Of a stretch of 64,000 nucleotides of DNA, positions 1-64,000 are shown piece after piece. Position 1 is the first letter of the stretch. Each line of letters begins with the position of its first letter. The DNA comes from Acidimicrobiia bacterium (GTDB lineage Bacteria; Acidobacteriota; Vicinamibacteria; Vicinamibacterales; CAVVIG01): positions 1-64,000 of the forward strand of contig VFZL01000011.1 of the NCBI GenBank assembly GCA_016871175.1, given 5' to 3'. The translations under genes and the position numbers were made by a program. The notes under the pieces are model-generated. The model did not search any database, was not told where the DNA came from, and was given only the letters and a program-made list of their open reading frames with translations.

Positions 1-1
1 C

Positions 2-136
2 GAGACGGCGCAGATGGCCGGCGAGGTGGCGGTGGAGGGCGCGGTGCCGCTGCGCTACAACGGCTACAAGGTGCCGCTGATGCGGAACCTGGTCATGCGC
101 GCGCTCCGTGGCACGACCACGGCGCAGACGACGTAG
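2..136 (+). CDS. C-terminal end of a possible FAD-binding subunit of a molybdopterin dehydrogenase (partial)
   Basis: Open frame from window start to TAG at 134-136, reading ...AVEGAVPLRYNGYKVPLMRNLVMRAL...; resembles the C-terminal tail of CoxM/YagS-type FAD subunits. Confidence 0.45.
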   Translation, partial: ETAQMAGEVAVEGAVPLRYNGYKVPLMRNLVMRALRGTTTAQTT

Positions 137-141
137 TCGGC

Positions 142-265
142 AAAGTCTCAAGTCAGCAAGTCGCCAGTCGCAAGTCACGTCCGGCGGCGGGCCGAATGGC
201 CCGCCCATATCTGACATGGGCGCGCGTTGAGCGCGCCGACGACGTGACTGACGACTTGTGACTTT
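142..265. repeat. Intergenic inverted-repeat element with nested hairpins
   Basis: Outer arms CAAGTCGCCAGTCGCAAGTCACGTC and GACGTGACTGACGACTTGTGACTTT; inner stems GGCGGGCC-GAAT-GGCCCGCC (186-205) and GGCGCGC/GCGCGCC (219-237). Confidence 0.6.
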
Positions 266-350
266 CGCGCGCCCGCCTAGCTCCCTCCCTGTCTACCAGC
301 CCAGCCCCTTACCTGCCTACCTGCCTTCGTCCGAGAGCTATGATCCGGTC

Positions 351-1228
351 ATGCTCTCGCTTGCTCAGCTGACGCACGTGTATCCGAACGGGACCCGCGC
401 GCTTGACGGCGTCACGCTCGAGGTGCCTTGCGGGATGTTCGGTTTGCTCGGGCCCAACGGCGCGGGCAAGTCGACCCTGATGCGCTGCATCGCTGCGCTC
501 CAGATCCCGACATCCGGCACCATCCGCTTCGGCGAGATCGACGTGGTGGCCGATCCGATGTCCCTCAGGCGGACGCTCGGTTACCTTCCTCAGGACTTCG
601 GCGTCTACCCGCGCGTAACCGCCGTCGACATGCTCGATCACTTGGCGGTGCTCAAGGGCCTTGCGAGCCGAGGCAACCCCGCCAGACCGTCGAGGCATTG
701 CTGAAGCAGGTGAACCTCTGGGAGGTGAGGAAGACCGCGCTGGCGAGCTTCTCGGGCGGGATGCGTCAGCGCTTCGGCATCGCGCAAGCGCTCATTGGCA
801 ACCCGGGCCTCGTGATCGTCGACGAGCCCACCGCGGGCCTCGATCCCGAGGAACGCAACCGCTTTATCAACCTGCTCTCGGAGATCGGCGAGCAAGTCGT
901 CGTGATTCTCTCCACCCACATCGTCGATGACGTGTCGAACCTGTGCCAGCGGATGGCCATCATCGCGTCAGGGCGGATTGTCAGGGCCGGTGCGCCGATC
1001 GACCTGATGGCGGAGCTCGACGGTCAGGTGTGGCGGAAGACCATCGACAATCGCGAGCTCGACGCCCATCGCAGCGCACACGACGTGATCTCGACGCATC
1101 TCTTCGGAGGACGCACCATCATTCACGTCCTCGCCGATCGCCAGCCCGGCGCCGGCTTCGAGCAGACGAAGAGCGGGCTCGAGGACGTCTACTTCGCCGC
1201 TCTCTCCACCGTCCGGCGCGCGGCATAA
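351..1228 (+). pseudogene. ABC transporter ATP-binding protein, frameshifted
   Basis: Walker A GLLGPNGAGKSTLMR in one frame (351-~680); signature FSGGMRQRFGIAQAL and Walker B LVIVDEPTAGLDPEE in another (to 1228); reading frame changes near 670-685. Confidence 0.85.
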
Positions 1229-1232
1229 TGAC

Positions 1233-1372
1233 TCGGGGCTCTGCCCCGAATGGGCCTTGGCCGCCGTAGCGACGACGCCCATCGCTGCCGCCGCGCGCGG
1301 CGCAGTCGCTACGCGGGGGCCCGACACCCCGCTCCGTTCCTTCGCGGGCGCGCCGTGCGCGCCGTACAGGAG
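1233..1372. repeat. Dispersed GC-rich intergenic repeat, copy 1
   Basis: TCGGGGCTCTGCCCCGA hairpin followed by GTCGCT..GCGGGGGCCC..CCGTTCC..TGCGCGCC; same ordered words at 29984-30076. Confidence 0.5.
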
Positions 1373-1379
1373 ACACCGC

Positions 1380-4120
1380 ATGTTCAGGCACGTCGCCGCG
1401 TTCGAGTTCGGCTATCACTTCCGATCGCCCGTGTTCTGGGTGACCACGTTGCTGTTCGGGCTTCTGACGTTTGGCGCGATCACCTCCGATCAAGTGCAGG
1501 TCGGATCCATTGGTAACGTAAAGAAGAACTCACCTTACGCGATCGCGCAGACGCTGCAGGTGATGAGCCTGTTTGCCGTGTTCATCATGGCGGCCTTCGT
1601 GGCCAACGTGATCGTGCGAGGCGATGAGACCGGCTTTGCGCCGATCGTGCACTCGACGCGGGTCTCGACGTTCGACTACCTCTTCGGTCGTTTCACGGGT
1701 GCGTTCGCGGCCGGCTGCTTGGCGTTCGCCGGGGTGCCGCTCGCCATGCTGCTCGGGTCGTTCATGCCGTGGATCGACCCCGAGACGCTAGGCCCGACGC
1801 GATTGGGGCACTACCTCTACGCCTACGCCGTGTTGTGCGTGCCGACGCTACTCGTGATGGGCGCCTTCTGTTTCGCGCTGGCCACGATGACGCGATCGAT
1901 GGTCAGCACCTACGTCGGTCTGGTCGGCTTGCTCATGATCTACTTCGTCGCTTCCGCGTACTTCACGCGCCCCGAGTACGAGTGGATCGTCGGCCTTGTG
2001 GAGCCGTTCGGCATGGGCGCCGTGTCGTACGTGACGAAGTATTGGACCACGGCCGAGCGCAACACGCAGCTGCCCGCGATGGCCGGCGTGCTGCTCTGGA
2101 ATCGGGCGATCTGGCTCGGAGCCGGATTCTCGCTGCTTGGGACAACGTGGTTCCTCTTCCGCCGCGCGCGGGCCGCTTCGAAGAAGGCGTTGGCGCGACC
2201 CACTGCGGACGCACCCCAGAGCATCGACACGCGCACGGCCGCCGCGTTGCCTGTTCCCCGGTTCGACGCGGCGACGAGCCGAACGCAGCTCGTGGCCCTG
2301 GCGCGCTTCGACATGGCGGCCGTCTTTCGGAGCCCCGCGTTCTTCGTTCTCTTGGGCATCGGCTTTCTGAACGCGTTCGGCGGGCTCTGGTTCGCCGAGG
2401 ACATGTACGGCGACCGATTCCATCCGGTGACGCGGATCATGGTCCAGGCGCTCGCCGGCGCGTTCACGTTGATCCCCTTGATCGTCTCGATCTACTACGC
2501 GGGCGAGCTCGTGTGGCGGGAGCGTGAGCGACGGCTCCACGAGATGGTCGATGCCACGCCGGCGCCAGACTGGGCGAGTTCAACTACCGCGTCTACGCAT
2601 TCGAGCCCGCGCTGCCACCTGGCGGTCGCATCGATCTCCGATTCGAGACCGTACGCGGACAGCGCGGGTTTCGAAACCGGCGCAACCAGACCGACATCGT
2701 CTTCAACGGCACGTTCGTCGACAACAGCGCGATCGCGCCCCTGGTCGGCATTTGGCGTGATTTCGTCCTGCGCGACTGCGCCAAGCGCCGCAAGTACGGC
2801 CTCCCGCCGGAGCTCAGGCTTCCGAAGCTGGAGGACGAGAGTGCGCGTGTCAGCCATTATCTGCGGCCCGACAGCGACTGGGTGACGGGCACGATCACGG
2901 TGTCCACGGACGCGGACTAGGAAGCGATCGCCCCTGGCGACCGTGTGTCGGACACCGTCGAGGGCGGGCGGCGCACCGTGCGCTTCCGGAACGACACACC
3001 GATCATGCACTTCTTCTCGATTCAGTCGGCCGCGTACGCCGTCACGCGCGATCGATGGCGAGACGTCGACCTGGCGGTCTACTACCACCCGACGCACGCG
3101 TACAACGTGGACCGCATGGTCACGGCCATGAAGGGCTCCTTGGACTACTTCACGGAGCGCTTCAGCCCGTTCCAGTTCAAGCAATTGCGCATCCTCGAGT
3201 TCCCGGCCTATCGATCGTTCGCGCAGTCGTTCGCCAACACGATTCCGTACTCCGAGGGCATCGGATTCGTCGCGACCTACGACGAGCCGGACAAAATTGA
3301 CCTCGTGACCTACGTCACCGCGCACGAGGTGGGGCATCAGTGGTGGGGCCATCAGATCATCGGTGCCGGCATGCAGGGGATGACGTTGCTGGTCGAGACG
3401 CTTGCTCAGTACTCCGCCCTGATGGTGATGGAGCAGATGTACGGGCCGCACCAGATCCGCAAGTTCTTGAAGTTCGAGCTCGACAACTATCTGAGAAGCC
3501 GGGGCGGGGAGCTGATCGAGGAGCTGCCCCTCGAACGGGTCGAGGACCAGCAGTACATCCACTATCAGAAGGGATCGGTGGCGATGTGCCTCTTGAAGGA
3601 CGTCCTCGGGGCTGAGGCCGTCAATCGCGCGCTCCGTGGGCTGCTGAGCGAGTACGCGTTCAAGGCTGCGCCGTATCCCACCTCGCGAGATCTGATTCGT
3701 CATCTGCGCGCGCAGGCAAACCCCGAGCAGCAGGCGCTCATCACGGATCTCTTCGAGCGCATCACGCTCTACGACGCGAAGGTGACCAGCGCCGTGAAGA
3801 CGCACCGCAGCGACGGTCAGTGGGATGTTGTCGTCGACGTCGATGCGCGTAAGCTGTACGCGGACGGAGAGGGACGCAAGACCGACGCGACGCTCGACGA
3901 GCCATTCGACGTCGGCGTTTTCACGGCGGAACCTGGCCGGAGGGGCTTCGACGATAGCGATGTGGTGCTGTTCGAACGGCGCCCGATCCGTTCAGGCGCG
4001 CAGCAGCTTCGCGTGACCGTGTCCGTCGAGCCGACGTTTGTCGGGATCGACCCCTACAACAAGCGCATCGACCGCAACTCTGAGGACAACGTGCGCGGGG
4101 TCGATCTCTCGGGGATCTAG
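1380..4120 (+). pseudogene. ABC permease / M1-family metallopeptidase fusion with collapsed middle and an in-frame TAG
   Basis: Permease half MFRHVAAFEFGYHFRSPVFWVTTLLFG... runs to about 2571, then switches frame into an M1-type segment GEFNYRVYAFEPALPPGGRIDLRFETVRG...; in-frame TAG at 2918-2920; M1 zinc motif HEVGHQWWGHQ in 2945-4120, same frame as the segment before TAG. Confidence 0.8.
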
Positions 4121-4613
4121 GGGGCTACCCGGGTAGGAGCTAGGGAGCTACGGGGCTAGTCGCGCAGAGTGGAGCGAGCCGTGGGCGCGAGCGCGTTCGG
4201 TTAACCCAGACCCCCGCTAATGCTGCCTACGATCACCTGGAGGCGTGATGATCGTCAACGAATCGTATGCAGCTGGAAATGCGCGAGTACCTCAGCGTGC
4301 ACCCAGGTGATTTGGCTGCCCACCTACCTTATCAGCCCACCTGCCCCACCCGCCCTTCTCCTTCCACCACGCCCGCCGTACCCGCCCACTTCGAGAGGCA
4401 CAGTCAGCCTGACGAAAGCCTGAGGCAGCGTCGCACAACGTAAAGACAGGCACGCGCAAAGCCCTGTCACGCCTCCGCAAGCGCAAGGCACCCGTCCACT
4501 TCGAGCAGGCGCCCTTCCGCAGATCGCAGACGCCTCCGCAATAGGGCCGCGCAGCCTCGATGACCTCACTGGCACGCCAAACGAGGACACTGACGCCAGC
4601 GCTCTCGGCTGGG

Positions 4614-4822
4614 TGGCAGGTCACTTCGATTGGATGGCGCGCCGTCTTAAGTGAGTGGCAGAGCGTTTCGGTTCGATGGCATGTCGTTTCGGCCCGGTGG
4701 CGCACCGTCTCGAGTCGGTGGCGAGCCGTTTCGAGTTGGTGGTAGGCGCTCTCTCGTCGTCGGCGCGCCATTTAGGGTCGCTGGCGGGCTATCCGAGTGA
4801 CTGGCGAGTGAAATAGCGTCGG
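4614..4822. repeat. Degenerate tandem repeat with 21-bp period, about 10 units
   Basis: TGGC-starting units at 4614, 4635, 4656, 4677, 4698, 4719, 4740, 4761, 4782, 4802; approximate consensus TGGCGNGCCGTTTCGAGTCGG. Confidence 0.85.
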
Positions 4823-5526
4823 TGGCTGCGTCCCGATGGCCCGGTGCGAGAGATTCACACTCCGTGCGCTTGCCGAGTCCGACTAACGTTCTTTGTGCAC
4901 CAACGCCTCGCCGGAATCGTCGAGTGCGACGAAGATAGCAGCGCCATGACCGGCCTGGATCGAGCGCGTGAACTGATCGCGGAGGAGAAGGAGCGCCAGA
5001 TTGGGGTGCTGGATCGTGTGCGTGCCGAGCTCGATCACGACGCGAGCCCGCAGGGCCAAGGCAAGTAGCCGGATCGGCCGCGCCGGGCCTGCTTCTCACG
5101 GGATGCTGACATCGCGGAACTCGAGTCGCCGCGGATCTAGTGGCACCGGTGGCGGCATCACCCAGGAGTGCGACCCAACACGGACGATCACCGGCGCCTC
5201 TGAGGCGTTGTGCGCTCGTCGAAGTCGAAGAGGAACGCGTGACCCGGTTCGTGAAACTCGCCAATCGGATGTTCGTTCAGGAGGCGCGTGCGCCGCTGGG
5301 GCGCGAACCGAGCGCGGAAGTCCGCCACCTCCCACTCCTCGAGCATCACGTCGGTGCGCACCTGGTGCTCGGTGAGCCAGGCGATGGCTCGATCAGGTGA
5401 CGCTGTCGAAGGGGGGAAACCGGAGAGGAGCCGGAGGGCCGGTGGATCCGATAAGGCGGGTAGAGAGGAGCTAGGCGAGATAGGAAAGCTACCCGCCCCT
5501 CCTGCCTACCTGCCTACCCGCCTTGA

Positions 5527-6120
5527 TCAGGACGCGTTGACCGAGACGATGAACATCGAGACGGGTGCTGAGCTGTCGTTGCGCCAGGAGTGCAGCGTGC
5601 TCCGTTCGACGACCAAGTCGCCGGCTCGGACGACCGTCTCCTGTGTGTCGGTCATGTAGGTGAGCCCACCGTTCAGGATCAGGCAATACGAGATGCCGGC
5701 GCCCTTGTGAAAACCGATCCGATTTTGCATCGTCGGTTTCTTATCGGTGTGCGGCGGGATTGACGCGACGAAGCAGCGCGTTTGACCCGTGGCCGTGCTG
5801 AGCGCGTGCGCCGGCTCACCCTTGGCGCCTTCGCCCATCACCTTGCCGGCAGGTGTCGAGAAGAGATTGGCCAGCTCGACGCTGTCATCGGTTCCGATGA
5901 ACGACTTGCCTTCGGCATTGAGCGCGCTCACGACCCTCCGCAGCTTGCCGTTCTGCGGCGTGATCGATCCGACGTCGCCGGCAGCCGCCCCCGCTTCGGC
6001 CACAAGCGCGCCAAAGAGGCCTGTCGCCAGCGTGAGACCACCCGCAGCCGACATCTGCAGCATTTCCCGTCGTCCGGTTCGACGCGCACGGCCTTTGTTG
6101 GTGCCCTGATGTTTTTCCAT
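5527..6120 (-). CDS. Tat-exported cupin-domain protein
   Basis: 197 aa; twin-Arg leader GRREMLQMSAAGGLTLATG; cupin-like ISYCLILNGGLTYMTDTQETVVRAGDLVVERSTLHSWRN. Confidence 0.75.
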   Translation of the reverse strand: MEKHQGTNKGRARRTGRREMLQMSAAGGLTLATGLFGALVAEAGAAAGDVGSITPQNGKLRRVVSALNAEGKSFIGTDDSVELANLFSTPAGKVMGEGAKGEPAHALSTATGQTRCFVASIPPHTDKKPTMQNRIGFHKGAGISYCLILNGGLTYMTDTQETVVRAGDLVVERSTLHSWRNDSSAPVSMFIVSVNAS

Positions 6121-6132
6121 GGGTGCCTCTCC

Positions 6133-6666
6133 TCAGCCCACCTTCACGGTGAAGTCCAACCACTCGGCGATGAGGCCGTTCTTCATGAAGAACACGCCGA
6201 CGCCGTTCCAGTCGATCTTGCGATTCGGTAGTGTAAACCGATCGAACCGCTCGTTGACGACCATTGGACCCCTCGCGAACGTCTGCACGATCTTGAACTC
6301 GGCCCGCTCGGGTGACCCGAGCATCTTCTTCAGCCCGTCGACGATCGCTTGACGGCCCTTGATCGGCTGCGCCGTTTCCGATGGGCGGAAGACGCAGTCC
6401 TCGGCGAGGAATGTTCCGATCTTGTCGAAATCGACCGGTGCCTTCCACGCCGCGCACATCTCGTTCACCACCTTTACGTTGGCTTTCTCTGCGGCGGTCA
6501 TGCCCGCAGCCGATGCGACGCTCGGCAAGGCGAGCGATCCCGCCGCTCCGACAAGCGACGCCGCGAGGAAGTGACGCCGATCGACGACCGGTTCTTCGTG
6601 CATCTTGGCCTCCATCATGACGCGCCCGCTCGGAGCGGGGCGTTCCTCACCGAGCTCAGAACTCAA
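6133..6666 (-). CDS. Exported limonene-1,2-epoxide hydrolase/SnoaL-like protein
   Basis: RRHFLAASLVGAAG leader; NTF2-like fold signature ...WKAPVDFDKIGTFLAEDCVFRPSETAQPIKGRQAI... Confidence 0.7.
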   Translation of the reverse strand: MSSELGEERPAPSGRVMMEAKMHEEPVVDRRHFLAASLVGAAGSLALPSVASAAGMTAAEKANVKVVNEMCAAWKAPVDFDKIGTFLAEDCVFRPSETAQPIKGRQAIVDGLKKMLGSPERAEFKIVQTFARGPMVVNERFDRFTLPNRKIDWNGVGVFFMKNGLIAEWLDFTVKVG

Positions 6667-6717
6667 GACTCCGGCTCACAGCTGATAGCTCGCAGCTCAT
6701 AGCTGCCGATCGATTCC

Positions 6718-7994
6718 TAGAACACCATCCGGAACCCGACCTGCACCATCCGAGGCGCATAAGAGACGTTTGCGTCGCGCACGGGTCTGAGATAGACGGC
6801 ACGCGGTGCAGCGGTGGCACGTTGATGTCGTTGCGATCGATGATCGACCCATCGCGGCGAATCCTGCCGGGGTAGGCGGCGTTTCCCGAAGCCGTGACGT
6901 CGGCTCCGGGTACGCTGGTCTGATCGAGCCCGACTGCACCACCTGCCCGTCCTGCGAGGTGATGTAGTTGTAGCCAGGCTTCAGCTCGTTGACGATGCGG
7001 TTGCCGAAAGTCTTCGTGAAGTTGGCGAACCACGTGTTGCTCTCGAGCCGCTTGCTGCTGGCCCGTGACGGATGCAACGTGTTGCCGCCCGTGCTGCCGC
7101 CGGACGCGGCATCCGTGTACGGTTGCCAGAACCGCCAGAGGTTGGCCCGGGTCATCAGGCGCAGCGACTGACTCAGCTGGTTGTCGGAGCGCACGCCAGA
7201 CTTGTGTTCGGTTCGCGTCCCCGTGAGGTCCGTGACGTTGAACCGTGGATAGGGGCCGTTGAAGGCGTAGGTCTGTGGGTCACGCTCGAATTCGTAGTTG
7301 ACGAAGAAATGGTTGCGATCGGTGCGAATCGGACCACCAAATGTCGTGCTGATCTGCTGGTTCGAGTACGGCAGCACCCGATCGAAGATAAAGTCCTTGG
7401 CGTTGAGATCATCATCACGGAAGCACCCGGACAGCAAGCCCGAGAAGTTGTTCGTGCCGGCCCTGGTGACGGCGTTGGCCTGGACGCAAATCGATCGACC
7501 CTGCGTCGCGTCGAACCGGCTGCTGATGAATTCGAACTCGCCGATGGCGTCTCGACTGAATCTCGGTTGTCCCCAGCGAGCGCACGCCATCATGTTGCTG
7601 ACTTGCTGACCGTCAAGGTTTAGCTGGAACTCGCCCGCGCGCGGCTCGGCGCGATTCGCCGTGGCCACCGGCGACTCGCCCACGGCGTTCGTGTTGTTGC
7701 CGGGCGCGAGCATCGTCAGATCCATCCAGTTGCGCCCGTTGACGGGGAGCTCTGAGAGCTGCCGTGAGTCGACGTTGCCGCCAAGCTTCGACTGGACGAC
7801 GCGTTACCCGAAGCGACGTGCAGCGCGGTGACGGTCGCACCAGGGAGGACGGCGTCGGTCGAATCGGCGATCGAACCCGAGAGGGTGACTTCCTGCGCGT
7901 GAACCGCCAGCGGGAGCAGCGTGAGCACGATTGCCGTCACGATCGCGCGCACGAACACAGACCTGACCATCACCTGAGCCTCCGGCGCACCCAC
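6718..7994 (-). pseudogene. TonB-dependent receptor (carboxypeptidase-regulatory type) remnant
   Basis: Signal peptide plus CarboxypepD_reg start (VTLSGSIADSTDAVLPGATVTAL), plug/early barrel (LDGQQVSNMM..., RFDATQGRSICVQANAVTRAGTNNFSG), then the typical C-terminal tail YLRPVRDANVSYAPRMVQVGFRMVF* in another frame; far shorter than a normal receptor. Confidence 0.75.
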
Positions 7995-8176
7995 TGGGCG
8001 CGTGTTCGCTGGATGCGAGACAGGAGAGTATTCCGGCTGGGCCCGATCACGTCAAGCCCAAGTGTCGCGGGCCCGAGGAGTCATCGTTGACTGTGGGCCC
8101 AGTGGCGCTACGGTTGCGCGAGGCGCGCGCGTGCCTGCACGAGGGCAGGATGATCCGAATCGGCGTCGCGCCAGCG

Positions 8177-9819
8177 TTAGACCGCTTCCTCGAACGCGTG
8201 CCGGGCGGCGGCGCGATCGCCGCGCGCGTCGGCGGCGAGCGCGAGCGCGAAGGACGTCCCGCCATAGTTGGAATCGTGCGCGCGCATCTCGTCGGCAAGC
8301 TGAGCGGACAGCCCGGCGTCGCCCGCCTGTCGTGCCGCCCTTGCCGCCGCCTCGAGCGTGAACAACGTCTGACCCCATGCGTCCGGGTCAGGTCTGGCGC
8401 GCAGGCTCGCGATCGCCTGGCGAATCATCGACCGGCCTCGCTCACGGTCGCCGCTGCACAGGAGGAACTCTCCCTGGGCGAGTCGCAGGTCTGGCGCCAG
8501 CTCTGAAGCCGCGGGGCCGCCGGCCTTCAGGGCGGTCAGGGCGGCGTCGGCTTCACGGCTCGCGTCTGACAACCGGCCAGCCCACATGCCCTTGGGTGGC
8601 TCCCAAATGGCCGCCGGCACGGACGACGGGGTCCGCGTGCTTGGTGAGCTGCAGCGAAGCCAACAACGCGTCGGCCACCGCACCGCGGGCGAGGAGCAAC
8701 GCCGGCCAGTCTCGTTTCCCGAGTTCCTCGGTCAGCAGCGGTGCCGAAACACGGAACGCCGGACGCAGGAGGTCCTCGGCCGCCTTCAGTCGACCCACGT
8801 AGCGGTACGCGCCCGCGAGCAGGCTCGTGTTGTGATGGGTGTGCCAGTCATACTCAGGCGGCACGGGATCCGCCTTGAACCTGGCCTTTGCGAGCGCGTC
8901 CCCTCGTTCGAATGCGGCTATCGCCTCGCGCACGCGGCCCACGCGTCGCAGGCTGTGCGCGAGCATGTGATGTGCGTGGGGCACCGACGGCGCCATCTTC
9001 GCGTAGGCCTGGCTCTCCTGTAGCGCGAGGTCGATTTGTCCGCTGTTCCCGTACGCGTGCGCGAGATAGTGCAGGGCAGCGAACCCCGCGGGCGCGGCCT
9101 GCAGCGCCCGCCGGAAGAAGGGGACAGCCGCACCATTGGTGGCGGTGCCCGTGGCTCCGCCGCTTGCGCTCGCCGCCTTGCCACGAAGCACGAGAAGCTC
9201 GACGTCCTCTGGATAGCGCAGAAGGGCGCTGTCCAATGCGGCCGCGTAGCCCGCGCCATCCCTCGGATCCATCAACGCGCTCAGCTGCCGGCGTCGGAGG
9301 TCGATTCGCGCGCGGTCGCGCGCACCCGCAGACGTCTCGAGCGCCTGCGCGCGCTTCAGCGCGGTGGTCGCGCCCTCTAGCGAGCCCAGCCCACCGAAGG
9401 CGAAGCTGAGGCCGAGGTGTGCCATCGCGAGCTGCGGATCGGCTCGCAGAGCCATGTTGAACGCGCGCGCGGCATCCAGCCATGCGAACGAATGGAGGTG
9501 GGCGAGCCCCTCGTCGTACCAGCCCTGCGCCTCAAGCGAGCGTGTCGTCACGGGTTCGTGCGCCACGCCGATGCCGATCCGCTTCGTGAGCGGTCGCCCG
9601 AGAATCTCGAGCGGGATGGCACGTAGGATGGCGTGGCTTGCGTGGGCTTGTCCACGCGCACCGCCAGCGCCGTGTGCCCCGCCGACACCCGCAGCGATGA
9701 ACACAACCAGTGTGGTGGCGACGGTCCGTACGCGGTTCCCGCTGGCCCACGCCTTCCGATTCAAGTGCGACCGCGCGAGGGAAGCGAGTTGGGGAAGAAG
9801 AGTGCCCACGCTCACCGCA
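8177..9819 (-). pseudogene. TPR-repeat protein, frameshifted near 8625
   Basis: TPR-like AFNMALRADPQLAMAHLGLSFAFGGLGSLEGATTALKRAQAL...; second half continues in another frame (8177-8625). Confidence 0.7.
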
Positions 9820-9834
9820 GTATAATTCTGCGCG

Positions 9835-11244
9835 ATGAGCGGCTCTGTGTTCACGGCGTTCGGCGTCGTGTTGCTGAACGCGGCGAGCGCGTCGTTCGCC
9901 CTCGGAGCGGATGCTGCCCGATTGGCGGATGCCGTCGAACGTCGCGATCGGGTGGCAATCGACCAGTTGCTGCGCCAGCGCGTGGACGTCAACGCGAAGC
10001 AAGGCGATGGCGCGACAGCGCTCCACTGGGCCGCGCATTGGGACGACCTCAGCACGACGGAGCGCCTGATCACGGCTGGCGCGGACGTCAACGCGGCGAA
10101 TGATTACGGCGTCACGCCACTCTGGCTCGCGTGCACGAATCGGAACGCCGAGATTGCCGAACGCTTGCTCGCGGCCGGTGCGAACGCCAATGCCGCACTG
10201 GGCACGGGCGAGACCGTGCTCATGACAGCCGCTCGTACCGGGGACGCGCGCACCGTGAAGGCCCTCCTGGCGCGCGGCGCCAGCGTGACGGCGGCCGAGA
10301 AGGTGCAACGACAGACTGCCCTGATGTGGGCTGCGGCACAAGGGCATGCCGATGTCGTCTCGATCTTGCTCGAGACTGGCGCGAGCCTGCGCGCCCGCTC
10401 AGCGACCGGCTTCACGCCGCTGTTGTTCGCCGCCCGCGGAGGAGACGTCGCGTCGGCGCGCGCGTTGTTGGACAGGGCCGCGCCGATCGATGAGCCCGCG
10501 CCCGATGGCAGCACGCCCTTGCTCGTCGCGGTGGCCAGCGCGCAGGAGGCCGTCGCAATGCTCTTGCTCGACCGCGGCGCGAACCCGAACCTCGTCAACG
10601 ACATCGGCTACGGGCCGCTGCACGCCACCGTTTGGAAGCCGAGCGCCAAGGAAGGCCTAGTCCGCTCGAACGGCTCTCCGGAGTTGGTGCGCGCGCTCAT
10701 CGCGCGAGGCGCGACGGTCGATGCTCGCATTGCGAAGGATCCGCCGGTTGTCGCTGGCTCGTACTTCTTTCAACTTGGCCTTGTCGGGGCTACCCCGTAC
10801 TGGCTGGCCGCCAAGGCTGGGAGCCGTTCCGTCATGAGCGCGTTAGCCGCCGCGGGCGCCGACCGCGAGGCCGCGAACACGGATGGCGTGACACCGCTGA
10901 TGGTGGCGTCGGGTCTTGGCCAAACGCAGGGGCCTGGCAGTGTGCCCGAGCGAACGTTGCTCGAGGCGGTTCGTGTGGCTCTGGACTTTGGCGCCAGAGT
11001 TGACGCGACCAACACCAACGGTCAGACGGCCGCGCACGCCGCCGCGGGGTTGGGGTTCGACCGCATTCTGACGTTGCTCGCCGAGCGCGGTGCGAATCTG
11101 AACCTGAAAGACAAACGCGGTCAGACGCCACTCGCCGCCGCGCAAGCGCGCAACGCTCAGGACACGGTCGCCCTCTTGCGCTCGCTCGGCGCCGAAGGCA
11201 CCGATGGGCCGGCCGTCACACCCGCGGCCTCGCCACAACGATAG
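9835..11244 (+). CDS. Secreted ankyrin-repeat protein
   Basis: 469 aa with many ankyrin units (DGATALHWAAHWDDLSTTERLITAGADVNAAND...). Confidence 0.9.
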   Translation: MSGSVFTAFGVVLLNAASASFALGADAARLADAVERRDRVAIDQLLRQRVDVNAKQGDGATALHWAAHWDDLSTTERLITAGADVNAANDYGVTPLWLACTNRNAEIAERLLAAGANANAALGTGETVLMTAARTGDARTVKALLARGASVTAAEKVQRQTALMWAAAQGHADVVSILLETGASLRARSATGFTPLLFAARGGDVASARALLDRAAPIDEPAPDGSTPLLVAVASAQEAVAMLLLDRGANPNLVNDIGYGPLHATVWKPSAKEGLVRSNGSPELVRALIARGATVDARIAKDPPVVAGSYFFQLGLVGATPYWLAAKAGSRSVMSALAAAGADREAANTDGVTPLMVASGLGQTQGPGSVPERTLLEAVRVALDFGARVDATNTNGQTAAHAAAGLGFDRILTLLAERGANLNLKDKRGQTPLAAAQARNAQDTVALLRSLGAEGTDGPAVTPAASPQR

Positions 11245-11491
11245 TAGGGCCCCACATCACTGCGGCGACGGACGCTCCTTGTGACTCGCACCGGCTTCAG
11301 GTGTGGTGTTCGGCCGCGTCCAGAGAGCGGCTCGAGAAGTACTGGCCGGGCGCGAACGTCGAACACCGTCTCGCATGCGGCGACGAATGCGCTCGCGCTC
11401 CGCGGCTGCGGACGTTCGAGCGAGGGCATCGGCAACGACCGCAAGTCGTGCGGGATTGCGTTCGTTCCGGCCGCTGCAATAACCTGCTCGC

Positions 11492-11878
11492 ATGCCCAAC
11501 AACCTTGCGAGCTTCGCGATTCACGCCGACGACATACAGCGGTGTCGGCGATTCTATGAGGCCGTTTTCGGATGGACGTTCGAGCCGTGGGGGCCGCCGG
11601 ACTTCTATCTCATTCACACCGGCCCGCCGGAGCACCCGGGGATCCAGGGGCTGATGCACAAGCGACAGGAACCCCGCGGCACCGGCGGACCGAACTGCTT
11701 CGAGTGCACGATCTCGGTCGACGACCTCGACGGCGTCACCGATGCCGTGTCCGTGCACGGCGGCCGCATCATCATGGCCAAGGCTCAGATTCCCACGGTC
11801 GGGGTGCTCACGACGTTCGAGGATACCGAGGGCAACGTTCTCGGAGCCATGAAGTACGAACGCGAGCCTCGCTCGTAG
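11492..11878 (+). CDS. VOC/glyoxalase-family protein
   Basis: 128 aa; SFAIHADDIQRCRRFYEAVFGWTFEPWG...FEDTEGNVLGAMKYE. Confidence 0.85.
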   Translation: MPNNLASFAIHADDIQRCRRFYEAVFGWTFEPWGPPDFYLIHTGPPEHPGIQGLMHKRQEPRGTGGPNCFECTISVDDLDGVTDAVSVHGGRIIMAKAQIPTVGVLTTFEDTEGNVLGAMKYEREPRS

Positions 11879-12055
11879 GCCGCGGTGACGACGAGCTCAA
11901 TCCGTTCCTCGGGCACTCCACACCGGGGGGAAGACGCTGATCCAGGCGTTCAGGTGCACTCCAAGAACCGATGACGACACAATCAGTCGATCTCGCTTGC
12001 CGATGGCACAACGCAATCAGAAGCACGCGGATGTGCCGTCTGAAGAGGAAGTGGT

Positions 12056-12586
12056 ATGGCCAAGCTCGTGTTCGGAATGAACCAGTCCTTGGACGGCTAC
12101 GTCGACCATATGGCGTTTGGGCCAAGCTCCACGCTCTTCCGCCATTTCATCGAGGAGACGCAGGGGCAGACGGGCAGTGTCTACGGTCGCCACATGTACG
12201 AGGTCATGCGTTAATGGGATGACGATCATCCTGAATGGGATGCAGATGAACGCGCTTTCGTGGCGGCGTGGCGGAACCAGCCCAAGTGGGTCGTTTCGCG
12301 CTCGTTGGAGTCGGTCGGCCCCAACGCTAGGCTCATCGGCGATGATCCTGAGGGCGCGATCCGCGAGCTGAAGGCCAAGCGCGACGGGGAGCTCGAAGTT
12401 GCTGGCCCGGACTTGGCGCACAGCCTGACTGAGCTTGGCCTGATCGATGAGTATCGAATCTACCTGCACCCCGTCGTACTTGGACACGGCAAGCCGTATT
12501 TCGCCGGTCCCCGGCCGCCGCTCCGCCTTATGACTCATGACCGGATCGGCGAGGATGTGATCAGGTTGACCTACGTTCCGGCTTGA
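12056..12586 (+). pseudogene. Dihydrofolate reductase-family (RibD C-terminal-like) protein with in-frame TAA
   Basis: MAKLVFGMNQSLDGYVDHMAFGPS...YGRHMYEVMR*WDDDHPEWDADERAFVAAWRNQPKWVVSRSL...; TAA at 12212-12214 in an otherwise continuous frame. Confidence 0.8.
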
Positions 12587-13002
12587 TCTTCGACTCGCCG
12601 GATGTCCATCGCCGCTGAAGTCTGGTTTTTGGCTGTCCCCGGAGCAGTGGCGGCGTCTGTTGACGCGTCGCCCGCTGACCACGCCATGCTCCTCGGCGGC
12701 GGTCTCCGCCGCGGGAGCTGCTCGGCCTCCGACCTCGCGTTGATTCAACAACGGGAGGAACTTCGGGGGGCAGGCGGCGGCGCGTCCCCGACGTTGTTCG
12801 GCACGAGCCCGATCAGGTCGCCGGAGGACATCGAATGACGTCCGCGCGGCACGTCGCGATCGACATCTCGCAACCCCCACACACGAGCCATCGGTGGCTT
12901 CGTCCGTCCGTCGTGCTGATTCGTTGACACTGAAGCGCCACTCTTGGCGCTCTGGCGCGTCTGTCAGCGCCGCTCCTACAATGGTCATCGAATGCTGAGG
13001 AC

Positions 13003-13950
13003 TTGTGCGGCATAAACGAGGATCATGCAGAAGCCGCGGAATCGCACATGTGGGAATGTGGAGGGCGAACATTTCGGCACCTCGCCAGGCGGCGTGTCGC
13101 GGTTGGGCTGGGGCTGCCGATCATCGTCACGCTGGTGTTCGTCCTCAGGTGGGCGAACGCGAACAAAGTCGGCGGGCAGGGGCCCGCAGAGCCGTTTCGC
13201 ATCGCCGGCAACTTCTACTACGTCGGCGCGACCGATGTCTCCGCCTTCCTCATCGCCGGGCCCGAGGGGCACGTCGTGCTGGATGCGGGCTATCCCACCA
13301 CCGCGCAGATGATCATGGCGAGCATCGCGAAGCTCGGGTTCGACATCAGGGACGTCAGAGTGCTCCTGAACTCGGAGCCGGACCCCGATCACGGGGGCGG
13401 GCTGGCGGCGCTCCAGCAGGCGTCGAGTGCGCAGATGTGGGCCAGCGACCCGAGCGCCGACTCCCTCGAGGCCGGCGGTGACGATCCCGACGGCGTCCTG
13501 GCGTTGAGGGCCCTCATCTGGATCGGGGTCCTCGGCTACCCGCCCCCGCGCGTCGACCATCGGTTCAGGGACGGCGACACAATCCGTGTTGGGCCGATCG
13601 CGCTCACCGCGCATATCACAGCCGGGCATACGCGCGGCTGCACCTCGTGGTCGTTCCCCGTCCAGGATGGCGACCGCATTCTGAGCGTCGTGAGCGCGTG
13701 CGACACGGGAGTGCTCGCAACGTCGACCTATCCGGAACAGGCGGCCGACCGCGAGCGCAGTTTCCGCCGGCTGCGGAGTCTTCCCGCCGACATCTGGGTG
13801 ACCGCGCACGCACGCTGGTGGGGCCGGTACCGCAAGTTCGTCGCAAGCCAGACAGCGCAGAACCCGGCTGATCCGTTCATCGACCCTCAGGGCTACCGGG
13901 CGTTCATCGACGCCGCGGAGGCGGAATTCCGAAGCGGTCGCACACGCTAG
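13003..13950 (+). CDS. Subclass B3-like metallo-beta-lactamase-fold protein with altered metal ligands
   Basis: Membrane-anchor/signal region, then GNFYYVGATDVSAFLIAGPEGHVVLDAGY, NSEPDPDHGGGL, TAGHTRGCTSWSF; ATG at 13048 is an alternative start. Confidence 0.8.
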   Translation: MCGINEDHAEAAESHMWECGGRTFRHLARRRVAVGLGLPIIVTLVFVLRWANANKVGGQGPAEPFRIAGNFYYVGATDVSAFLIAGPEGHVVLDAGYPTTAQMIMASIAKLGFDIRDVRVLLNSEPDPDHGGGLAALQQASSAQMWASDPSADSLEAGGDDPDGVLALRALIWIGVLGYPPPRVDHRFRDGDTIRVGPIALTAHITAGHTRGCTSWSFPVQDGDRILSVVSACDTGVLATSTYPEQAADRERSFRRLRSLPADIWVTAHARWWGRYRKFVASQTAQNPADPFIDPQGYRAFIDAAEAEFRSGRTR

Positions 13951-14141
13951 CGGCCGGCCGGTACCGGCCATCGGAAGAGATGTCGATAGCGATCACACGG
14001 CGGTCGGGCAATGGGCGCCGCTCCCGACCACGGCCGGTCGTACCCGATCTACAACGTCCGCGTGGTGAATGAGCGGTCTCGCGTGGCCAGCAGGCCGACG
14101 GTGATCGTCCTCTACGTCACCTCTAGGTCACCGTCTCTAGG

Positions 14142-15368
14142 TCACCGTGTCGAACGTGGCCACACCGTGCCCTGGTCCTTCTTGGTGACGGGACCGAGGC
14201 CCTTGTAGGCGAACTTCTGGATGCGGCCTGAGTACGTCTCTGCCACGAAGAGGTTGCCGCGCGAGTCGGTTGCGAGGTTGTGCGTACCGAAGAATTGGCC
14301 CGGCTGCTTGCCCCCGGCGCCGATCGTCGTCAACACCTCGAGCGTGTCGCGGAGCAGGATGTGAATGGTATGGTTCCCGCCGTCGGCCAGGTAGATGTAC
14401 TTCTGCTGTGGGTCTCGGGAGAAGGTGATGTCCCACACGGACCCGGAACCCCGCGTCTGCTTCGCAATGAACGCTTCCTTCACGAACGTGCCGTCGCGCC
14501 GAAATACCTGGATGCGATCGTTGGCGCGGTCGCACGCGTAGATCAGATTGTCGTTCGAGATCTCGGCGCAATGCACCGGATTGCGGAACTGCTTGGCCGG
14601 CGGGGCGTCGGGATTGTAGTTGCCAAGGTCGGTGTCGTCAGGCTTGCTGCCGTAGGCGCCCCAGTGCCGCTTGTACTTGCCGGACTCGGAGTCGTACACG
14701 ATCACGCGCCGGTTCCCGTATCCATCGCCGATATAGACCTCGTTGGTCGCCCTGTCCACGCTGCCGTCGGTCGCCTTCCACAGGTTTGCCGTGTCGTTGC
14801 TGCCGTTGTGCACGCCGTGCTTGCCGATCTGGAGCAGGAACTTCCCGTCGGCCGTGAACTTCAGCACCTGCGTGTCCTTGTCGCCGTTGCCTCCGACCCA
14901 GAAGTTGCCCTTGTAATCGATCCAGAGCCCGTGATTCGAATCCGGCCACTCATAGCCCTGACCTGGTCCGCCCCAGCTGCCAACCAGGTTCCCTGCCTGG
15001 TCGAACCCGAGGATCGGCGGCGCGACCGTGCGGCACGTGCCACCGGGCGTGGTGAAGTTTCTATCGACGCCACCGGTGCGGTGGATCATCCAGACGCGGT
15101 CCTGGCTGTCCACGGCAATCCCAATCGCGTTGCCCAGCGCCCAATTGTTCGGCAGCGGCTTGGGTCATAGCGGATCGACCTCGAACATGGGCGCCTGAAC
15201 CGCGGGCTTGCCCTGCGCAGCCGTGCTGCGGTCCAGTAGGGCGGCGACGAGTCCCAGCGCAATCACCACGGCGAGCAGACTGACGCCAGTGAGGAAGTCT
15301 CGTGTCCGTCTGGTGCTCATGATCATTCTCCCTGCTGAAATTCGGACGGCCGATCCACGCGGCGGCAT
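14142..15368 (-). pseudogene. NHL/six-bladed beta-propeller protein interrupted by in-frame TGA
   Basis: 15368-15165 and 15113-14142 are in the same frame; ...FEVDPL*PKPLPNNWALGNAIGIAVDSQDRVWMIHR...; TGA complement at 15165-15167. Confidence 0.75.
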
Positions 15369-15804
15369 TATCAGCCTCCTGACGGTGTCCTACAACCATT
15401 ATGTTGGGTGTCGTGTTGGCGGGTCTCTGGCGCACCCGGTCGCCGACAAGCCAGCGAGTCTTGCCCAGTGACCGGTCCGACTAGCTGAGCAAGACCTCCA
15501 CGACGTATTCGTTGCTGAGACGCAGTCGCGAGTGGACGAACGCCAACAACTCTTGACGCGCCCCAGCACGCGCCGTGGCGCACGCAGCGTCTACGCACAC
15601 GTCCTGTTCAAGAGCCGGAACAATGGCCTGTACTACCGTGACGGCTGGGTCAAAGCCGGCACCGAAGTCTTCAGCCGTACCAACCGCGTGGCCAGCGTCC
15701 TCGAAGACTTCGAGATGGTCGGCGGCTGCGGCAACCTGATGATCCGCCATCGGTGATCACCCTCTCTGACCGCGGCGCGGATGCCCAGGTAGAGCATCGA
15801 GTCG

Positions 15805-18075
15805 TCAGAACGCCACGAGCCATGTGAGCTTGGCGATGACCGATCGGTCTACGAGATCTCCGGTTGTGTCCAGTCGGCGCTCGTTGTACACGAAGAAGAA
15901 ATCGCTGAGCGGGCGATGGATGACGTTAAACCGCGCGTTCGAGCTCCACTGGCGTATATCGGTGTTGTATTGAATCAGGGCGTTCACGAAGACCCGCGTA
16001 TTGAGGCTGTAGTTGACTCGTGTGGCGACGAGGGTCGACGTGTACGACGCGACGGGGAGGTCGATGTCGTTGACCTGTAGGCTCACCGCCGCGTTGAAGT
16101 GCTCGTTGATCCGAAGGGTCGGTGCCACTGCGTAGCCTCGGCGCTGGCCATCGAACAACCCGCCGTCCGAGTATCGCGCCTCGACCGAGACGCGGGCTGA
16201 GTTGTTGGAGCGGTACAGCACGAAGTACTCGTCGAAGTCGTAGACGCCCGGCGCGATCCGCACGCCTCGCGCGCTGTTCAATGTGAACGGCCTGACATTG
16301 CCCTCCAAGTTGCGATTGACGCCCGTCTCGAAGAACCCGCCGTCATTCATCGTCAGCACCAGGTGCCAATCGAAATAGCGGGACTCGATGCCCGTTCCGC
16401 TGCGGCGATCGAACCGATCGAAGTGCAGGTGAGGGCCGATCTCCCGAATCCCACGCGCCGACGTCCAGCGAGGCCTCACGTTGTAACGCGCGTACGCTGC
16501 TCGATGATTGACGCCTACCCGTGGAACGAACCCGAGCTCGTCGTTGAATCTCAGGCCGATGGTCTCGTAGGCGCCGCGCAGGATCCAACTGCGTGACTGA
16601 TAGTTGACGTTCGCACGCAGCGACGCGTCGTCTCCGCGCCCTCGGACTTTCGATTCGGGTGACAGCGACTTCACGCCGTACGCACCGAGACTCAGCTGAC
16701 CGAACCGGAAATTGGTGTCAACGCCTGCCACGCGATTGTCGGCGGCTCCACGCGCGTCCTTGTTCAACAGCAACACGCCCACGTCGGAGTTCGCGAAGAG
16801 CGCGCGCTGCAGGCGGAGCGCGGTGAAGTTGGTGGCCGTCACAGTGCCCTGCGCGCGCTGCTGCATGGTCAACGCGCCCATCGAATACTTGCCCACCCGA
16901 CCGGTGAGCCGTGATCCCGCGAGAATCGGAATAGCCGCGCCCGCTTCCGACAGGCCGATTTGGCGGCTGAAGAACATGCGCACGTCGGGCGGTGAGTTCT
17001 GTCGCCCGTTCGCCGCGAAGCTGCCGCCACCCTGCGTGGCCGTCCCGGTCGATGGCAGCCCGAACTGGAAGATGCCCGAGTTCTCGAGGAAGAAGTCGCG
17101 CTTCTCCGGGAAGAGGACGCTGAAGCGCGTCAGATTGACCTGCTGCTCGTCGGCTTCGACCTGGGAGAAATCCGTATTGACCGTGACGTCCAAGGCCAGG
17201 CCGCTGGTGACTCCGTACTTGAGGTCGACGCCCCCCGTGAAGTCTCCTACACTCGGTCGGGTGCCGACGGTGCTGGCGCTGGCCGCCGCATAGGGTTTCA
17301 GACGCAGGTTCTGGCCGGGCCGCAGACGACGAAAGCCCTCGACCGACCCCGCCAGCGAGACGCGCTCCACCGAGAACATCCGTGGCACAGGCGACCACAA
17401 GCTCTCTTCGTTCCGGCGACGGAGGCGACGTTGAAAGTTCACGCCCCAGGTCTGCGGATCGCGATCGGTGAACCTCAGCGTGAGAAATGGGATCCAGATT
17501 TCGGCGTACCACCCGTCTTCAGCGATCCGCGTGCGCACGTCCCACACCCCGTCCCAGTTGACGTTGGTCTCGCGGCCCTCGTTGGACATCTGTGCGTCCC
17601 ACCGGGCTCCCGCAGGGTTGGTGGCGAACTCGAACCCGTTCCGGTGATCCGCGAACGTGTCGACGACGACGGTGAACCCGTCGCCGGCGGCGGGATTGAA
17701 GTCTTTCTTCAACTCGCTGACGATGAGCGCGGACGGCTGGTCGTCTCTCGCGAAGACGCCGAAGTACAGCGCGCGGTCGTCGTAGAGCACGCGGACTTCG
17801 GTGTCGAGCGTCGCGGGCGCGCCCTCGTATGGCTCGTTCTGGAGAAACCCCTTCGCCACTGGAGCGTCGCGCCACGCAGGCTCGTCGAGGGCGCCGTCCA
17901 GGGTGATGGGGCCGCTCGCCCTGGTGGCCGGGAGTCGCCGGTCGAACCGGGCCGTGTCGTAGTCGACTTTCCCGGCCGACTGCGCGTAGGCGTCCACTCC
18001 CGACAGCCGCACAGCGCAGCCAAGGGCGGCCACTGCCAGCGCGCGCCGGCAGCCACGGGTCCCATCCGGACGCAT
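15805..18075 (-). CDS. Outer-membrane protein with CBM9-like N-terminus and DUF5916 barrel
   Basis: 756 aa; PITLDGALDEPAWRDAPVAKGF... and LRFTDRDPQTWGVNFQRRLRRRNEESLWSPVPR... Confidence 0.8.
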   Translation of the reverse strand: MRPDGTRGCRRALAVAALGCAVRLSGVDAYAQSAGKVDYDTARFDRRLPATRASGPITLDGALDEPAWRDAPVAKGFLQNEPYEGAPATLDTEVRVLYDDRALYFGVFARDDQPSALIVSELKKDFNPAAGDGFTVVVDTFADHRNGFEFATNPAGARWDAQMSNEGRETNVNWDGVWDVRTRIAEDGWYAEIWIPFLTLRFTDRDPQTWGVNFQRRLRRRNEESLWSPVPRMFSVERVSLAGSVEGFRRLRPGQNLRLKPYAAASASTVGTRPSVGDFTGGVDLKYGVTSGLALDVTVNTDFSQVEADEQQVNLTRFSVLFPEKRDFFLENSGIFQFGLPSTGTATQGGGSFAANGRQNSPPDVRMFFSRQIGLSEAGAAIPILAGSRLTGRVGKYSMGALTMQQRAQGTVTATNFTALRLQRALFANSDVGVLLLNKDARGAADNRVAGVDTNFRFGQLSLGAYGVKSLSPESKVRGRGDDASLRANVNYQSRSWILRGAYETIGLRFNDELGFVPRVGVNHRAAYARYNVRPRWTSARGIREIGPHLHFDRFDRRSGTGIESRYFDWHLVLTMNDGGFFETGVNRNLEGNVRPFTLNSARGVRIAPGVYDFDEYFVLYRSNNSARVSVEARYSDGGLFDGQRRGYAVAPTLRINEHFNAAVSLQVNDIDLPVASYTSTLVATRVNYSLNTRVFVNALIQYNTDIRQWSSNARFNVIHRPLSDFFFVYNERRLDTTGDLVDRSVIAKLTWLVAF

Positions 18076-18236
18076 TCGACCCCGATTCTACAGTTCTCCA
18101 CGCGATCGTGGGCCTTCGTCTGCACGCCATCAAGGGCGACGCGGAGGCGCGGCGTCGTATACCGTCTCCAGGGCCGAGTGATAGTTTGAGGTCCGATGTC
18201 CTGGCTCAGCCGGATCGCCCCGGCCCTACACCGCTC

Positions 18237-18392
18237 ATGCTCTACCCGGCGTACCGCAGGCTCGTGATCGGTCAGGCCGTCTCGTCAGCCGGTACGTTCG
18301 TCACGGTGGTGGCGCTTTCCTACCAGGTCAATCAGCTCGCGAAGTCGTCGTTCGCGGTGGGGATGGTCCACCTGGCGGACGCGCGCGCTTGA
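18237..18392 (+). pseudogene. N-terminal remnant of an MFS transporter
   Basis: MLYPAYRRLVIGQAVSSAGTFVTVVALSYQVNQLAKSSFAVGMVHLADARA*; ends about 50 aa in. Confidence 0.55.
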
Positions 18393-18551
18393 CGCGTTTC
18401 TAGTTCATGGATAACATTGCCGGCCATAATAAGCGGGATTTCGAGCGTTCCCGTGCGACGAATTCTTTGGTGGCGCACGATGTGGCATCATAGTTCCGGC
18501 GGGAGCTCGCAGGCTGGGCCTCTGTGCTCCAGCACCGCGGAGTCCTAGCCG

Positions 18552-19199
18552 TTGGCGCAGATCTTTCCCCCTGGGTGGAACAAGCTCCCGATCGTGGCGG
18601 CCATTGCGGGCGTTCTCGGCCCGGCCCTCGCGATTGCGGGTGTCTGGTACTACTTCTCCCCGTGGTACACGGACGTGGGTTATCAGCCCGCGCAGCCGGT
18701 CCCGTATAGTCACAAGCTCCACGTCGGGGATCTCGGTCTCGACTGCCGCTATTGTCACGCCTCGGTCGAGACGTCCCCGGTCGCGAACATTCCGCCGACG
18801 CAGACCTGCATGAACTGCCACCAGACCGTGAAGAGGGACAGCGCGGTGCTCGCCCCCATCCGGGATAGCGCGCAGAGCGGCCGGCCGATGCGGTGGATTC
18901 GCGTGCACAAACTGCCCGACTATGCCTACTTCGCGCACAACGCCCACGTCTCGGCGGGCATCGGCTGCGTCACCTGTCACGGTCGCATCGACGAGATGGA
19001 GAAGGTCACGCAGATGACGCCCCTCAGCATGAGCTGGTGCCTGGACTGCCACCGCAATCCCGGGCCCAATAGGCGCCCGGTTTCTCAGGTCACCAACATG
19101 CGATGGACCCCACCCCGGGACCTCTCCGCCCTCGTCGAGCAACTCGATCGCGATCGACCAGTTCATCCACCCACGGATTGTTCGGGGTGCCACCGGTGA
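18552..19199 (+). CDS. actA: Alternative complex III subunit A, pentaheme cytochrome c
   Basis: TTG start; five CxxCH motifs (CRYCH, CMNCH, CVTCH, CLDCH, CSGCH); stop overlaps the next gene. Confidence 0.85.
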   Translation: MAQIFPPGWNKLPIVAAIAGVLGPALAIAGVWYYFSPWYTDVGYQPAQPVPYSHKLHVGDLGLDCRYCHASVETSPVANIPPTQTCMNCHQTVKRDSAVLAPIRDSAQSGRPMRWIRVHKLPDYAYFAHNAHVSAGIGCVTCHGRIDEMEKVTQMTPLSMSWCLDCHRNPGPNRRPVSQVTNMRWTPPRDLSALVEQLDRDRPVHPPTDCSGCHR

Positions 19200-22100
19200 A
19201 GAAGTACTGGCGAAGCCTTGCGCAACTCGAGCAGCGTCCAGAATTCCGCGATGCGCTCGAGCGGGAGTTCCCGGAAGGCGCTTCGGAGCTTCCTGAAGGC
19301 GTCACACGCCGCGACATGATGACGCTCCTCGGCGCGTCCATGTCGCTGATGGGGCTCGTCGGGTGTCGGCGGCCCACCGAAGAGATCGTCCCGTATGTGT
19401 CCGCGCCAGAGGACACGGTCCCTGGTGTCGCTCGATACTACGCGACGACCATGCCGTTCCAGCGCAGCGCCTATGGGCTGATCGTCGAGAGCCACGAGGG
19501 ACGACCGACGAAGATCGAGGGCAACCCCTCGCATCCCTCGACGCGCGGCGCGTCGAGCACCCGCATCCAAGCATCCGTGCTTGGCCTGTACGACCCCGAT
19601 CGCGCCCAGACGATCACGCAGAAGGGTGAGCGCAAGACCTGGGACGATTTCGTGAAGGCGTGGGGAGAGCTGTCCAAGACTCACGGGGAGGACGGCGGGG
19701 CGAGCCTTGCGGTGCTCTCGGAGTCGTTCTCGTCACCGACGCTGGCGCGCTTGGCATCCGAGTTCCGCGCCCGTTACCCAAAGACGCAGTGGGCGACCTA
19801 CGACGCCGTCAGCGACGAGAACCGACTCGCCGGACTCAGGCTCGCCACGGGCCGCGACGTCGACCTGATGTTGCGATTCGATCGCGCCTCCGTGGTGCTG
19901 ACGCTCGACGCTGACCCGCTGCTGACCGACCCGGAGATGGTCCGTCACGCCCGAGCCTTCGCGGACGGCCGGCGAGCCGGCGCCTCGGGCGGCACCATGA
20001 ACCGTCTCTACGCCGTTGAAGCGGTGTACTCGCTGACGGGCGCCACCGCCGATCATCGGCTCCGTCTCGAGAGCGGTCAGATCGCTCGCTTCCTCGCGGC
20101 GCTCGTGGCGCGGGTCGCTTCGGGGCAAGCGGGCGCCGCGAATCTGACCGCCGCCGCCGTTCCGGGCGTTGACGCCCGCTGGCTCGACGCGCTGGCGAAA
20201 GACCTGCAGGCGAACCGCGGCCAGAGTCTCATCGTGGCCGGCGATCGCCAGCCCGCAGCGGTGCACGCTGCGGTCTGCGCGCTGAACGCGTATCTTGATA
20301 ACACCGGTAAGACGGTCAGCTATTACGAGACCAAAGACGCGGCACTGCCGAGCGTCAGCTCGTTGACCGCGCTGCTGTCCGCGATGCAGGCGGGCACCAT
20401 CAAGACGCTCGTGGTGCTCGGCGGAAATCCGCTCTTCGATGCCCCGGTGGATCTGGGCTTCGCGGAGGCGTTGGCAAAGGTCCCCGAGGTGGTCGTTCTC
20501 GGGCACTCGGTCGACGAAACGGGCAGCAAGGCGACCTGGCACATTCCCCGCGCGCACTACCTCGAGTCGTGGGGCGACGCGCGTGCCGTCGGCGGCGTGC
20601 TCAGCATCGTCCAGCCCCTGATCCTCCCGCTGTTCGGCGGCCGAACCCCGATCGAAGTGCTGGGGCTGATGGTCGCCGACAAGGATCGACCCGGCTACGA
20701 CATCGTGCAGGAGACGTGGAAACCGATCCTTGGTGATGGGTTCGAGCGGAAGTGGAACCGCGTGCTCCATGACGGGTTGCTCCAGGGCAGCGAGCTGCCC
20801 GAAGTCACACCCGATCTGAGCGCGACGATGCCGCTGGCGGGGCTCGGGCGCCTCGTGGCCGGTGCGCCGGGCACCGACGGCCTCGAGATCGTGTTCCTGG
20901 CGTCCCCGTGGCTGCACGACGGCCGGTACGCGAACGATGCCTGGTTGCAGGAGCTGCCTGATCCCCTCACGAAGCTGACGTGGGACAACCCCGCGCTCTT
21001 GAGTCCGGGGACCGCCAAGACCGCGGGTGTGAAGGGCGGGGATATGGTCCGCCTGGAGTACGGCGGTCGGTCACTCGAGCTTCCGGTCTGGGAGCTCCCA
21101 GGCATGGCCGACGGCGTGGTCGCTCTGACCCTGGGGTATGGTCGGCCGCGCGCAGGACGCGTGGGGACTGGCGTCGGGTTCAACGCCTTCAGCGTCCGAG
21201 GCGCCAAGGCGTTGAACTTCGATCGCGGGGCGAGCCTCACCAGTCTCCGGCGAGAATATCCGCTGTCGGCGACGCAGAATCACGGCAGCATGGAGGGTCG
21301 CCCGATCGTCCATGAATCGACGCTGGCGGAACTTCGCGCGAAACCGTCCGCGCCGGCACACGCAGAGGGTGGACACGACGAGGAACCCGGACACGGAGAA
21401 CCTGCGCAGTCCGGCGGAGGCCACCTCACGCCCTACGGCGTCTTTCCGGCGGAGACGCATCACTTCTCACTCTGGAAGGAGCACAGCTACGACGAGGGCC
21501 ACCAGTGGGGCATGACCATCGACCTGAACGCCTGTATCGGCTGCAGTGCGTGCATGACGGCATGCCAGAGCGAGAACAACGTGCCGGTCGTCGGCAAAGC
21601 TCAGGTGGCCAAGGGACGGGAGATGCACTGGTTGCGGGTGGACCGCTATTTCTCCGGCGATCCCGCTGGTGACCCGGAGATCGTGTTCCAGCCGGTCCCG
21701 TGCATGCACTGCGAGGACGCACCCTGCGAGCAGGTGTGCCCCGTGGCCGCGACCGTTCACGACGCGCAGGGCCTCAACGTGATGGTCTACAACCGGTGCA
21801 TCGGAACGCGCTACTGCTCGAACAACTGTCCCTACAAGGTGCGTCGGTTCAACTTCTTCAACTTTACCAAGGACACGCCCAAGATCCTCAAGCTGGCGAT
21901 GAACCCGGACGTCACGGTTCGCGCGCGGGGCGTCATGGAGAAGTGCACCTACTGCACGCAGCGGATCAATCGCGCCAGAATCGACGCGAAGGTCGCCGGC
22001 CGTGAGCTGCGTGACGGCGACGTCAAGACGGCCTGCCAGCAGGCGTGTCCCGCCTCGGCGATCGAGTTCGGCAATCTTCGTGACGAGTCGAGCCGCGTGG

Positions 22101-22228
22101 TGAAGGCGAAGGCGGATCCCCGCAACTACGCGCTGCTCGAGGATCTGAACACGAAGCCCCGGACCACCTACTTGGCGAAGGTTCGCAACCCGAATCCCGA
22201 CCTGGCCACAGAGAGCGCTGCTCAATGA
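19196..22228 (+). CDS. actB: Alternative complex III subunit B, molybdopterin-like/Fe-S protein
   Basis: GTG start overlapping actA; long N-terminal domain and ferredoxin-type Cys clusters CIGCSACMTAC, CMHCEDAPCEQVCP, CIGTRYCSNNCP, CTYCTQRI, ACQQACP. Confidence 0.88.
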   Translation: MKKYWRSLAQLEQRPEFRDALEREFPEGASELPEGVTRRDMMTLLGASMSLMGLVGCRRPTEEIVPYVSAPEDTVPGVARYYATTMPFQRSAYGLIVESHEGRPTKIEGNPSHPSTRGASSTRIQASVLGLYDPDRAQTITQKGERKTWDDFVKAWGELSKTHGEDGGASLAVLSESFSSPTLARLASEFRARYPKTQWATYDAVSDENRLAGLRLATGRDVDLMLRFDRASVVLTLDADPLLTDPEMVRHARAFADGRRAGASGGTMNRLYAVEAVYSLTGATADHRLRLESGQIARFLAALVARVASGQAGAANLTAAAVPGVDARWLDALAKDLQANRGQSLIVAGDRQPAAVHAAVCALNAYLDNTGKTVSYYETKDAALPSVSSLTALLSAMQAGTIKTLVVLGGNPLFDAPVDLGFAEALAKVPEVVVLGHSVDETGSKATWHIPRAHYLESWGDARAVGGVLSIVQPLILPLFGGRTPIEVLGLMVADKDRPGYDIVQETWKPILGDGFERKWNRVLHDGLLQGSELPEVTPDLSATMPLAGLGRLVAGAPGTDGLEIVFLASPWLHDGRYANDAWLQELPDPLTKLTWDNPALLSPGTAKTAGVKGGDMVRLEYGGRSLELPVWELPGMADGVVALTLGYGRPRAGRVGTGVGFNAFSVRGAKALNFDRGASLTSLRREYPLSATQNHGSMEGRPIVHESTLAELRAKPSAPAHAEGGHDEEPGHGEPAQSGGGHLTPYGVFPAETHHFSLWKEHSYDEGHQWGMTIDLNACIGCSACMTACQSENNVPVVGKAQVAKGREMHWLRVDRYFSGDPAGDPEIVFQPVPCMHCEDAPCEQVCPVAATVHDAQGLNVMVYNRCIGTRYCSNNCPYKVRRFNFFNFTKDTPKILKLAMNPDVTVRARGVMEKCTYCTQRINRARIDAKVAGRELRDGDVKTACQQACPASAIEFGNLRDESSRVVKAKADPRNYALLEDLNTKPRTTYLAKVRNPNPDLATESAAQ

Positions 22229-22827
22229 CTGCCCGCACACCGCGCAGCCTGGGCGCTATCGCCCTCATGTCGCTTGTAACCATCGGCTGTGCGCGCGGCT
22301 GTACGTCGAGCCGCCCGCCGATCCATATCAATCCGAGCATGGACGATCAGCCGAAAGTGCGCCCGCAGACGAGCAACGGTTTCTTCTTCGACGGAGCGTC
22401 CATGCGCGTGCCCGTGCCAGGTACGGTCGCGATCGGCGGTCTGAAGGAAGATGATGCGTTCTTCACGGGGAGAACTGCGGACGGCGAGTACGTGGCGACG
22501 AATCCGAGGACGACCGACGAAGCGTTTGTCGAGCGCGGACGCCAGCGCTATACCATATATTGCGCGCCCTGTCACGACGCACGAGGAGATGGCAAGGGGA
22601 TCTTGTTCCAGCGCGGTAACGTTCCCACGGCCTCGTTCCACCAGGATAAGATTCTTCAATACACGGATGGGCAGCTCTTCGACGTCATCACCAACGGGCA
22701 AGGGCTGATGGCCGGCTACCGCTGGCCGATCCCCCCGGCTGACCGGTGGGCGATCGTCGCCTACGTGCGCACGCTGCAGCGCGATCGACAAGCGAGGGCC
22801 GCCAACGCGCCGGCAGCCACCCAGTAA
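22225..22827 (+). CDS. actE: Alternative complex III subunit E, monoheme cytochrome c
   Basis: Lipoprotein-like N-terminus; CAPCHDARGDGKGILFQRG; ATGA overlap with actB. Confidence 0.8.
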   Translation: MTARTPRSLGAIALMSLVTIGCARGCTSSRPPIHINPSMDDQPKVRPQTSNGFFFDGASMRVPVPGTVAIGGLKEDDAFFTGRTADGEYVATNPRTTDEAFVERGRQRYTIYCAPCHDARGDGKGILFQRGNVPTASFHQDKILQYTDGQLFDVITNGQGLMAGYRWPIPPADRWAIVAYVRTLQRDRQARAANAPAATQ

Positions 22828-22840
22828 GAGAGGCCACGGG

Positions 22841-24781
22841 ATGAACGGCACCATGAATCGCAAGCTGGCCCTAGTGCTTGGGCCGGTGACCGGTGTGCTC
22901 ATGTTTGCTGGCGTCGTGCTGATCGCGACGTTCCTGACGAACCGCGAGTATGCCCAGCCGTATCGCGCTCCTGCCGCCGTCGTCGACCCCACGCCGAGGG
23001 TGGAGGGGGTAGCCGCCGAGGCGGCCGACGCCGAGGCGAAGGCAAAAGCCACGCCCTACGCCGAGGCCGAGTACCGTCAATTCCCCGTCATCGGAAGCCG
23101 AGTGGCCGTCTGGGCCGTTTCACAGCTGCACCTGCTCTTTGCGGCCTTTGTGCTTGCGGTCCCACTCTTCGCGATCATCATCGAGATCATCGGCTACAAG
23201 ACCGGAGACCTCCGGTACGACCGGCTCGCGCACGAGTTCACGAAGCTCCTCTCCGTCTCGTTCTCACTCACGGCGACCTTCGGCGCGTTCCTGACATTCC
23301 TGCTCATCGCCTTGTATCCGAAGTTCACGAACTATCTGATGAGCGTGTTCTCGCCGACGTTCCTCCCGTACGTCCTGCTGTTCTTCGCGGAGGCCGCGTT
23401 CCTCTACACGTACTACTACGGTTGGGGGAAGTTCCATCCGCTCGTCCATATTGGGCTAGGGATCGGTCTCAACCTGGTGGGCACGGGCATCATGCTCATT
23501 GCCAATTCCTGGCTCACGTTCATGACGTCGCCGGCCGGTGTCTCGGATACGGGGGCGCTCATCTCGCTCTACGACGCGGTCTACAACTTCACGTGGATGC
23601 CGATCAACATCCATCGCATCATTGCGAACGTGGCCTTCGGCGGTTCGGTGGCTGCGGCATACGCGGCCTTCAAGTTCCTGCAGGCGGAGACCGACGAAGA
23701 GCGCGCGCACTACGACTGGATGGGCTACATCGGCAACTTCGTCGCCATCCTCGCGTTCCTGCCCCTCCCCTTCGCCGGCTACTGGCTCGCGAAAGAGATT
23801 TATGCGTTCTCGCAGACGCTCGGTCTGACGATGATGGGTGGGGCGTTTTCGTGGCTCTTCATCATCCAGGCCGTCTTGATTGGGAACCTCTTCCTGGCGG
23901 CCAACTACTACCTCTGGCTCGGGATGGGGCGCGTCGAGGGCCGGCAGCCGCTTCAGAAGTTCATCAAGTACCTGCTCATCGGCATCGCGCTCTGCTTCGC
24001 CATCTGGGCGACCCCGCGGTCCATCCTCGCCACCGTCTCCGAAATTCGCGCGATGGGAGGGTCAACTCACCCGATGCTGGGCTTTTTGGGTGTGATGTCC
24101 GCCAAGAACACCGCGGTGAACATCCTCATCCTCACGACGTTCATGAGCTTCCTGTTGTATCGCCGCACAGGCAAGATCGCCACGGTGGCGTGGGCAAAGA
24201 CGGGGCATGCCGCACAGCTCACCATCTTCGCGGCCGCCGCGTTCATCGTCATCTTCCTCGGCATCTACGGATACTTCGTCGAGGCGACCGTGCGGATCGG
24301 GTTGTCGGTGCCTCAGGTCAGCTCGGTGCTGATCGCGATGGTGTCGATCACCATCATCGACGTGTTTCTGTTCCGTCGCGCGAAGATGACCGGCGACGTT
24401 CGCTGGGGCAAGATTCCGCCGATCTCGCAGTACGTGCTGATCTTCATCGCGGTCACCTTCACGTGGCTGATGGGTCTGATGGGCTACGTGCGCTCGGGGC
24501 TCCGCCAGCACTGGCATGTGTACGGCGTCATTCGGGACACGTCGCCCGACGCGTTCACCCCCACACTCGGCTTCGCCACGCAGGTCGTCTCGGTCACCGT
24601 GCTCATATTCTTCGTGCTGATCGGTTTCGTGTTCTGGATAACGAGTCTGCACGACCGACCGGATTTCGTGCCATCGGCCAAGACGGTCACGCATCCGGGC
24701 GCTGACGTCGTGCTTGGAGGCGCGCTCGGCCATCAGCCGGGCATCGCCCGCGCCTCGCACTTCGAAGGGCGAACCCAGTAA
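22841..24781 (+). CDS. Cytochrome bd-type oxidase subunit I (CydA)-like membrane protein
   Basis: 646 aa multi-TM; QLHLLFAAFVLAVPLFAIIIE, FFAEAAFLYTYYYGWGKFHPLVHIGLGIGLNLVGTGIMLIANSWLTFM, NIHRIIANVAFGGSVAAAYAAF match CydA helices around its heme ligands; no CydB downstream. Confidence 0.85.
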   Translation: MNGTMNRKLALVLGPVTGVLMFAGVVLIATFLTNREYAQPYRAPAAVVDPTPRVEGVAAEAADAEAKAKATPYAEAEYRQFPVIGSRVAVWAVSQLHLLFAAFVLAVPLFAIIIEIIGYKTGDLRYDRLAHEFTKLLSVSFSLTATFGAFLTFLLIALYPKFTNYLMSVFSPTFLPYVLLFFAEAAFLYTYYYGWGKFHPLVHIGLGIGLNLVGTGIMLIANSWLTFMTSPAGVSDTGALISLYDAVYNFTWMPINIHRIIANVAFGGSVAAAYAAFKFLQAETDEERAHYDWMGYIGNFVAILAFLPLPFAGYWLAKEIYAFSQTLGLTMMGGAFSWLFIIQAVLIGNLFLAANYYLWLGMGRVEGRQPLQKFIKYLLIGIALCFAIWATPRSILATVSEIRAMGGSTHPMLGFLGVMSAKNTAVNILILTTFMSFLLYRRTGKIATVAWAKTGHAAQLTIFAAAAFIVIFLGIYGYFVEATVRIGLSVPQVSSVLIAMVSITIIDVFLFRRAKMTGDVRWGKIPPISQYVLIFIAVTFTWLMGLMGYVRSGLRQHWHVYGVIRDTSPDAFTPTLGFATQVVSVTVLIFFVLIGFVFWITSLHDRPDFVPSAKTVTHPGADVVLGGALGHQPGIARASHFEGRTQ

Positions 24782-24783
24782 CC

Positions 24784-25422
24784 ATGGCGGTGCCTCTCAT
24801 TGGTCGGATCGGCGTCCTTATCCTCGCGTCGACAGCGTTCTATGCCTATGTCGGCCAGCTGGTGCCTCAGAACGAAGTGCAGCCTCCGCAAGAGACGGTG
24901 CTCAGAACGGACTTGACAACCGCCGAGATGGTGACGACTGGGCGGCAGATCATGGATGCCAAGGGGCTCTGCTTCACGTGTCACACCATCGGCCGGAGTG
25001 GAGCGCTCCGGTTCCCCGACTTGGCAGGCATCGCCGGTCGCGTGTCGGAACGCGCGCCCGGCGTAACCGACATCGAATACTTCGCTCAATCGCTCTACGA
25101 GCCTGATTCCTTCATCGTGCCAGGATTCAACCCCGGGATGCCGGCGATCAACAGGCCTCCCATTGGCCTGACAGACCAAGAAATCCTGTGTGTGATCGCC
25201 TACTTGCAGTCGCTCGGCGGCACGCCGACGGTCACGATGCAGACCAGCCACAAGTACTACACCCCGGCGGGTGCTGCGCCGGTAGCACCGGGCGAGGCTC
25301 CGGCGAACGGCGCCGCACCGGGTCAGAAGGCGGCGCCAGTTGCGCCCGCAGCCGCCGCGCCCGCGAAGAGTGCGCAGCTGAAGCCCCAGGCGGCTCATCT
25401 CGGTGGAGCGTTCACATCATGA
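24784..25422 (+). CDS. Monoheme c-type cytochrome
   Basis: GLCFTCHTIGRSGALRFPDLAGIAGR; N-terminal TM; Ala/Pro-rich C-terminus. Confidence 0.8.
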   Translation: MAVPLIGRIGVLILASTAFYAYVGQLVPQNEVQPPQETVLRTDLTTAEMVTTGRQIMDAKGLCFTCHTIGRSGALRFPDLAGIAGRVSERAPGVTDIEYFAQSLYEPDSFIVPGFNPGMPAINRPPIGLTDQEILCVIAYLQSLGGTPTVTMQTSHKYYTPAGAAPVAPGEAPANGAAPGQKAAPVAPAAAAPAKSAQLKPQAAHLGGAFTS

Positions 25423-26234
25423 ACATCACGGTTCTCCTCGCGCTGATCGCGGTGCTCGTGGCCCTTCGCTTCATGAAGGCTCACCTGCTCCTGTGGGCTG
25501 GTGCGTGGTGGGTGGGGATCTACGTCCTGCTCCGATTTGGATTCCGGGTCCCGATTCCGGCCTCTGTCATTTCGATCTACATGGGGATCGTGACGCTCGC
25601 GATCCTGGCGTACTTGTCCTCCAGCGACGAGCGCCGCGAGGAAGTGTTCGGCCCACTCGTCCGGTTCATGACAGAGCGGCGGCACACCCCGTTCCTGGCC
25701 GTCACAGTCCTCGCCATACCGGCGCTGGCCGCCGCGAACGTCTATGTGCAGATGAACGTCGCGATCGAACCGCCCTTCTTCCCGCGCACGATCCACCCGG
25801 CATCGCCGACCGAGATCACGGTCCAGGACCAGCGGATCTCCATCGATTCGGGTGACAACCCGTATCGCGCGCTCGAGCAGTCGAATCCGGATGAGTTCCG
25901 CAAGCACGTGGAGAACGGCCGCCGCGTCTACTATCAGAACTGCTTCTTCTGCCACGGCGACAACCTCGGGGGCAACGGCATGTACGCACATGCGCTGAAC
26001 CCGATTCCCACCAACTTCGCTGACGGTACGACGCTCCCGAGTTTCCGCGAGACCTTCTTCTTCTGGCGGGTTTCCAAGGGCGGCCCTGGGATGCCCGAAG
26101 AGGGAGCGCCCTGGGACACGGCTATGCCGGCCTGGGAGAAGATGCTGAAGGAAGAAGAAATGTGGGACGTGATCCTCTTCCTCTATGACTTCATGGGCCA
26201 GCGGCCCCGCGCGCGCGAGGAGGTCCACCAGTGA
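25419..26234 (+). CDS. Membrane-anchored c-type cytochrome
   Basis: ATGA overlap with previous gene; TM segments then NCFFCHGDNLGGNGMYAHALNPIPTNFADG. Confidence 0.82.
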   Translation: MNITVLLALIAVLVALRFMKAHLLLWAGAWWVGIYVLLRFGFRVPIPASVISIYMGIVTLAILAYLSSSDERREEVFGPLVRFMTERRHTPFLAVTVLAIPALAAANVYVQMNVAIEPPFFPRTIHPASPTEITVQDQRISIDSGDNPYRALEQSNPDEFRKHVENGRRVYYQNCFFCHGDNLGGNGMYAHALNPIPTNFADGTTLPSFRETFFFWRVSKGGPGMPEEGAPWDTAMPAWEKMLKEEEMWDVILFLYDFMGQRPRAREEVHQ

Positions 26235-27901
26235 CGACGCGTCAGATCGCACGGGGTTTGACCCTTGCCTGGCTGGCCGTCCTGTGTGTTGGGACGGGAC
26301 TGGCGCGCGCTCAGAGTCCTGACATCGGCACCGAGGCGCAGCGTGAGGCGGGCAAAGTCCTGTACATGAAGCTGTGCTCACAGTGTCACGGCGAGAAGGG
26401 GGACGGCGCCGGGTACGCGACGCCGAACGTGCTCCCGAAACCTCGCGACTTCACCTCGGGCAAGTTCAAGGTCCGGACGACCGGCAGCGGCGCGCTCCCG
26501 ACGCACCAGGATCTGGTCAACATCATCAGGAAGGGCATGCCCTACACGTCGATGCCTTCCTGGCCCGGTCTGTCTGAGGAAGAAGTTTCGAACCTCGCCT
26601 ATTTCATCACCACGTTCTCGGCGGACTTCTCCAATCCTGAGGCGGCTCCGAAGCCCATTGACCTCCCAAGCGCTCCGGCATCGACGCCCGAGTCGATTGA
26701 GACCGGGAAGAAGCTCTACGAAGAGAACGGCTGCATCAAGTGCCACGGCACGCTGGGTCGCGCCGACGGTCCTTCGGCCCTCACCTTGAAGGACGAGGCG
26801 GGCAATCCGATTCGCCCGGCCAACCTCACGCACAGTTGGACCTTCCGGGGAGGTTCGTCGCGCGAGGACATCTTCAGGACGATGAGTACGGGGTTCAACG
26901 GAACGCCGATGCCGTCGTACTTAGAAGCGCTGCCGCCGGAGCAGCGGTGGGCGATTACGGACTTCATCGCGTCGCTCTCAGACACGAATGGGCCGGGCTA
27001 CACCAACCTCATCGTCGCCAGGCCCGTTCAGGATCCGATCGACCTGGCCAAGGGCGCCGAGAGCTTCGCGTCCGCACCCGTCGCTCGGTTCCCGCTTCTG
27101 GGACAGATTACGGAACCCGGACGCTCGTTCCATCCGCCCGCTACCAGCGTCACCGTGCAGGCCATCTACGACGCGGAGTCGATCGCGCTCCTCGTCAAGT
27201 GGCACGACATGAGAGCGGACAAGACGGGCAAGAACAGTCCGTCACTGCCCATCCCTCCGGAGGAGGAAGCGGGTGGTGAGGCACCGTCCGCGGCACCGGC
27301 GGCGTCGGAGACCGAAGCGGATCCGTTTGCCGACACCACCGAGGACACCGTCGCCCCGCCAGCGGAGTTCTCCGACGCGGTGGCGGTCCAGTTTCCTGTA
27401 GCCGTGCCAGCTGGCGCCCGCAAGCCCTACTTCATCTTTGGCGACTCCCAGAGCTCCGTGGACCTCTGGTTCTTCGACCTTGCGCGCAACGAGCCCCTCC
27501 AGTTCATCGGTCGGGGAAGCGGGGACGTCGCAGTCAACGATGCGGGAGACGTCACAGGTGTCGCGAGCTACAGCGACGGAGAATGGTCGGTCATCTTCAG
27601 GCGTCCGCTTCGCGCCAGCTCCGGCGCCCCGTTCACGCCTGGACAGTTCATGCCGATCGCCTTGTCCGCCTGGGACGGATCCGCGCGGGAGCGTGGCAAC
27701 AAGCGAGCGCTCTCCGTCTGGTACTCGCTGTACATGGAGCCCGAAACGGTCCCGTCGGCCGCGGGCCCGATGATCAGGACGGCGCTCATCATCTTCGGGT
27801 TAGAGCTGGCAATCATTGGTTGGGTTCGATCTCGTCTCCGATCGCAGGCCCGCAACGAGATTCGCGGGGAGGGAAGACCGCAGCCGGCCATGGGCAGTTG
27901 A
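26231..27901 (+). CDS. Diheme cytochrome c with ethylbenzene-dehydrogenase-gamma-like (EB_dh) heme-binding domain
   Basis: CSQCHGEKGDGAG and CIKCHGTLGRADG, followed by an EB_dh-like region (SVTVQAIYDAESIALLVKWHDMRADK...SYSDGEWSVIFRRPLRA...FMPIALSAWDGSARERGNKRALSVWYSLYM); C-terminal TM. Confidence 0.78.
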   Translation: MTTRQIARGLTLAWLAVLCVGTGLARAQSPDIGTEAQREAGKVLYMKLCSQCHGEKGDGAGYATPNVLPKPRDFTSGKFKVRTTGSGALPTHQDLVNIIRKGMPYTSMPSWPGLSEEEVSNLAYFITTFSADFSNPEAAPKPIDLPSAPASTPESIETGKKLYEENGCIKCHGTLGRADGPSALTLKDEAGNPIRPANLTHSWTFRGGSSREDIFRTMSTGFNGTPMPSYLEALPPEQRWAITDFIASLSDTNGPGYTNLIVARPVQDPIDLAKGAESFASAPVARFPLLGQITEPGRSFHPPATSVTVQAIYDAESIALLVKWHDMRADKTGKNSPSLPIPPEEEAGGEAPSAAPAASETEADPFADTTEDTVAPPAEFSDAVAVQFPVAVPAGARKPYFIFGDSQSSVDLWFFDLARNEPLQFIGRGSGDVAVNDAGDVTGVASYSDGEWSVIFRRPLRASSGAPFTPGQFMPIALSAWDGSARERGNKRALSVWYSLYMEPETVPSAAGPMIRTALIIFGLELAIIGWVRSRLRSQARNEIRGEGRPQPAMGS

Positions 27902-27927
27902 GCTGATAGGGTCTTCCGGAGGATCCG

Positions 27928-29979
27928 ATGTACAAGAGCATTTACGTTCCCGTCGACAACTCAGACCACTCCAATCGTGCTGTCGCCTGCAGCGTCGCCC
28001 TGGGCAAGGCGTTCGACGCCAAACTGGTCGGCTGCCACGTGTACGCGGCACAGCTGCACGACTACCGCTTTCGGCAGATGGAGTACACCCTGCCGGAAGA
28101 GTACATCGATGAAGTGGAGCTCGAGCGCCAGAGGAAGATCCACGACAGCCTCATCACGATGGGTCTGAAGCTCATCTCCGACAGCTATCTCGATGGGATG
28201 TCGCGTCTCTGCGGCGAATCGGGCCTCGCGTTCGAGCCGCGGATGATGGACGGCAAGCATCACAACGAGATCCTCAAGGATCTCACCGGCTCGAAGCACG
28301 ACCTCGTCGTGATTGGGGCTCTGGGCGTGGGCCGCGCGCGCGACAGCGTAATCGGCTCGGTGTGCGAACGCGTGGCTCGCCAGTCCGATCGCGATGTGTG
28401 GGTGGTCAAGCACGTCCCCGAGCCGGGCGAAGCTGAGCGAGACACGATTCTCGTCGGTGTCGACGGCAGCCCGCAGTCGTTCGGCGCGCTCATGACGGCC
28501 ATCGAGTTGGCACGGAAGTTCGACAAGAAGATTGAAGCCATCGCCGTGTACGACCCCTATCTGCACTACTCGGTCTTCAACGGCATCGTCAACGTCCTCA
28601 CGGAGCAGGCGGCGAAGGTGTTCCGCTTCGAGGAACAGAATCAGCTCCACGAGGAGATCATCGACACCGGGCTGGCGCAGATCTATCAGTCGCATCTCGA
28701 AGTGGGCGAGCGGATGGCGAGCGAAGAGGGCGTCACGATCAAGAAGACGCTCCTCGACGGTAAGCCATTCCAGAAGATTCTCGACCACGCACGTAAGACC
28801 AATCCGTGGCTCATCGTGATGGGACGCATCGGCGTCCACAGCCCGAAGGACGAGGCAGGGCTTGGGAGCAACTCAGAGAACGTCTTGCGAGCGGCGCCTT
28901 GCGACGTACTCCTCTCCACACGTCTCGAGGTGCCACGCCTCGACGTGCGAGCCGAGGAAACCATTCGGTGGACGCCAGAGGCCGAGGAGCGCATGAAGCA
29001 CGTGCCCGATCAGGTCAAGGGCATCGCCCGCACGGGCGTTCTTCGTCTTGCGCTCGAGAAAGGGCATTCGGTGATCACCAGCGCCGTGATCGATGACGCG
29101 ATGGATCGGTTCATGCCGAAGAGCGCCTCCAATGCCACGAAGGCGCTGGCCGAAGCCGTGGCGCTCGAGCGCGCGAAGTCCGGTCCCGTGTCGATGTGCC
29201 GAGCGTGCGGCGTGACGGCGACGCAGAGCGATCCCGTGAAATGCACGGTCTGCGGCGCCTCGGATTTCGAAGTCATCTCCCAGGAGATGATCGAGAGGAT
29301 CGCAGAGGTTGAAGGTGGCCTCGAGGAAGAGACCACCTACGACGGGCGGAAGCTTCGCTGGACCGACGACGCGCGGAAGGGCCTCTGGACGATGAAGAAC
29401 GCCTATCAGCGCCGCCGCGTCAAGGCGCGCGTCGAGAAGCGCGCTCGCATGATGAAGCTCGACGCCATCACGCTCGACTTCGCACGGCAGGTGATCGAAG
29501 AAGAGACGGGGACGCCGCTCGATATCAAGGCCTCGTCGGCCCACGGCGCAGGCGGCGCAGGTCGGTCCTCGGCCACCGCGAACGGCAATGGTTCAACGGG
29601 CGAGGCCAAGCTCATCGCGCGCGATGACCGGAAGAACCCGCTGATCTCGACGTTCGAGTGGACCGGCGACGCCGCGCAGCGGATCCTCCGAGTCCCGGCC
29701 GGCTTCATGCGGGGCCAGACGCAGGAGAGAATCGAGCAGCTCGCGCATGAGCGCGCCGTGACGACCATCGACCTCGGCCTCGTCGAAGAGGGCATCGAGA
29801 TCGGCAAGAAGATGATGGCCGAGATGCTCGCGAACTACACGCCGCCGACTGCGAATACCGGCAACGGAACGGCGCCGCGAGAGTCTGCTACCCACTCACC
29901 GTCAGGCGCGCCCGCTCAGGTCAACAGAGGCGGGTACCTGAATGAGGTGAGCGCGCTGTCGTCGAAGCGGGTGAACTGA
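27928..29979 (+). CDS. Universal stress protein (two domains) - Zn-ribbon - three PCP_red-like domains
   Basis: GGAGG upstream; MYKSIYVPVDNSDHSNRAVACSVALGKAF and DTILVGVDGSPQSFGALMTAIELARKF; CRACGVTATQSDPVKCTVCGASDFE; PCP_red-like WTPEAEERMKHVPDQVKGIARTGVLRLALEKGHSVITSAVIDDAM, WTDDARKGLWTMKNAYQRRRVKARVEKRARMMKLDAITLDFARQVIEE, WTGDAAQRILRVPAGFMRGQTQERIEQLAHERAVTTIDLGLVEEG. Confidence 0.85.
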   Translation: MYKSIYVPVDNSDHSNRAVACSVALGKAFDAKLVGCHVYAAQLHDYRFRQMEYTLPEEYIDEVELERQRKIHDSLITMGLKLISDSYLDGMSRLCGESGLAFEPRMMDGKHHNEILKDLTGSKHDLVVIGALGVGRARDSVIGSVCERVARQSDRDVWVVKHVPEPGEAERDTILVGVDGSPQSFGALMTAIELARKFDKKIEAIAVYDPYLHYSVFNGIVNVLTEQAAKVFRFEEQNQLHEEIIDTGLAQIYQSHLEVGERMASEEGVTIKKTLLDGKPFQKILDHARKTNPWLIVMGRIGVHSPKDEAGLGSNSENVLRAAPCDVLLSTRLEVPRLDVRAEETIRWTPEAEERMKHVPDQVKGIARTGVLRLALEKGHSVITSAVIDDAMDRFMPKSASNATKALAEAVALERAKSGPVSMCRACGVTATQSDPVKCTVCGASDFEVISQEMIERIAEVEGGLEEETTYDGRKLRWTDDARKGLWTMKNAYQRRRVKARVEKRARMMKLDAITLDFARQVIEEETGTPLDIKASSAHGAGGAGRSSATANGNGSTGEAKLIARDDRKNPLISTFEWTGDAAQRILRVPAGFMRGQTQERIEQLAHERAVTTIDLGLVEEGIEIGKKMMAEMLANYTPPTANTGNGTAPRESATHSPSGAPAQVNRGGYLNEVSALSSKRVN

Positions 29980-29983
29980 TTGG

Positions 29984-30076
29984 TCGGGGTTCTGCCCCGA
30001 CCCGGCTCGGTCGCTTGCGGGGGCCCCGTGCCCTGTACCGTTCCATCCCGGAGCGCTGTGCGCGCCGGTACCGAGG
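29984..30076. repeat. Dispersed GC-rich intergenic repeat, copy 2
   Basis: TCGGGGTTCTGCCCCGA then GTCGCTTGCGGGGGCCC..CCGTTCC..TGTGCGCGCC; compare 1233-1372. Confidence 0.5.
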
Positions 30077-30096
30077 CGGAGCCGCACAAGGTAGCA

Positions 30097-30987
30097 ATGT
30101 CCGCGTACCGATTTTGCCGCACCGACGATATTGGTCTGCTCGTCAACGCGCTGAATCGCTGCTGGTCTCCTTACGTACCTGACCAACCGCCCGAGACGCC
30201 GACCACATTCAAGCGGTCGATCCGCGACCTGCAGGTCTGGTGCAGCAGCTGTATGGTGGCGTTCGTCGGTGCGGACCCGATTGGCGTCCTGATCGGCGGG
30301 AAGCGGCCCACTGGAACCCTGATCCACAGGATCGCCGTCCATCCCAGTCACCGCCGACAGGGTCATGGACGACACCTGCTGACCTCGCTCAGCTCGAAGC
30401 TCGCCATCCTCGGCCCACCTCGGATCGTCGCCGAGGTCCCTGAACAGCTCACGCCCGCCCGCGAGCTGTTCAAAGCTTGCGGCTTCACCCAAGAAGCAGT
30501 CCTGACGGACTACGCGCGGCCGTTCGACTGGGTGGAGTCCGATGTGCCTGCTCAGGGGGTCGGTGGCCTGGTCATTCCCGTCACGGTTGACGATCTGGTT
30601 GCAAACGGCCTCCTCGGAGACACCCAGCCACTGCTCTGCTGGGAGCGCTCGGTCGAGACGCTCACCGCCAGGAAAGCCGAAATCGCCGGACTCGCCATCG
30701 CCAACGACGAACGCATTGAAGCGTATCTTCTGTACCTCAAGCGCGAAGTGGCCGCAGAGCCGGACGATGAGGCGAGAACGCCTGCCACGGAGCTGGTGTC
30801 GCTCCGCTCCATGGTCGACGATGGTGGAGCTCGTCTGAGGCGTTTGCTCTCACAGCTCCCGGATCGGAGGAGCGTCCGCATCACGAAGGTCCATCCGGCG
30901 GAGATCTCCAAGCAGATCCTGGAGTCGGTCGGGTTCCGTCCGTGCGGCGAACATCTCCTCCACGCGGCGAGGGCACGTTCGAACTAA
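30097..30987 (+). CDS. GNAT-family N-acetyltransferase
   Basis: MSAYRFCRTDDIGLLVNALNRCW...IHRIAVHPSHRRQGHGRHLLTSL (acetyl-CoA binding motif). Confidence 0.8.
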   Translation: MSAYRFCRTDDIGLLVNALNRCWSPYVPDQPPETPTTFKRSIRDLQVWCSSCMVAFVGADPIGVLIGGKRPTGTLIHRIAVHPSHRRQGHGRHLLTSLSSKLAILGPPRIVAEVPEQLTPARELFKACGFTQEAVLTDYARPFDWVESDVPAQGVGGLVIPVTVDDLVANGLLGDTQPLLCWERSVETLTARKAEIAGLAIANDERIEAYLLYLKREVAAEPDDEARTPATELVSLRSMVDDGGARLRRLLSQLPDRRSVRITKVHPAEISKQILESVGFRPCGEHLLHAARARSN

Positions 30988-30996
30988 GGACGAGAT

Positions 30997-31464
30997 ATGA
31001 ACGGCCATCAGGAAGCAGCTCCGTCCGGTCGGCGAGTCTCGGGTTGGCGTGCCCTCGTGCTGTGCCTGCTGGTGGCTGTTTTCGTCGGGTGCGACGAGTC
31101 CCCGGCAACTCTGCCCTCGGGGGTCTTGACGGACCGGCTGTCGGGAACCTGGACGCTGGTTTCGCTGCAACCGGCGGGCGAGCCGGAACAGCCGACACCG
31201 ATTCCGGCGCGCTACACCTTGACCTTCGCCGGCGAGCGCGTCACAACCCTGGCCGACTGCAATACGTGCAACGGGACGGTGGCCGTGTCCGGCACCACCG
31301 TGTCCATTGGGCCGCTGCTCGCGTGCGCTCGTGCGGCGTGCCTGACGCAGGCGTTCGCCAGCACGTATGTGGGACTGCTCTCGGGTGAGAGCACCATCAC
31401 TCGGGTCACCGGCGTCACGCTCGAGCTATCATCGTCGCGGGGCACGCTCAGGTTCTCCCGCTGA
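30997..31464 (+). CDS. META-domain lipoprotein
   Basis: Lipobox-like VAVFVGCDE; LSGTWTLVSLQP...YTLTFAGERVTTLADCNTCNGTV. Confidence 0.65.
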   Translation: MNGHQEAAPSGRRVSGWRALVLCLLVAVFVGCDESPATLPSGVLTDRLSGTWTLVSLQPAGEPEQPTPIPARYTLTFAGERVTTLADCNTCNGTVAVSGTTVSIGPLLACARAACLTQAFASTYVGLLSGESTITRVTGVTLELSSSRGTLRFSR

Positions 31465-31623
31465 ACATTCCGGTCCGGGCGCTCTCCGGCTCGACCCACT
31501 GGCCAACCCGTCGGACGTCTGGGTCAGCCGCACCGCGTGTCCGGACGGCGCTCTTCGGTGCAGTGCGGATGAGTGTAAGCTAAGAAGGTCCGCCTAGAGT
31601 CAAAACCGCTGAACGTCAGCAGC

Positions 31624-32637
31624 ATGAAGAGCTACCACGACATCGTCGGCGACGGCGGGTCCAGAATCCTCGAGCAGGTCGCCGAGCAGCGCGCTCGTAT
31701 CGCGGACGGGCTCGCCGGGGTGCGCCATCTCGTGGCCATCGGCTCCGGCAAAGGGGGCGTCGGCAAGAGCACGCTGACCGTGCACCTCGCGGGCGCTCTG
31801 CGCGACCGCGGCCTTCGGATTGGGATCCTGGACGCAGACTTCAACGGCCCTACGCAGGCGCGAATGGCTGGGGTTCAGGGAGCGCTGTTCGTTCCGGGCA
31901 GCCACAAGGTGTCGCTCCCACGCACCAAGAACGGGATTGCGGTTTTCTCGATGGGTTCGCTGATTCCCGAGTCGCAGGCGCTCGAGTTCGACAGTGCGGC
32001 GCAGGGGGAGTCTCATACCTGGCGAGCCACGAGAGAGTTCGCGCTCCTCGGCGAAATCCTCCGGTCCTTCGAGTGGGGAGAGCTGGATGTGCTGCTGCTC
32101 GATCTGCCGCCCGGAGCCGACCGGACCGTGCAGTACGCCGACTTCCTCGGTCCACAGGTCGCGTTTCTGTTGGTGACGATTCCTTCCGAAGTATCCCGAG
32201 GGGTGGTCGCGCGTTCGGTGGCGGCGTTGTCGAAGGGCCCCAATCGCCTCCTTGGATACGTCGAGAACATGAGCGGCTACTATTGTCGCGACTGCAAGGC
32301 GATCAAGCCGCTCTTCGATTCATCCCCGCCCCTGGCCGGTACCTGGGGCAGGCCCCCCAACCAGGCTCAGAGCGAAGACCGAGGGTCTACGCTGGGAATC
32401 CGCTGCCTCGGGACCGTCCCATTCGATCCCGAACTTGCTCGGCGCTGCGACCAGGGCCTTCCGTTCGCGGTGATGAACGACAACCCGGTGAGCCACGCGT
32501 TGACCCACATCGCGGAGCGCCTTATGGCCGTTCTCGAGTCGACGCCGGCCGCTGATCCTGCGGGTGCGATACAGTTAGAGCAGCGAACCTCTGCTCGCGC
32601 TGGTGAGCCGAGGGTCGACAAGGATGTCCGACCATGA
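31624..32637 (+). CDS. Mrp/ApbC (NBP35-type) P-loop ATPase
   Basis: Deviant Walker A AIGSGKGGVGKSTLTVHLAGAL; DVLLLDLPPGADRT; VENMSGYYCRDCKAIKPLF (CxxC). Confidence 0.88.
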   Translation: MKSYHDIVGDGGSRILEQVAEQRARIADGLAGVRHLVAIGSGKGGVGKSTLTVHLAGALRDRGLRIGILDADFNGPTQARMAGVQGALFVPGSHKVSLPRTKNGIAVFSMGSLIPESQALEFDSAAQGESHTWRATREFALLGEILRSFEWGELDVLLLDLPPGADRTVQYADFLGPQVAFLLVTIPSEVSRGVVARSVAALSKGPNRLLGYVENMSGYYCRDCKAIKPLFDSSPPLAGTWGRPPNQAQSEDRGSTLGIRCLGTVPFDPELARRCDQGLPFAVMNDNPVSHALTHIAERLMAVLESTPAADPAGAIQLEQRTSARAGEPRVDKDVRP

Positions 32638-33125
32638 AGTTCCTGTGTGTGCCCTGCGACAGCCCGATGAAGCTTCAGTCCGTGGGTCCGCCCGAGCGTG
32701 GCTCGCTGTCGGTCGTCTACGCGTGCCCCGAGTGCGGGTACGAAATGGCGATGCTCACCAATGCGTACGAAACACAAGTCGTTCAATCATTGGGCGTGCG
32801 AATCGGACCGGCCGAAGCTTCAGCGCAGGCTGGCCTCGTTCATGCCGCCGCTGGCCCCTCGGCGAGCCCTTCGGATGGATCAGCAGAAGGTAGCCGCTGC
32901 CCGTTCACCGCGCTGATACCAGGGGCGGAACAGCCAAAACCCCGGCAGGCCGGCACACAAGTCGCCGTACGTTGGACGTCGGCTGCCGAGGCTCGGCTGG
33001 CCAACATTCCCGCGTTCGTGCGTCCGATGGCGCGAACGGGAATCGAGACGTTCGCGCGGGAGAGGGGCGTTCTCGAAGTGGATGAGCAGATCCTCGACGC
33101 CGCCCGCGAGTTCTTCGGCATGTAA
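32634..33125 (+). CDS. Zn-ribbon protein with C-terminal PCP_red-like domain
   Basis: MKFLCVPCDSPMKL...VYACPECGYEMAML (two CxxC) and VRWTSAAEARLANIPAFVRPMARTGIETFARERGVLEVDEQILDAAREFFGM. Confidence 0.82.
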   Translation: MKFLCVPCDSPMKLQSVGPPERGSLSVVYACPECGYEMAMLTNAYETQVVQSLGVRIGPAEASAQAGLVHAAAGPSASPSDGSAEGSRCPFTALIPGAEQPKPRQAGTQVAVRWTSAAEARLANIPAFVRPMARTGIETFARERGVLEVDEQILDAAREFFGM

Positions 33126-33158
33126 GGCGCCGTTTCGTACAGCCACACCGAGAGGAAC

Positions 33159-34733
33159 ATGTCGGAATCGACGACCAGTCCGCTCCCGCTCATCCTTCGA
33201 CGTCGCGAACCAGGTGGTGAAGCGGGCCGAATGGACAAGCCTGTCCCGAGCGAGAACGCGGGCCACGCCCCGCGGCAGGTCGAGGGATTCGCACGGCCCT
33301 ACGTCATCTCCTGGAACCTCACGTATCGCTGCAACCTCGCCTGCGAGCACTGCTATCTCGACGCCGGCGGCACGCCGCTCGTCACCACGGAAGACTTCGC
33401 CGATCGGAGCGAGCTCGGCACCGAGGAATGCTTCCGTGTCATCGACGACATCGCCAGTTTCGCACCCGAATGCCTGACGATTCTGACAGGCGGTGAGCCA
33501 CTTCTTCGGCGCGATATCCTCGAGATCGTCAAGCGCGCGGCGGAGCGCGACCTCTGGGTGGTCGTCGGGACCAACGGCGTGCGAATTAGCGAGAACGTCG
33601 CTAGCCGGCTGGCAGAGGCCGGAGCCCGTGGCCTGTCCCTCTCGCTCGATGCGCTCGATGCGGAGCGTCACGATCGTTTCAGAGGAGTGCGTGGCGCCTG
33701 GAAGAACACCGTCGAGGGAGCGGCCATCCTCAACCGAACCGGGCTTCCGTTCATCGTTCAGACCACGGCCGGTTCGCACAATCTTCGCGAGCTTGAAGCG
33801 ATCGCCGACTTCGCGTACGAGCACTTGGCCGCCAAGGTCTGGAACCTCTACTTCCTGGTGCCGACCGGGCGCGGGCAGTTCGTCTCGGACATGACCCCGG
33901 CGCAGTACGACGGAGTGCTCGCGTCGCTCTTCCGCATCCAGACCAAGTACAAAGGCCGGATGCTCGTAAACGCGAAGTGCGCACCGCACTACATCAAGAC
34001 GGTGCTCGAGCAGGTCAGTTCTAGCGGAGGCGCCTCAGATTCGATGACAGCCGACGCCGCTGCTGGGCAAGGCGCTTTGGGGTCCGGTCTGTCTCCGATA
34101 CGGACGTACTCCGGCGGGGCCGGCGGATGTCCAGCGGGGACGCACTACATGGGGATTCGGCCGAACGGTGACGTCACGCCGTGCCCGTACCTCCCGGTTT
34201 TCGCGGGGAGCCTTCGCCGCTCGAGTCTGGCTGACCTCTGGACGTCATCCGAGTTGTTCACTGACGTTCGCCACCGGTCATCGCTCGGAGGACGCTGTGG
34301 CGCCTGTGAGATGAACGGCCATTGCGGAGGTTGCCGTGCCCGCGCCCACGGTATGGTTGGCGACCTGATGGCCGAGGACCCCCTCTGCACCCACACGCCC
34401 GGGAAGTTCGCGGGGTCGCCCCTGCTCACGCTGGCCGGTGGGCCATCCGCGGGAGCGCAGCTGGGCGCAGGGATCCGAGCCAACGACGGGGGCTGGGAGC
34501 AGGGCCGCGCGATGCCGCCCATACAGGGCATTCAGTACGGCACTGAATCAGCGCCGACCATCGCGTGGGACGAGGCCGCCGCCGCGCGGATGAAGAAGAT
34601 TCCGGCGTTCGTGCGTGGGATGGTGATGAAGGCGGTCGAGGACTCCTGTCGTAAGAACGGCCTCGACCGCGTGACGGTGGAAGAGCTCGAACGGATCCGC
34701 GCGCGAATGCCGACCCCGAAGTTCTTCGGATAG
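33159..34733 (+). CDS. Radical SAM/SPASM protein (NirJ/AhbD-like) with C-terminal PCP_red-like domain
   Basis: WNLTYRCNLACEHCYLDAGG (CxxxCxxC), SPASM-like CPAGTHYMGIRPNGDVTPCPYLPVFAGSL and CGACEMNGHCGGCRARAHGMVGDLMAEDPLC; C-terminus WDEAAAARMKKIPAFVRGMVMKAVEDSCRKNGLDRVTVEELERI. Confidence 0.87.
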   Translation: MSESTTSPLPLILRRREPGGEAGRMDKPVPSENAGHAPRQVEGFARPYVISWNLTYRCNLACEHCYLDAGGTPLVTTEDFADRSELGTEECFRVIDDIASFAPECLTILTGGEPLLRRDILEIVKRAAERDLWVVVGTNGVRISENVASRLAEAGARGLSLSLDALDAERHDRFRGVRGAWKNTVEGAAILNRTGLPFIVQTTAGSHNLRELEAIADFAYEHLAAKVWNLYFLVPTGRGQFVSDMTPAQYDGVLASLFRIQTKYKGRMLVNAKCAPHYIKTVLEQVSSSGGASDSMTADAAAGQGALGSGLSPIRTYSGGAGGCPAGTHYMGIRPNGDVTPCPYLPVFAGSLRRSSLADLWTSSELFTDVRHRSSLGGRCGACEMNGHCGGCRARAHGMVGDLMAEDPLCTHTPGKFAGSPLLTLAGGPSAGAQLGAGIRANDGGWEQGRAMPPIQGIQYGTESAPTIAWDEAAAARMKKIPAFVRGMVMKAVEDSCRKNGLDRVTVEELERIRARMPTPKFFG

Positions 34734-34745
34734 CTCGAACGGGCT

Positions 34746-35552
34746 CTACTGCGCGAACGGGTCGTCAGCGGTCTCGACCGCCTCCTTGACCTTTTCGTCC
34801 ATCCATTTCTGGAATTCCTCTGCGGTCTGGACCGTGACGAATCCTCGCATCCGGAAGTGACCGAGCCCGCAGAGCTGTGCGCAGGCGATCTCGTATTGGA
34901 AGTTGGGGTTTCCGGTTCGAGTCCGCATCTCGGCGGTTGTGACGTCCGGGATGAACCAGATCGGAATGGTCAGGCCGGGCACCGCGTCCTGCTTCACGCG
35001 GAACTCTGGTACGCCGAAGCCGTGAATGACGTCCTTGCTCCTTAGCCTGATGATGACGGGCCTGTTCACGGGCAGATAGAGCTGATTCAGCGTCGTCACG
35101 TCGTCCTTCGCGGCCGGATCGGATCGATCGAGCCCGAGAGGGTTCGTCTGGACGTCGATCATCTTGATGTCCGTGCGGCCGAAGACCCCGTCGGGACCTG
35201 GGTAGCGAATGTTCCACGCGAACTGTTCGCCCGTGACCTGAACGACCAGCGCTTCCTTATCAGAGGGGATCTCGTCGACCCTCGCGGCCCACAGCGGAAT
35301 CGAGAAGGCGAAGAGAAGGACGAGTTCGACGAGGAGCACGCCGCCCTCGAGATAGCTCGACGCGTGTGACCGGACGCCGTGATGGTCTGCGACTGGATGT
35401 GCCGACTTGCGGAAACGAACCAGGACGTAGAGGAAGAACGCCCCCCACCCGATGAACAGGATCAGCATGAAAATGTGTATCCAGCCGATCAGGTTGTCGA
35501 TCTGCGCGCCGTGAGTTGCGGCAAGCCTCGGAAGTCCAAGCCACTCAGTCAT
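34746..35552 (-). CDS. coxB: Cytochrome c oxidase subunit II
   Basis: DVIHGFGVPEFRVKQDAVPG and CuA motif CAQLCGLGHFRM. Confidence 0.9.
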   Translation of the reverse strand: MTEWLGLPRLAATHGAQIDNLIGWIHIFMLILFIGWGAFFLYVLVRFRKSAHPVADHHGVRSHASSYLEGGVLLVELVLLFAFSIPLWAARVDEIPSDKEALVVQVTGEQFAWNIRYPGPDGVFGRTDIKMIDVQTNPLGLDRSDPAAKDDVTTLNQLYLPVNRPVIIRLRSKDVIHGFGVPEFRVKQDAVPGLTIPIWFIPDVTTAEMRTRTGNPNFQYEIACAQLCGLGHFRMRGFVTVQTAEEFQKWMDEKVKEAVETADDPFAQ

Positions 35553-35842
35553 GTTCTAGACGCTCCCTTTTGGAGCTCCGACCACTCGATATCGAGGTCG
35601 GTGTCAGCGATCTGCTTCGCGCGATTGCGAAGGTAGAGAAAGAAGCCCAGGAACGCGCCCTGCACCGCCAGCGTGATGCCTAACAGCGCAAAGACACCCA
35701 GTCTTGTCCCGTCGATGATCGTCGTCTCCTCGGCTCCAAAGCACACTGGACACGCGAAGACGGTCGACCCACCACCCGACACCAGGGCGGCCGCTGTGAC
35801 GAGCACCCGCATGGCCCCGAGACGTCTTGAAGGTGTCTTCAT
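35549..35842 (-). CDS. Small membrane protein of the oxidase operon
   Basis: Signal/TM; VFACPVCFGAEETTIIDGTRLGVFALLGITLAVQGAFLGFFLYL. Confidence 0.65.
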   Translation of the reverse strand: MKTPSRRLGAMRVLVTAAALVSGGGSTVFACPVCFGAEETTIIDGTRLGVFALLGITLAVQGAFLGFFLYLRNRAKQIADTDLDIEWSELQKGASRT

Positions 35843-36039
35843 CGAAGTGTCCTCGTCTGGCGGAGAAACCACGAATCGTAGACGACCAGGCCGAACGACA
35901 CGACAAACGCCGCGATGGCCCCAATCAGGCTACCGATCTCGCCGTCCTGCCGGTACTGGGACAGACACCAGAGGCCGAACACCACGGCGACCGCCGCGGA
36001 GAAGAAGATCAGCAGCGCGTGGAACCAGCGCAGGTTCAT
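35839..36039 (-). CDS. Small two-TM protein of the oxidase operon
   Basis: MNLRWFHALLIFFSAAVAVVFGLW...; overlaps neighbouring genes by 4 bp. Confidence 0.6.
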   Translation of the reverse strand: MNLRWFHALLIFFSAAVAVVFGLWCLSQYRQDGEIGSLIGAIAAFVVSFGLVVYDSWFLRQTRTLR

Positions 36040-36344
36040 TCGGGAATCCAATAACCGTTGCTGTGTGTGACGACCGGAAGAGCCAGCAGTACGACGAAGA
36101 AGGCAGCGGTGACCGCCAGCACCGCGTAGATCAGCTTCTTCTCGGAAATGAGGTGCATGAAGTAGCACGCGACCAGCGATCCCTTGACAATGGCGACGAC
36201 CAGCGCGACGGTCACCGCCAAGGGCACGGACAGATGGAGACGAGAGATCGCCACCGTAATTACGGTCAGCACCATGAGTGCGACGAAGACGGAGATGTAG
36301 ACCCTAACGTGTCTGTCGATATCAACTGCGTGATCGCTCGTCAT
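36036..36344 (-). CDS. Cytochrome c oxidase subunit IV-like (CyoD/CtaF type)
   Basis: Three-TM 102 aa protein: HVRVYISVFVALMVLTVITVAISRLHLSVPLAVTVALVVAIVKGSLVACYFMHL. Confidence 0.85.
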   Translation of the reverse strand: MTSDHAVDIDRHVRVYISVFVALMVLTVITVAISRLHLSVPLAVTVALVVAIVKGSLVACYFMHLISEKKLIYAVLAVTAAFFVVLLALPVVTHSNGYWIPE

Positions 36345-36353
36345 AGACGCTGC

Positions 36354-36944
36354 CTACAGCAGATACAAGGTCGGGAAGAGGAAGATCCACACCAGATCCA
36401 CGAAGTGCCAGAAGAGGCCGGAGTTCTCGACCCGGTTCGTGAACCACTCCGGGTTGGTGTAATACTGCTTCGCGCCGGGACCCCAGAAATACGCGTTCAC
36501 CGCCATGCCGCCCGCGACGTGCAGCATGTGCAGACCGGTCAGCGTGAAGTAGATGGCGTAGAAGTTGTCGGTGCTGGGGAAGTGCCCGTGGTGGAACTTG
36601 TCGCTGTATTCGAAGTACTTGACGATGAGGAAGACCAACCCGAGCAGGACCGTTCCCCCTATATACATGCGGAATGTCCCCAGTTTGCGGCGCATCAGCG
36701 ACGCCCACGCCATGACCATCGTCACCGACGACGAAATCAGGACGAGCGTGTTGAAGGTGGCCAACGGGACACTCAAGATCGTGTCTCCGCGAGGCCAGCT
36801 CGAAGACCCTGTTCGGATGAGGATGTACGATGCGAACAGCGCGCCGAACAGCATGACTTCCGACGCGAGGAAGAGCCAGATCCCAATCTTGCCGTTGTTC
36901 AGGCCGGTATCGCGCCGTGCTTCTACTGTGTACGGGATCTCCAT
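36354..36944 (-). CDS. coxC: Cytochrome c oxidase subunit III
   Basis: GIWLFLASEVMLFGALFASYILIR...GLHMLHVAGGMAVNAYFW...FWHFVDLVWIFLFPTLYLL. Confidence 0.92.
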   Translation of the reverse strand: MEIPYTVEARRDTGLNNGKIGIWLFLASEVMLFGALFASYILIRTGSSSWPRGDTILSVPLATFNTLVLISSSVTMVMAWASLMRRKLGTFRMYIGGTVLLGLVFLIVKYFEYSDKFHHGHFPSTDNFYAIYFTLTGLHMLHVAGGMAVNAYFWGPGAKQYYTNPEWFTNRVENSGLFWHFVDLVWIFLFPTLYLL

Positions 36945-36949
36945 GGTGA

Positions 36950-38713
36950 TCAGGCCTCACACTGCGGTACGAAGTCCTTCTTCGCGCCGGGAAGGCTGTA
37001 GTCGTACGGACCTCGGTGGGCTACCGGTTCCGTGCTGAAATTTCCGTGCGGCGGTGGCGACGGAGCCGCCCACTCGATGGTGGTCGCCTCCCATGGATTG
37101 TCTCCCACCTTCTCTCCGTTCCACATGCTCGAGAAGAAGTTGTAGATGAAGGGTAGCTGGAAGAGCGCCATGATCCACGCGCCCCAAGACGACACGGCGT
37201 TCCAGTGGAGAATCGGCTGCGCGAAGTCGTAGGTCGCCCCGCCGTCGAAGAGCCGCCGTGACACGCCGGCCATCCCCACGATGAACATCGGCATGAAGAC
37301 GATGTTCATGCAGATCATCGAACCCCAGAAATGGATCTTGCCGAGCGTCTCGTTCATCATCCGCCCAGTCGCCTTCGGGAACCAGTAGTAGACCCCCGCG
37401 AAGAGGGCGAAGATCGTCCCGGGCGCGACGACGTAGTGGAAGTGGGCGATGACGTAGTACGTGTCGTGCAGGGGAATATCCGACACGTTCAGGCCAAGCG
37501 GCAACCCGGTCAGGCCGCCGATCCCGAACATCGGCAGGAAGCCGAGCGCGAACAGCATCGGCGTATTGAACCGGATGGACCCACCCCAGAGCGAGAGGAT
37601 TAGTGCCGTCAGGATGACGACCGACGGGATCGAAATGATCATCGTTGTCGTCTGGAAGAACGTCGCCATGGCGGTCCCCATGCCGGTCATGAACATGTGG
37701 TGCGCCCAGACGATGAACGACATGAAGCCGAGGAACACGAGCGAGTAGACCATCGGCTTATAACCCCACAACGGCTTGCGTGTGTTGTTCGCGATGATCT
37801 CGGCGACGATGCCCATGGCGGGGAGGATCAAGACATAGACCTCCGGGTGCGCCAGGAACCAGAAAAGGTGCTGCCAGAGGAGGGCGTTGCCGCTACCCGC
37901 CACCTGGAGCGGCTGGCCGCTCACGACGAGGCCGCTCGGGAGGAAGAAGCTCGTGCCCGCCACGCGATCCATCAACTGCATGACGCCCGCAGCCTCCAGC
38001 GGTGGGAAGGCCAGGAGCAGGAGGAACGCGGTGACGAACTGCGTCCACACGAAGAAGGGGAACCGCATGAACATCAGCCCCTTGGCGCGGAGCTGAATCG
38101 TGGTCGTGATGAAGTTGATCGCGCCGAGCAGCGACGAGGTAATCAGGAAGATCATCCCGACCAGCCACCACGTCTGACCTGAACCCGCGATGATGGCCAG
38201 AGGCGAGTAAGAGGTCCACCCGGACTGCGCGGCGCCGCCCGGCACGAAGAAGCTCGCCAGCATCGTCACGCCGCCCAGGAAGAAGGCCCAGTAGCTCAAC
38301 ATGTTGAGCCGCGGGAACGCCATGTCTGGGGCTCCAATCTGGAGCGGGAGCACGAAGTTGCCGAATCCGCCGACGGCGAGCGGTACCACGCCCATGAACA
38401 CCATGATGGTCCCGTGCATCGCCCCGAGCTCGTTGTAGAACTCGGGAAGCATGGACCCCCCGGGCATGCGCGCCTCGCCGAACAGCGCGCCAATGATCGG
38501 CAGCGGGGCACCTGGGTACGCCAGCTGCCAGCGCATGAGCATCATCAGACAAAAGCCGAAGAAGAGGAACAGCAGGCCGCTGATGCCGTACTGGATCCCG
38601 ATGACCTTGTGGTCCACGGAGAAGACGTACTTTCGCCAGAAGCCGAGCTCTTCGTGATGGGCCTCGTGCCCGACGTGTGGTCCGTGTGGGTCGACGGTTG
38701 TTGGGTGGCTCAT
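36950..38713 (-). CDS. coxA: Cytochrome c oxidase subunit I
   Basis: FWRKYVFSVDHKVIGIQY, HPEVYVLILPAMGI, WAHHMFMTGM, HDTYYVIAHFHYVV. Confidence 0.95.
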   Translation of the reverse strand: MSHPTTVDPHGPHVGHEAHHEELGFWRKYVFSVDHKVIGIQYGISGLLFLFFGFCLMMLMRWQLAYPGAPLPIIGALFGEARMPGGSMLPEFYNELGAMHGTIMVFMGVVPLAVGGFGNFVLPLQIGAPDMAFPRLNMLSYWAFFLGGVTMLASFFVPGGAAQSGWTSYSPLAIIAGSGQTWWLVGMIFLITSSLLGAINFITTTIQLRAKGLMFMRFPFFVWTQFVTAFLLLLAFPPLEAAGVMQLMDRVAGTSFFLPSGLVVSGQPLQVAGSGNALLWQHLFWFLAHPEVYVLILPAMGIVAEIIANNTRKPLWGYKPMVYSLVFLGFMSFIVWAHHMFMTGMGTAMATFFQTTTMIISIPSVVILTALILSLWGGSIRFNTPMLFALGFLPMFGIGGLTGLPLGLNVSDIPLHDTYYVIAHFHYVVAPGTIFALFAGVYYWFPKATGRMMNETLGKIHFWGSMICMNIVFMPMFIVGMAGVSRRLFDGGATYDFAQPILHWNAVSSWGAWIMALFQLPFIYNFFSSMWNGEKVGDNPWEATTIEWAAPSPPPHGNFSTEPVAHRGPYDYSLPGAKKDFVPQCEA

Positions 38714-38742
38714 GGGCCCCGATCTCCCGATCGCTACTGCTT

Positions 38743-39480
38743 TTACTTGGTGGGTGTGCTGAATTTGAAGTCCTGCGTCTTCGTGTCGCTGCCGCTGACG
38801 GTGACCGAGGCCGCTTGTATCCCCAGTCGCTCGTGCCAGGCGGTGATCTCGTAGGTACCCGCGTCGAGATTCGCGATGGTGAACTTCCCGTCCGTGCCGG
38901 TCACCGAGAAGAACGGATGCGTGAAGACGCCGATGTATGCGCTCATCCACGGATGGACGTCGCACTTGACCTGGAAGATCGCCTCCGCTTTGTCGAACTG
39001 CGTGCTCGTCTCCTTCAGATTCGCCGGCATCGCGCGGTTGAACGACGCGTTCACCTTGGGAAGCGTGTGGATGTTGTGGAGGACGCCGTCAGAGTTGAGG
39101 ATCCGGTAGGGCTGACCGACCATGATTCCCATCGCGTGCGGTACGTAAACACAACCGTTCTGATCGAGCGTCACGGGCGTCTTCGGTGCGGGATAGGTCT
39201 TTGCGGCCGGGAGCCCCTTTGACACCCACACGATGATGTTGGCCATCGCGTTGCCACTACCCATGACGAGCATCTCGGCCGGCACGGGTCCGGAGTGCTT
39301 CTTGGCGCACGCCGGGTCGGCGTCCATCGCGAGCGGCCTGAGATTGGGGGCTTTCCCAGCGAAGGTGATGGTCCCGGTGACGGTCGACGCGGCAAACCCG
39401 ACGCTCGGCGAGATCAACACGGCGACGAGCCCAGCCGTCAGCCACAACCCGTTCCTTCTTTGCGTGTTCGACTTCTTGAT
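38743..39480 (-). CDS. Exported cupredoxin-like/carboxypeptidase-regulatory-like protein
   Basis: GVLHNIHTLPK...VKCDVHPWMSAYIGVFTHPFF (type-1 Cu-like H/C/H/M) then DGKFTIANLDAGTYEITAWHERLG. Confidence 0.72.
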   Translation of the reverse strand: MKKSNTQRRNGLWLTAGLVAVLISPSVGFAASTVTGTITFAGKAPNLRPLAMDADPACAKKHSGPVPAEMLVMGSGNAMANIIVWVSKGLPAAKTYPAPKTPVTLDQNGCVYVPHAMGIMVGQPYRILNSDGVLHNIHTLPKVNASFNRAMPANLKETSTQFDKAEAIFQVKCDVHPWMSAYIGVFTHPFFSVTGTDGKFTIANLDAGTYEITAWHERLGIQAASVTVSGSDTKTQDFKFSTPTK

Positions 39481-39627
39481 CATTGCAAACCTCTCAACAC
39501 CTCTGTATGAAGCGCCGTTCTTACCGCTACGGTGAATAGATCGAACCACCTCATCCTCAAAATTCCAACTCTACACCAGGGCCCGCGCTCCGCACAACCC
39601 CTGGTCCACAGCCGCGAGGCGTCCGTT

Positions 39628-40842
39628 TCACGCGTTCTCGAAGGCCAGCGATTCAGCAATCCGCGGGTCGCGCAGCGGCACCAACGCCTGGCGTCGCAAC
39701 AGCCAGCTCACGGCCGCGATGACGCACCCGCCCACGGCGAGAAACGCCGCCAGGTCGAGCACCGATGGACTGAACCCTTCGGGATGGAGCGTCGGCATGA
39801 CCTGCCAGTAGAGGTCGACGTAATGCATGAGGAGGAGCCACACCGCCCCGACCGAGAGCGTCGATCCGTTCCGCTTGACCGAGCGGCCCATCAAGTAGAA
39901 GAACGGCGCGATGAAGTGTCCCACCATCAGCAGGAGCGCTATCGGCAACCACGACCCTTCGATCCGCGGCTTGTACCAAATCGTCTCTTCCGGTAGGTTC
40001 GCGTACCAAACCAGGAAGAACTGAGAGAAGCCGATGTAGGCCCAGAACGCCGTGAACCCGAACAGCAGCTTGCCGACATCGTGCAGATGCTCGGTGCTGA
40101 TGACCGTGTCCAGCAGACCGGCCGCCCGCATCCTCACCGCGAGCAGCGACAGCAGCGCGATGAACCCGAGGAAGCTGCCGGCGAAGAAATAGACGCCGAA
40201 CATGGTCGAGTACCAGTGCGGCGTGAGCGACATGATCCAGTCGACCGAGGCCAAGGTCGTGGTCAGCGCGAGCACAATGATCGACGGCCCGGCAAACTTG
40301 CGTAGACGAGCCGATACGCTCGCGTCGCCCGTCGCGTCCTGACCCCTCGATCCGCGGTAGTAGAACAGAGCAATGGCGGACCAGAGGCCAAAGAACAACG
40401 CGGCCCGGATCAGAAAGAACGGCACGTTGAGGTACGGCGACTTCCAGCGAAGCAGCGCATCGTGCTCCGCGGCCCCGGGATGGGCCCACTCGTACAGCAC
40501 GCCGAGACCGAAGACGACCGGGAGGAACAGCACTGCCATCACCGGCAGCGTGGCGAAGATAGTCTCGCCGATTCGTCGCAGCACGACGCCCCACGCACCC
40601 TGAGCCGCGTACTGGATCAGGACGAAAAAGAGCGCGCCCAGCGCCAGGCTCAGAAAGTACAGAAACGACACCAGCCACGAGAACAGGAACTGCTTGGGAT
40701 TCCCCATCCCCAAGATCGCGCACAGGACCACGCCCAGGACGGCACAGCCGGCGCCAATGGCCGGAAACCGGTTCCACGAGTGGCCGGGCGGAATCGCGAC
40801 TTGCTCGGGTCGCAGCTCGACGTGATCGCGGTGGGCGCTCAT
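39628..40842 (-). CDS. actF: Alternative complex III subunit F
   Basis: 404 aa polytopic protein adjacent to actD-actC: HWYSTMFGVYFFAGSFLGFIALLSLLAVRM...FWAYIGFSQFFLVWYANLPEETIWY. Confidence 0.85.
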   Translation of the reverse strand: MSAHRDHVELRPEQVAIPPGHSWNRFPAIGAGCAVLGVVLCAILGMGNPKQFLFSWLVSFLYFLSLALGALFFVLIQYAAQGAWGVVLRRIGETIFATLPVMAVLFLPVVFGLGVLYEWAHPGAAEHDALLRWKSPYLNVPFFLIRAALFFGLWSAIALFYYRGSRGQDATGDASVSARLRKFAGPSIIVLALTTTLASVDWIMSLTPHWYSTMFGVYFFAGSFLGFIALLSLLAVRMRAAGLLDTVISTEHLHDVGKLLFGFTAFWAYIGFSQFFLVWYANLPEETIWYKPRIEGSWLPIALLLMVGHFIAPFFYLMGRSVKRNGSTLSVGAVWLLLMHYVDLYWQVMPTLHPEGFSPSVLDLAAFLAVGGCVIAAVSWLLRRQALVPLRDPRIAESLAFENA

Positions 40843-41400
40843 TCAGGACTCCAGCAGCTCGACGCTTCGGGCACCCAGGGACGCCAGGAGCTTCTGGGTC
40901 GCCGACGGGTCGAACTTTGGGTCCCACGATTCGACCGAAATGAAAAACGCATCGTCCGTCACGCGGTCGAAGACCTTGGAGCGGAACAGCGGATGGTGGT
41001 GCATGGGCAGCCGGTTCAGACCAAGCATGCCGAAGACGGCACCGAAGGCGGCGAAGAGCACACCCAACTCGAAGGTCACCGGGATGAACGCGGGCCACGA
41101 AAACAGCGGCTTACCGCTGATCACGAGCGGGTAGGCACTCGTGTGAACCCACCACTGCAGGACGAACCCCGTCGCAAGGCCGGTCAATCCCGCGCCAAGG
41201 ACGATCCAGGGAAGCGGGGAGCGCCCAAGCCCCATCGCTTTCTCGAGGCCGTGGACGGGAAACGGCGTATGGGCGTCCCATCGCGTGAATCCGGCGTCAC
41301 GCACTCTCTCGCACGCGTGGTACAGGTCAGCCGGGGTCGCGAACTCCGCCAGGACTCCGAAGTACGGTCCCTTGGGAAGCTGCGGCGTGAAAAGCCCCAT
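40843..41400 (-). CDS. actD: Alternative complex III subunit D (DUF3341)
   Basis: YFGVLAEFATPADLYHACERVRDAGFTRWDAHTPFPVHGLEKAMGLGRS. Confidence 0.88.
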   Translation of the reverse strand: MGLFTPQLPKGPYFGVLAEFATPADLYHACERVRDAGFTRWDAHTPFPVHGLEKAMGLGRSPLPWIVLGAGLTGLATGFVLQWWVHTSAYPLVISGKPLFSWPAFIPVTFELGVLFAAFGAVFGMLGLNRLPMHHHPLFRSKVFDRVTDDAFFISVESWDPKFDPSATQKLLASLGARSVELLES

Positions 41401-42866
41401 TACGAAGCTCCTTCGGTCACGGGATCAGGCGTCCCTCCGTGCCGCAGCGCCGCTCGGTGGTCCTTGCTCTCGCGCTCGGGGCCCCGATGCCAGTGCGGAT
41501 CGGCCTGTGGCAGGACCGTCTTGACCTCGGCGGTCGCCACCATCGGCAGGAAGCGCACGAACAGGCAGAACATCGTGAAGAAGAGCCCGAAGCTCCCGAG
41601 CAACGTCGACAGGTCCCAGAACGTCGGCGTGTAGTAATCCCAAGACGAGGGAAGGAAATCGCGGTGCAGTGAGGTCACGATGATCGTGAACCGTTCGAAC
41701 CACATGCCGATGTTGATGACGATCGACACCACGAACAGAATCGGGATGCTCGTGCGAGCCTTCTTGAACCAGAAGATCTGTGGGCTGATCACGTTGCACG
41801 AGAACATGATCCAGTACGCCCAGGCGTACGGCCCGAACGCGCGATTGACGAACGTGTAGACCTCGTAGGGGTTCCCGCTATACCAGGCGGTGAAGAACTC
41901 GGTGGTGTAGGCGTAGCCGACGATCGTCCCCGTCACGAGCATGATCTTCGCCATGTAGTCGAAGTGCCGGAGCGTGACGATGTGCTCGAGGCCGAACGCC
42001 GTCCGGCAGATCACCATGAGCGTCAGTACCATCGCGAAGCCGGAGAAGATGGCGCCCGCGACGAAGTACGGCGGGAAGATCGTCGTGTGCCAACCCGGGA
42101 GGACCGACACCGCGAAGTCCATCGAGACGATCGAGTGCACCGAGAGGACCAGTGGCGTCGCGAGAGCCGCGAGCACGAGGTAGGCGGACTCGTAGTTGTG
42201 CCACTGCCGCACCGAGCCGCGCCACCCCAGGGCGAAGAGGCCGTATGCGAACTTGCGTGTCTGGGTCTTCGCCCGATCCCGCATAGTCGCCAGATCGGGA
42301 ATCAACCCTACGTACCAGAAAAGAACGGAAACCGTTCCGTACACGCTAACGGCGAACACATCCCAGAGGAGAGGGCTCCTGAAGTTGGGCCAGGTGCCCA
42401 TCTGGTTCGGGAGCGGGAACATCCAGTAGGCCACCCAGATGCGCCCAACGTGGATTCCGGGAAACGTCAGGGCGCACATGACCGCGAAGATCGTCATGGC
42501 TTCTGCCGCCCGATTGATCGAGGTGCGCCACTTCTGGCGGAAGAGGAAGAGGATCGCCGAGATCAGCGTCCCCGCGTGCCCGATCCCGATCCAGAAGACG
42601 AAGTTCGTGATGTCGAATGCCCAGCCGACTGGGACGTTGAGCCCCCAGATCCCGATCCCCTCCCAGACCAGCCACGCGACCGACACGCCAAGCAGGCCCA
42701 GCACCGCCACCGACGGGAGGAAGAAATACCACCACGCCCTGGGTGTAGGTCGCTCCACCGGCTCCGCGACAGCGTCGGTGATGGAGTGGAAATCCGGCGA
42801 GCGCAGGATGAGAGTGGGTTCGCCCGCGACAGGGTTATCGAGCAGCTCCGCTTCCGTCTGGGCCAA
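41400..42866 (-). CDS. actC: Alternative complex III subunit C (NrfD/PsrC-like)
   Basis: 488 aa polytopic; [53 protein letters not shown]. Confidence 0.9.
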
Positions 42867-43037
42867 ACAGTGTTCCCCGCTGTGAGTGTGGAAATCCTCA
42901 CGTTTTTATCATTCGCGCATCGCTGGAGTCAAGCGCTCGCGGGTGCACGCCGCGGCGGCCGACACGCGACACAAGGCTTCCGGAACGGAGTTCGACCGAC
43001 AGCGCGCGGAGGCGAGGCAGCGGTCCCCGGCACGCGG

Positions 43038-44288
43038 TTACGGCGCAGCCGTGAGGCCGATCTGCGCGAGCAGCGGTTCGAGGTCCTCTCCTGAGGCAGG
43101 AATGCACGTGACGATGCGCGCTGCAGCGGCCCGGACCCACGGCGTCGCCCCGGGAAGCGCGCGCACGGCTCGGCCTGCGCCAAGCAGCCGCTGCCACTGG
43201 TCGTACGTTGCCGCGGCACACTCCTGGGGCAGCGACGGCGAGCCTGTGCTGCGTTTGATCTGCGAGATCCGCGCTGACAGCTCGCGCGCCTCGATGAGCC
43301 CTGAATTGAGGCTGTGCACCCCAACAGGCGCTGCCTGGTGTGCGGCGTCGCCAGCGAGCCAGACGCCATCCCTCCCAAGCGTCTGCGCCAGGCGCCACTC
43401 GAACACGGCGAGAGTGGACCAGTAGATCCGCGTGGACCGAGCCGAGAACCACGGAGCCCTCGCGGCGATGAACTGCGCCAGCCGCTCCATCGATGGCTCG
43501 TGTGTACTGGCGTCGGGGATCTGGAATCCCCAGCGGCATCGCCCCTCCTCGAGCGGCCAGTACACGCTGGTGACATCAGGATCGAGGATGACGCGCACTT
43601 CGGCGGGCAACTCCCCCGTCGCCTCGATCTCGTAGACCGAAAACATCTGGCCACAACCGTGGTCGGCCATCTCGATCCCAGCCATTCGCCGAACGGCCGA
43701 ATCATAGCCGTCCGCGCCAATGACGTAGGCAGGCCGGAGCGTGTCGGTTCGCACGACGAGCTGCTCGGTCCGCGCCATGGGGTAACCCGTGGCGACCTGG
43801 TCGAGTTTCGCGACCTCCGCGCGGATGGGGCCGTCCAGGGCGAGGGACTGGAGGCGGTGTCCCCAGAGAACCTTGAGCTTCGCCGCGTGCAGCGCTTGTT
43901 CAACCGCCCTCTCGAGCAGGCTTTGCCGAACGATGAGCAGATACGGATGCGGCGTCGAGAGGACCGAGTAGTCGATCTCGGCACGCCTCTCCGGCCCCTC
44001 GTAATAGGCGACCTTCGTCAGCTTCCGCCCAGCGGCGACCAGCCCTGCGGACAGCCCGACCTCGTCGAGAATCCGCAGCGTTCGCGGATGGATCGCGAGC
44101 GCGTAGCTGTGTTGGGTCGTCCGCTCGTGCGTGTCGATGATCTCGACATTCACCCCGAACTGTTTCAGCAACAGCGCGGCGACCAACCCGACCGGACCGG
44201 CACCGACGACGAGAACCTCAGGATCAGGTTGATGGAACACTAGCGGACTCCTCGACGCGCCACTGGCGTCGGCGAGCCCTCGTGCCAA
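43038..44288 (-). CDS. FAD-dependent aromatic-ring hydroxylase-type monooxygenase
   Basis: PEVLVVGAGPVGLVAALLLKQFGVNVEIID (Rossmann), YVIGADGYDSAVRR, GVWLAGDAAHQAAPVG. Confidence 0.88.
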   Translation of the reverse strand: MARGLADASGASRSPLVFHQPDPEVLVVGAGPVGLVAALLLKQFGVNVEIIDTHERTTQHSYALAIHPRTLRILDEVGLSAGLVAAGRKLTKVAYYEGPERRAEIDYSVLSTPHPYLLIVRQSLLERAVEQALHAAKLKVLWGHRLQSLALDGPIRAEVAKLDQVATGYPMARTEQLVVRTDTLRPAYVIGADGYDSAVRRMAGIEMADHGCGQMFSVYEIEATGELPAEVRVILDPDVTSVYWPLEEGRCRWGFQIPDASTHEPSMERLAQFIAARAPWFSARSTRIYWSTLAVFEWRLAQTLGRDGVWLAGDAAHQAAPVGVHSLNSGLIEARELSARISQIKRSTGSPSLPQECAAATYDQWQRLLGAGRAVRALPGATPWVRAAAARIVTCIPASGEDLEPLLAQIGLTAAP

Positions 44289-44439
44289 GAGCGTGCCACT
44301 GAGGAGAGCGGCTGATCAACCGATACGCGCGATCTCTGCGCCGGAAAACGGCGCGCGGTTGCCGGACATCCGTGGGTCGTCCGGCTGTTCACCCCTTGGC
44401 TCTCAATGGTACGTCCCCGACAGGCCAACAGCCTAATCC

Positions 44440-44830
44440 GTGTTCGCGAGCTGCGCGAGGATCCCTCGATGCAGACCTTGACGCAGGTGAACATGGGCGT
44501 GTCCCGCTGGGTGTAGAGGCTCGCCTCGGTATAGCGGAGCCGACCCACCAGATCGACGAACTCCTGAGGGTCATCCCGCGCGTGCGGCGACAGACGGTAC
44601 TACGATCGAGTTTTCGTGAAGGGGTAGACGAACAAATACCTGCCTCCGGGCAGCAGTTCGATACCCTCGCCGGCGCCCTTCATCCTGTTTGACGTACGGC
44701 GACCGGCCAGGAAGCTGTACACCTGCGACAGATACGCGCCCGATTTCGACCGCCTCATTGCCGCCTCATTCGATTGGAAGCACAGGGGGTCGAAGGCTAT
44801 TCGCCACAGCATGAAGTCGACGTGAACACG
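44440..44830 (-). pseudogene. HemQ/chlorite-dismutase family remnant
   Basis: VDFMLWRIAFDPLCFQSNEAAMRRSKSGAYLSQVYSFLAGRRTSNR...RYLFVYPFTKTRS*YRLSPHAR|DDPQEFVDLVGRLRYTEASLYTQRDTPMFTC; in-frame TAG at a normally Trp site and a missing middle. Confidence 0.72.
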
Positions 44831-44941
44831 TGCGTGTCAACGCGAGCGGTGCCCTACGGCAGCTGCCCACTGACGCCCATCCTGCCGGTAACCTCGGAGG
44901 TGCCGCGTGAGCCTCCCTGTCAGGAGGCCGAACGCGCCGTG

Positions 44942-46309
44942 CTACAGCGATAGCTCGGTCAGCGAGCCTGTGCTATCGCCGAACGCGTCCATCGGGACGC
45001 CCAGCTTGTCGAGCAGAGTCAGATGCAGGTTCGCGACCGGTGTGCCCTTCGGATATCGCAGGTGGCGCCCGCCCTTCAGGCGCCCGCCAGCACCACCGGC
45101 CACGAGGACCGGAAGGTCGAGGTGGGCGTGCAGGTTGCCGTCGCTCATGCCGCTCCCGTACAGGATGAGCGAGCTGTCGAGCAGCGCACCATCCCCGTCC
45201 GGCGTGGAACGTAGTTTGTCGAGGAAGTACGCGAACGACTGCATGTGGAACAGGTTCACCTTCGCGCATTTCTCGATCTTGGACCGGTCGCCCTGGTGAT
45301 GCGAGATCGGGTGGTGCGCGTCCGCCACACCGATCTCCGGATACGCGCGCGAGCTGACCTCGTGACCCATCATGAACGTCGCGACGCGCGTCAAGTCGGC
45401 CTGATACGCGAGCGCCAGGAGGTCGAACATCAGCTGCGCGTGAACCTCGAACGACTCCGGCACGCCGGCCGGACGGCTGACGACCGGCATCTCTCGCGTG
45501 CTCTGCTCCTCGGCCCTCCGAATGCGGCGCTCCACATCGCGGATCGCTTCCAGGTACTGGTCCAGCTTGGCGCGATCGCGTGAGCCGAGCGAGCGACCAA
45601 TCCGCGCTACGTCCTCAACGATCGCGTCGAGGATGCTGCGATCCTCCTTGACGCGCGCCGCGCGGGTCGCCGCGTCCGTGCTGTCACCATCCCCGAACAG
45701 CCGCTCGAACACGGCTCGCGGGTCCATTTCCATCGGCAGGGGAGTGGTCGGTGTCCGCCACGCGATCGTGTTGGAGTATGCACAGCTGTAGCCCGCGTCG
45801 CAGGCCCCCAGCATCTCGGTGTACTCCATCGTCAGCTCGAGCGAGCTGAGTTGGGTTGCCTTCCCCAGCTCGCGGGCGGCGAGCTGGTCCATCGAGGTGC
45901 CGGCTTGCAGGTCGGTGCCTTCGGTCTTCTTCACGTGGACGCCAGTCAAGAACGTCCCAGCGGCGCGCGCATGGTCGCCGGCGCCTTCGTTTGGTCGTGG
46001 ATTCGCCACCTGGTTGTCCAGGCCACTCAGCACCGTGAGGCGGTCGCGGAACGGTTCGAGCGGCTGAAGTGTAGGCGACAATTCGAATGCCGCGCCCTCC
46101 GCCGTGGGCGTCCACCGGTCCATGATGACGCCGTTCGGCACGTAGACGACCGCGAAGCGACGAGCGCCATCGAGACGGATCGCCGCGCGGAGGGCGGGAA
46201 CCATGCCGTCGAGCAGTGGCAGTGCCACCGTGGCGCCGAGCCCTCGCAAGAACGTCCGGCGTGGAAGTGTTTTGTTCGACAAGAACATCGGGTGTGTTCC
46301 TCGTATCAC
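44942..46309 (-). CDS. Tat-exported DUF1552 protein
   Basis: LPRRTFLRGLGATVALPLLDGMVPAL...; 455 aa; overlaps upstream DUF1592 gene. Confidence 0.88.
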   Translation of the reverse strand: MIRGTHPMFLSNKTLPRRTFLRGLGATVALPLLDGMVPALRAAIRLDGARRFAVVYVPNGVIMDRWTPTAEGAAFELSPTLQPLEPFRDRLTVLSGLDNQVANPRPNEGAGDHARAAGTFLTGVHVKKTEGTDLQAGTSMDQLAARELGKATQLSSLELTMEYTEMLGACDAGYSCAYSNTIAWRTPTTPLPMEMDPRAVFERLFGDGDSTDAATRAARVKEDRSILDAIVEDVARIGRSLGSRDRAKLDQYLEAIRDVERRIRRAEEQSTREMPVVSRPAGVPESFEVHAQLMFDLLALAYQADLTRVATFMMGHEVSSRAYPEIGVADAHHPISHHQGDRSKIEKCAKVNLFHMQSFAYFLDKLRSTPDGDGALLDSSLILYGSGMSDGNLHAHLDLPVLVAGGAGGRLKGGRHLRYPKGTPVANLHLTLLDKLGVPMDAFGDSTGSLTELSL

Positions 46310-48870
46310 CGTTGTGCGACGGCCGCCGCGCGCGTGACCCCATCGTTCGCGCTCGGTGTCATGCGCATCTGGAAAGGGAGGCTCGAGGCAATGCCCGCGA
46401 TCACATCAGACCACCTGTAGCCGCGCGGCGCGGCATCGCGCGCGATCTGACGCACCACGGGCATGTCAGACGCCTCGAGGCCGCGACCGATCGCGTACGT
46501 CGTCAACTTCTCCACCATCGTCTGGACGAACTGCGGACCGCGTGCCAGCAGCACGCGACGAAGCCCCTCAGGTCCATCGAAGGGTGTCCCGTCCGGCATG
46601 ACACCGGACGCGTCGATCGTGGTGTTGGCGTCCGTCGTACGCCAGCCTCCGATCGCGTCGAAATTCTCGAGCGCGAAGCCGAGGGGATCCATGCGCGCGT
46701 GGCACGACGCGCACACCGGGTTCTTCCGATGCTGCTCCATCCGCTCGCGAACCGAGGCCGGCTTGCCACCCTCTCCCGTATCCTGCAATGCGGGGATGTT
46801 GGGAGGCGGGGCGGGCGGCGGCGCGCCGAGGATGTTCTCGAGCAGCCACTTGCCGCGCAAGACCGGCGACGTCCGAGTCGGATAGGAGGTCACGCTCAGG
46901 ACGCTGCCGTGTCCCAGTAGGCCGGCGCGTGACTTGTCCGTGATCGTCACGCGTCGGAAGTGCGGGCCGTACACGTTCCGCATGCCGTAGTGGCGCGCCA
47001 GACGCTCGTTGACGAATGTGAAGTCGGCGCGGAGGAGGTCGAGCACGCTGAGGTCTTCAGCAAGATTGGCCTGGACGAACAGATCCGTTTCCTTCTGGAA
47101 CGCCTGTCGCAGGTTGTCCTCGAAGTCGGGGAACGCGTGCGGATCGGGGGCGTGTGTCCGCAGGTTTCGCACGTACAGCCACTGACCGATGAAATTGGAG
47201 ACGAGCGCCAAGGCACGGCGGTCCGCCAGCATGCGCCGCACCTGCGACTGAAGACCCGTGGCGGTGCGCAGATGACCCTTCGTCGCGGCGTCGAGCAGCT
47301 CGTCATCGGGGATGCTGCTCCACAGAAAGAACGACAGCCGTGACGCCAGCTCGACGCCGCTGATGCGGTAGGCGGTGGCTGGCGCGAGGCCCTTGGGATC
47401 CTGCTCGATGCGGAACACGAACTCGGGACTGACCAAGATACGGCGCAGGGCGAACTCGACCCCGTTCTCAAAGCGTCCATTCTGCCGCCCGCTGACGTAC
47501 GCCTTCATCAACCGGTCGACGTCGGCGCTTGTCACCGGACGCCGGAAGGCGCGGCGCGCGAGCGTCCCGATGATCTGCCGGGCGCAAGCGGTCTCGGACG
47601 CAACCGCAGCAGTGGGACGACACACAAAGATGCGCCGCCGACTCGGCGTGTCGCCGGATCCGATGGCGTTGTACGGACCGCCCATTTGCACCGAATCGAC
47701 TCCGGGGTCCATGTCGCGGTTGCCGGCGTACTCGAAGCTCGTGACGGGCAGGTGCGGTCGCAGGAAGCCCTCTTCCTCGACCGTCTGCTTCTGAAATGAG
47801 AGTCCGATGACGCGCGGCCCGGCCTTGGCGGTGAACCGCACTTCGAGGCTGGCGTCGGCGTTCAGCTCATACTCGCTCGGATTGGGGACCGCTTGCCCGG
47901 ATAGCCAGACCGCCCGCTGACCGTCTCCGCCGAAGGTGAACGACCTGATGCGCGCGCGATCCAGCCGGACGTCCAACGTGTGCGGACGTCCCAAGCCTCG
48001 GATTTCGTCCCGCCACGTGCGCTGCAGCTTGATTTTGAGGGTGTACTCGCCGTCGAGCGGGAAGTAGTGCGGGATCGCGATGCCGCCGCGCGAGCCAAAC
48101 GGCAGCTGTTCATCGACTCGATCGTCCTGGACGAGATACTTCGGCGCGCTGTACACCTGACGGGACGGCTTCACCGTGGGATCACCCACCGCCAAACGGC
48201 TGATGCGCCGTGCGGCGTTCATGTATCGCTCGAGGAGGCCCGGCGACACCGAGAGCACGTCCGCGATGTTGTCGAACCCGTATCCGGCATCGTCGACCGG
48301 CAACATCGACCGGCTGTCGATCTCGAGGCCCAAGAGATCGCGAATCGCGTTGCCGTACTCGGCTCGGTTCAAGCGGTGGAGAGTCTTGCGGCCCGGTCGT
48401 CGATGCGCGGCCGCTGCGCGGGCCAGCTCGCCGTCGAGCCACCGCGTGAATGATTCGGCCGTGGCGGCATCGGGTCGGGGTGCGCCGATCGGTGGCATGG
48501 TCCCCGTGCCGACCTTGCGCAGCACTTTTTCCCAGGTCTCCGCCGCCGCCCCGACCTGCGCCGTGTCGACGCCCTCGAGCATCAGGTTCGCCGTCTTCAA
48601 GCGCTCGTTGTGACACGTGACGCAGTAGTGCTTGACGAGCGTCGCGGGCTGCTCGGCTGAGATGGTCGACGACGGTGTACCGGTCGCTCGAGCGCCGGTG
48701 CCGGTACCTGACGGCGTTTGGGATGCGATCGCCCTAGAGGCTGCGAGGATGGCCAGCGCCCCGACTACACACGCCGCCAAGCTCGCACCGTGGCCACGTG
48801 TCACCAGTGTCCTCCTGCAGGACCCCATTTCGGTCTCACTCAAGGGTATGAGACTCATGGGTTCGGGCAA
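46306..48870 (-). CDS. DUF1587/1592/1588/1585 (planctomycete-type cytochrome) protein
   Basis: HYCVTCHNERLKTANLMLEGVD, LHRLNRAEYGNAIRDLLGLEID, CASCHARMDPLGFALENFDAIGGWRT. Confidence 0.9.
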   Translation of the reverse strand: MPEPMSLIPLSETEMGSCRRTLVTRGHGASLAACVVGALAILAASRAIASQTPSGTGTGARATGTPSSTISAEQPATLVKHYCVTCHNERLKTANLMLEGVDTAQVGAAAETWEKVLRKVGTGTMPPIGAPRPDAATAESFTRWLDGELARAAAAHRRPGRKTLHRLNRAEYGNAIRDLLGLEIDSRSMLPVDDAGYGFDNIADVLSVSPGLLERYMNAARRISRLAVGDPTVKPSRQVYSAPKYLVQDDRVDEQLPFGSRGGIAIPHYFPLDGEYTLKIKLQRTWRDEIRGLGRPHTLDVRLDRARIRSFTFGGDGQRAVWLSGQAVPNPSEYELNADASLEVRFTAKAGPRVIGLSFQKQTVEEEGFLRPHLPVTSFEYAGNRDMDPGVDSVQMGGPYNAIGSGDTPSRRRIFVCRPTAAVASETACARQIIGTLARRAFRRPVTSADVDRLMKAYVSGRQNGRFENGVEFALRRILVSPEFVFRIEQDPKGLAPATAYRISGVELASRLSFFLWSSIPDDELLDAATKGHLRTATGLQSQVRRMLADRRALALVSNFIGQWLYVRNLRTHAPDPHAFPDFEDNLRQAFQKETDLFVQANLAEDLSVLDLLRADFTFVNERLARHYGMRNVYGPHFRRVTITDKSRAGLLGHGSVLSVTSYPTRTSPVLRGKWLLENILGAPPPAPPPNIPALQDTGEGGKPASVRERMEQHRKNPVCASCHARMDPLGFALENFDAIGGWRTTDANTTIDASGVMPDGTPFDGPEGLRRVLLARGPQFVQTMVEKLTTYAIGRGLEASDMPVVRQIARDAAPRGYRWSDVIAGIASSLPFQMRMTPSANDGVTRAAAVAQR

Positions 48871-48885
48871 TGCTCGGGACAGCAG

Positions 48886-50529
48886 TCACCGATGACCCTT
48901 GCTCTCTCGAACACCCATCCGTTCGAGTCGGTCCGCTTCCGCCCGCGCGTCGGTTCTTGGGCCGCCGGCTGGGCCATCCCACCGGCCTGGGGAGGTGGTC
49001 GTAGGACTCGCCGGAACGGTGCCGTTCGCGGACACGTACTGCCGGAGCATGGTGCGGCCGTCGACGCCGAGCGTGGTGTTCGCGCCCCGCGCCTTGAAGA
49101 GCGCAGCCGTTTCAGGCCACGACGTCACGCCTTGCGACGCGACGTTCAGATGGCCCTCGGCAAGCCGATACGGTGTTTGCCCCTGTGAATCCTGGACGTC
49201 GATGGCGGCCCCCTTGTCGAGGAGCAGCGTCGCCAGCGTCTTGCCGCCCATGTAGGCGGCGCCGTGCAGCGCCGTCTGTCCCGACGCGTTGCGCGCGTCC
49301 AGCGTAGCGCCTCGTTCGAGCAGATAGCGGATGGCGTCGAGCGCGTCGGCCTCGCCCCAGTTCGAGTAGAACTGCGACACGTCGCCGCGCTTCGCGCGTG
49401 GACCCTGAACCTGCGTGATCCCGGCGGCCACCATCAGCGGTGTCGTGCCGTTGTCGTTGGTGAGGGTCACATCGGCGCCTGCCGCGCGCAGCATGTCCAT
49501 CACGTCGACGTTCACGTGCTTGGCGGCCAGCCAGAACGGAGTCGCGCCGGCGAAGCTGCCCGCCGGAGTAGGAGGTGGCACGGTCGCGCCTGGCCATGCC
49601 GGGACCTCGCTGCCCGCACCGCGACCAGGTCCGAAGAGCGCCGCTGGGGCGGTTCTCAGCTTCGCATTCGGATCGGCGCCCTTTGCGAGGAGCGCCTTGA
49701 TCGCACGCTTGAGGTCCTTCGGCACCGCGGCGTGGAGCGGCGTGTAGCCACTGCCGCTCGCGTTCGGGTCCGCCCCGCGGGCCAGCAGGAGTTCGGCGAC
49801 GTCTTCACGGCCGCTCGCGACGGCGACGACCAGAACCGAGCTATTGTCCTTGGCCCTGTCGTTGGGGTCCGCTCCCGCGTCGAGCAGCCGACGGGCGGAT
49901 TCGGTGTCGCCGATACGGGCGGCGAAGAGGAGGGGGCTGAAGCCGCCGGTCGTGCGCGCGCGAACGTCCGCCTTCGCGTCGATCAGCGTGGCGACGATCC
50001 CCGTATGCCGTTCCGTGATCGCCCACATCAGAGCCGTCTGTTTCGAGTCGGTTGCGGCGCGGTTCACGTCTGCGCCGTGCTGCAGCAGTAGTCCCACCAG
50101 CATCACGTTCCCTGTGAACGCCGCGGTCATCAGCGGCGTTTCGCCGGTGCGCCTGGATCGATTCGGATCGGCTCCTGCGGAGATCAGCTTCTCCGCCATC
50201 GCAGCGCTGCCGTTCTGGCAGGCCAGCGCCAGAGCCGTTACACCGAGATCGTCGCCAGCATTGGGATCGGCGCCGGCCTTGAGCAGAGCATCCGCCGAGG
50301 CCAGGTCGTTCCAGTGTGCCGCCCAGGAGAGCGCCGTCGCGCCGTCGGCCTGGCGGCCGTTCGGGTCGGCCTTCTTCGCCAGCAGCGCGAGCACCGCCTC
50401 CGCGTCCTGGCGCTGCATCGCATCGGCCAGGCGCGCGTCGCGTTCCGCGGCGCGCAGGGAACCGCTCGCTTCTCCCACCAGCATGGTCGCGCTGATCAAC
50501 GCGAGCCTCGCCCAACCCAGGTGACGCAT
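48886..50529 (-). CDS. Secreted ankyrin-repeat protein
   Basis: 547 aa, many ankyrin units; related in layout to 9835-11244. Confidence 0.9.
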   Translation of the reverse strand: MRHLGWARLALISATMLVGEASGSLRAAERDARLADAMQRQDAEAVLALLAKKADPNGRQADGATALSWAAHWNDLASADALLKAGADPNAGDDLGVTALALACQNGSAAMAEKLISAGADPNRSRRTGETPLMTAAFTGNVMLVGLLLQHGADVNRAATDSKQTALMWAITERHTGIVATLIDAKADVRARTTGGFSPLLFAARIGDTESARRLLDAGADPNDRAKDNSSVLVVAVASGREDVAELLLARGADPNASGSGYTPLHAAVPKDLKRAIKALLAKGADPNAKLRTAPAALFGPGRGAGSEVPAWPGATVPPPTPAGSFAGATPFWLAAKHVNVDVMDMLRAAGADVTLTNDNGTTPLMVAAGITQVQGPRAKRGDVSQFYSNWGEADALDAIRYLLERGATLDARNASGQTALHGAAYMGGKTLATLLLDKGAAIDVQDSQGQTPYRLAEGHLNVASQGVTSWPETAALFKARGANTTLGVDGRTMLRQYVSANGTVPASPTTTSPGRWDGPAGGPRTDARAEADRLERMGVRESKGHR

Positions 50530-50699
50530 CCTCAGCGGAATATAGCAGGTTCAGGGGTCGCGGGTTCGTGAGGTTCATCGGGTCGATTCGGGGTTCGAGC
50601 GCTCGGCCATCGATGTTCACCGGTTCACGGTCATGCTTGGATTGCACGGCCTCCGCCACGCCGTCGTGCGATCCCTGTGTTAGGCTGCGTCACATAGCA

Positions 50700-53225
50700 A
50701 TGCGGAAACATGCGGGTCACCACGCACTGCGAACCTCTAGTCGGATTGGTCAGGCGATCCTCCGCTGGGTCGTTGCCGTGACCCTCGCGGCCGTGACCTT
50801 CGTCGTTCGCGTCGACGCCGCCCAGGCTCCTGTCACCAAGCTCTCCCCAATTGCTGCAGTTCCGACCGTTGAAGCCGCTGCGTCCCGTGCGCTCATGGAC
50901 CGCTACTGCGTCACCTGTCACAACGCTCGACTGAAGACAGCCGGCATCGTGCTCGAAAAGGACCTCGCCAACCCCGCGGACGTCGGTGGCAACACGGACC
51001 TCTGGGAAAAGGTTGCTCGGAAGATGCGATCTCGCACGATGCCGCCGATGACGACGACGAGGCGGCCGGCGGCGGAGGAGTACACACAGTTCACCAAATG
51101 GGTAGAGGACGCGCTGGACCGTCACGCGGCCGCGCACCCGAATCCCGGACGCCGCATCGTGCATCGACTGAATCGCGCGGAGTATGCGAACACGATTCGT
51201 GATCTGCTCGGCGTCGAGGTCGACGCTCGGGCGTACCTGCCCCCTGATGATTCGGGGTACGGGTTCGACAACATCGCTGACGTCTTGTCGGTGTCGCCGG
51301 GGCTCCTCGAGCGGTACATGCTCGCAGCCGGCAAGATCGGTCGGCTGGCCCTCGGCGATCCGACTATCAAACCGAGCATTGCCACCTACCGCGTGCCGAC
51401 GCTCCTGGCACAGGACGATCGTACGAGCGAGGATTTGCCATTCGGCTCGCGTGGCGGCCTCGCCGTTCGCCATCACTTCCCGGTGGATGGGGAATATGTC
51501 ATCAAGGTTCGCCTGCAGCGCACGTACACCGAGCTGATTCGCGGGCTGGCCGAGCCGCACCTGCTCGACGTACGTCTCGACCGCGGCCTGGTGAAGTTTT
51601 TCCCCGTCGGCGCGCCGCCTGGCTCGACGCCGACAGAAATCCAGGAGCACCTCCGCAACGGTGATGCGAACCTCGAAGCCCGCGTGACCGTCAGGGCTGG
51701 CGTCTCGAGCATCGGCGCGGCGTTTGTCAGGGAGGCCAAGGTGGCTGAAGGCGTGTTCCAGCCCCGGGCCCCCCTCGCGAGTTTCGAGCACTCGGGGAAG
51801 GCCGATACCATCGCGTCGGTGGACTCGATCCAGGTCATTGGTCCCTATCACGGCGTTCGTCCCGTCGAGAGCCTGAGTCGCAAGCGAATGTTCGTGTGCA
51901 CTCCGACGTCCACCGATGCGGCCGCCGAGCGCGCGTGTGCCCGCCAGATCATCGGGACTCTGGCTCGTCGCGCGTACCGTCGTTCCGTGGGTGTGGGCGA
52001 CGTGGACGCGCTGCTCAGCGTCTACGACAAAGGACGGGCGCAGGGCGGGTTCGAAGAGGGCATCGAGTGGGCACTCGAGCGCGTCCTCGTGTCGCCGGAC
52101 TTCCTGTTCCGGGTGGAGCGCGATCCGTCCACGGCAAGGCCCGGCACGCCCTTCCGAGTGTCCGACATCGAGCTCGCGTCGCGCCTGTCATTCTTCTTGT
52201 GGAGCAGCATTCCAGATGACGCGCTGCGAGATGCGGCGGAGGCTGGGCAGCTCTCGACGTCGGCCGCCGTGACGAAGCAGGTCGCCCGCATGTTGGCCGA
52301 TCCGCGGTCGAGCGCACTGATCGGGAACTTCGCCGGTCAATGGCTGTACCTGCGCAACGTCCGCGGCCACGCGCCGGATCCGAATCTGTTCCCCGACTTC
52401 GACGACAACCTCCGAGAAGCCTTCAGCCGCGAGACCGAGCTCTTCTTCGAGAGCCAGTTGCGCGATGATCGACCGGTCATCGATCTGCTCCGCGCGACCT
52501 ACACCTTCGTCAACGAGCGGCTCGCGCGTCATTACGGCATCGCGGGCGTCTACGGCAGCCACTTCCGTCGGATCGCCCAGCCGGATGACCGTCGCGCCGG
52601 TCTGTTGGGACAGGGCAGCATCTTGACCGTGACTTCGTACGCGCACCGCACGTCGCCGGTGGTTCGCGGCAAGTGGCTCCTCGAGAACCTGCTCGGAGCG
52701 CCGCCTCCGCCACCGCCACCGAATGTGCCAGCGTTGCCGGAGAACGAAGAGGGGCAGGCGCCTGCCACGGTTCGGGAGCGGCTGGAGGCGCATCGGAAGA
52801 ACCCGGTCTGCGCCGCATGTCACGCCCGGATGGATCCGCTGGGCTTCGCGCTCGAGAACTTCGATGCGATCGGCCGCTGGCGCGATGCCGATGACACGGG
52901 CAAGCGCGTCGATGCGTCGGGCACGCTGCCGGACGGGACGTCTTTCCAGGGGCCTGCCGAATTCCGTAAGGCGTTGCTCGGGAAAGAAGAGGACTTCGTC
53001 AGCACGGTGGTCGAGAAGCTGTTGACGTACGCTCTCGGTCGCGGTCTCGAGTCGTACGACATGCCGGTCGTCCGGAGCATCACTCGAGCATCCGCTGCCA
53101 GCGGACACCGATGGTCGGCTATCATGGCGGGGATCGCGAATAGTGTCCCGTTCACCATGAGGGCCGTTCCCGCGAACAGCTCGGGGCCGGCCGCGTCGGC
53201 GGCAGGGAAGGTCGCGCAGCGATGA
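50700..53225 (+). CDS. DUF1587/1592/1588/1585 (planctomycete-type cytochrome) protein
   Basis: YCVTCHNARLKTAGIVLEKDLANPADVG, VHRLNRAEYANTIRDLLGVEVD, CAACHARMDPLGFALENFDAIGRW. Confidence 0.9.
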   Translation: MRKHAGHHALRTSSRIGQAILRWVVAVTLAAVTFVVRVDAAQAPVTKLSPIAAVPTVEAAASRALMDRYCVTCHNARLKTAGIVLEKDLANPADVGGNTDLWEKVARKMRSRTMPPMTTTRRPAAEEYTQFTKWVEDALDRHAAAHPNPGRRIVHRLNRAEYANTIRDLLGVEVDARAYLPPDDSGYGFDNIADVLSVSPGLLERYMLAAGKIGRLALGDPTIKPSIATYRVPTLLAQDDRTSEDLPFGSRGGLAVRHHFPVDGEYVIKVRLQRTYTELIRGLAEPHLLDVRLDRGLVKFFPVGAPPGSTPTEIQEHLRNGDANLEARVTVRAGVSSIGAAFVREAKVAEGVFQPRAPLASFEHSGKADTIASVDSIQVIGPYHGVRPVESLSRKRMFVCTPTSTDAAAERACARQIIGTLARRAYRRSVGVGDVDALLSVYDKGRAQGGFEEGIEWALERVLVSPDFLFRVERDPSTARPGTPFRVSDIELASRLSFFLWSSIPDDALRDAAEAGQLSTSAAVTKQVARMLADPRSSALIGNFAGQWLYLRNVRGHAPDPNLFPDFDDNLREAFSRETELFFESQLRDDRPVIDLLRATYTFVNERLARHYGIAGVYGSHFRRIAQPDDRRAGLLGQGSILTVTSYAHRTSPVVRGKWLLENLLGAPPPPPPPNVPALPENEEGQAPATVRERLEAHRKNPVCAACHARMDPLGFALENFDAIGRWRDADDTGKRVDASGTLPDGTSFQGPAEFRKALLGKEEDFVSTVVEKLLTYALGRGLESYDMPVVRSITRASAASGHRWSAIMAGIANSVPFTMRAVPANSSGPAASAAGKVAQR

Positions 53226-54577
53226 TCATCACCAGGATGCACGTGTCTCGACGGAGCGTGCTGAGAGGCTTCGGGGCGACGCTCGCCCTCCCCCTGCTCG
53301 ACGGCATGGTCCCGGCGCTCTCCGCGCTGGGCAGGACGCCCGCGGCGGGTCCGCGACGCATGGCGGTGATCTACACGCCCAACGGCATGATGATGCCGAA
53401 CTGGACGCCCCGCGGCGAAGGGACCACGTTCGCGTTCTCGCCGATCCTGGAGGGCCTCGCGCCGTATCGCGACACGCTGACGATCATCAGCGGTCTGGCG
53501 GACAGGTACGGGTGGCCGCAGGGCGACGAGGGGACCGGCGACCACGCGCGCGCCGCAGCGACCTTCCTCACGGGCGTACACGTGAAGAAGACCGAAGGCG
53601 CCGACATCCGCGGCGGCATCTCGATGGATCAGATCGCCGCCCGGGCGCTGGGCCGTGAGACACAAGTCGCTTCACTCGAGCTCGCCATCGAGTCGGTGGA
53701 GTTCCTGGGCGCGTGTGACTCCGGGTACAGCTGCGCGTACGCCAACACGATCTCGTGGCGGAGCCCGACAGTCCCGTTACCGATGGAGAATGAGCCCCGC
53801 GCCGTGTTCGAGCGGTTGTTCGGCGGAAGCGACAGCACCGACACGGCGGCACGTGTCGCGCGCATCGCGAAAGAGAAGAGCATTCTCGACTCGGTCACCG
53901 AGCGTGTCCATGAGCTCGAGCGTGGGCTCGGGGCCAAGGACCGTCTGAAGATGGGCGAGTACCTCGAGGCGGTCCGCGACGTCGAACGGCGCATCCAGAT
54001 GGCGGAGGCGCAGAGCGCGCGCGAGCTGCCGATCGTGGAACGCCCGGCCGGCATCCCCGCGACGTTCGAGCAGCACGCGCGGTTGATGTTCGACCTGCTG
54101 CTGCTCGCGTTCCAGACCGATTTGACGCGGATCGGCACGTTCATGCTGGGACGCGAGGTCAGCGGGCGTGCGTATCCCGAGATCGGCGTGCCTGATTCCC
54201 ATCATCCGACGTCGCACCACCAGAACGATCCCGAGAAGCTCAATAAGCTGCAGAAGATCAACACCTTCCACGTGAAGCAGTTCGCGTACTTCCTCGAGCG
54301 GATGAAGAATACGCCCGATGGCGACGGCTCGCTCCTCGATCATTCATGCCTGCTATACGGGTCGGGGATCAGCGACAGCAACATCCACATGCACGACAAC
54401 CTGCCGCTGGTCTTGGCTGGCGGGGCGAGTGGACGGCTGAAAGGCGGGCGTCACATCGTCTACCCGAAGGACACGCCGGTCACGAACCTCTTCATGAACA
54501 TGCTGGACACGATCGGCGTCCCCGCCGACTCCATTGGTGACAGCACCGGCAAGCTCGAGGGGCTCACCGATCTCTGA
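53222..54577 (+). CDS. DUF1552 protein
   Basis: VSRRSVLRGFGATLALPLLDGMVPALSAL...; ATGA overlap with previous gene. Confidence 0.9.
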   Translation: MIITRMHVSRRSVLRGFGATLALPLLDGMVPALSALGRTPAAGPRRMAVIYTPNGMMMPNWTPRGEGTTFAFSPILEGLAPYRDTLTIISGLADRYGWPQGDEGTGDHARAAATFLTGVHVKKTEGADIRGGISMDQIAARALGRETQVASLELAIESVEFLGACDSGYSCAYANTISWRSPTVPLPMENEPRAVFERLFGGSDSTDTAARVARIAKEKSILDSVTERVHELERGLGAKDRLKMGEYLEAVRDVERRIQMAEAQSARELPIVERPAGIPATFEQHARLMFDLLLLAFQTDLTRIGTFMLGREVSGRAYPEIGVPDSHHPTSHHQNDPEKLNKLQKINTFHVKQFAYFLERMKNTPDGDGSLLDHSCLLYGSGISDSNIHMHDNLPLVLAGGASGRLKGGRHIVYPKDTPVTNLFMNMLDTIGVPADSIGDSTGKLEGLTDL

Positions 54578-54580
54578 AGT

Positions 54581-55213
54581 TCAGCGCCGCCGAGCCTCGC
54601 GATAGCCCTGGTCGTACCCGCGCTGGAAGCCGTCGCGGTATTCGCGCTTGTAGAGGTCGCGCGAGCCGTAGCGGTCGTTGTAATCGCGGTCGCCGTCGCG
54701 ATACCGCTTGGCTCGACGCGGATCGTGCGGATCCCCATCTCGGGCGTCGTCGCGGCCCTGTTCGTAGCCATCACGGTAGCCGGTGTCGAACGCGGGCGAC
54801 CCGAATCGGCGGTCGTTGCGGGACCCTGGATACCCGCGGTAGTCGGGATACCGGCCGCCCCAGCGATCATCGCGGCCCGACCCGCGCGCAAACTGCCGAT
54901 ACGCGTCGCCGTACCCGGTGACGAACCCGTCCCGATAGACGCGTCGGTAGGCGTTGCGGTTGCCCCCGTGGTACCCCTGATCGGCATTGCGGTAGTCGCC
55001 ATGCCTCGAGTAGTCGTACGGCCGGCCTCGTCGCGCGTCGTCAGGGCCGTGCTCGAAGCCCTCGCGATAGCCGATGTCGCAGGCCCGATTCTCGACGACC
55101 ACGCGGCCTGTCGGATAGCGATACCACCTGCTCGATGACGCGCAGGCGGGGGTGGTGGTAGCGACGACCCCGGCCAGAACGAGAACCGTAACGTGCGGGT
55201 GCATCTTCAGCAT
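54581..55213 (-). CDS. Y/R/G/D-rich repeat lipoprotein
   Basis: Lipobox-like TTPACASS; two related blocks IGYREGFEHGPDDARRG...YRRVYRDGFVTGYGDAYRQ and TGYRDGYEQGRDDARDG...YKREYRDGFQRGYDQGYREARRR. Confidence 0.7.
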   Translation of the reverse strand: MLKMHPHVTVLVLAGVVATTTPACASSSRWYRYPTGRVVVENRACDIGYREGFEHGPDDARRGRPYDYSRHGDYRNADQGYHGGNRNAYRRVYRDGFVTGYGDAYRQFARGSGRDDRWGGRYPDYRGYPGSRNDRRFGSPAFDTGYRDGYEQGRDDARDGDPHDPRRAKRYRDGDRDYNDRYGSRDLYKREYRDGFQRGYDQGYREARRR

Positions 55214-55443
55214 GAGCGATTCCTTGAGCTGCCTGCGCCGCAGCGCCCTGCATTGGGGTGGTTCAATCGAGATGCGACGCGGGATCGGCCCGTTTCCTGG
55301 CATTTCCGGCAGATCACGACGCCCGAGCTGAGCCGCACGGAACCGCGCTGTCCCCTGCACAGGGCAGAGGGGACCTGACCTCGGTGGAATCAGCTACACT
55401 CACGCGCCAAGAGCCAGAGGGGGACTCCAGGGAGCGTGAAATC

Positions 55444-56584
55444 ATGACGAGGATCGGGAGCATCCAGACGCCGATGGCGGGCGATCGCCGCGTGATCGTG
55501 TTGCTGTGTGTCACGGTGGCGATCGCCATCGCGTTTCAAACAGGTCTTCCCGCGCAGAGCGGTTCGAATCCGTATCGTCCAGTCGACGGGCTTCAGGCCG
55601 GTCAGGGGCCGGGACGGATGGGCGGGCCTTGGGCGAAGCTGCCAGCGGGCCGGAAGATGGGCTCACCTGGCGGCATCGAGATCGATGTCGACGGCGCCCA
55701 CCTGTGGGCCATCATCCGCTGCGGAAACGACGGCACGCCGCTCGGGAGCCAGACGTATTGTGACGGCTCGGACTTGAATCCAATCCTCAAGTTCGATCCG
55801 CAGGGCAACGTGGTGGCGCAGTTCGGAAGCCGGATGTTCTCGTGGCCGCACGGGCTGCACGTTGATCGCGACGGCAATCTTTGGGTGACGGAGGCGGGGA
55901 ACGGACAGAACACGCCCGGCGCACCCAACCCCCCCAAGCCGATCGGCCATCAGGTTTTCAAGTTCTCACCCACAGGGAAGCTCTTGATGACGCTGGGTGA
56001 GGCCGGCGTTCCCGGCAACGACTCTTCGCACTTCAACGCCCCGAGCGATGTCGTTGACCGCTCCAAACGGCGACATTTTCGTTGTCGATGGCCACAACGC
56101 GAACGGCAACAATCGGATCGTGAAGTTCTCCAAGGACGGCACGTTCATCAAGGCGTTCGGCTCGACCGGTTACGGACCGGGCCAGCTCCGTGGACCGCAC
56201 GCGATTGCGATGGACGCCGGCGACCGGCTGTTTGTCGCTGACCGCCAGAACCAGCGCATCGTGATCTTCGACCAGGACGGGAAGTATCTGACGCGTTGGA
56301 CTCAGTTCGGCATGCCGAGCGACATCGCCATCGATGGCAACGGCAAGATCTACGTCGCGGACTCCGAGTCCGACATGAACGAAAACCCTGGCTGGGAGAA
56401 GGGGATCAGGATCGGCGACGTCAAGACCGGGTGGGTGGAGTCCTTCATCCTCGACACAGGCGATAACCCACCCATCACTGCGGGAGGCAGCGGTGCCGAG
56501 GCGGTCACGGTGGACCGCCAGGGTAACGTGTTCGCCGGCGAACCACGACCTCAGCGGGTGATCAAGTACGTGAAGGTCCGCTGA
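55444..56584 (+). pseudogene. NHL-repeat protein, frameshifted near 56050
   Basis: First part FNAPSDVV ends in frame a; NGDIFVVDGHNANGNNRIVKFSKDG...VIKYVKVR* continues in another frame. Confidence 0.75.
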
Positions 56585-56607
56585 TGCCCGGGAGCTTGGA
56601 CTGCGCG

Positions 56608-57834
56608 CTAGCGCTTCAGGAGACGCCGGGCTTCGTCTGCCGTCTGAGGGTCGTAGTCATCCTCGCAGAGTTCGACGGCTCGCTGTAGCGCCGTCCGCGC
56701 CTCGCTCGAGCGACCGGCAGCGAGGGCCAATTTGCCGAGCTCGAGCTGGGCGCGGCCGTGGTCCCACCCGCGCCCTTCGACCGTCAACGCACGCCGCAAG
56801 TCCGCACTGGCTTCGGGCGCGCGGTCGAGCGCGAGCCGCGCCAGGCCGAGCCGATAGAACCACAGCGCTTCCTCACCGAACATCTTCGGCCGACTGTCGC
56901 CCTTGAACCGCGCGAGCCCTTCGACCAGCACCCGTTCGGCTTCCGCCGCTCGACGCGTGCGGAGGAGCGTAGAGCCCGTTTCGAGCCACAGCAGCCGGTT
57001 GGCAGGATACCGGTCGCGCAGAACAGCCATCATCGCCAGCGCATCGTCGAAGCGACGTTCTCGGCTGTACATCAACACCAGCGCGAGCCGCGCATCGGTC
57101 TGACTGTCGCTGACATGATTGGCTGCACCCTCGACGAGTTGGACGCCCCGGCGCGCATCCCCGCCGAAGCCCACGGCGTAGGCCATCACCCGCATCGGCA
57201 TCGACAGGCCTGAGACGAGGTACCGATACAAGCCGACGATCAGGCCCGCTTCCCGGCGGCTGGGATCGAGTGCCAGCACGCGTTCGTGCGCGTCGAAGGC
57301 CGCGCGAGCCGAGCGAAACGCGCCGACGAAGCGACCGTCGATCGTGGCCGCGTAGGAGGCACGCAGCCCCACCGAGGCGCCGTGCTCGTAGATCGAGTCC
57401 ACGTTGTTTGGCTGTCGGTCCAATCGCGCCCGTGCGAGGGTCGCGCCTGACTCGACGGCATCGCGGAAGCCCGACGCGAGCGCCAGCGGAACAGAAGCGG
57501 CCTTGACGGTCGGGCCACTGACGCGTCCGAAGAAGCTGTCGATCGTGATGGTGCCTCGGCGGTAGGCGATCTGTGCCCAGAGCGCCGTCGCGAGCCCACG
57601 GTACGCGGCCGAGTCGTTCGGATCCGCAGCCACCGCGGCACGAAACAGCCGTTCGGCAGGCTCGAGATCCACGTTGTAGAGTCGGGCGCTTGCGTCCGCG
57701 ATCAGCCGTTTGGACTGCTCGTTCGCAGACACCGGCTGCAGCGCCCACACGAGCACCAGGACCGTGGCGACGGCCAGTCGGCGCGCGGCGCTAGAGTGCC
57801 TCGACCGCGCCCAGCGCAGCGTCCGCGTGTCCAT
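56608..57834 (-). CDS. TPR-repeat protein
   Basis: LYNVDLEPAERLFRAAVAADPNDSAAYRGLATALWAQ...; about 408 aa from ATG at 57834. Confidence 0.75.
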   Translation of the reverse strand: MDTRTLRWARSRHSSAARRLAVATVLVLVWALQPVSANEQSKRLIADASARLYNVDLEPAERLFRAAVAADPNDSAAYRGLATALWAQIAYRRGTITIDSFFGRVSGPTVKAASVPLALASGFRDAVESGATLARARLDRQPNNVDSIYEHGASVGLRASYAATIDGRFVGAFRSARAAFDAHERVLALDPSRREAGLIVGLYRYLVSGLSMPMRVMAYAVGFGGDARRGVQLVEGAANHVSDSQTDARLALVLMYSRERRFDDALAMMAVLRDRYPANRLLWLETGSTLLRTRRAAEAERVLVEGLARFKGDSRPKMFGEEALWFYRLGLARLALDRAPEASADLRRALTVEGRGWDHGRAQLELGKLALAAGRSSEARTALQRAVELCEDDYDPQTADEARRLLKR

Positions 57835-58258
57835 CCACCTTGACATTGTCCCAGCGGCGCGCCACTTTTCCATCAGCGTCGATGAGGTATGTCGTCCGCG
57901 CGATTCCCATGAAGCTGCGCCCGTAGAGCGACCGTTTTTGCCACACCCCGTACTTCTCCGCAACCTCGTGATCGACATCCGCCAGCAGCGGAAAGGTCAG
58001 GTCGTGCTTCGTCGCGAATCTCCTCTTGCTCGCTTCGTCCAGGATGCTCACGCCGAATATCCCGGCTTTGCTCTTCCTGAGCCGCGACAGCGTGTCCTGG
58101 AACGCGCAAGCCTCCTTCGTGCACCCGGGGGTATCGTCTTTCGGGTAGAAATACAGCACGACGGGGTGCCCCACATAGTCAGTCAGCCTGTGAACCTTGC
58201 CGTCCTGGTCTCTCAACGTGAACGTCGGTGCCTTGCGTCCGGGCTCGATGAGCGCCAC
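57791..58258 (-). CDS. bcp: Peroxiredoxin (thioredoxin-dependent, BCP type)
   Basis: YFYPKDDTPGCTKEACAFQD. Confidence 0.92.
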   Translation of the reverse strand: MALIEPGRKAPTFTLRDQDGKVHRLTDYVGHPVVLYFYPKDDTPGCTKEACAFQDTLSRLRKSKAGIFGVSILDEASKRRFATKHDLTFPLLADVDHEVAEKYGVWQKRSLYGRSFMGIARTTYLIDADGKVARRWDNVKVDGHADAALGAVEAL

Positions 58259-58308
58259 GGTTGCCTCCTCTGACGACGGCCGTCACTGCCCCAGTGAGGA
58301 CTATCTTA

Positions 58309-59373
58309 ATGAACGAAACCTGTACCGTCGATGCGCACGCCGGCGGCACGCCCGTGCGACTCATCACTGCGGGGGCACCCGCGCCGCGCGGTCGCGGGAT
58401 GCGCGAGAAGACGGAGTGGATGGCGCGCCGAGCAGACCACGTGCGGCGCGCCCTGATGCTCGAGCCCCGCGGCCACCGAGACATGACAGGGGTGATGTTG
58501 ACCGAGCCTGTCTCGCCGGGTTCGCACGCCGGGCTGATCTTCATGCATGCGGATGGGTACGCGTCGATGGCCGGTCATGCCATCATCGCCACGACGCTGC
58601 TCGCAGTCTCGCGCGGCCTGATCGTACCGGGCGGTGACGGGCGCTCCCTCACCTACGATACGGTCGCCGGTCGGATTCCAGCCCGGATCATCGACGATGC
58701 CGTGAAGGGCGGAGCATCTGGTCCAGCCCGCTCGGATGTCGAAGCCTCGGCCGTTTCGGCGCTTGGTGCTCGTGTGTCGTTCACTAACGTGCCCTCGTTC
58801 GTCCTGGCCGGCGGGCTCTCGATCAAGGCCAGCGGTCGCCAGGTCAGGGCCGACGTGGCGTTCGGAGGCGCCTTCTACGCCATCGTCGACGCCGAGTCCC
58901 TGGGCCTCTCGGCGGGGTACGAGCACCTCGGTGTGCTGCGTCAGTTCAGTCGCGAAATTGTCCAGGCGATCGAATCGGTCGTCGATGTCACGCACCCGCT
59001 CGATCATCGAGTCACCGGGCTCGCGGGGACGATGTTCACGGCGCCGGCGACAGGTGCGAACGCCCATCTCCGCAACGTGACCGTGCTCGCCACCGGCGGC
59101 GCCGGCCGCGCCGCATCCGGCACAGGCCTGTCCGCCATCTTGGCGGTGCTCGACGCGATGGGCGTGATGACCGAGGAGGAACCCTTCGCCCTAGAGGGCC
59201 TGTCCGGTGAGCGGCTGACCGGACGCATTGCGAGCCGGACGATGGTGGGCGACCTGCCGGCGGTGACTCCGGAGATTGAAGGGTCGGCATGGGTCACGGG
59301 CGAGCACCGCTTCGTGGCCGCCCACGACGACCCCTTCTCTCGTGGGTTCGAGACTACTGCGCGCTCGACTTGA
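58309..59373 (+). CDS. Proline racemase-family protein lacking both canonical Cys
   Basis: CTVDAHAGGTPVRLI; GYASMAGHAIIATTLLAV (normally MCGH); GRAASGTGLSAILAVLDAMG (normally CGTG). Confidence 0.85.
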   Translation: MNETCTVDAHAGGTPVRLITAGAPAPRGRGMREKTEWMARRADHVRRALMLEPRGHRDMTGVMLTEPVSPGSHAGLIFMHADGYASMAGHAIIATTLLAVSRGLIVPGGDGRSLTYDTVAGRIPARIIDDAVKGGASGPARSDVEASAVSALGARVSFTNVPSFVLAGGLSIKASGRQVRADVAFGGAFYAIVDAESLGLSAGYEHLGVLRQFSREIVQAIESVVDVTHPLDHRVTGLAGTMFTAPATGANAHLRNVTVLATGGAGRAASGTGLSAILAVLDAMGVMTEEEPFALEGLSGERLTGRIASRTMVGDLPAVTPEIEGSAWVTGEHRFVAAHDDPFSRGFETTARST

Positions 59374-60106
59374 GGCCGCCGAGCTTCTTCAAGTCGACAG
59401 CTGCAGCAAGCTGATGGAGCACCTTCACGCCCTCGACGTTGCGACCGTCGATCTCGACGACGAATCGTTTGTCGACGATGGCGGTGAGCGTCCCATCTTT
59501 GCCTTCGGTGTCCTACTTCTCCCAGCCCGGGAACTCGCCCACCTTCACCGCTTTCTCGTAGCCTCGTTCCGTTTCTTTTTCGTAACCGGCTGTCAGAAAC
59601 ATGGCAAACGGTGCGATGAGCATCTGGTTCAGTGCCGAGTCTGTGATCTTTAGCTCGAGCTCAGATTCGCCCTTCGTGTACCGTACCTCCGCCTGGGAGA
59701 AATTGACCGGGCTCGACATCCGCTCGCCAGTCGGCTTGCTGCGCTCCCAGTCGCCGAACGACTCAGGGAACACGGACATGAGGTCGCGGAAACCCACCGG
59801 ATCCACCGGCTTGGCGTTCGGATCTGCACCAGCGAGCGCTCCAAAGCCCTTCGCCATGGATTCGAGGCCTTTGGCGAACTGTTGACCGTCTACGCCGGCG
59901 CCCTCCGCGGCCTTTTCCAGCTCCTTCGCGCCCTGCTCGAACTGCTTGACCGCTTCGTCCTGTGGACTCGAGCCTCCGCATGCGACCAGGACTACCGATA
60001 CTGCGACGGCCAAGGCCGCCTTACACTCGCGAACCATGATTCCTCCAATTGCATCTCGGACGTAGTGACACTCGGGTGCGTCACGTTTCGACGAACGTCT
60101 TGGCAA
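59357..60106 (-). pseudogene. Lipoprotein of unknown function with premature TAG
   Basis: VLVACGGSSPQDEAVKQFEQGAKELEKAAEG...GEFPGWEK*DTEGKDGTLTAIVDKRFVVEIDGRNVEGVKVLHQLAAAVDLKKLGGLKSSAQ*; TAG complement at 59513-59515, frame open on both sides. Confidence 0.65.
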
Positions 60107-60401
60107 GCCGACTCAGTAGGTCGACGAGTGTTTCGTTCTCGAGCGCGAATGCCTTTCGATCAGCCGACCACGAGAGTTTGTAGCTGCGCGCCATGGCCGA
60201 CACCCAGATCTGGCGAACAGGCGCGTTCGGGGACACGACGAATTTCTCGTCTGAGGGCTCTTCGAACACCAAGTCGAGCACCCCGTCGTGCAGCTCCACT
60301 TCGAACCCCTCCGCGTCGGCAAGTGGCAGCAGGGCGCGGCGGGTTTCGTTGATGGCCTCGTCGCTCAGCACGCGGAACTCCTGTTCGGTGAGAGTGGACA
60401 T
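60081..60401 (-). CDS. cyaY: Frataxin/CyaY-like protein
   Basis: 106 aa: LDLVFEEPSDEKFVVSPNAPVRQIWVSAMARSYKLSWSADRKAFALENETLVDLLSRL. Confidence 0.72.
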   Translation of the reverse strand: MSTLTEQEFRVLSDEAINETRRALLPLADAEGFEVELHDGVLDLVFEEPSDEKFVVSPNAPVRQIWVSAMARSYKLSWSADRKAFALENETLVDLLSRLAKTFVET

Positions 60402-60441
60402 GGATACACCGCGCTACGGCCTGGGTGAGAACGCGCCAGCC

Positions 60442-61401
60442 TTACTGGCCCGTGGGTCGCGCACTATCGGGCGCCGCGAGGTAGCTGCGGCGCGCGCGTG
60501 CGTAGTGCCATGGCTTCTTGACTCGCGTCGCCAGCTTGTGGATCTTGCCGTCCAGCTGTTTCGGCTCGAACGCGAGCACGTATTGACTGTGCAGCTCTTG
60601 AGCGACCTTCGTGAACGTGGAGGCCAGCTCCGAGTCTGCCTGAATCTCGAAGTAGCCGCCACCGGTCTCCTCGGCGAGCCGCTTCAGGCCGCCATCGGGT
60701 TTGGTTCGGACGTTGCGCAAACCGTCGAAGTAGTTGCTCTCCAAACCAATAGCGTAAACCATCACCTCTTCTGCGCGCGCTCGCTCGACGACCTGGCCGA
60801 GACGCGTTCGACTACCGGCGTCAGCTCCGTCCGTGAACACGAGGACGATGCGTCGGCCGTCCAGTCCCTTGAGCTCGTCGAGTCCCACGCCCAATGCGTC
60901 CCACAGGCGTGTACCGTTGCCGAAGTCGAGGTCCTTGATATCCGAGATCAGGTGATCGCGATTGCTCGTGAACTCCTGGCTGACCTCGATCTTGTCGTTG
61001 AAGGCGCCAACCTTCGCCTTGTCGTCCGGTAGGAGACGCAAGACGAACTGCTCGGCCGCCTGCTGAAGGAGCTTGATGCTGCCTGTTACGCTCAGGCTGG
61101 TATCGAGCAGAACGACCACCGAAATGGGTTGGATCTTGTTGTCGAAGAGGATGATCTCCTGTGCCTTCTCGTTGTCGAAGACGTCGAAGTCCTCCTTGAC
61201 GAGGTCGGGCGCCAGGCGGCCATTGCCATCGAACACAGTGGCGAAGATCGAGACGACGCGCGTGGTGGCCCTAAAGGTGGGCTGCGCGGGCAGCAGCGCC
61301 GGCAGGGCTGCCAGCACTCCTGCCGTGGTCATCAAGATGACGAGCGTCCGCGCCCGCCGGGTAGATCCACAACGTCGACGGACGAAAGCGGCAACTCGCA
61401 T
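60442..61401 (-). CDS. VWFA-related (acidobacterial type) secreted protein
   Basis: LVKEDFDVFDNEKAQEIILFDNKIQPISVVVLLDTSLSVTGSIKLL...VLVFTDGADAGS. Confidence 0.85.
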   Translation of the reverse strand: MRVAAFVRRRCGSTRRARTLVILMTTAGVLAALPALLPAQPTFRATTRVVSIFATVFDGNGRLAPDLVKEDFDVFDNEKAQEIILFDNKIQPISVVVLLDTSLSVTGSIKLLQQAAEQFVLRLLPDDKAKVGAFNDKIEVSQEFTSNRDHLISDIKDLDFGNGTRLWDALGVGLDELKGLDGRRIVLVFTDGADAGSRTRLGQVVERARAEEVMVYAIGLESNYFDGLRNVRTKPDGGLKRLAEETGGGYFEIQADSELASTFTKVAQELHSQYVLAFEPKQLDGKIHKLATRVKKPWHYARARRSYLAAPDSARPTGQ

Positions 61402-61509
61402 GAATCCAGATTACAGCAACGTGCGGACAGACCGTACTCTCCCCAAGCGGATCTCCTCTCGCCGTGCCCAGCAGGTGCGTTCAGGACCGAATCCGGTACA
61501 ATTTGCCCG

Positions 61510-61941
61510 GTGAGCGCAAAGCCACCCGTGGTCGTCAACCTGTCATGGGAAGGCGACTTGCGGTTTCGCGCCGATCTCCAGGGCCCGACCGCTGCGCCCG
61601 CGCCGCCGCCCCTCGTGTTTGATAGCGCCGGTCAGGCGGGACCTTCGCCGGTGGGGGCGTTGGCGGGCGCTCTCGCCGCCTGTATGGCGATCGACCTTGC
61701 GTTGATCCTGACGAGAGGCCGCCATCCCCTCCGGGACATTCAAGCCCGGCTCGAGGCGGCCCGAGCGGATGCCGAACCACGTCGTCTCGTGAGTGCGACG
61801 CTGCATTTCCGCGTTCTTGGCGATGTTCCCCCGAGCGCCGTCAAGCGGGCCATTGAACTGTCGCGCGAGAAGTACTGCTCGGTTTGGCACTCGCTGCGGC
61901 CCGACATCGAGTTCCAGGTGACATTTGAGCTCGCACAGTAG
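61510..61941 (+). CDS. OsmC-family protein
   Basis: GTG start; GPSPVGALAGALAACMAIDLALILTRGRHPLRDIQARLEA...AIELSREKYCSVWHSL. Confidence 0.8.
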   Translation: MSAKPPVVVNLSWEGDLRFRADLQGPTAAPAPPPLVFDSAGQAGPSPVGALAGALAACMAIDLALILTRGRHPLRDIQARLEAARADAEPRRLVSATLHFRVLGDVPPSAVKRAIELSREKYCSVWHSLRPDIEFQVTFELAQ

Positions 61942-62080
61942 CGATCCGTCACGCTACCGAACGACACCGCGGACCGCTCGTCCCGGCTTGCCTCGATCGA
62001 CTGGCTTCCCGGACTGGCTGTGCTGATCATGATCCAACGCATGTCACTGATGCCTGAACGGCGCCCGTCGAACGGACCAC

Positions 62081-62563
62081 CGTGGCATTCCGCTACCTGA
62101 CCGTTCTTGGCGGATTCGCCGCTCCGCTGTTCTTGTGCTCGCCGGCGTGTCCTTGGTGTTCTCCGGTGAATCCATCGTGCTGCCAAACCCGTGGCCGTCG
62201 CTGATGAGTCTGAGGGCGAACGGTCGAACTGCCCAGGTGGCGGTACTTTCAAGGATGAGCTTGGTTCTGCCGCTGGCCGGCACGGCCGTACTCGGTCTGG
62301 GCCTCGTGACCGGCTACATGCCTCGCTGTCCTGCGCAAGCTCGGACGAGCCTCTCGGCTCGTCTACTGGATTCATGTCCAGCTCGCCTACGGCTGGCTAG
62401 CGTCGCCGCTGCATAAAGAGCTCAATTTGAGTCAGTTGGCGGCGGCGTACGTGATCTTCTGTTTGGCGATGTACCACATCATTCCGATGCGGGACCGGCT
62501 CCGATCCACCTGGCTCCCTCAGCGACGCCTCGACTCGGATCGGCCCCGCGATGCCTCGGCATA
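62081..62563 (+). pseudogene. DUF1624/heparan-acetyltransferase-like membrane protein remnant
   Basis: AFRYLTVLGGFAAPLFL... in one frame; LRKLGRASRLVYWIHVQLAYGWLASPLHKELNLSQLAAAYVIFCLAMYHIIPMRDRLRSTW in another. Confidence 0.5.
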
Positions 62564-62684
62564 AGACCTCCCCCGAAAAGGTCATCCGGCAGAAAACGAT
62601 TGAGATGGCCGCTGGACGGCCGCTACAATCGCCCGCGCCTCTCAAGAAGGCAGGCCCTCCCGGCCGATCGGCGAAAGTGCACCC

Positions 62685-63827
62685 ATGATCAACGTCGCTG
62701 CAATCCGGATGCAGCAGTTTGGGGTTCAGTTCTATCAGGCCTCTCTGACTGCGAGTGATATCGACAAGCTGGTTCGATTCGAAGTCTTGAACTACGTCAG
62801 TAGCGGGTCCCAGGCGGGGGTCCGCGGCGGGCGTCCTCGGCCAGGGACCGCCCCATCGAAGGTGAATTGGGACCTCCTCGAAGGCCGCATCGCGTCCAGC
62901 GAGAAGGCTTACCAGCGTCAAATCATCCGTCGGAAAATCGACGAGCTCGTGCAGTACTACGAGCAATGCCGGCAGGCTCGTGACCTCCCCTCTATCCCCG
63001 GGGCGGTGATCATCAGCTGCGACGAGAAACTTACGTTTTCTCCATCGGACTCCAACTCGAAGCTCGGGATCCTGAAGGTTCCGGAGCGCGAGGGGATTCT
63101 GCGCGCCATTGACGGCCAGCACCGTCTGCTCGCGCTACACGCCGACATCGACCATTTCGAGGGTGAGGATTTCAGCGTCCCGGCCATCATTTTCGACCGG
63201 TTGCCCGAAGACCACGTCGTTCAGATGTTCGTCACAATCAACGCCAAACATACAAGGCTGAACGCATCGCATCTCGTCAGCCTGTCCGGCCGTCAGCTCT
63301 ATCGTGACGATGCCCTGGCGACGGCCCATGACGTGGTGCGGGCGCTGAACGATCGGGAGGATTCGCCGCTGCACAATGAGATCAAGCTCCTCGGCGTGGG
63401 CAAGGGGCGAGTCGCACAGGCGCCGCTCGCTCAGGAACTCAAGACGTTGTTCGCCGCCGACGGACTGAACGGACGCCGGGGTGGCGACGCTCATGAAGAG
63501 GCCAAGAAGTTCTTCGTGAACTACGTCAAGCAGATCGCCTTGGTCTTCAATGGTGCCTGGAACGGTCGGAAGTACAGCATCCGTACCGCGTCGGCGCTTC
63601 GCGCCTTCATTCGCGTGGCTCCAGACGTGTTGCGCCGTCTCGATCAGGAGCACGCCGAGCGATCCGACTTCCGCGCCATCGGACGGGTCATCGCGCCGTG
63701 GGGGCGACGCATCGGCGATCTTCGCTTCGAAACCGAGGGTCAGTGGAAGCGTGGTGGCACCACCGTCGAGTCTCTGGCCAAGGAGCTGAAGCTCGCGCTT
63801 CAGTATCCCGAGGGCGCGGCGGTCTAG
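62685..63827 (+). CDS. DGQHR-domain/DndB-like protein
   Basis: REGILRAIDGQHRLLALHADIDHFEGEDFSVPAIIFDRLPEDHVVQMFVTINAKHTRLNASHL. Confidence 0.82.
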   Translation: MINVAAIRMQQFGVQFYQASLTASDIDKLVRFEVLNYVSSGSQAGVRGGRPRPGTAPSKVNWDLLEGRIASSEKAYQRQIIRRKIDELVQYYEQCRQARDLPSIPGAVIISCDEKLTFSPSDSNSKLGILKVPEREGILRAIDGQHRLLALHADIDHFEGEDFSVPAIIFDRLPEDHVVQMFVTINAKHTRLNASHLVSLSGRQLYRDDALATAHDVVRALNDREDSPLHNEIKLLGVGKGRVAQAPLAQELKTLFAADGLNGRRGGDAHEEAKKFFVNYVKQIALVFNGAWNGRKYSIRTASALRAFIRVAPDVLRRLDQEHAERSDFRAIGRVIAPWGRRIGDLRFETEGQWKRGGTTVESLAKELKLALQYPEGAAV

Positions 63828-63831
63828 GTCG

Positions 63832-64000
63832 TTGTCTCTGGTCATCACGGGCGGCGCCGGGTTCATCGGGTCGAACCTCGTACGCCATGCGTTCACACAC
63901 TCGACCGAGCGACTCATCGTCGTCGACAAGCTCACTTACGCAGGGAGCTTGCTCAACCTCGAAGGCGTGATCGACTCGTCGCGCGTACGCTTTGTGCACG
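63832..64000 (+). CDS. rmlB: dTDP-glucose 4,6-dehydratase (N-terminal part, runs off window)
   Basis: LSLVITGGAGFIGSNLVRHAFTHSTERLIVVDKLTYAGSLLNLEGV. Confidence 0.85.
   Translation, partial: MSLVITGGAGFIGSNLVRHAFTHSTERLIVVDKLTYAGSLLNLEGVIDSSRVRFVH

Follow-up and report, generated by a model that had tools for sequence, protein, structure and literature searches.

A tandem universal stress protein with three PCP_red-like domains is encoded in a multi-phylum gene cassette together with a cytochrome bd-like protein

The PCP_red domain is known from chlorophyll synthesis, where, in protochlorophyllide reductase, it forms an appendix of a catalytic subunit; to our knowledge, the only enzyme with a characterised PCP_red domain is a tetrapyrrole reductase. 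Fusions of universal stress protein (USP) domains are common in general. The OR-N families of cytochrome bd-like oxidases were reportedly defined by Murali and colleagues in 2021. OR-N-type oxidases are described as conserved in nitrite oxidisers, as likely to use cytochrome c instead of quinol and as yet uncharacterised (PMC10839748), and one of them, OR-N5, as encoded immediately after alternative complex III in Nitrospirales (PMC12342949). The enzymes AhbD and NirJ act on the propionate side chains of haem precursors (PMC7242693). In the open-access literature we found no account of PCP_red with a universal stress protein, or of the gene cassette described below; an earlier description elsewhere is possible.

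The DNA analyzed here comprises positions 1 to 64,000 of the forward strand of contig VFZL01000011.1 (GCA_016871175.1; hereinafter the window). An earlier note had singled out in it a gene for a 683-residue USP-PCP_red fusion, with no mention of two further PCP_red proteins in the same cluster. This gene belongs to one co-directional run from 19103 to 34733, in the order ActB-like protein, cytochrome c, bd-like protein, three cytochromes c, USP-PCP_red protein, GNAT, META-domain protein, Mrp, CPF/PCP_red protein and radical SAM (rSAM)-PCP_red protein. We judge it somewhat probable that the fusion acts in the cytoplasm, in response to a nucleotide, as a tetrapyrrole carrier or an assembly scaffold that specifically serves the bd-like oxidase (probably of the OR-N type and linked to cytochrome c). 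The features of the run, with their evidence in brackets, are:

19103..22228, forward strand: ActB-like molybdopterin-type/Fe-S protein, alternative complex III type (TAT-variant MoCo domain, QrcC-like Fe-S)
22225..22827, forward strand: monohaem cytochrome c, ActE-like (domain search)
22841..24781, forward strand: membrane protein resembling cytochrome bd subunit I, with about 13 predicted TM segments and lacking GRQPW (CydA profile; co-occurrence)
24784..25422, forward strand: cytochrome c (Pfam)
25419..26234, forward strand: membrane-anchored cytochrome c; the listed ORF starts at 25188 (domain search, loci comparison)
26231..27901, forward strand: di-haem cytochrome c with an ethylbenzene-dehydrogenase-type haem b domain (profile searches)
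27928..29979, forward strand: USP-USP-PCP_red-rubredoxin-like-PCP_red-PCP_red protein, 683 aa (ORF, Pfam, family HMM, AlphaFold)
29980..30987, forward strand: GNAT acetyltransferase, a recurrent neighbour in acidobacterial cassettes (Pfam, loci comparison)
31624..32637, forward strand: Mrp/ApbC-type P-loop ATPase (profile searches)
32634..33125, forward strand: Cys-ribbon protein; CPF motif at 32898-32906, single PCP_red at residues 114-158 (CPF in 9 of 9 relatives)
33159..34733, forward strand: radical SAM/SPASM enzyme of the AhbD/NirJ2 type with a C-terminal PCP_red (residues 470-513) (profile searches)

The ORF at 27928-29979 is intact, and a strong ribosome-binding site, GGAGG, precedes its ATG by 6 nt. 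Its placement directly after the cytochrome cluster, as described in the earlier note, is borne out by the mere 26 bp that separate it from the preceding cytochrome gene (26231-27901). A scan of the operon region found no sigma-70 promoter, and terminator-like matches there were not more numerous than in shuffled sequence. Directly after the cassette, on the opposite strand, lies a haem-copper oxidase cluster encoding COX2 and COX1 domain proteins (34746-38965, reverse strand). The encoded protein has the order USP-USP-PCP_red-four cysteines-PCP_red-PCP_red, and in a comparison of five homologues the two USPs, each of the PCP_red copies and the ribbon have a dN far lower than dS, indicating purifying selection, the constraint being loose only in linker 2 and the tail. 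An AlphaFold2 model of the whole protein (54-sequence alignment; mean pLDDT 81.9, pTM 0.59) contains a tandem USP and folds each PCP_red copy into three helices, with linker 2 and the tail disordered; modelled alone, the C-terminal half reaches a pLDDT of 76.9. The otherwise variable tail ends, in acidobacterial homologues, in a short conserved stretch, GGYLNEV. The parts of the protein are:

27928..28416, forward strand: USP domain 1; ATP motif G130-x2-G133-x9-G143-S; helical hairpin insert bearing H44 and H72 (Pfam, AlphaFold, alignment)
28441..28923, forward strand: USP domain 2; D179, G299-x2-G302-x10-G313; corresponding hairpin insert bearing H213 and H241 (Pfam, AlphaFold, alignment)
28963..29103, forward strand: PCP_red copy 1, residues 346-392 (Pfam, genome scan, family HMM, profile search)
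29188..29283, forward strand: rubredoxin-like four-Cys knuckle, CRAC..CTVC (Pfam, relatives, dN/dS; this copy is below the RUBY_RBDX cut-off)
29353..29496, forward strand: PCP_red copy 2, residues 476-523, the one furthest from the Pfam model (genome scan, family HMM, AlphaFold)
29653..29796, forward strand: PCP_red copy 3, residues 576-623 (genome scan, family HMM, AlphaFold)
29929..29949, forward strand: conserved GGYLNEV peptide in the disordered C-terminal tail of acidobacterial homologues (alignments)

Both USP domains reported in the earlier note are recovered above the curated cut-off by Pfam Usp (PF00582; 144.6 bits, 2 stretches). The ATP motif, G-2x-G-9x-G(S/T), is exact in USP domain 1, and its glycines are kept in 54 of 54 relatives; USP domain 2 has a 10-residue spacer instead of 9. 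Foldseek matches the tandem USP fold to ATP-bound TTHA0350 (3ab8, TM 0.82 on the target) and also to 3cis, and ATP is accordingly a candidate ligand; matches to RuvBL and to cation-chloride transporters were set aside as generic. The window protein thus shares with the tandem USPs TTHA0350, UspE and Rv2623 its two USP domains, ATP motif and fold, whereas it differs from them in a long inserted helical hairpin with an invariant histidine in each USP and in its long PCP_red/rubredoxin-like C-terminal half. The inserted hairpins (28048-28218 and 28552-28710; residues about 41-97 and 209-261) are seemingly unusual for USPs. Their histidines H44, H72, H213 and H241 are invariant in 54 of 54 sequences, with the qualification that H44 lies inside HD[YL]RFRQM, a part of the motif that served as a locus search pattern and the invariance of which is therefore biased. 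The conservation of these histidines is suggestive of a site between the two halves that might hold a metal or haem; we reject the inserts as a proven site of this kind, given that bias.

Three tandem PCP_red-like domains, as the earlier note had it, are found by Pfam PCP_red (PF08369; 77.3 bits in total over 3 stretches, the best at residues 348-391) and more clearly by a family-specific HMM, with 52.5, 45.5 and 51.6 bits for copies 1, 2 and 3 (346-392, 476-523 and 576-623). When scored singly in a whole-genome scan against the Pfam cut-off of 32.5, copies 1 (39.8 bits) and 3 (34.6) pass and copy 2 (19.6) fails, in line with the divergence between copies noted earlier. Structure prediction likewise agrees with a PCP_red-like C-terminal half, the top two Foldseek matches of which are the solved PCP_red domains 2kru (TM 0.76, rmsd 1.1 Å) and 2l09 (TM 0.70, rmsd 1.7 Å), although, the domain being short, their E-values reach no better than 0.025-0.037. 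Profile searches match PCP_red to the C-terminal domain of protochlorophyllide reductase subunit B (2kru, 1.3e-6; 3aek, 4e-4). The likeness to BchB/ChlB of the light-independent enzyme, evident in both fold and sequence (2kru, 2l09, 3aek, 2xdq), is confined to this domain: the BchB catalytic core is absent, only the last about 55 residues aligning (45 bits versus a cut-off of 509), and PCP_red is instead repeated three times and fused to USPs. Every clear PCP_red copy in the genome (3+1+1) resides in one of three cassette proteins encoded within 6 kb of each other, and a role in photosynthesis was rejected on this ground.

As an appendix of a catalytic subunit in protochlorophyllide reductase, PCP_red may by itself be a docking module, and the copies could then be protein-protein adaptors that hold the rSAM, Mrp or HemY-like enzyme and never touch a tetrapyrrole. 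The divergence of copy 2 is in keeping with such a scaffold, as is a copy number that, by the family HMM, ranges freely between 1 and 5 in the USP protein and between 1 and 4 in the rSAM protein; the shortest relatives, mainly from Betaproteobacteria, have USP-USP and one or two PCP_red copies (about 410-490 aa), and gammaproteobacterial ones usually have five. We nevertheless consider it unlikely, as the characterised PCP_red belongs to a tetrapyrrole reductase and the cassette neighbours are tetrapyrrole-type enzymes; these same observations favor a carrier in which PCP_red would be the putative tetrapyrrole-binding module.

Between PCP_red copies 1 and 2 lie the four cysteines of the earlier note (C424, C427, C439 and C442); the element exists, but it is better described as rubredoxin-like, with relatives in RUBY_RBDX, than as the generic zinc ribbon proposed there, and it is modelled with moderate confidence only (pLDDT about 70-75). 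The window copy keeps the four cysteines and scores 13.1 bits on RUBY_RBDX (PF21349), below the cut-off of 26.5. Nitrospirota homologues score 22.6 bits, and two Methylomirabilota relatives pass the cut-off (L028, 31.1 bits; L029, 28.2 bits), which argues that the element is rubredoxin-like by descent. It is found in Acidobacteriota, Methylomirabilota and Nitrospirota, the groups that have the pair of Mrp and a second PCP_red protein, and is absent from the proteobacterial homologues in the 54-sequence alignment. This shared distribution would fit a catalytic subunit, PCP_red and the knuckle together forming a porphyrin or haem reductase driven with Mrp, by analogy with protochlorophyllide reductase. 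We hold this to be very improbable: there is no BchN/BchB catalytic core, and the proteobacterial homologues dispense with both the knuckle and the Mrp neighbor while the cassette is still kept.

The earlier note had proposed looking for the same architecture in other phyla, and relatives do occur in Methylomirabilota, Nitrospirota and Proteobacteria besides Acidobacteriota: scanning named genomes yielded 69 loci (70 with the window counted), which come from Acidobacteriota, Methylomirabilota, Nitrospirota, Beta-, Gamma- and Alphaproteobacteria and Magnetococcales. The carriers are non-photosynthetic bacteria of several phyla. Three proteins labelled as cyanobacterial (L021), acidimicrobial (L027) and deltaproteobacterial (L026) are 80%, 81% and 62% identical to that of the window; the Cyanobacteria and Acidimicrobiia labels are probably wrong, or the bins mixed. 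Neighbors recurring across the 70 loci are the bd-like gene (45), the AhbD/NirJ-type rSAM-PCP_red gene (45) and a protoporphyrinogen oxidase (42; 262 bits on TIGR00562, cut-off 98), the last directly following the rSAM gene in 28 of 32 loci, as well as cytochromes c. The cofactor chaperone suggested by the earlier note draws strong circumstantial support from these conserved neighbors.

The cassette comes in two nearly exclusive versions, one with Mrp and the CPF/PCP_red protein in Acidobacteriota, Methylomirabilota and Nitrospirota, and one with protoporphyrinogen oxidase in Proteobacteria. A single acidobacterial locus (L068, on the same contig as G011) is of the proteobacterial type, and two groundwater bins labelled Nitrospirae (L042, L043) have the protoporphyrinogen oxidase version. 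The CPF motif, which resembles known Cys-Pro haem regulatory motifs, changes its host protein with the version: it occurs in 9 of 9 partner PCP_red proteins or, alternatively, in 29 USP-PCP_red proteins, almost all from Proteobacteria, where it lies in the PCP_red linker. Beside PCP_red it takes the form [GSK]CPF[AGS], at 32898-32906 in the window's partner protein and in the USP-protein linkers of L037-L069. Each being missing in part of the family, neither CPF nor the rubredoxin-like knuckle is essential to the core mechanism.

Proteobacterial loci add a histidine kinase, an NtrC-type regulator, a HEAT-repeat protein and SCO1. Gammaproteobacterial loci encode an 840-aa HEAT-repeat protein whose repeats weakly resemble those of the phycobilin lyase CpcE/F (L065:6463-8979) and a 247-aa, probably secreted protein with C-x2-H-x2-M that looks cupredoxin-like (L061:3845-4585), both with counterparts in further loci of this class. 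The histidine kinase and NtrC-type regulator, present in many proteobacterial loci unlike in the window, bear on a regulatory role, in which the USP pair would sense ATP or another nucleotide and PCP_red a haem or porphyrin, thereby tuning synthesis or activity of the oxidase. The conserved USP nucleotide motif speaks for such a role, and a PAS histidine kinase with an NtrC-type regulator is found in about half of the loci, nearly all of them proteobacterial; yet this pair is missing from almost all acidobacterial loci, the USP-PCP_red protein has no output domain, and PCP_red is also fused to the rSAM enzyme, which points to a common substrate or partner rather than signalling. We thus regard a regulator as improbable, and the redox/energy-state sensor that the earlier note offered as its other suggestion finds no direct support in the window, which is devoid of an adjacent regulatory output.

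The link to the bd-like gene was quantified in two orders belonging to different phyla, within each of which the cassette is sporadically distributed. Among 162 genomes of the window's order, 16 have the bd-like gene, 18 PCP_red and 15 both (p=2.4e-17), and among 210 genomes of the gammaproteobacterial order of Thiodiazotropha, 36 have the bd-like gene, 38 USP-PCP_red and 35 both (p=3.3e-35), p-values that are overstated because related genomes are not independent. In three genomes per order a USP or PCP_red gene is present and no bd-like gene was detected; of these genomes, at least two are incomplete or fragmented, and 10 of the 11 genomes reached through loci have the bd-like gene. Even in Nitrospirota, where the genes are scattered, the genomes still have the bd-like, rSAM-PCP_red and Mrp plus CPF-PCP_red genes at other sites. 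USP-PCP_red proteins from different families of the window's order share 80-86% identity, yet most genomes lack the protein, a combination consistent with the cassette being transferred or lost as a whole. The USP-PCP_red protein is therefore not an orphan but belongs to a cassette inherited with the bd-like oxidase. That it might be an ordinary USP fusion with coincidental neighbors, as the general frequency of USP fusions could suggest, is contradicted by the multi-phylum synteny and the near one-to-one co-occurrence, and we give this idea hardly any credence.

The bd-like protein itself (22841-24781) matches the CydA profile over its N-terminal helices, and the GRQPW quinol motif is found in none of 44 bd-like sequences. 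Judged by its sequence, it resembles the OR-N type and is probably a cytochrome c-linked member of it. The OR-N cytochrome bd-like oxidases of Nitrospira and Nitrospinota are likewise bd-like, devoid of the quinol motif and encoded near cytochromes c, and OR-N5 is likewise placed downstream of alternative complex III-type genes (PMC12342949, PMC10839748); the passages on these oxidases drawn on here name no PCP_red accessory proteins.

The rSAM enzyme (33159-34733) scores 280.6 bits on AhbD (TIGR04545) and 269 on NirJ2, below the equivalog cut-offs of 500 of both, and is hence AhbD/NirJ-like rather than a proven member. It is akin by these profile scores to AhbD and to NirJ/NirJ2 of the siroheme and haem d1 pathways, and differs from them in its sub-cut-off scores and in its fusion to PCP_red; at most, it may work like the haem b synthase AhbD. 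We do not favor it as the main haem route of the genome: a ferrochelatase is present, so the rSAM enzyme is probably unneeded for ordinary haem and a special tetrapyrrole is favored. A separate HemJ beside the cassette protoporphyrinogen oxidase in two proteobacterial genomes points the same way. In the window genome, neither HemY nor HemJ was found above cut-off as a protoporphyrinogen oxidase, and for want of a HemY-type oxidase above cut-off the proteobacterial version of the pathway is incomplete here.

In the carrier or assembly scaffold that we favor, the rSAM/SPASM-PCP_red enzyme would modify a porphyrin or haem, and the PCP_red modules would hold the modified tetrapyrrole and hand it along. 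The tandem USP would bind ATP and thereby set the loaded or docking state, and the product would be transferred to its putative recipient, the bd-like membrane protein encoded in the same operon. A wider proposal, which we advance tentatively and with some doubt, is that the cassette makes and installs an undescribed modified haem specific to the cytochrome c-linked bd-like oxidases found in nitrifiers, in sulfur oxidisers and in Acidobacteriota from soil, PCP_red being a general tetrapyrrole-carrier module common to the cassette proteins. If true, the co-inherited tetrapyrrole-type enzymes and carriers would explain the needs of the OR-N-type oxidase, the cassette would serve as a genetic marker for functional bd-like oxidases, the question of which haem these oxidases carry would become a direct experimental one, and PCP_red would gain a role outside chlorophyll synthesis.

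Follow-up and report, generated by a model that had tools for sequence, protein, structure and literature searches.

What does a radical SAM-SPASM enzyme with a fused C-terminal PCP_red domain, a domain known from chlorophyll synthesis, do at the end of a cytochrome bd-like gene cluster? The enzyme in question (rSAM-PCP) is encoded in a bacterial DNA stretch of 64,000 nucleotides, the whole of which is referred to here as the window. The first-pass annotation had read the gene as a NirJ/AhbD-like radical SAM-SPASM enzyme carrying its own PCP_red-like domain. Its observation on positions 33159-34733 is confirmed and its interpretation is partly supported, but it missed the conserved bd-like/alternative-complex-III-like cluster around the gene, which encodes two more PCP_red proteins. 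The features of the locus are as follows.

19103-22228 (+): ActB-like molybdopterin-fold/4Fe-4S protein (TAT-variant MoCo_extend), conserved in the order
22225-22827 (+): cytochrome c in ActE-like position, conserved in the order
22841-24781 (+): cytochrome bd-like subunit I, 646 aa (PF01654, 83 bits)
24784-25422 (+): monoheme cytochrome c, conserved in the order and at wider loci
25188-26234 (+): membrane-anchored cytochrome c, conserved in the order and at wider loci
26231-27901 (+): cytochrome c plus ethylbenzene-dehydrogenase-gamma-like protein, conserved in the order and at wider loci
27928-29979 (+): double universal-stress (Usp) domain protein with a zinc ribbon and two Pfam PCP_red copies, conserved in the order and at wider loci
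30094-30987 (+): GNAT-family protein, conserved in the order and at wider loci
31624-32637 (+): NUBPL/Mrp-type P-loop ATPase of the iron-sulfur carrier family (PF10609, 4.3e-51), conserved upstream of rSAM-PCP
32634-33125 (+): zinc-ribbon (CxxC..CxxC) plus PCP_red protein (ZnR-PCP), 163 aa (Pfam PCP_red, 3.9e-16)
33159-34733 (+): rSAM-PCP, 524 aa (Pfam, NCBIfam, ortholog alignment)
33330-33353 (+): CxxxCxxC radical SAM cluster motif (C58, C62, C65), from the sequence and invariant in the ortholog alignment
33978-34388 (+): eight SPASM cysteines (C274, C324, C342, C380, C383, C389, C392, C410), with AhbD-type spacing from C324
34566-34697 (+): PCP_red domain of rSAM-PCP, residues 470-513 (Pfam)
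34746-38965 (-): convergent operon cox2-(two small proteins)-cox4-cox3-cox1, downstream of rSAM-PCP
40843-42866 (-): ActD and NrfD/ActC-like subunits of alternative complex III (window protein scan)

The gene for rSAM-PCP is the last of a conserved same-strand cluster that starts at the ActB-like MoFeS protein. The bd-like subunit I combines a CydA domain with the active-site heme histidine, as in the cytochrome bd superfamily. In the alignment, its H97 and E184 correspond to H19 and E107 of E. coli CydA and are invariant in the 7 bd-like rows aligned, and it has no equivalent of E. coli CydA E99. Cytochrome bd-like oxygen reductases of the OR-N type have been described for Nitrospirales and Nitrospinota and have a CydA-like subunit beside alternative-complex-III-type genes, as in the window (PMC12342949, PMC10839748). 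The passages searched in these papers contain no mention of a radical SAM partner, and our literature search found no paper joining radical SAM enzymes with bd-like oxidases. Alternative complex III looks as though it were divided between two operons, with the ActB-like gene in the bd-like cluster and the ActD and NrfD/ActC-like genes in the convergent cox operon.

Domain architecture and cysteine pattern

The frame at 33159-34733 is open over its 524 codons. Many genomes encode orthologs (57-84% identity), so the frame is not a product of chance. Conservation is poor over residues 1-40, which leaves both M1 and M25 as candidate translation starts. Three Pfam domains exceed their gathering cut-offs, namely Radical_SAM (residues 53-219, 1.6e-22), SPASM (residues 324-383, 1.8e-9) and PCP_red (residues 470-513, 5.4e-13; 49.2 bits against a cut-off of 32.5), which bears out the fused C-terminal domain proposed earlier. 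With both a CxxxCxxC motif and a SPASM domain, the protein belongs to the radical SAM/SPASM superfamily. Its cysteines follow the pattern C58xxxC62xxC65, C274 (within CAPHY), and C324-x17-C342-x37-C380-x2-C383-x5-C389-x2-C392-x17-C410. All 11 of them (three radical SAM and eight SPASM) are invariant in 24 orthologs, and PCP_red is found in every one of these 24 aligned proteins.

Like the PCP_red domain (PF08369) of subunit B of dark-operative protochlorophyllide reductase (DPOR), the one in rSAM-PCP is C-terminal. Unlike in DPOR subunit B, PCP_red is carried here by a radical SAM enzyme, a zinc-ribbon protein (ZnR-PCP, which matches the C-terminus of DPOR subunit B and the stand-alone Asr4154) and a universal-stress protein. 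These three proteins hold all four PCP_red copies of the window genome, each within this cluster, and the domain was found in 16 of 120 genomes of the order. The Usp protein has an unusual architecture, in which the zinc ribbon is of the CxxC..CxxC kind and a weak third repeat lies between the two PCP_red copies.

SPASM enzymes often modify peptides or proteins. It is thus conceivable, if improbable in our judgement, that rSAM-PCP is a protein-modifying or maturation enzyme acting on a cluster protein such as ZnR-PCP, the bd-like subunit or a cytochrome, with PCP_red as a docking module. The small ZnR-PCP protein encoded directly upstream, with which it has PCP_red in common, would fit such a role, as would the best fold matches of its AlphaFold model (mean pLDDT 68.5; PCP_red not placed by the model) among solved structures, which are the peptide enzymes PqqE, SuiB and SkfB. 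A PDB sequence search gave no AhbD, and the fold matches to this model do not separate heme from peptide enzymes. Against protein modification, Pfam finds no RRE or PqqD-like domain in rSAM-PCP, and among the best matches listed there is no conserved short precursor besides the ZnR-PCP gene itself.

Placement among SPASM enzyme families

The best-scoring NCBIfam family is AhbD (TIGR04545; 280.6 bits, cut-off 500), followed by NirJ2 (TIGR04055; 268.5 bits, cut-off 500), TIGR04053 (260.5 bits, cut-off 395) and NirJ (TIGR04051; 155.7 bits, cut-off 515.45). rSAM-PCP passes none of these four curated cut-offs. The peptide-type families MftC and PqqE score 128 and 121 bits, respectively, likewise below their cut-offs.

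For the phylogeny, references were classed by NCBIfam as AhbD (L102 and L103), NirJ2 (L104), MftC (L110) and TIGR04053 (L031), and were supplemented with annotated plasmid genes for NirJ, PqqE, MftC, TIGR04053 and peptide maturases. The rSAM-PCP proteins form one clade (support 93/70), within which 23 core rows are supported at 100/100. The single NirJ2 row, one long branch, adjoins this clade (97/91). Further outward follow AhbD together with AhbD-like paralogs, then TIGR04053, then NirJ, and the peptide maturases lie outside. The AhbD references group with the AhbD-like paralogs (95/84), apart from the rSAM-PCP clade. rSAM-PCP does not group with the peptide-maturing SPASM enzymes (PqqE, MftC, nif11, GDL), which speaks against protein modification. 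Support is weak at the deep forks (84/60 and 81/27), among them the one that separates heme from peptide enzymes, so a heme-type rather than a peptide-type enzyme is favoured but not proven. The first-pass annotation had suggested a phylogeny of this kind, and had named a position within peptide-maturase families with a precursor peptide nearby as the finding that would speak against its reading. The tree places the protein outside those families, weakly at depth, and the conserved short frames among the best matches listed are parts of the ZnR-PCP gene.

The cysteines point in the same direction as the scores. Only AhbD, AhbD-like and NirJ2 rows have both C274 in CAPHY and the full eight-cysteine set, whereas four of the eight SPASM cysteines are missing from TIGR04053 and from NirJ, and C274 is missing from MftC and PqqE. 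By these sequence comparisons rSAM-PCP is closer to AhbD and NirJ2 than to NirJ. The affiliation with heme-pathway SPASM enzymes claimed at first therefore stands, but NirJ is the more distant of the two relatives then named.

Each of the related families also differs from rSAM-PCP. The full SPASM motif of AhbD, with two auxiliary clusters, has been published, with a gap of 20-33 residues at the position of C274-C324 (PMC10452713). rSAM-PCP shares with AhbD the radical SAM domain, the eight SPASM cysteines including that in CAPHY, and the x17-x37-x2-x5-x2-x17 spacing, but its C274-C324 linker is longer (49 residues) and variable, and it has a fused PCP_red, a separate clade, a bd-like cluster and a genome without AhbA/B. 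NirJ2, the nearest branch, has the same cysteine set, but is represented by one long-branched reference, and no PCP_red occurs in the TIGR04055 stretch compared. TIGR04053 has a similar overall domain plan, with Thermus and Haloferax records near nitrite reductase or oxidase-type genes, but it differs in score and cysteines. NirJ has only the broad enzyme group in common, and its heme d1 partners are absent here. We see an even chance that rSAM-PCP represents a new subfamily within the AhbD/NirJ2-type radical SAM-SPASM enzymes, one that specifically serves a cytochrome bd-like respiratory complex.

AhbD-like proteins that group with true AhbD are encoded in other genomes of the order (L014-L030); two of them were scanned and score 434-459 bits, under the cut-off of 500. 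These proteins were not recovered with a PCP_red match.

Conservation of the cluster across genomes

A scan of 84,980 species genomes yielded 44 usable rSAM-PCP orthologs, labelled (as metagenome-assembled genomes) Acidobacteriota, Myxococcota/'Deltaproteobacteria', Chloroflexi, Verrucomicrobia, Hydrogenedentota and others. Eight full-length orthologs from four families of the order keep the cluster layout, at 60-85% identity, as far as their contigs reach; in one genome (G054) the bd genes are on another contig. Across several phyla, the NUBPL and ZnR-PCP genes precede rSAM-PCP at 35 of 38 testable orthologous loci. Of the 29 loci with at least 9 kb of flank, 25 have bd-operon or Usp genes upstream, and in one acidobacterial genome, whose 10-kb flank was too short, the complete bd-like operon lies farther out on the upstream side. 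None of the 12 neighbour families sought was present at any of 36 control radical SAM loci.

A bd-like protein (at least 40% identity) is found in 14 of 120 genomes of the order, including all 10 with a full-length rSAM-PCP. As for the other four, the contig of one (G071) ends inside the Usp gene, two (G056 and G037) are fragments at contig ends, and the last (G110) has the bd operon through the GNAT gene, after which its contig continues for 7.4 kb without rSAM-PCP, NUBPL or ZnR-PCP. The radical enzyme thus has a strong link to the bd-like complex, although, given G110 with its operon lacking the last three genes, the complex may not strictly need it.

In two relatives at lower identity, L100 (43%) and L105 (39%), the NUBPL-ZnR-PCP pair is missing from the position directly upstream, and a ZnR-PCP match was not recovered from L100 at all. 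This is a further point against protein modification. For protein modification speaks a gene with an FGE-sulfatase domain, of the formylglycine-generating type, that follows rSAM-PCP in some relatives (L069, L071, L076, L080-L082 and L084, of Thermoanaerobaculia type; Pfam on the L076 copy). Genome G001 has only the PCP_red tail of rSAM-PCP (L042, near 8004-8219; 73-75% identity over residues 451-524), apparently a remnant.

Heme pathways and the possible role of rSAM-PCP

If rSAM-PCP is a heme-type enzyme, the tetrapyrroles available to it depend on the pathways of its host. No match to PF17805, the family of AhbA/B and NirDLGH, was found in the whole window genome (96.8% complete), and the same search was positive in four control genomes. 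This extends to the genome the earlier remark that heme d1 genes are missing from the window, answers the suggested search for nirDLGH/ahbAB in the negative, and leads us to reject a heme d1 or siroheme pathway for this genome. With AhbA/B absent, the siroheme-derived substrate once considered is unlikely in the window organism. That rSAM-PCP is a NirJ-type enzyme of such a pathway, as its sequence similarity to NirJ could suggest, is in our estimate highly improbable, given also the cysteines that NirJ lacks, its position outside the rSAM-PCP clade and the absence of a cytochrome cd1 domain among the window proteins scanned.

The gene set of the window genome appears to fit a coproporphyrin-type heme pathway, since ferrochelatase is present together with an intact but divergent ChdC-family gene on another contig, HemF was not found, the HemN match is only at HemW level and AhbA/B are missing. 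All genomes of the order with a full-length rSAM-PCP keep a ChdC-family gene, so we reject replacement of ChdC by rSAM-PCP in the order. A degraded ChdC/HemQ gene of the chlorite-dismutase family, interrupted by stops (70 bits joined), lies at 44477-44839 (-) of the window, and a partial copy, also with a stop, lies about 10 kb from the cluster of genome G003.

Elsewhere the ChdC-family gene is present in 6 and absent in 32 of 38 rSAM-PCP genomes, which at first suggested replacement. A search that combined the E. coli sequences of HemF and HemN with the window-genome ferrochelatase in one query found HemF (~60% identity) beside a ferrochelatase-like match in most Thermoanaerobaculia-type genomes, and HemN in others. 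We therefore reject a missing last heme step there, as HemF or HemN is present in most. The occurrence of rSAM-PCP with either ChdC-type or HemF/HemN-type pathways makes a role as the (only) housekeeping heme synthase improbable, and favours a substrate that both pathway types provide, for example heme b.

These distributions also bear on whether rSAM-PCP could be an AhbD-like, oxygen-independent coproheme decarboxylase that forms heme b from Fe-coproporphyrin III under low oxygen for the respiratory complex, in place of or as a backup to ChdC or HemF. AhbD is the best-scoring family and its SPASM cysteines match, and coproheme should exist in a genome that seems to be of the coproporphyrin type. 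Two relatives (L092 and L093) moreover have protoporphyrinogen oxidase within the cluster (223 and 306 bits, cut-off 98) and heme o synthase after rSAM-PCP (272 bits, over, and 206 bits, just under the cut-off of 210), followed in L093 by a CtaA-like protein. We nevertheless consider a decarboxylase unlikely, because the AhbD score is far under its cut-off, the protein lies outside the AhbD clade, and ChdC is retained throughout the order. In most genomes elsewhere, with HemF or HemN and no ChdC, coproheme is no normal intermediate, and rSAM-PCP is tied to the bd-like cluster and not to hem genes.

Co-occurrence with the bd-like complex across several phyla, together with heme-type relatedness, suggests instead that the complex may receive a special heme which rSAM-PCP produces or completes. 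The heme o synthase and protoporphyrinogen oxidase genes at the L092 and L093 loci fit this reading too. That rSAM-PCP is a dedicated heme-tailoring enzyme is a reading to which we give about half of our confidence. The analysis shows the domains, the cysteine set, the clade, the conserved cluster, the confinement of PCP_red to it and the occurrence with both types of heme pathway; the substrate, reaction, PCP_red role and target that we propose below are inferred. In AhbD and NirJ, a deoxyadenosyl radical acts on propionate side chains of tetrapyrroles (PMC10452713, PMC7242693). In rSAM-PCP the N-terminal [4Fe-4S] cluster would likewise cleave SAM to a 5'-deoxyadenosyl radical, which would attack a completed iron-porphyrin (heme b, for example) at one of its side chains, most probably a propionate, while the SPASM clusters carry the electron. 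PCP_red could help to bind or hand over the tetrapyrrole, or could serve for docking, given that its known setting is DPOR subunit B and that it recurs on three cluster proteins. The NUBPL ATPase would supply iron-sulfur clusters, and the product heme would end up in the bd-like subunit or in a heme protein encoded nearby. More tentatively, and with less confidence than in heme tailoring as such, the cluster could both make and use a previously undescribed heme, formed when rSAM-PCP modifies a side chain of heme b or of a late relative, carried by the PCP_red modules on the three proteins and then placed in the active site of a bd-like reductase for oxygen (or nitric oxide) that occurs in several phyla.

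A heme-type radical SAM enzyme in a bd-like cluster would offer a direct handle on the heme content, electron donor and maturation of non-quinol bd-like oxygen reductases, and would give PCP_red a function beyond photosynthesis that can be put to the test. It also cautions against labelling AhbD/NirJ-like genes of such bacteria as heme b or heme d1 synthases.

Some related loci contain further genes. In L083 and L085, an NrfD/ActC-like gene directly follows rSAM-PCP on the same strand, with an ActD-like gene next in L085. A related cluster in L090 encodes another PCP_red protein (3351-4268), which has a weak PNPOx-like flavin-barrel stretch.
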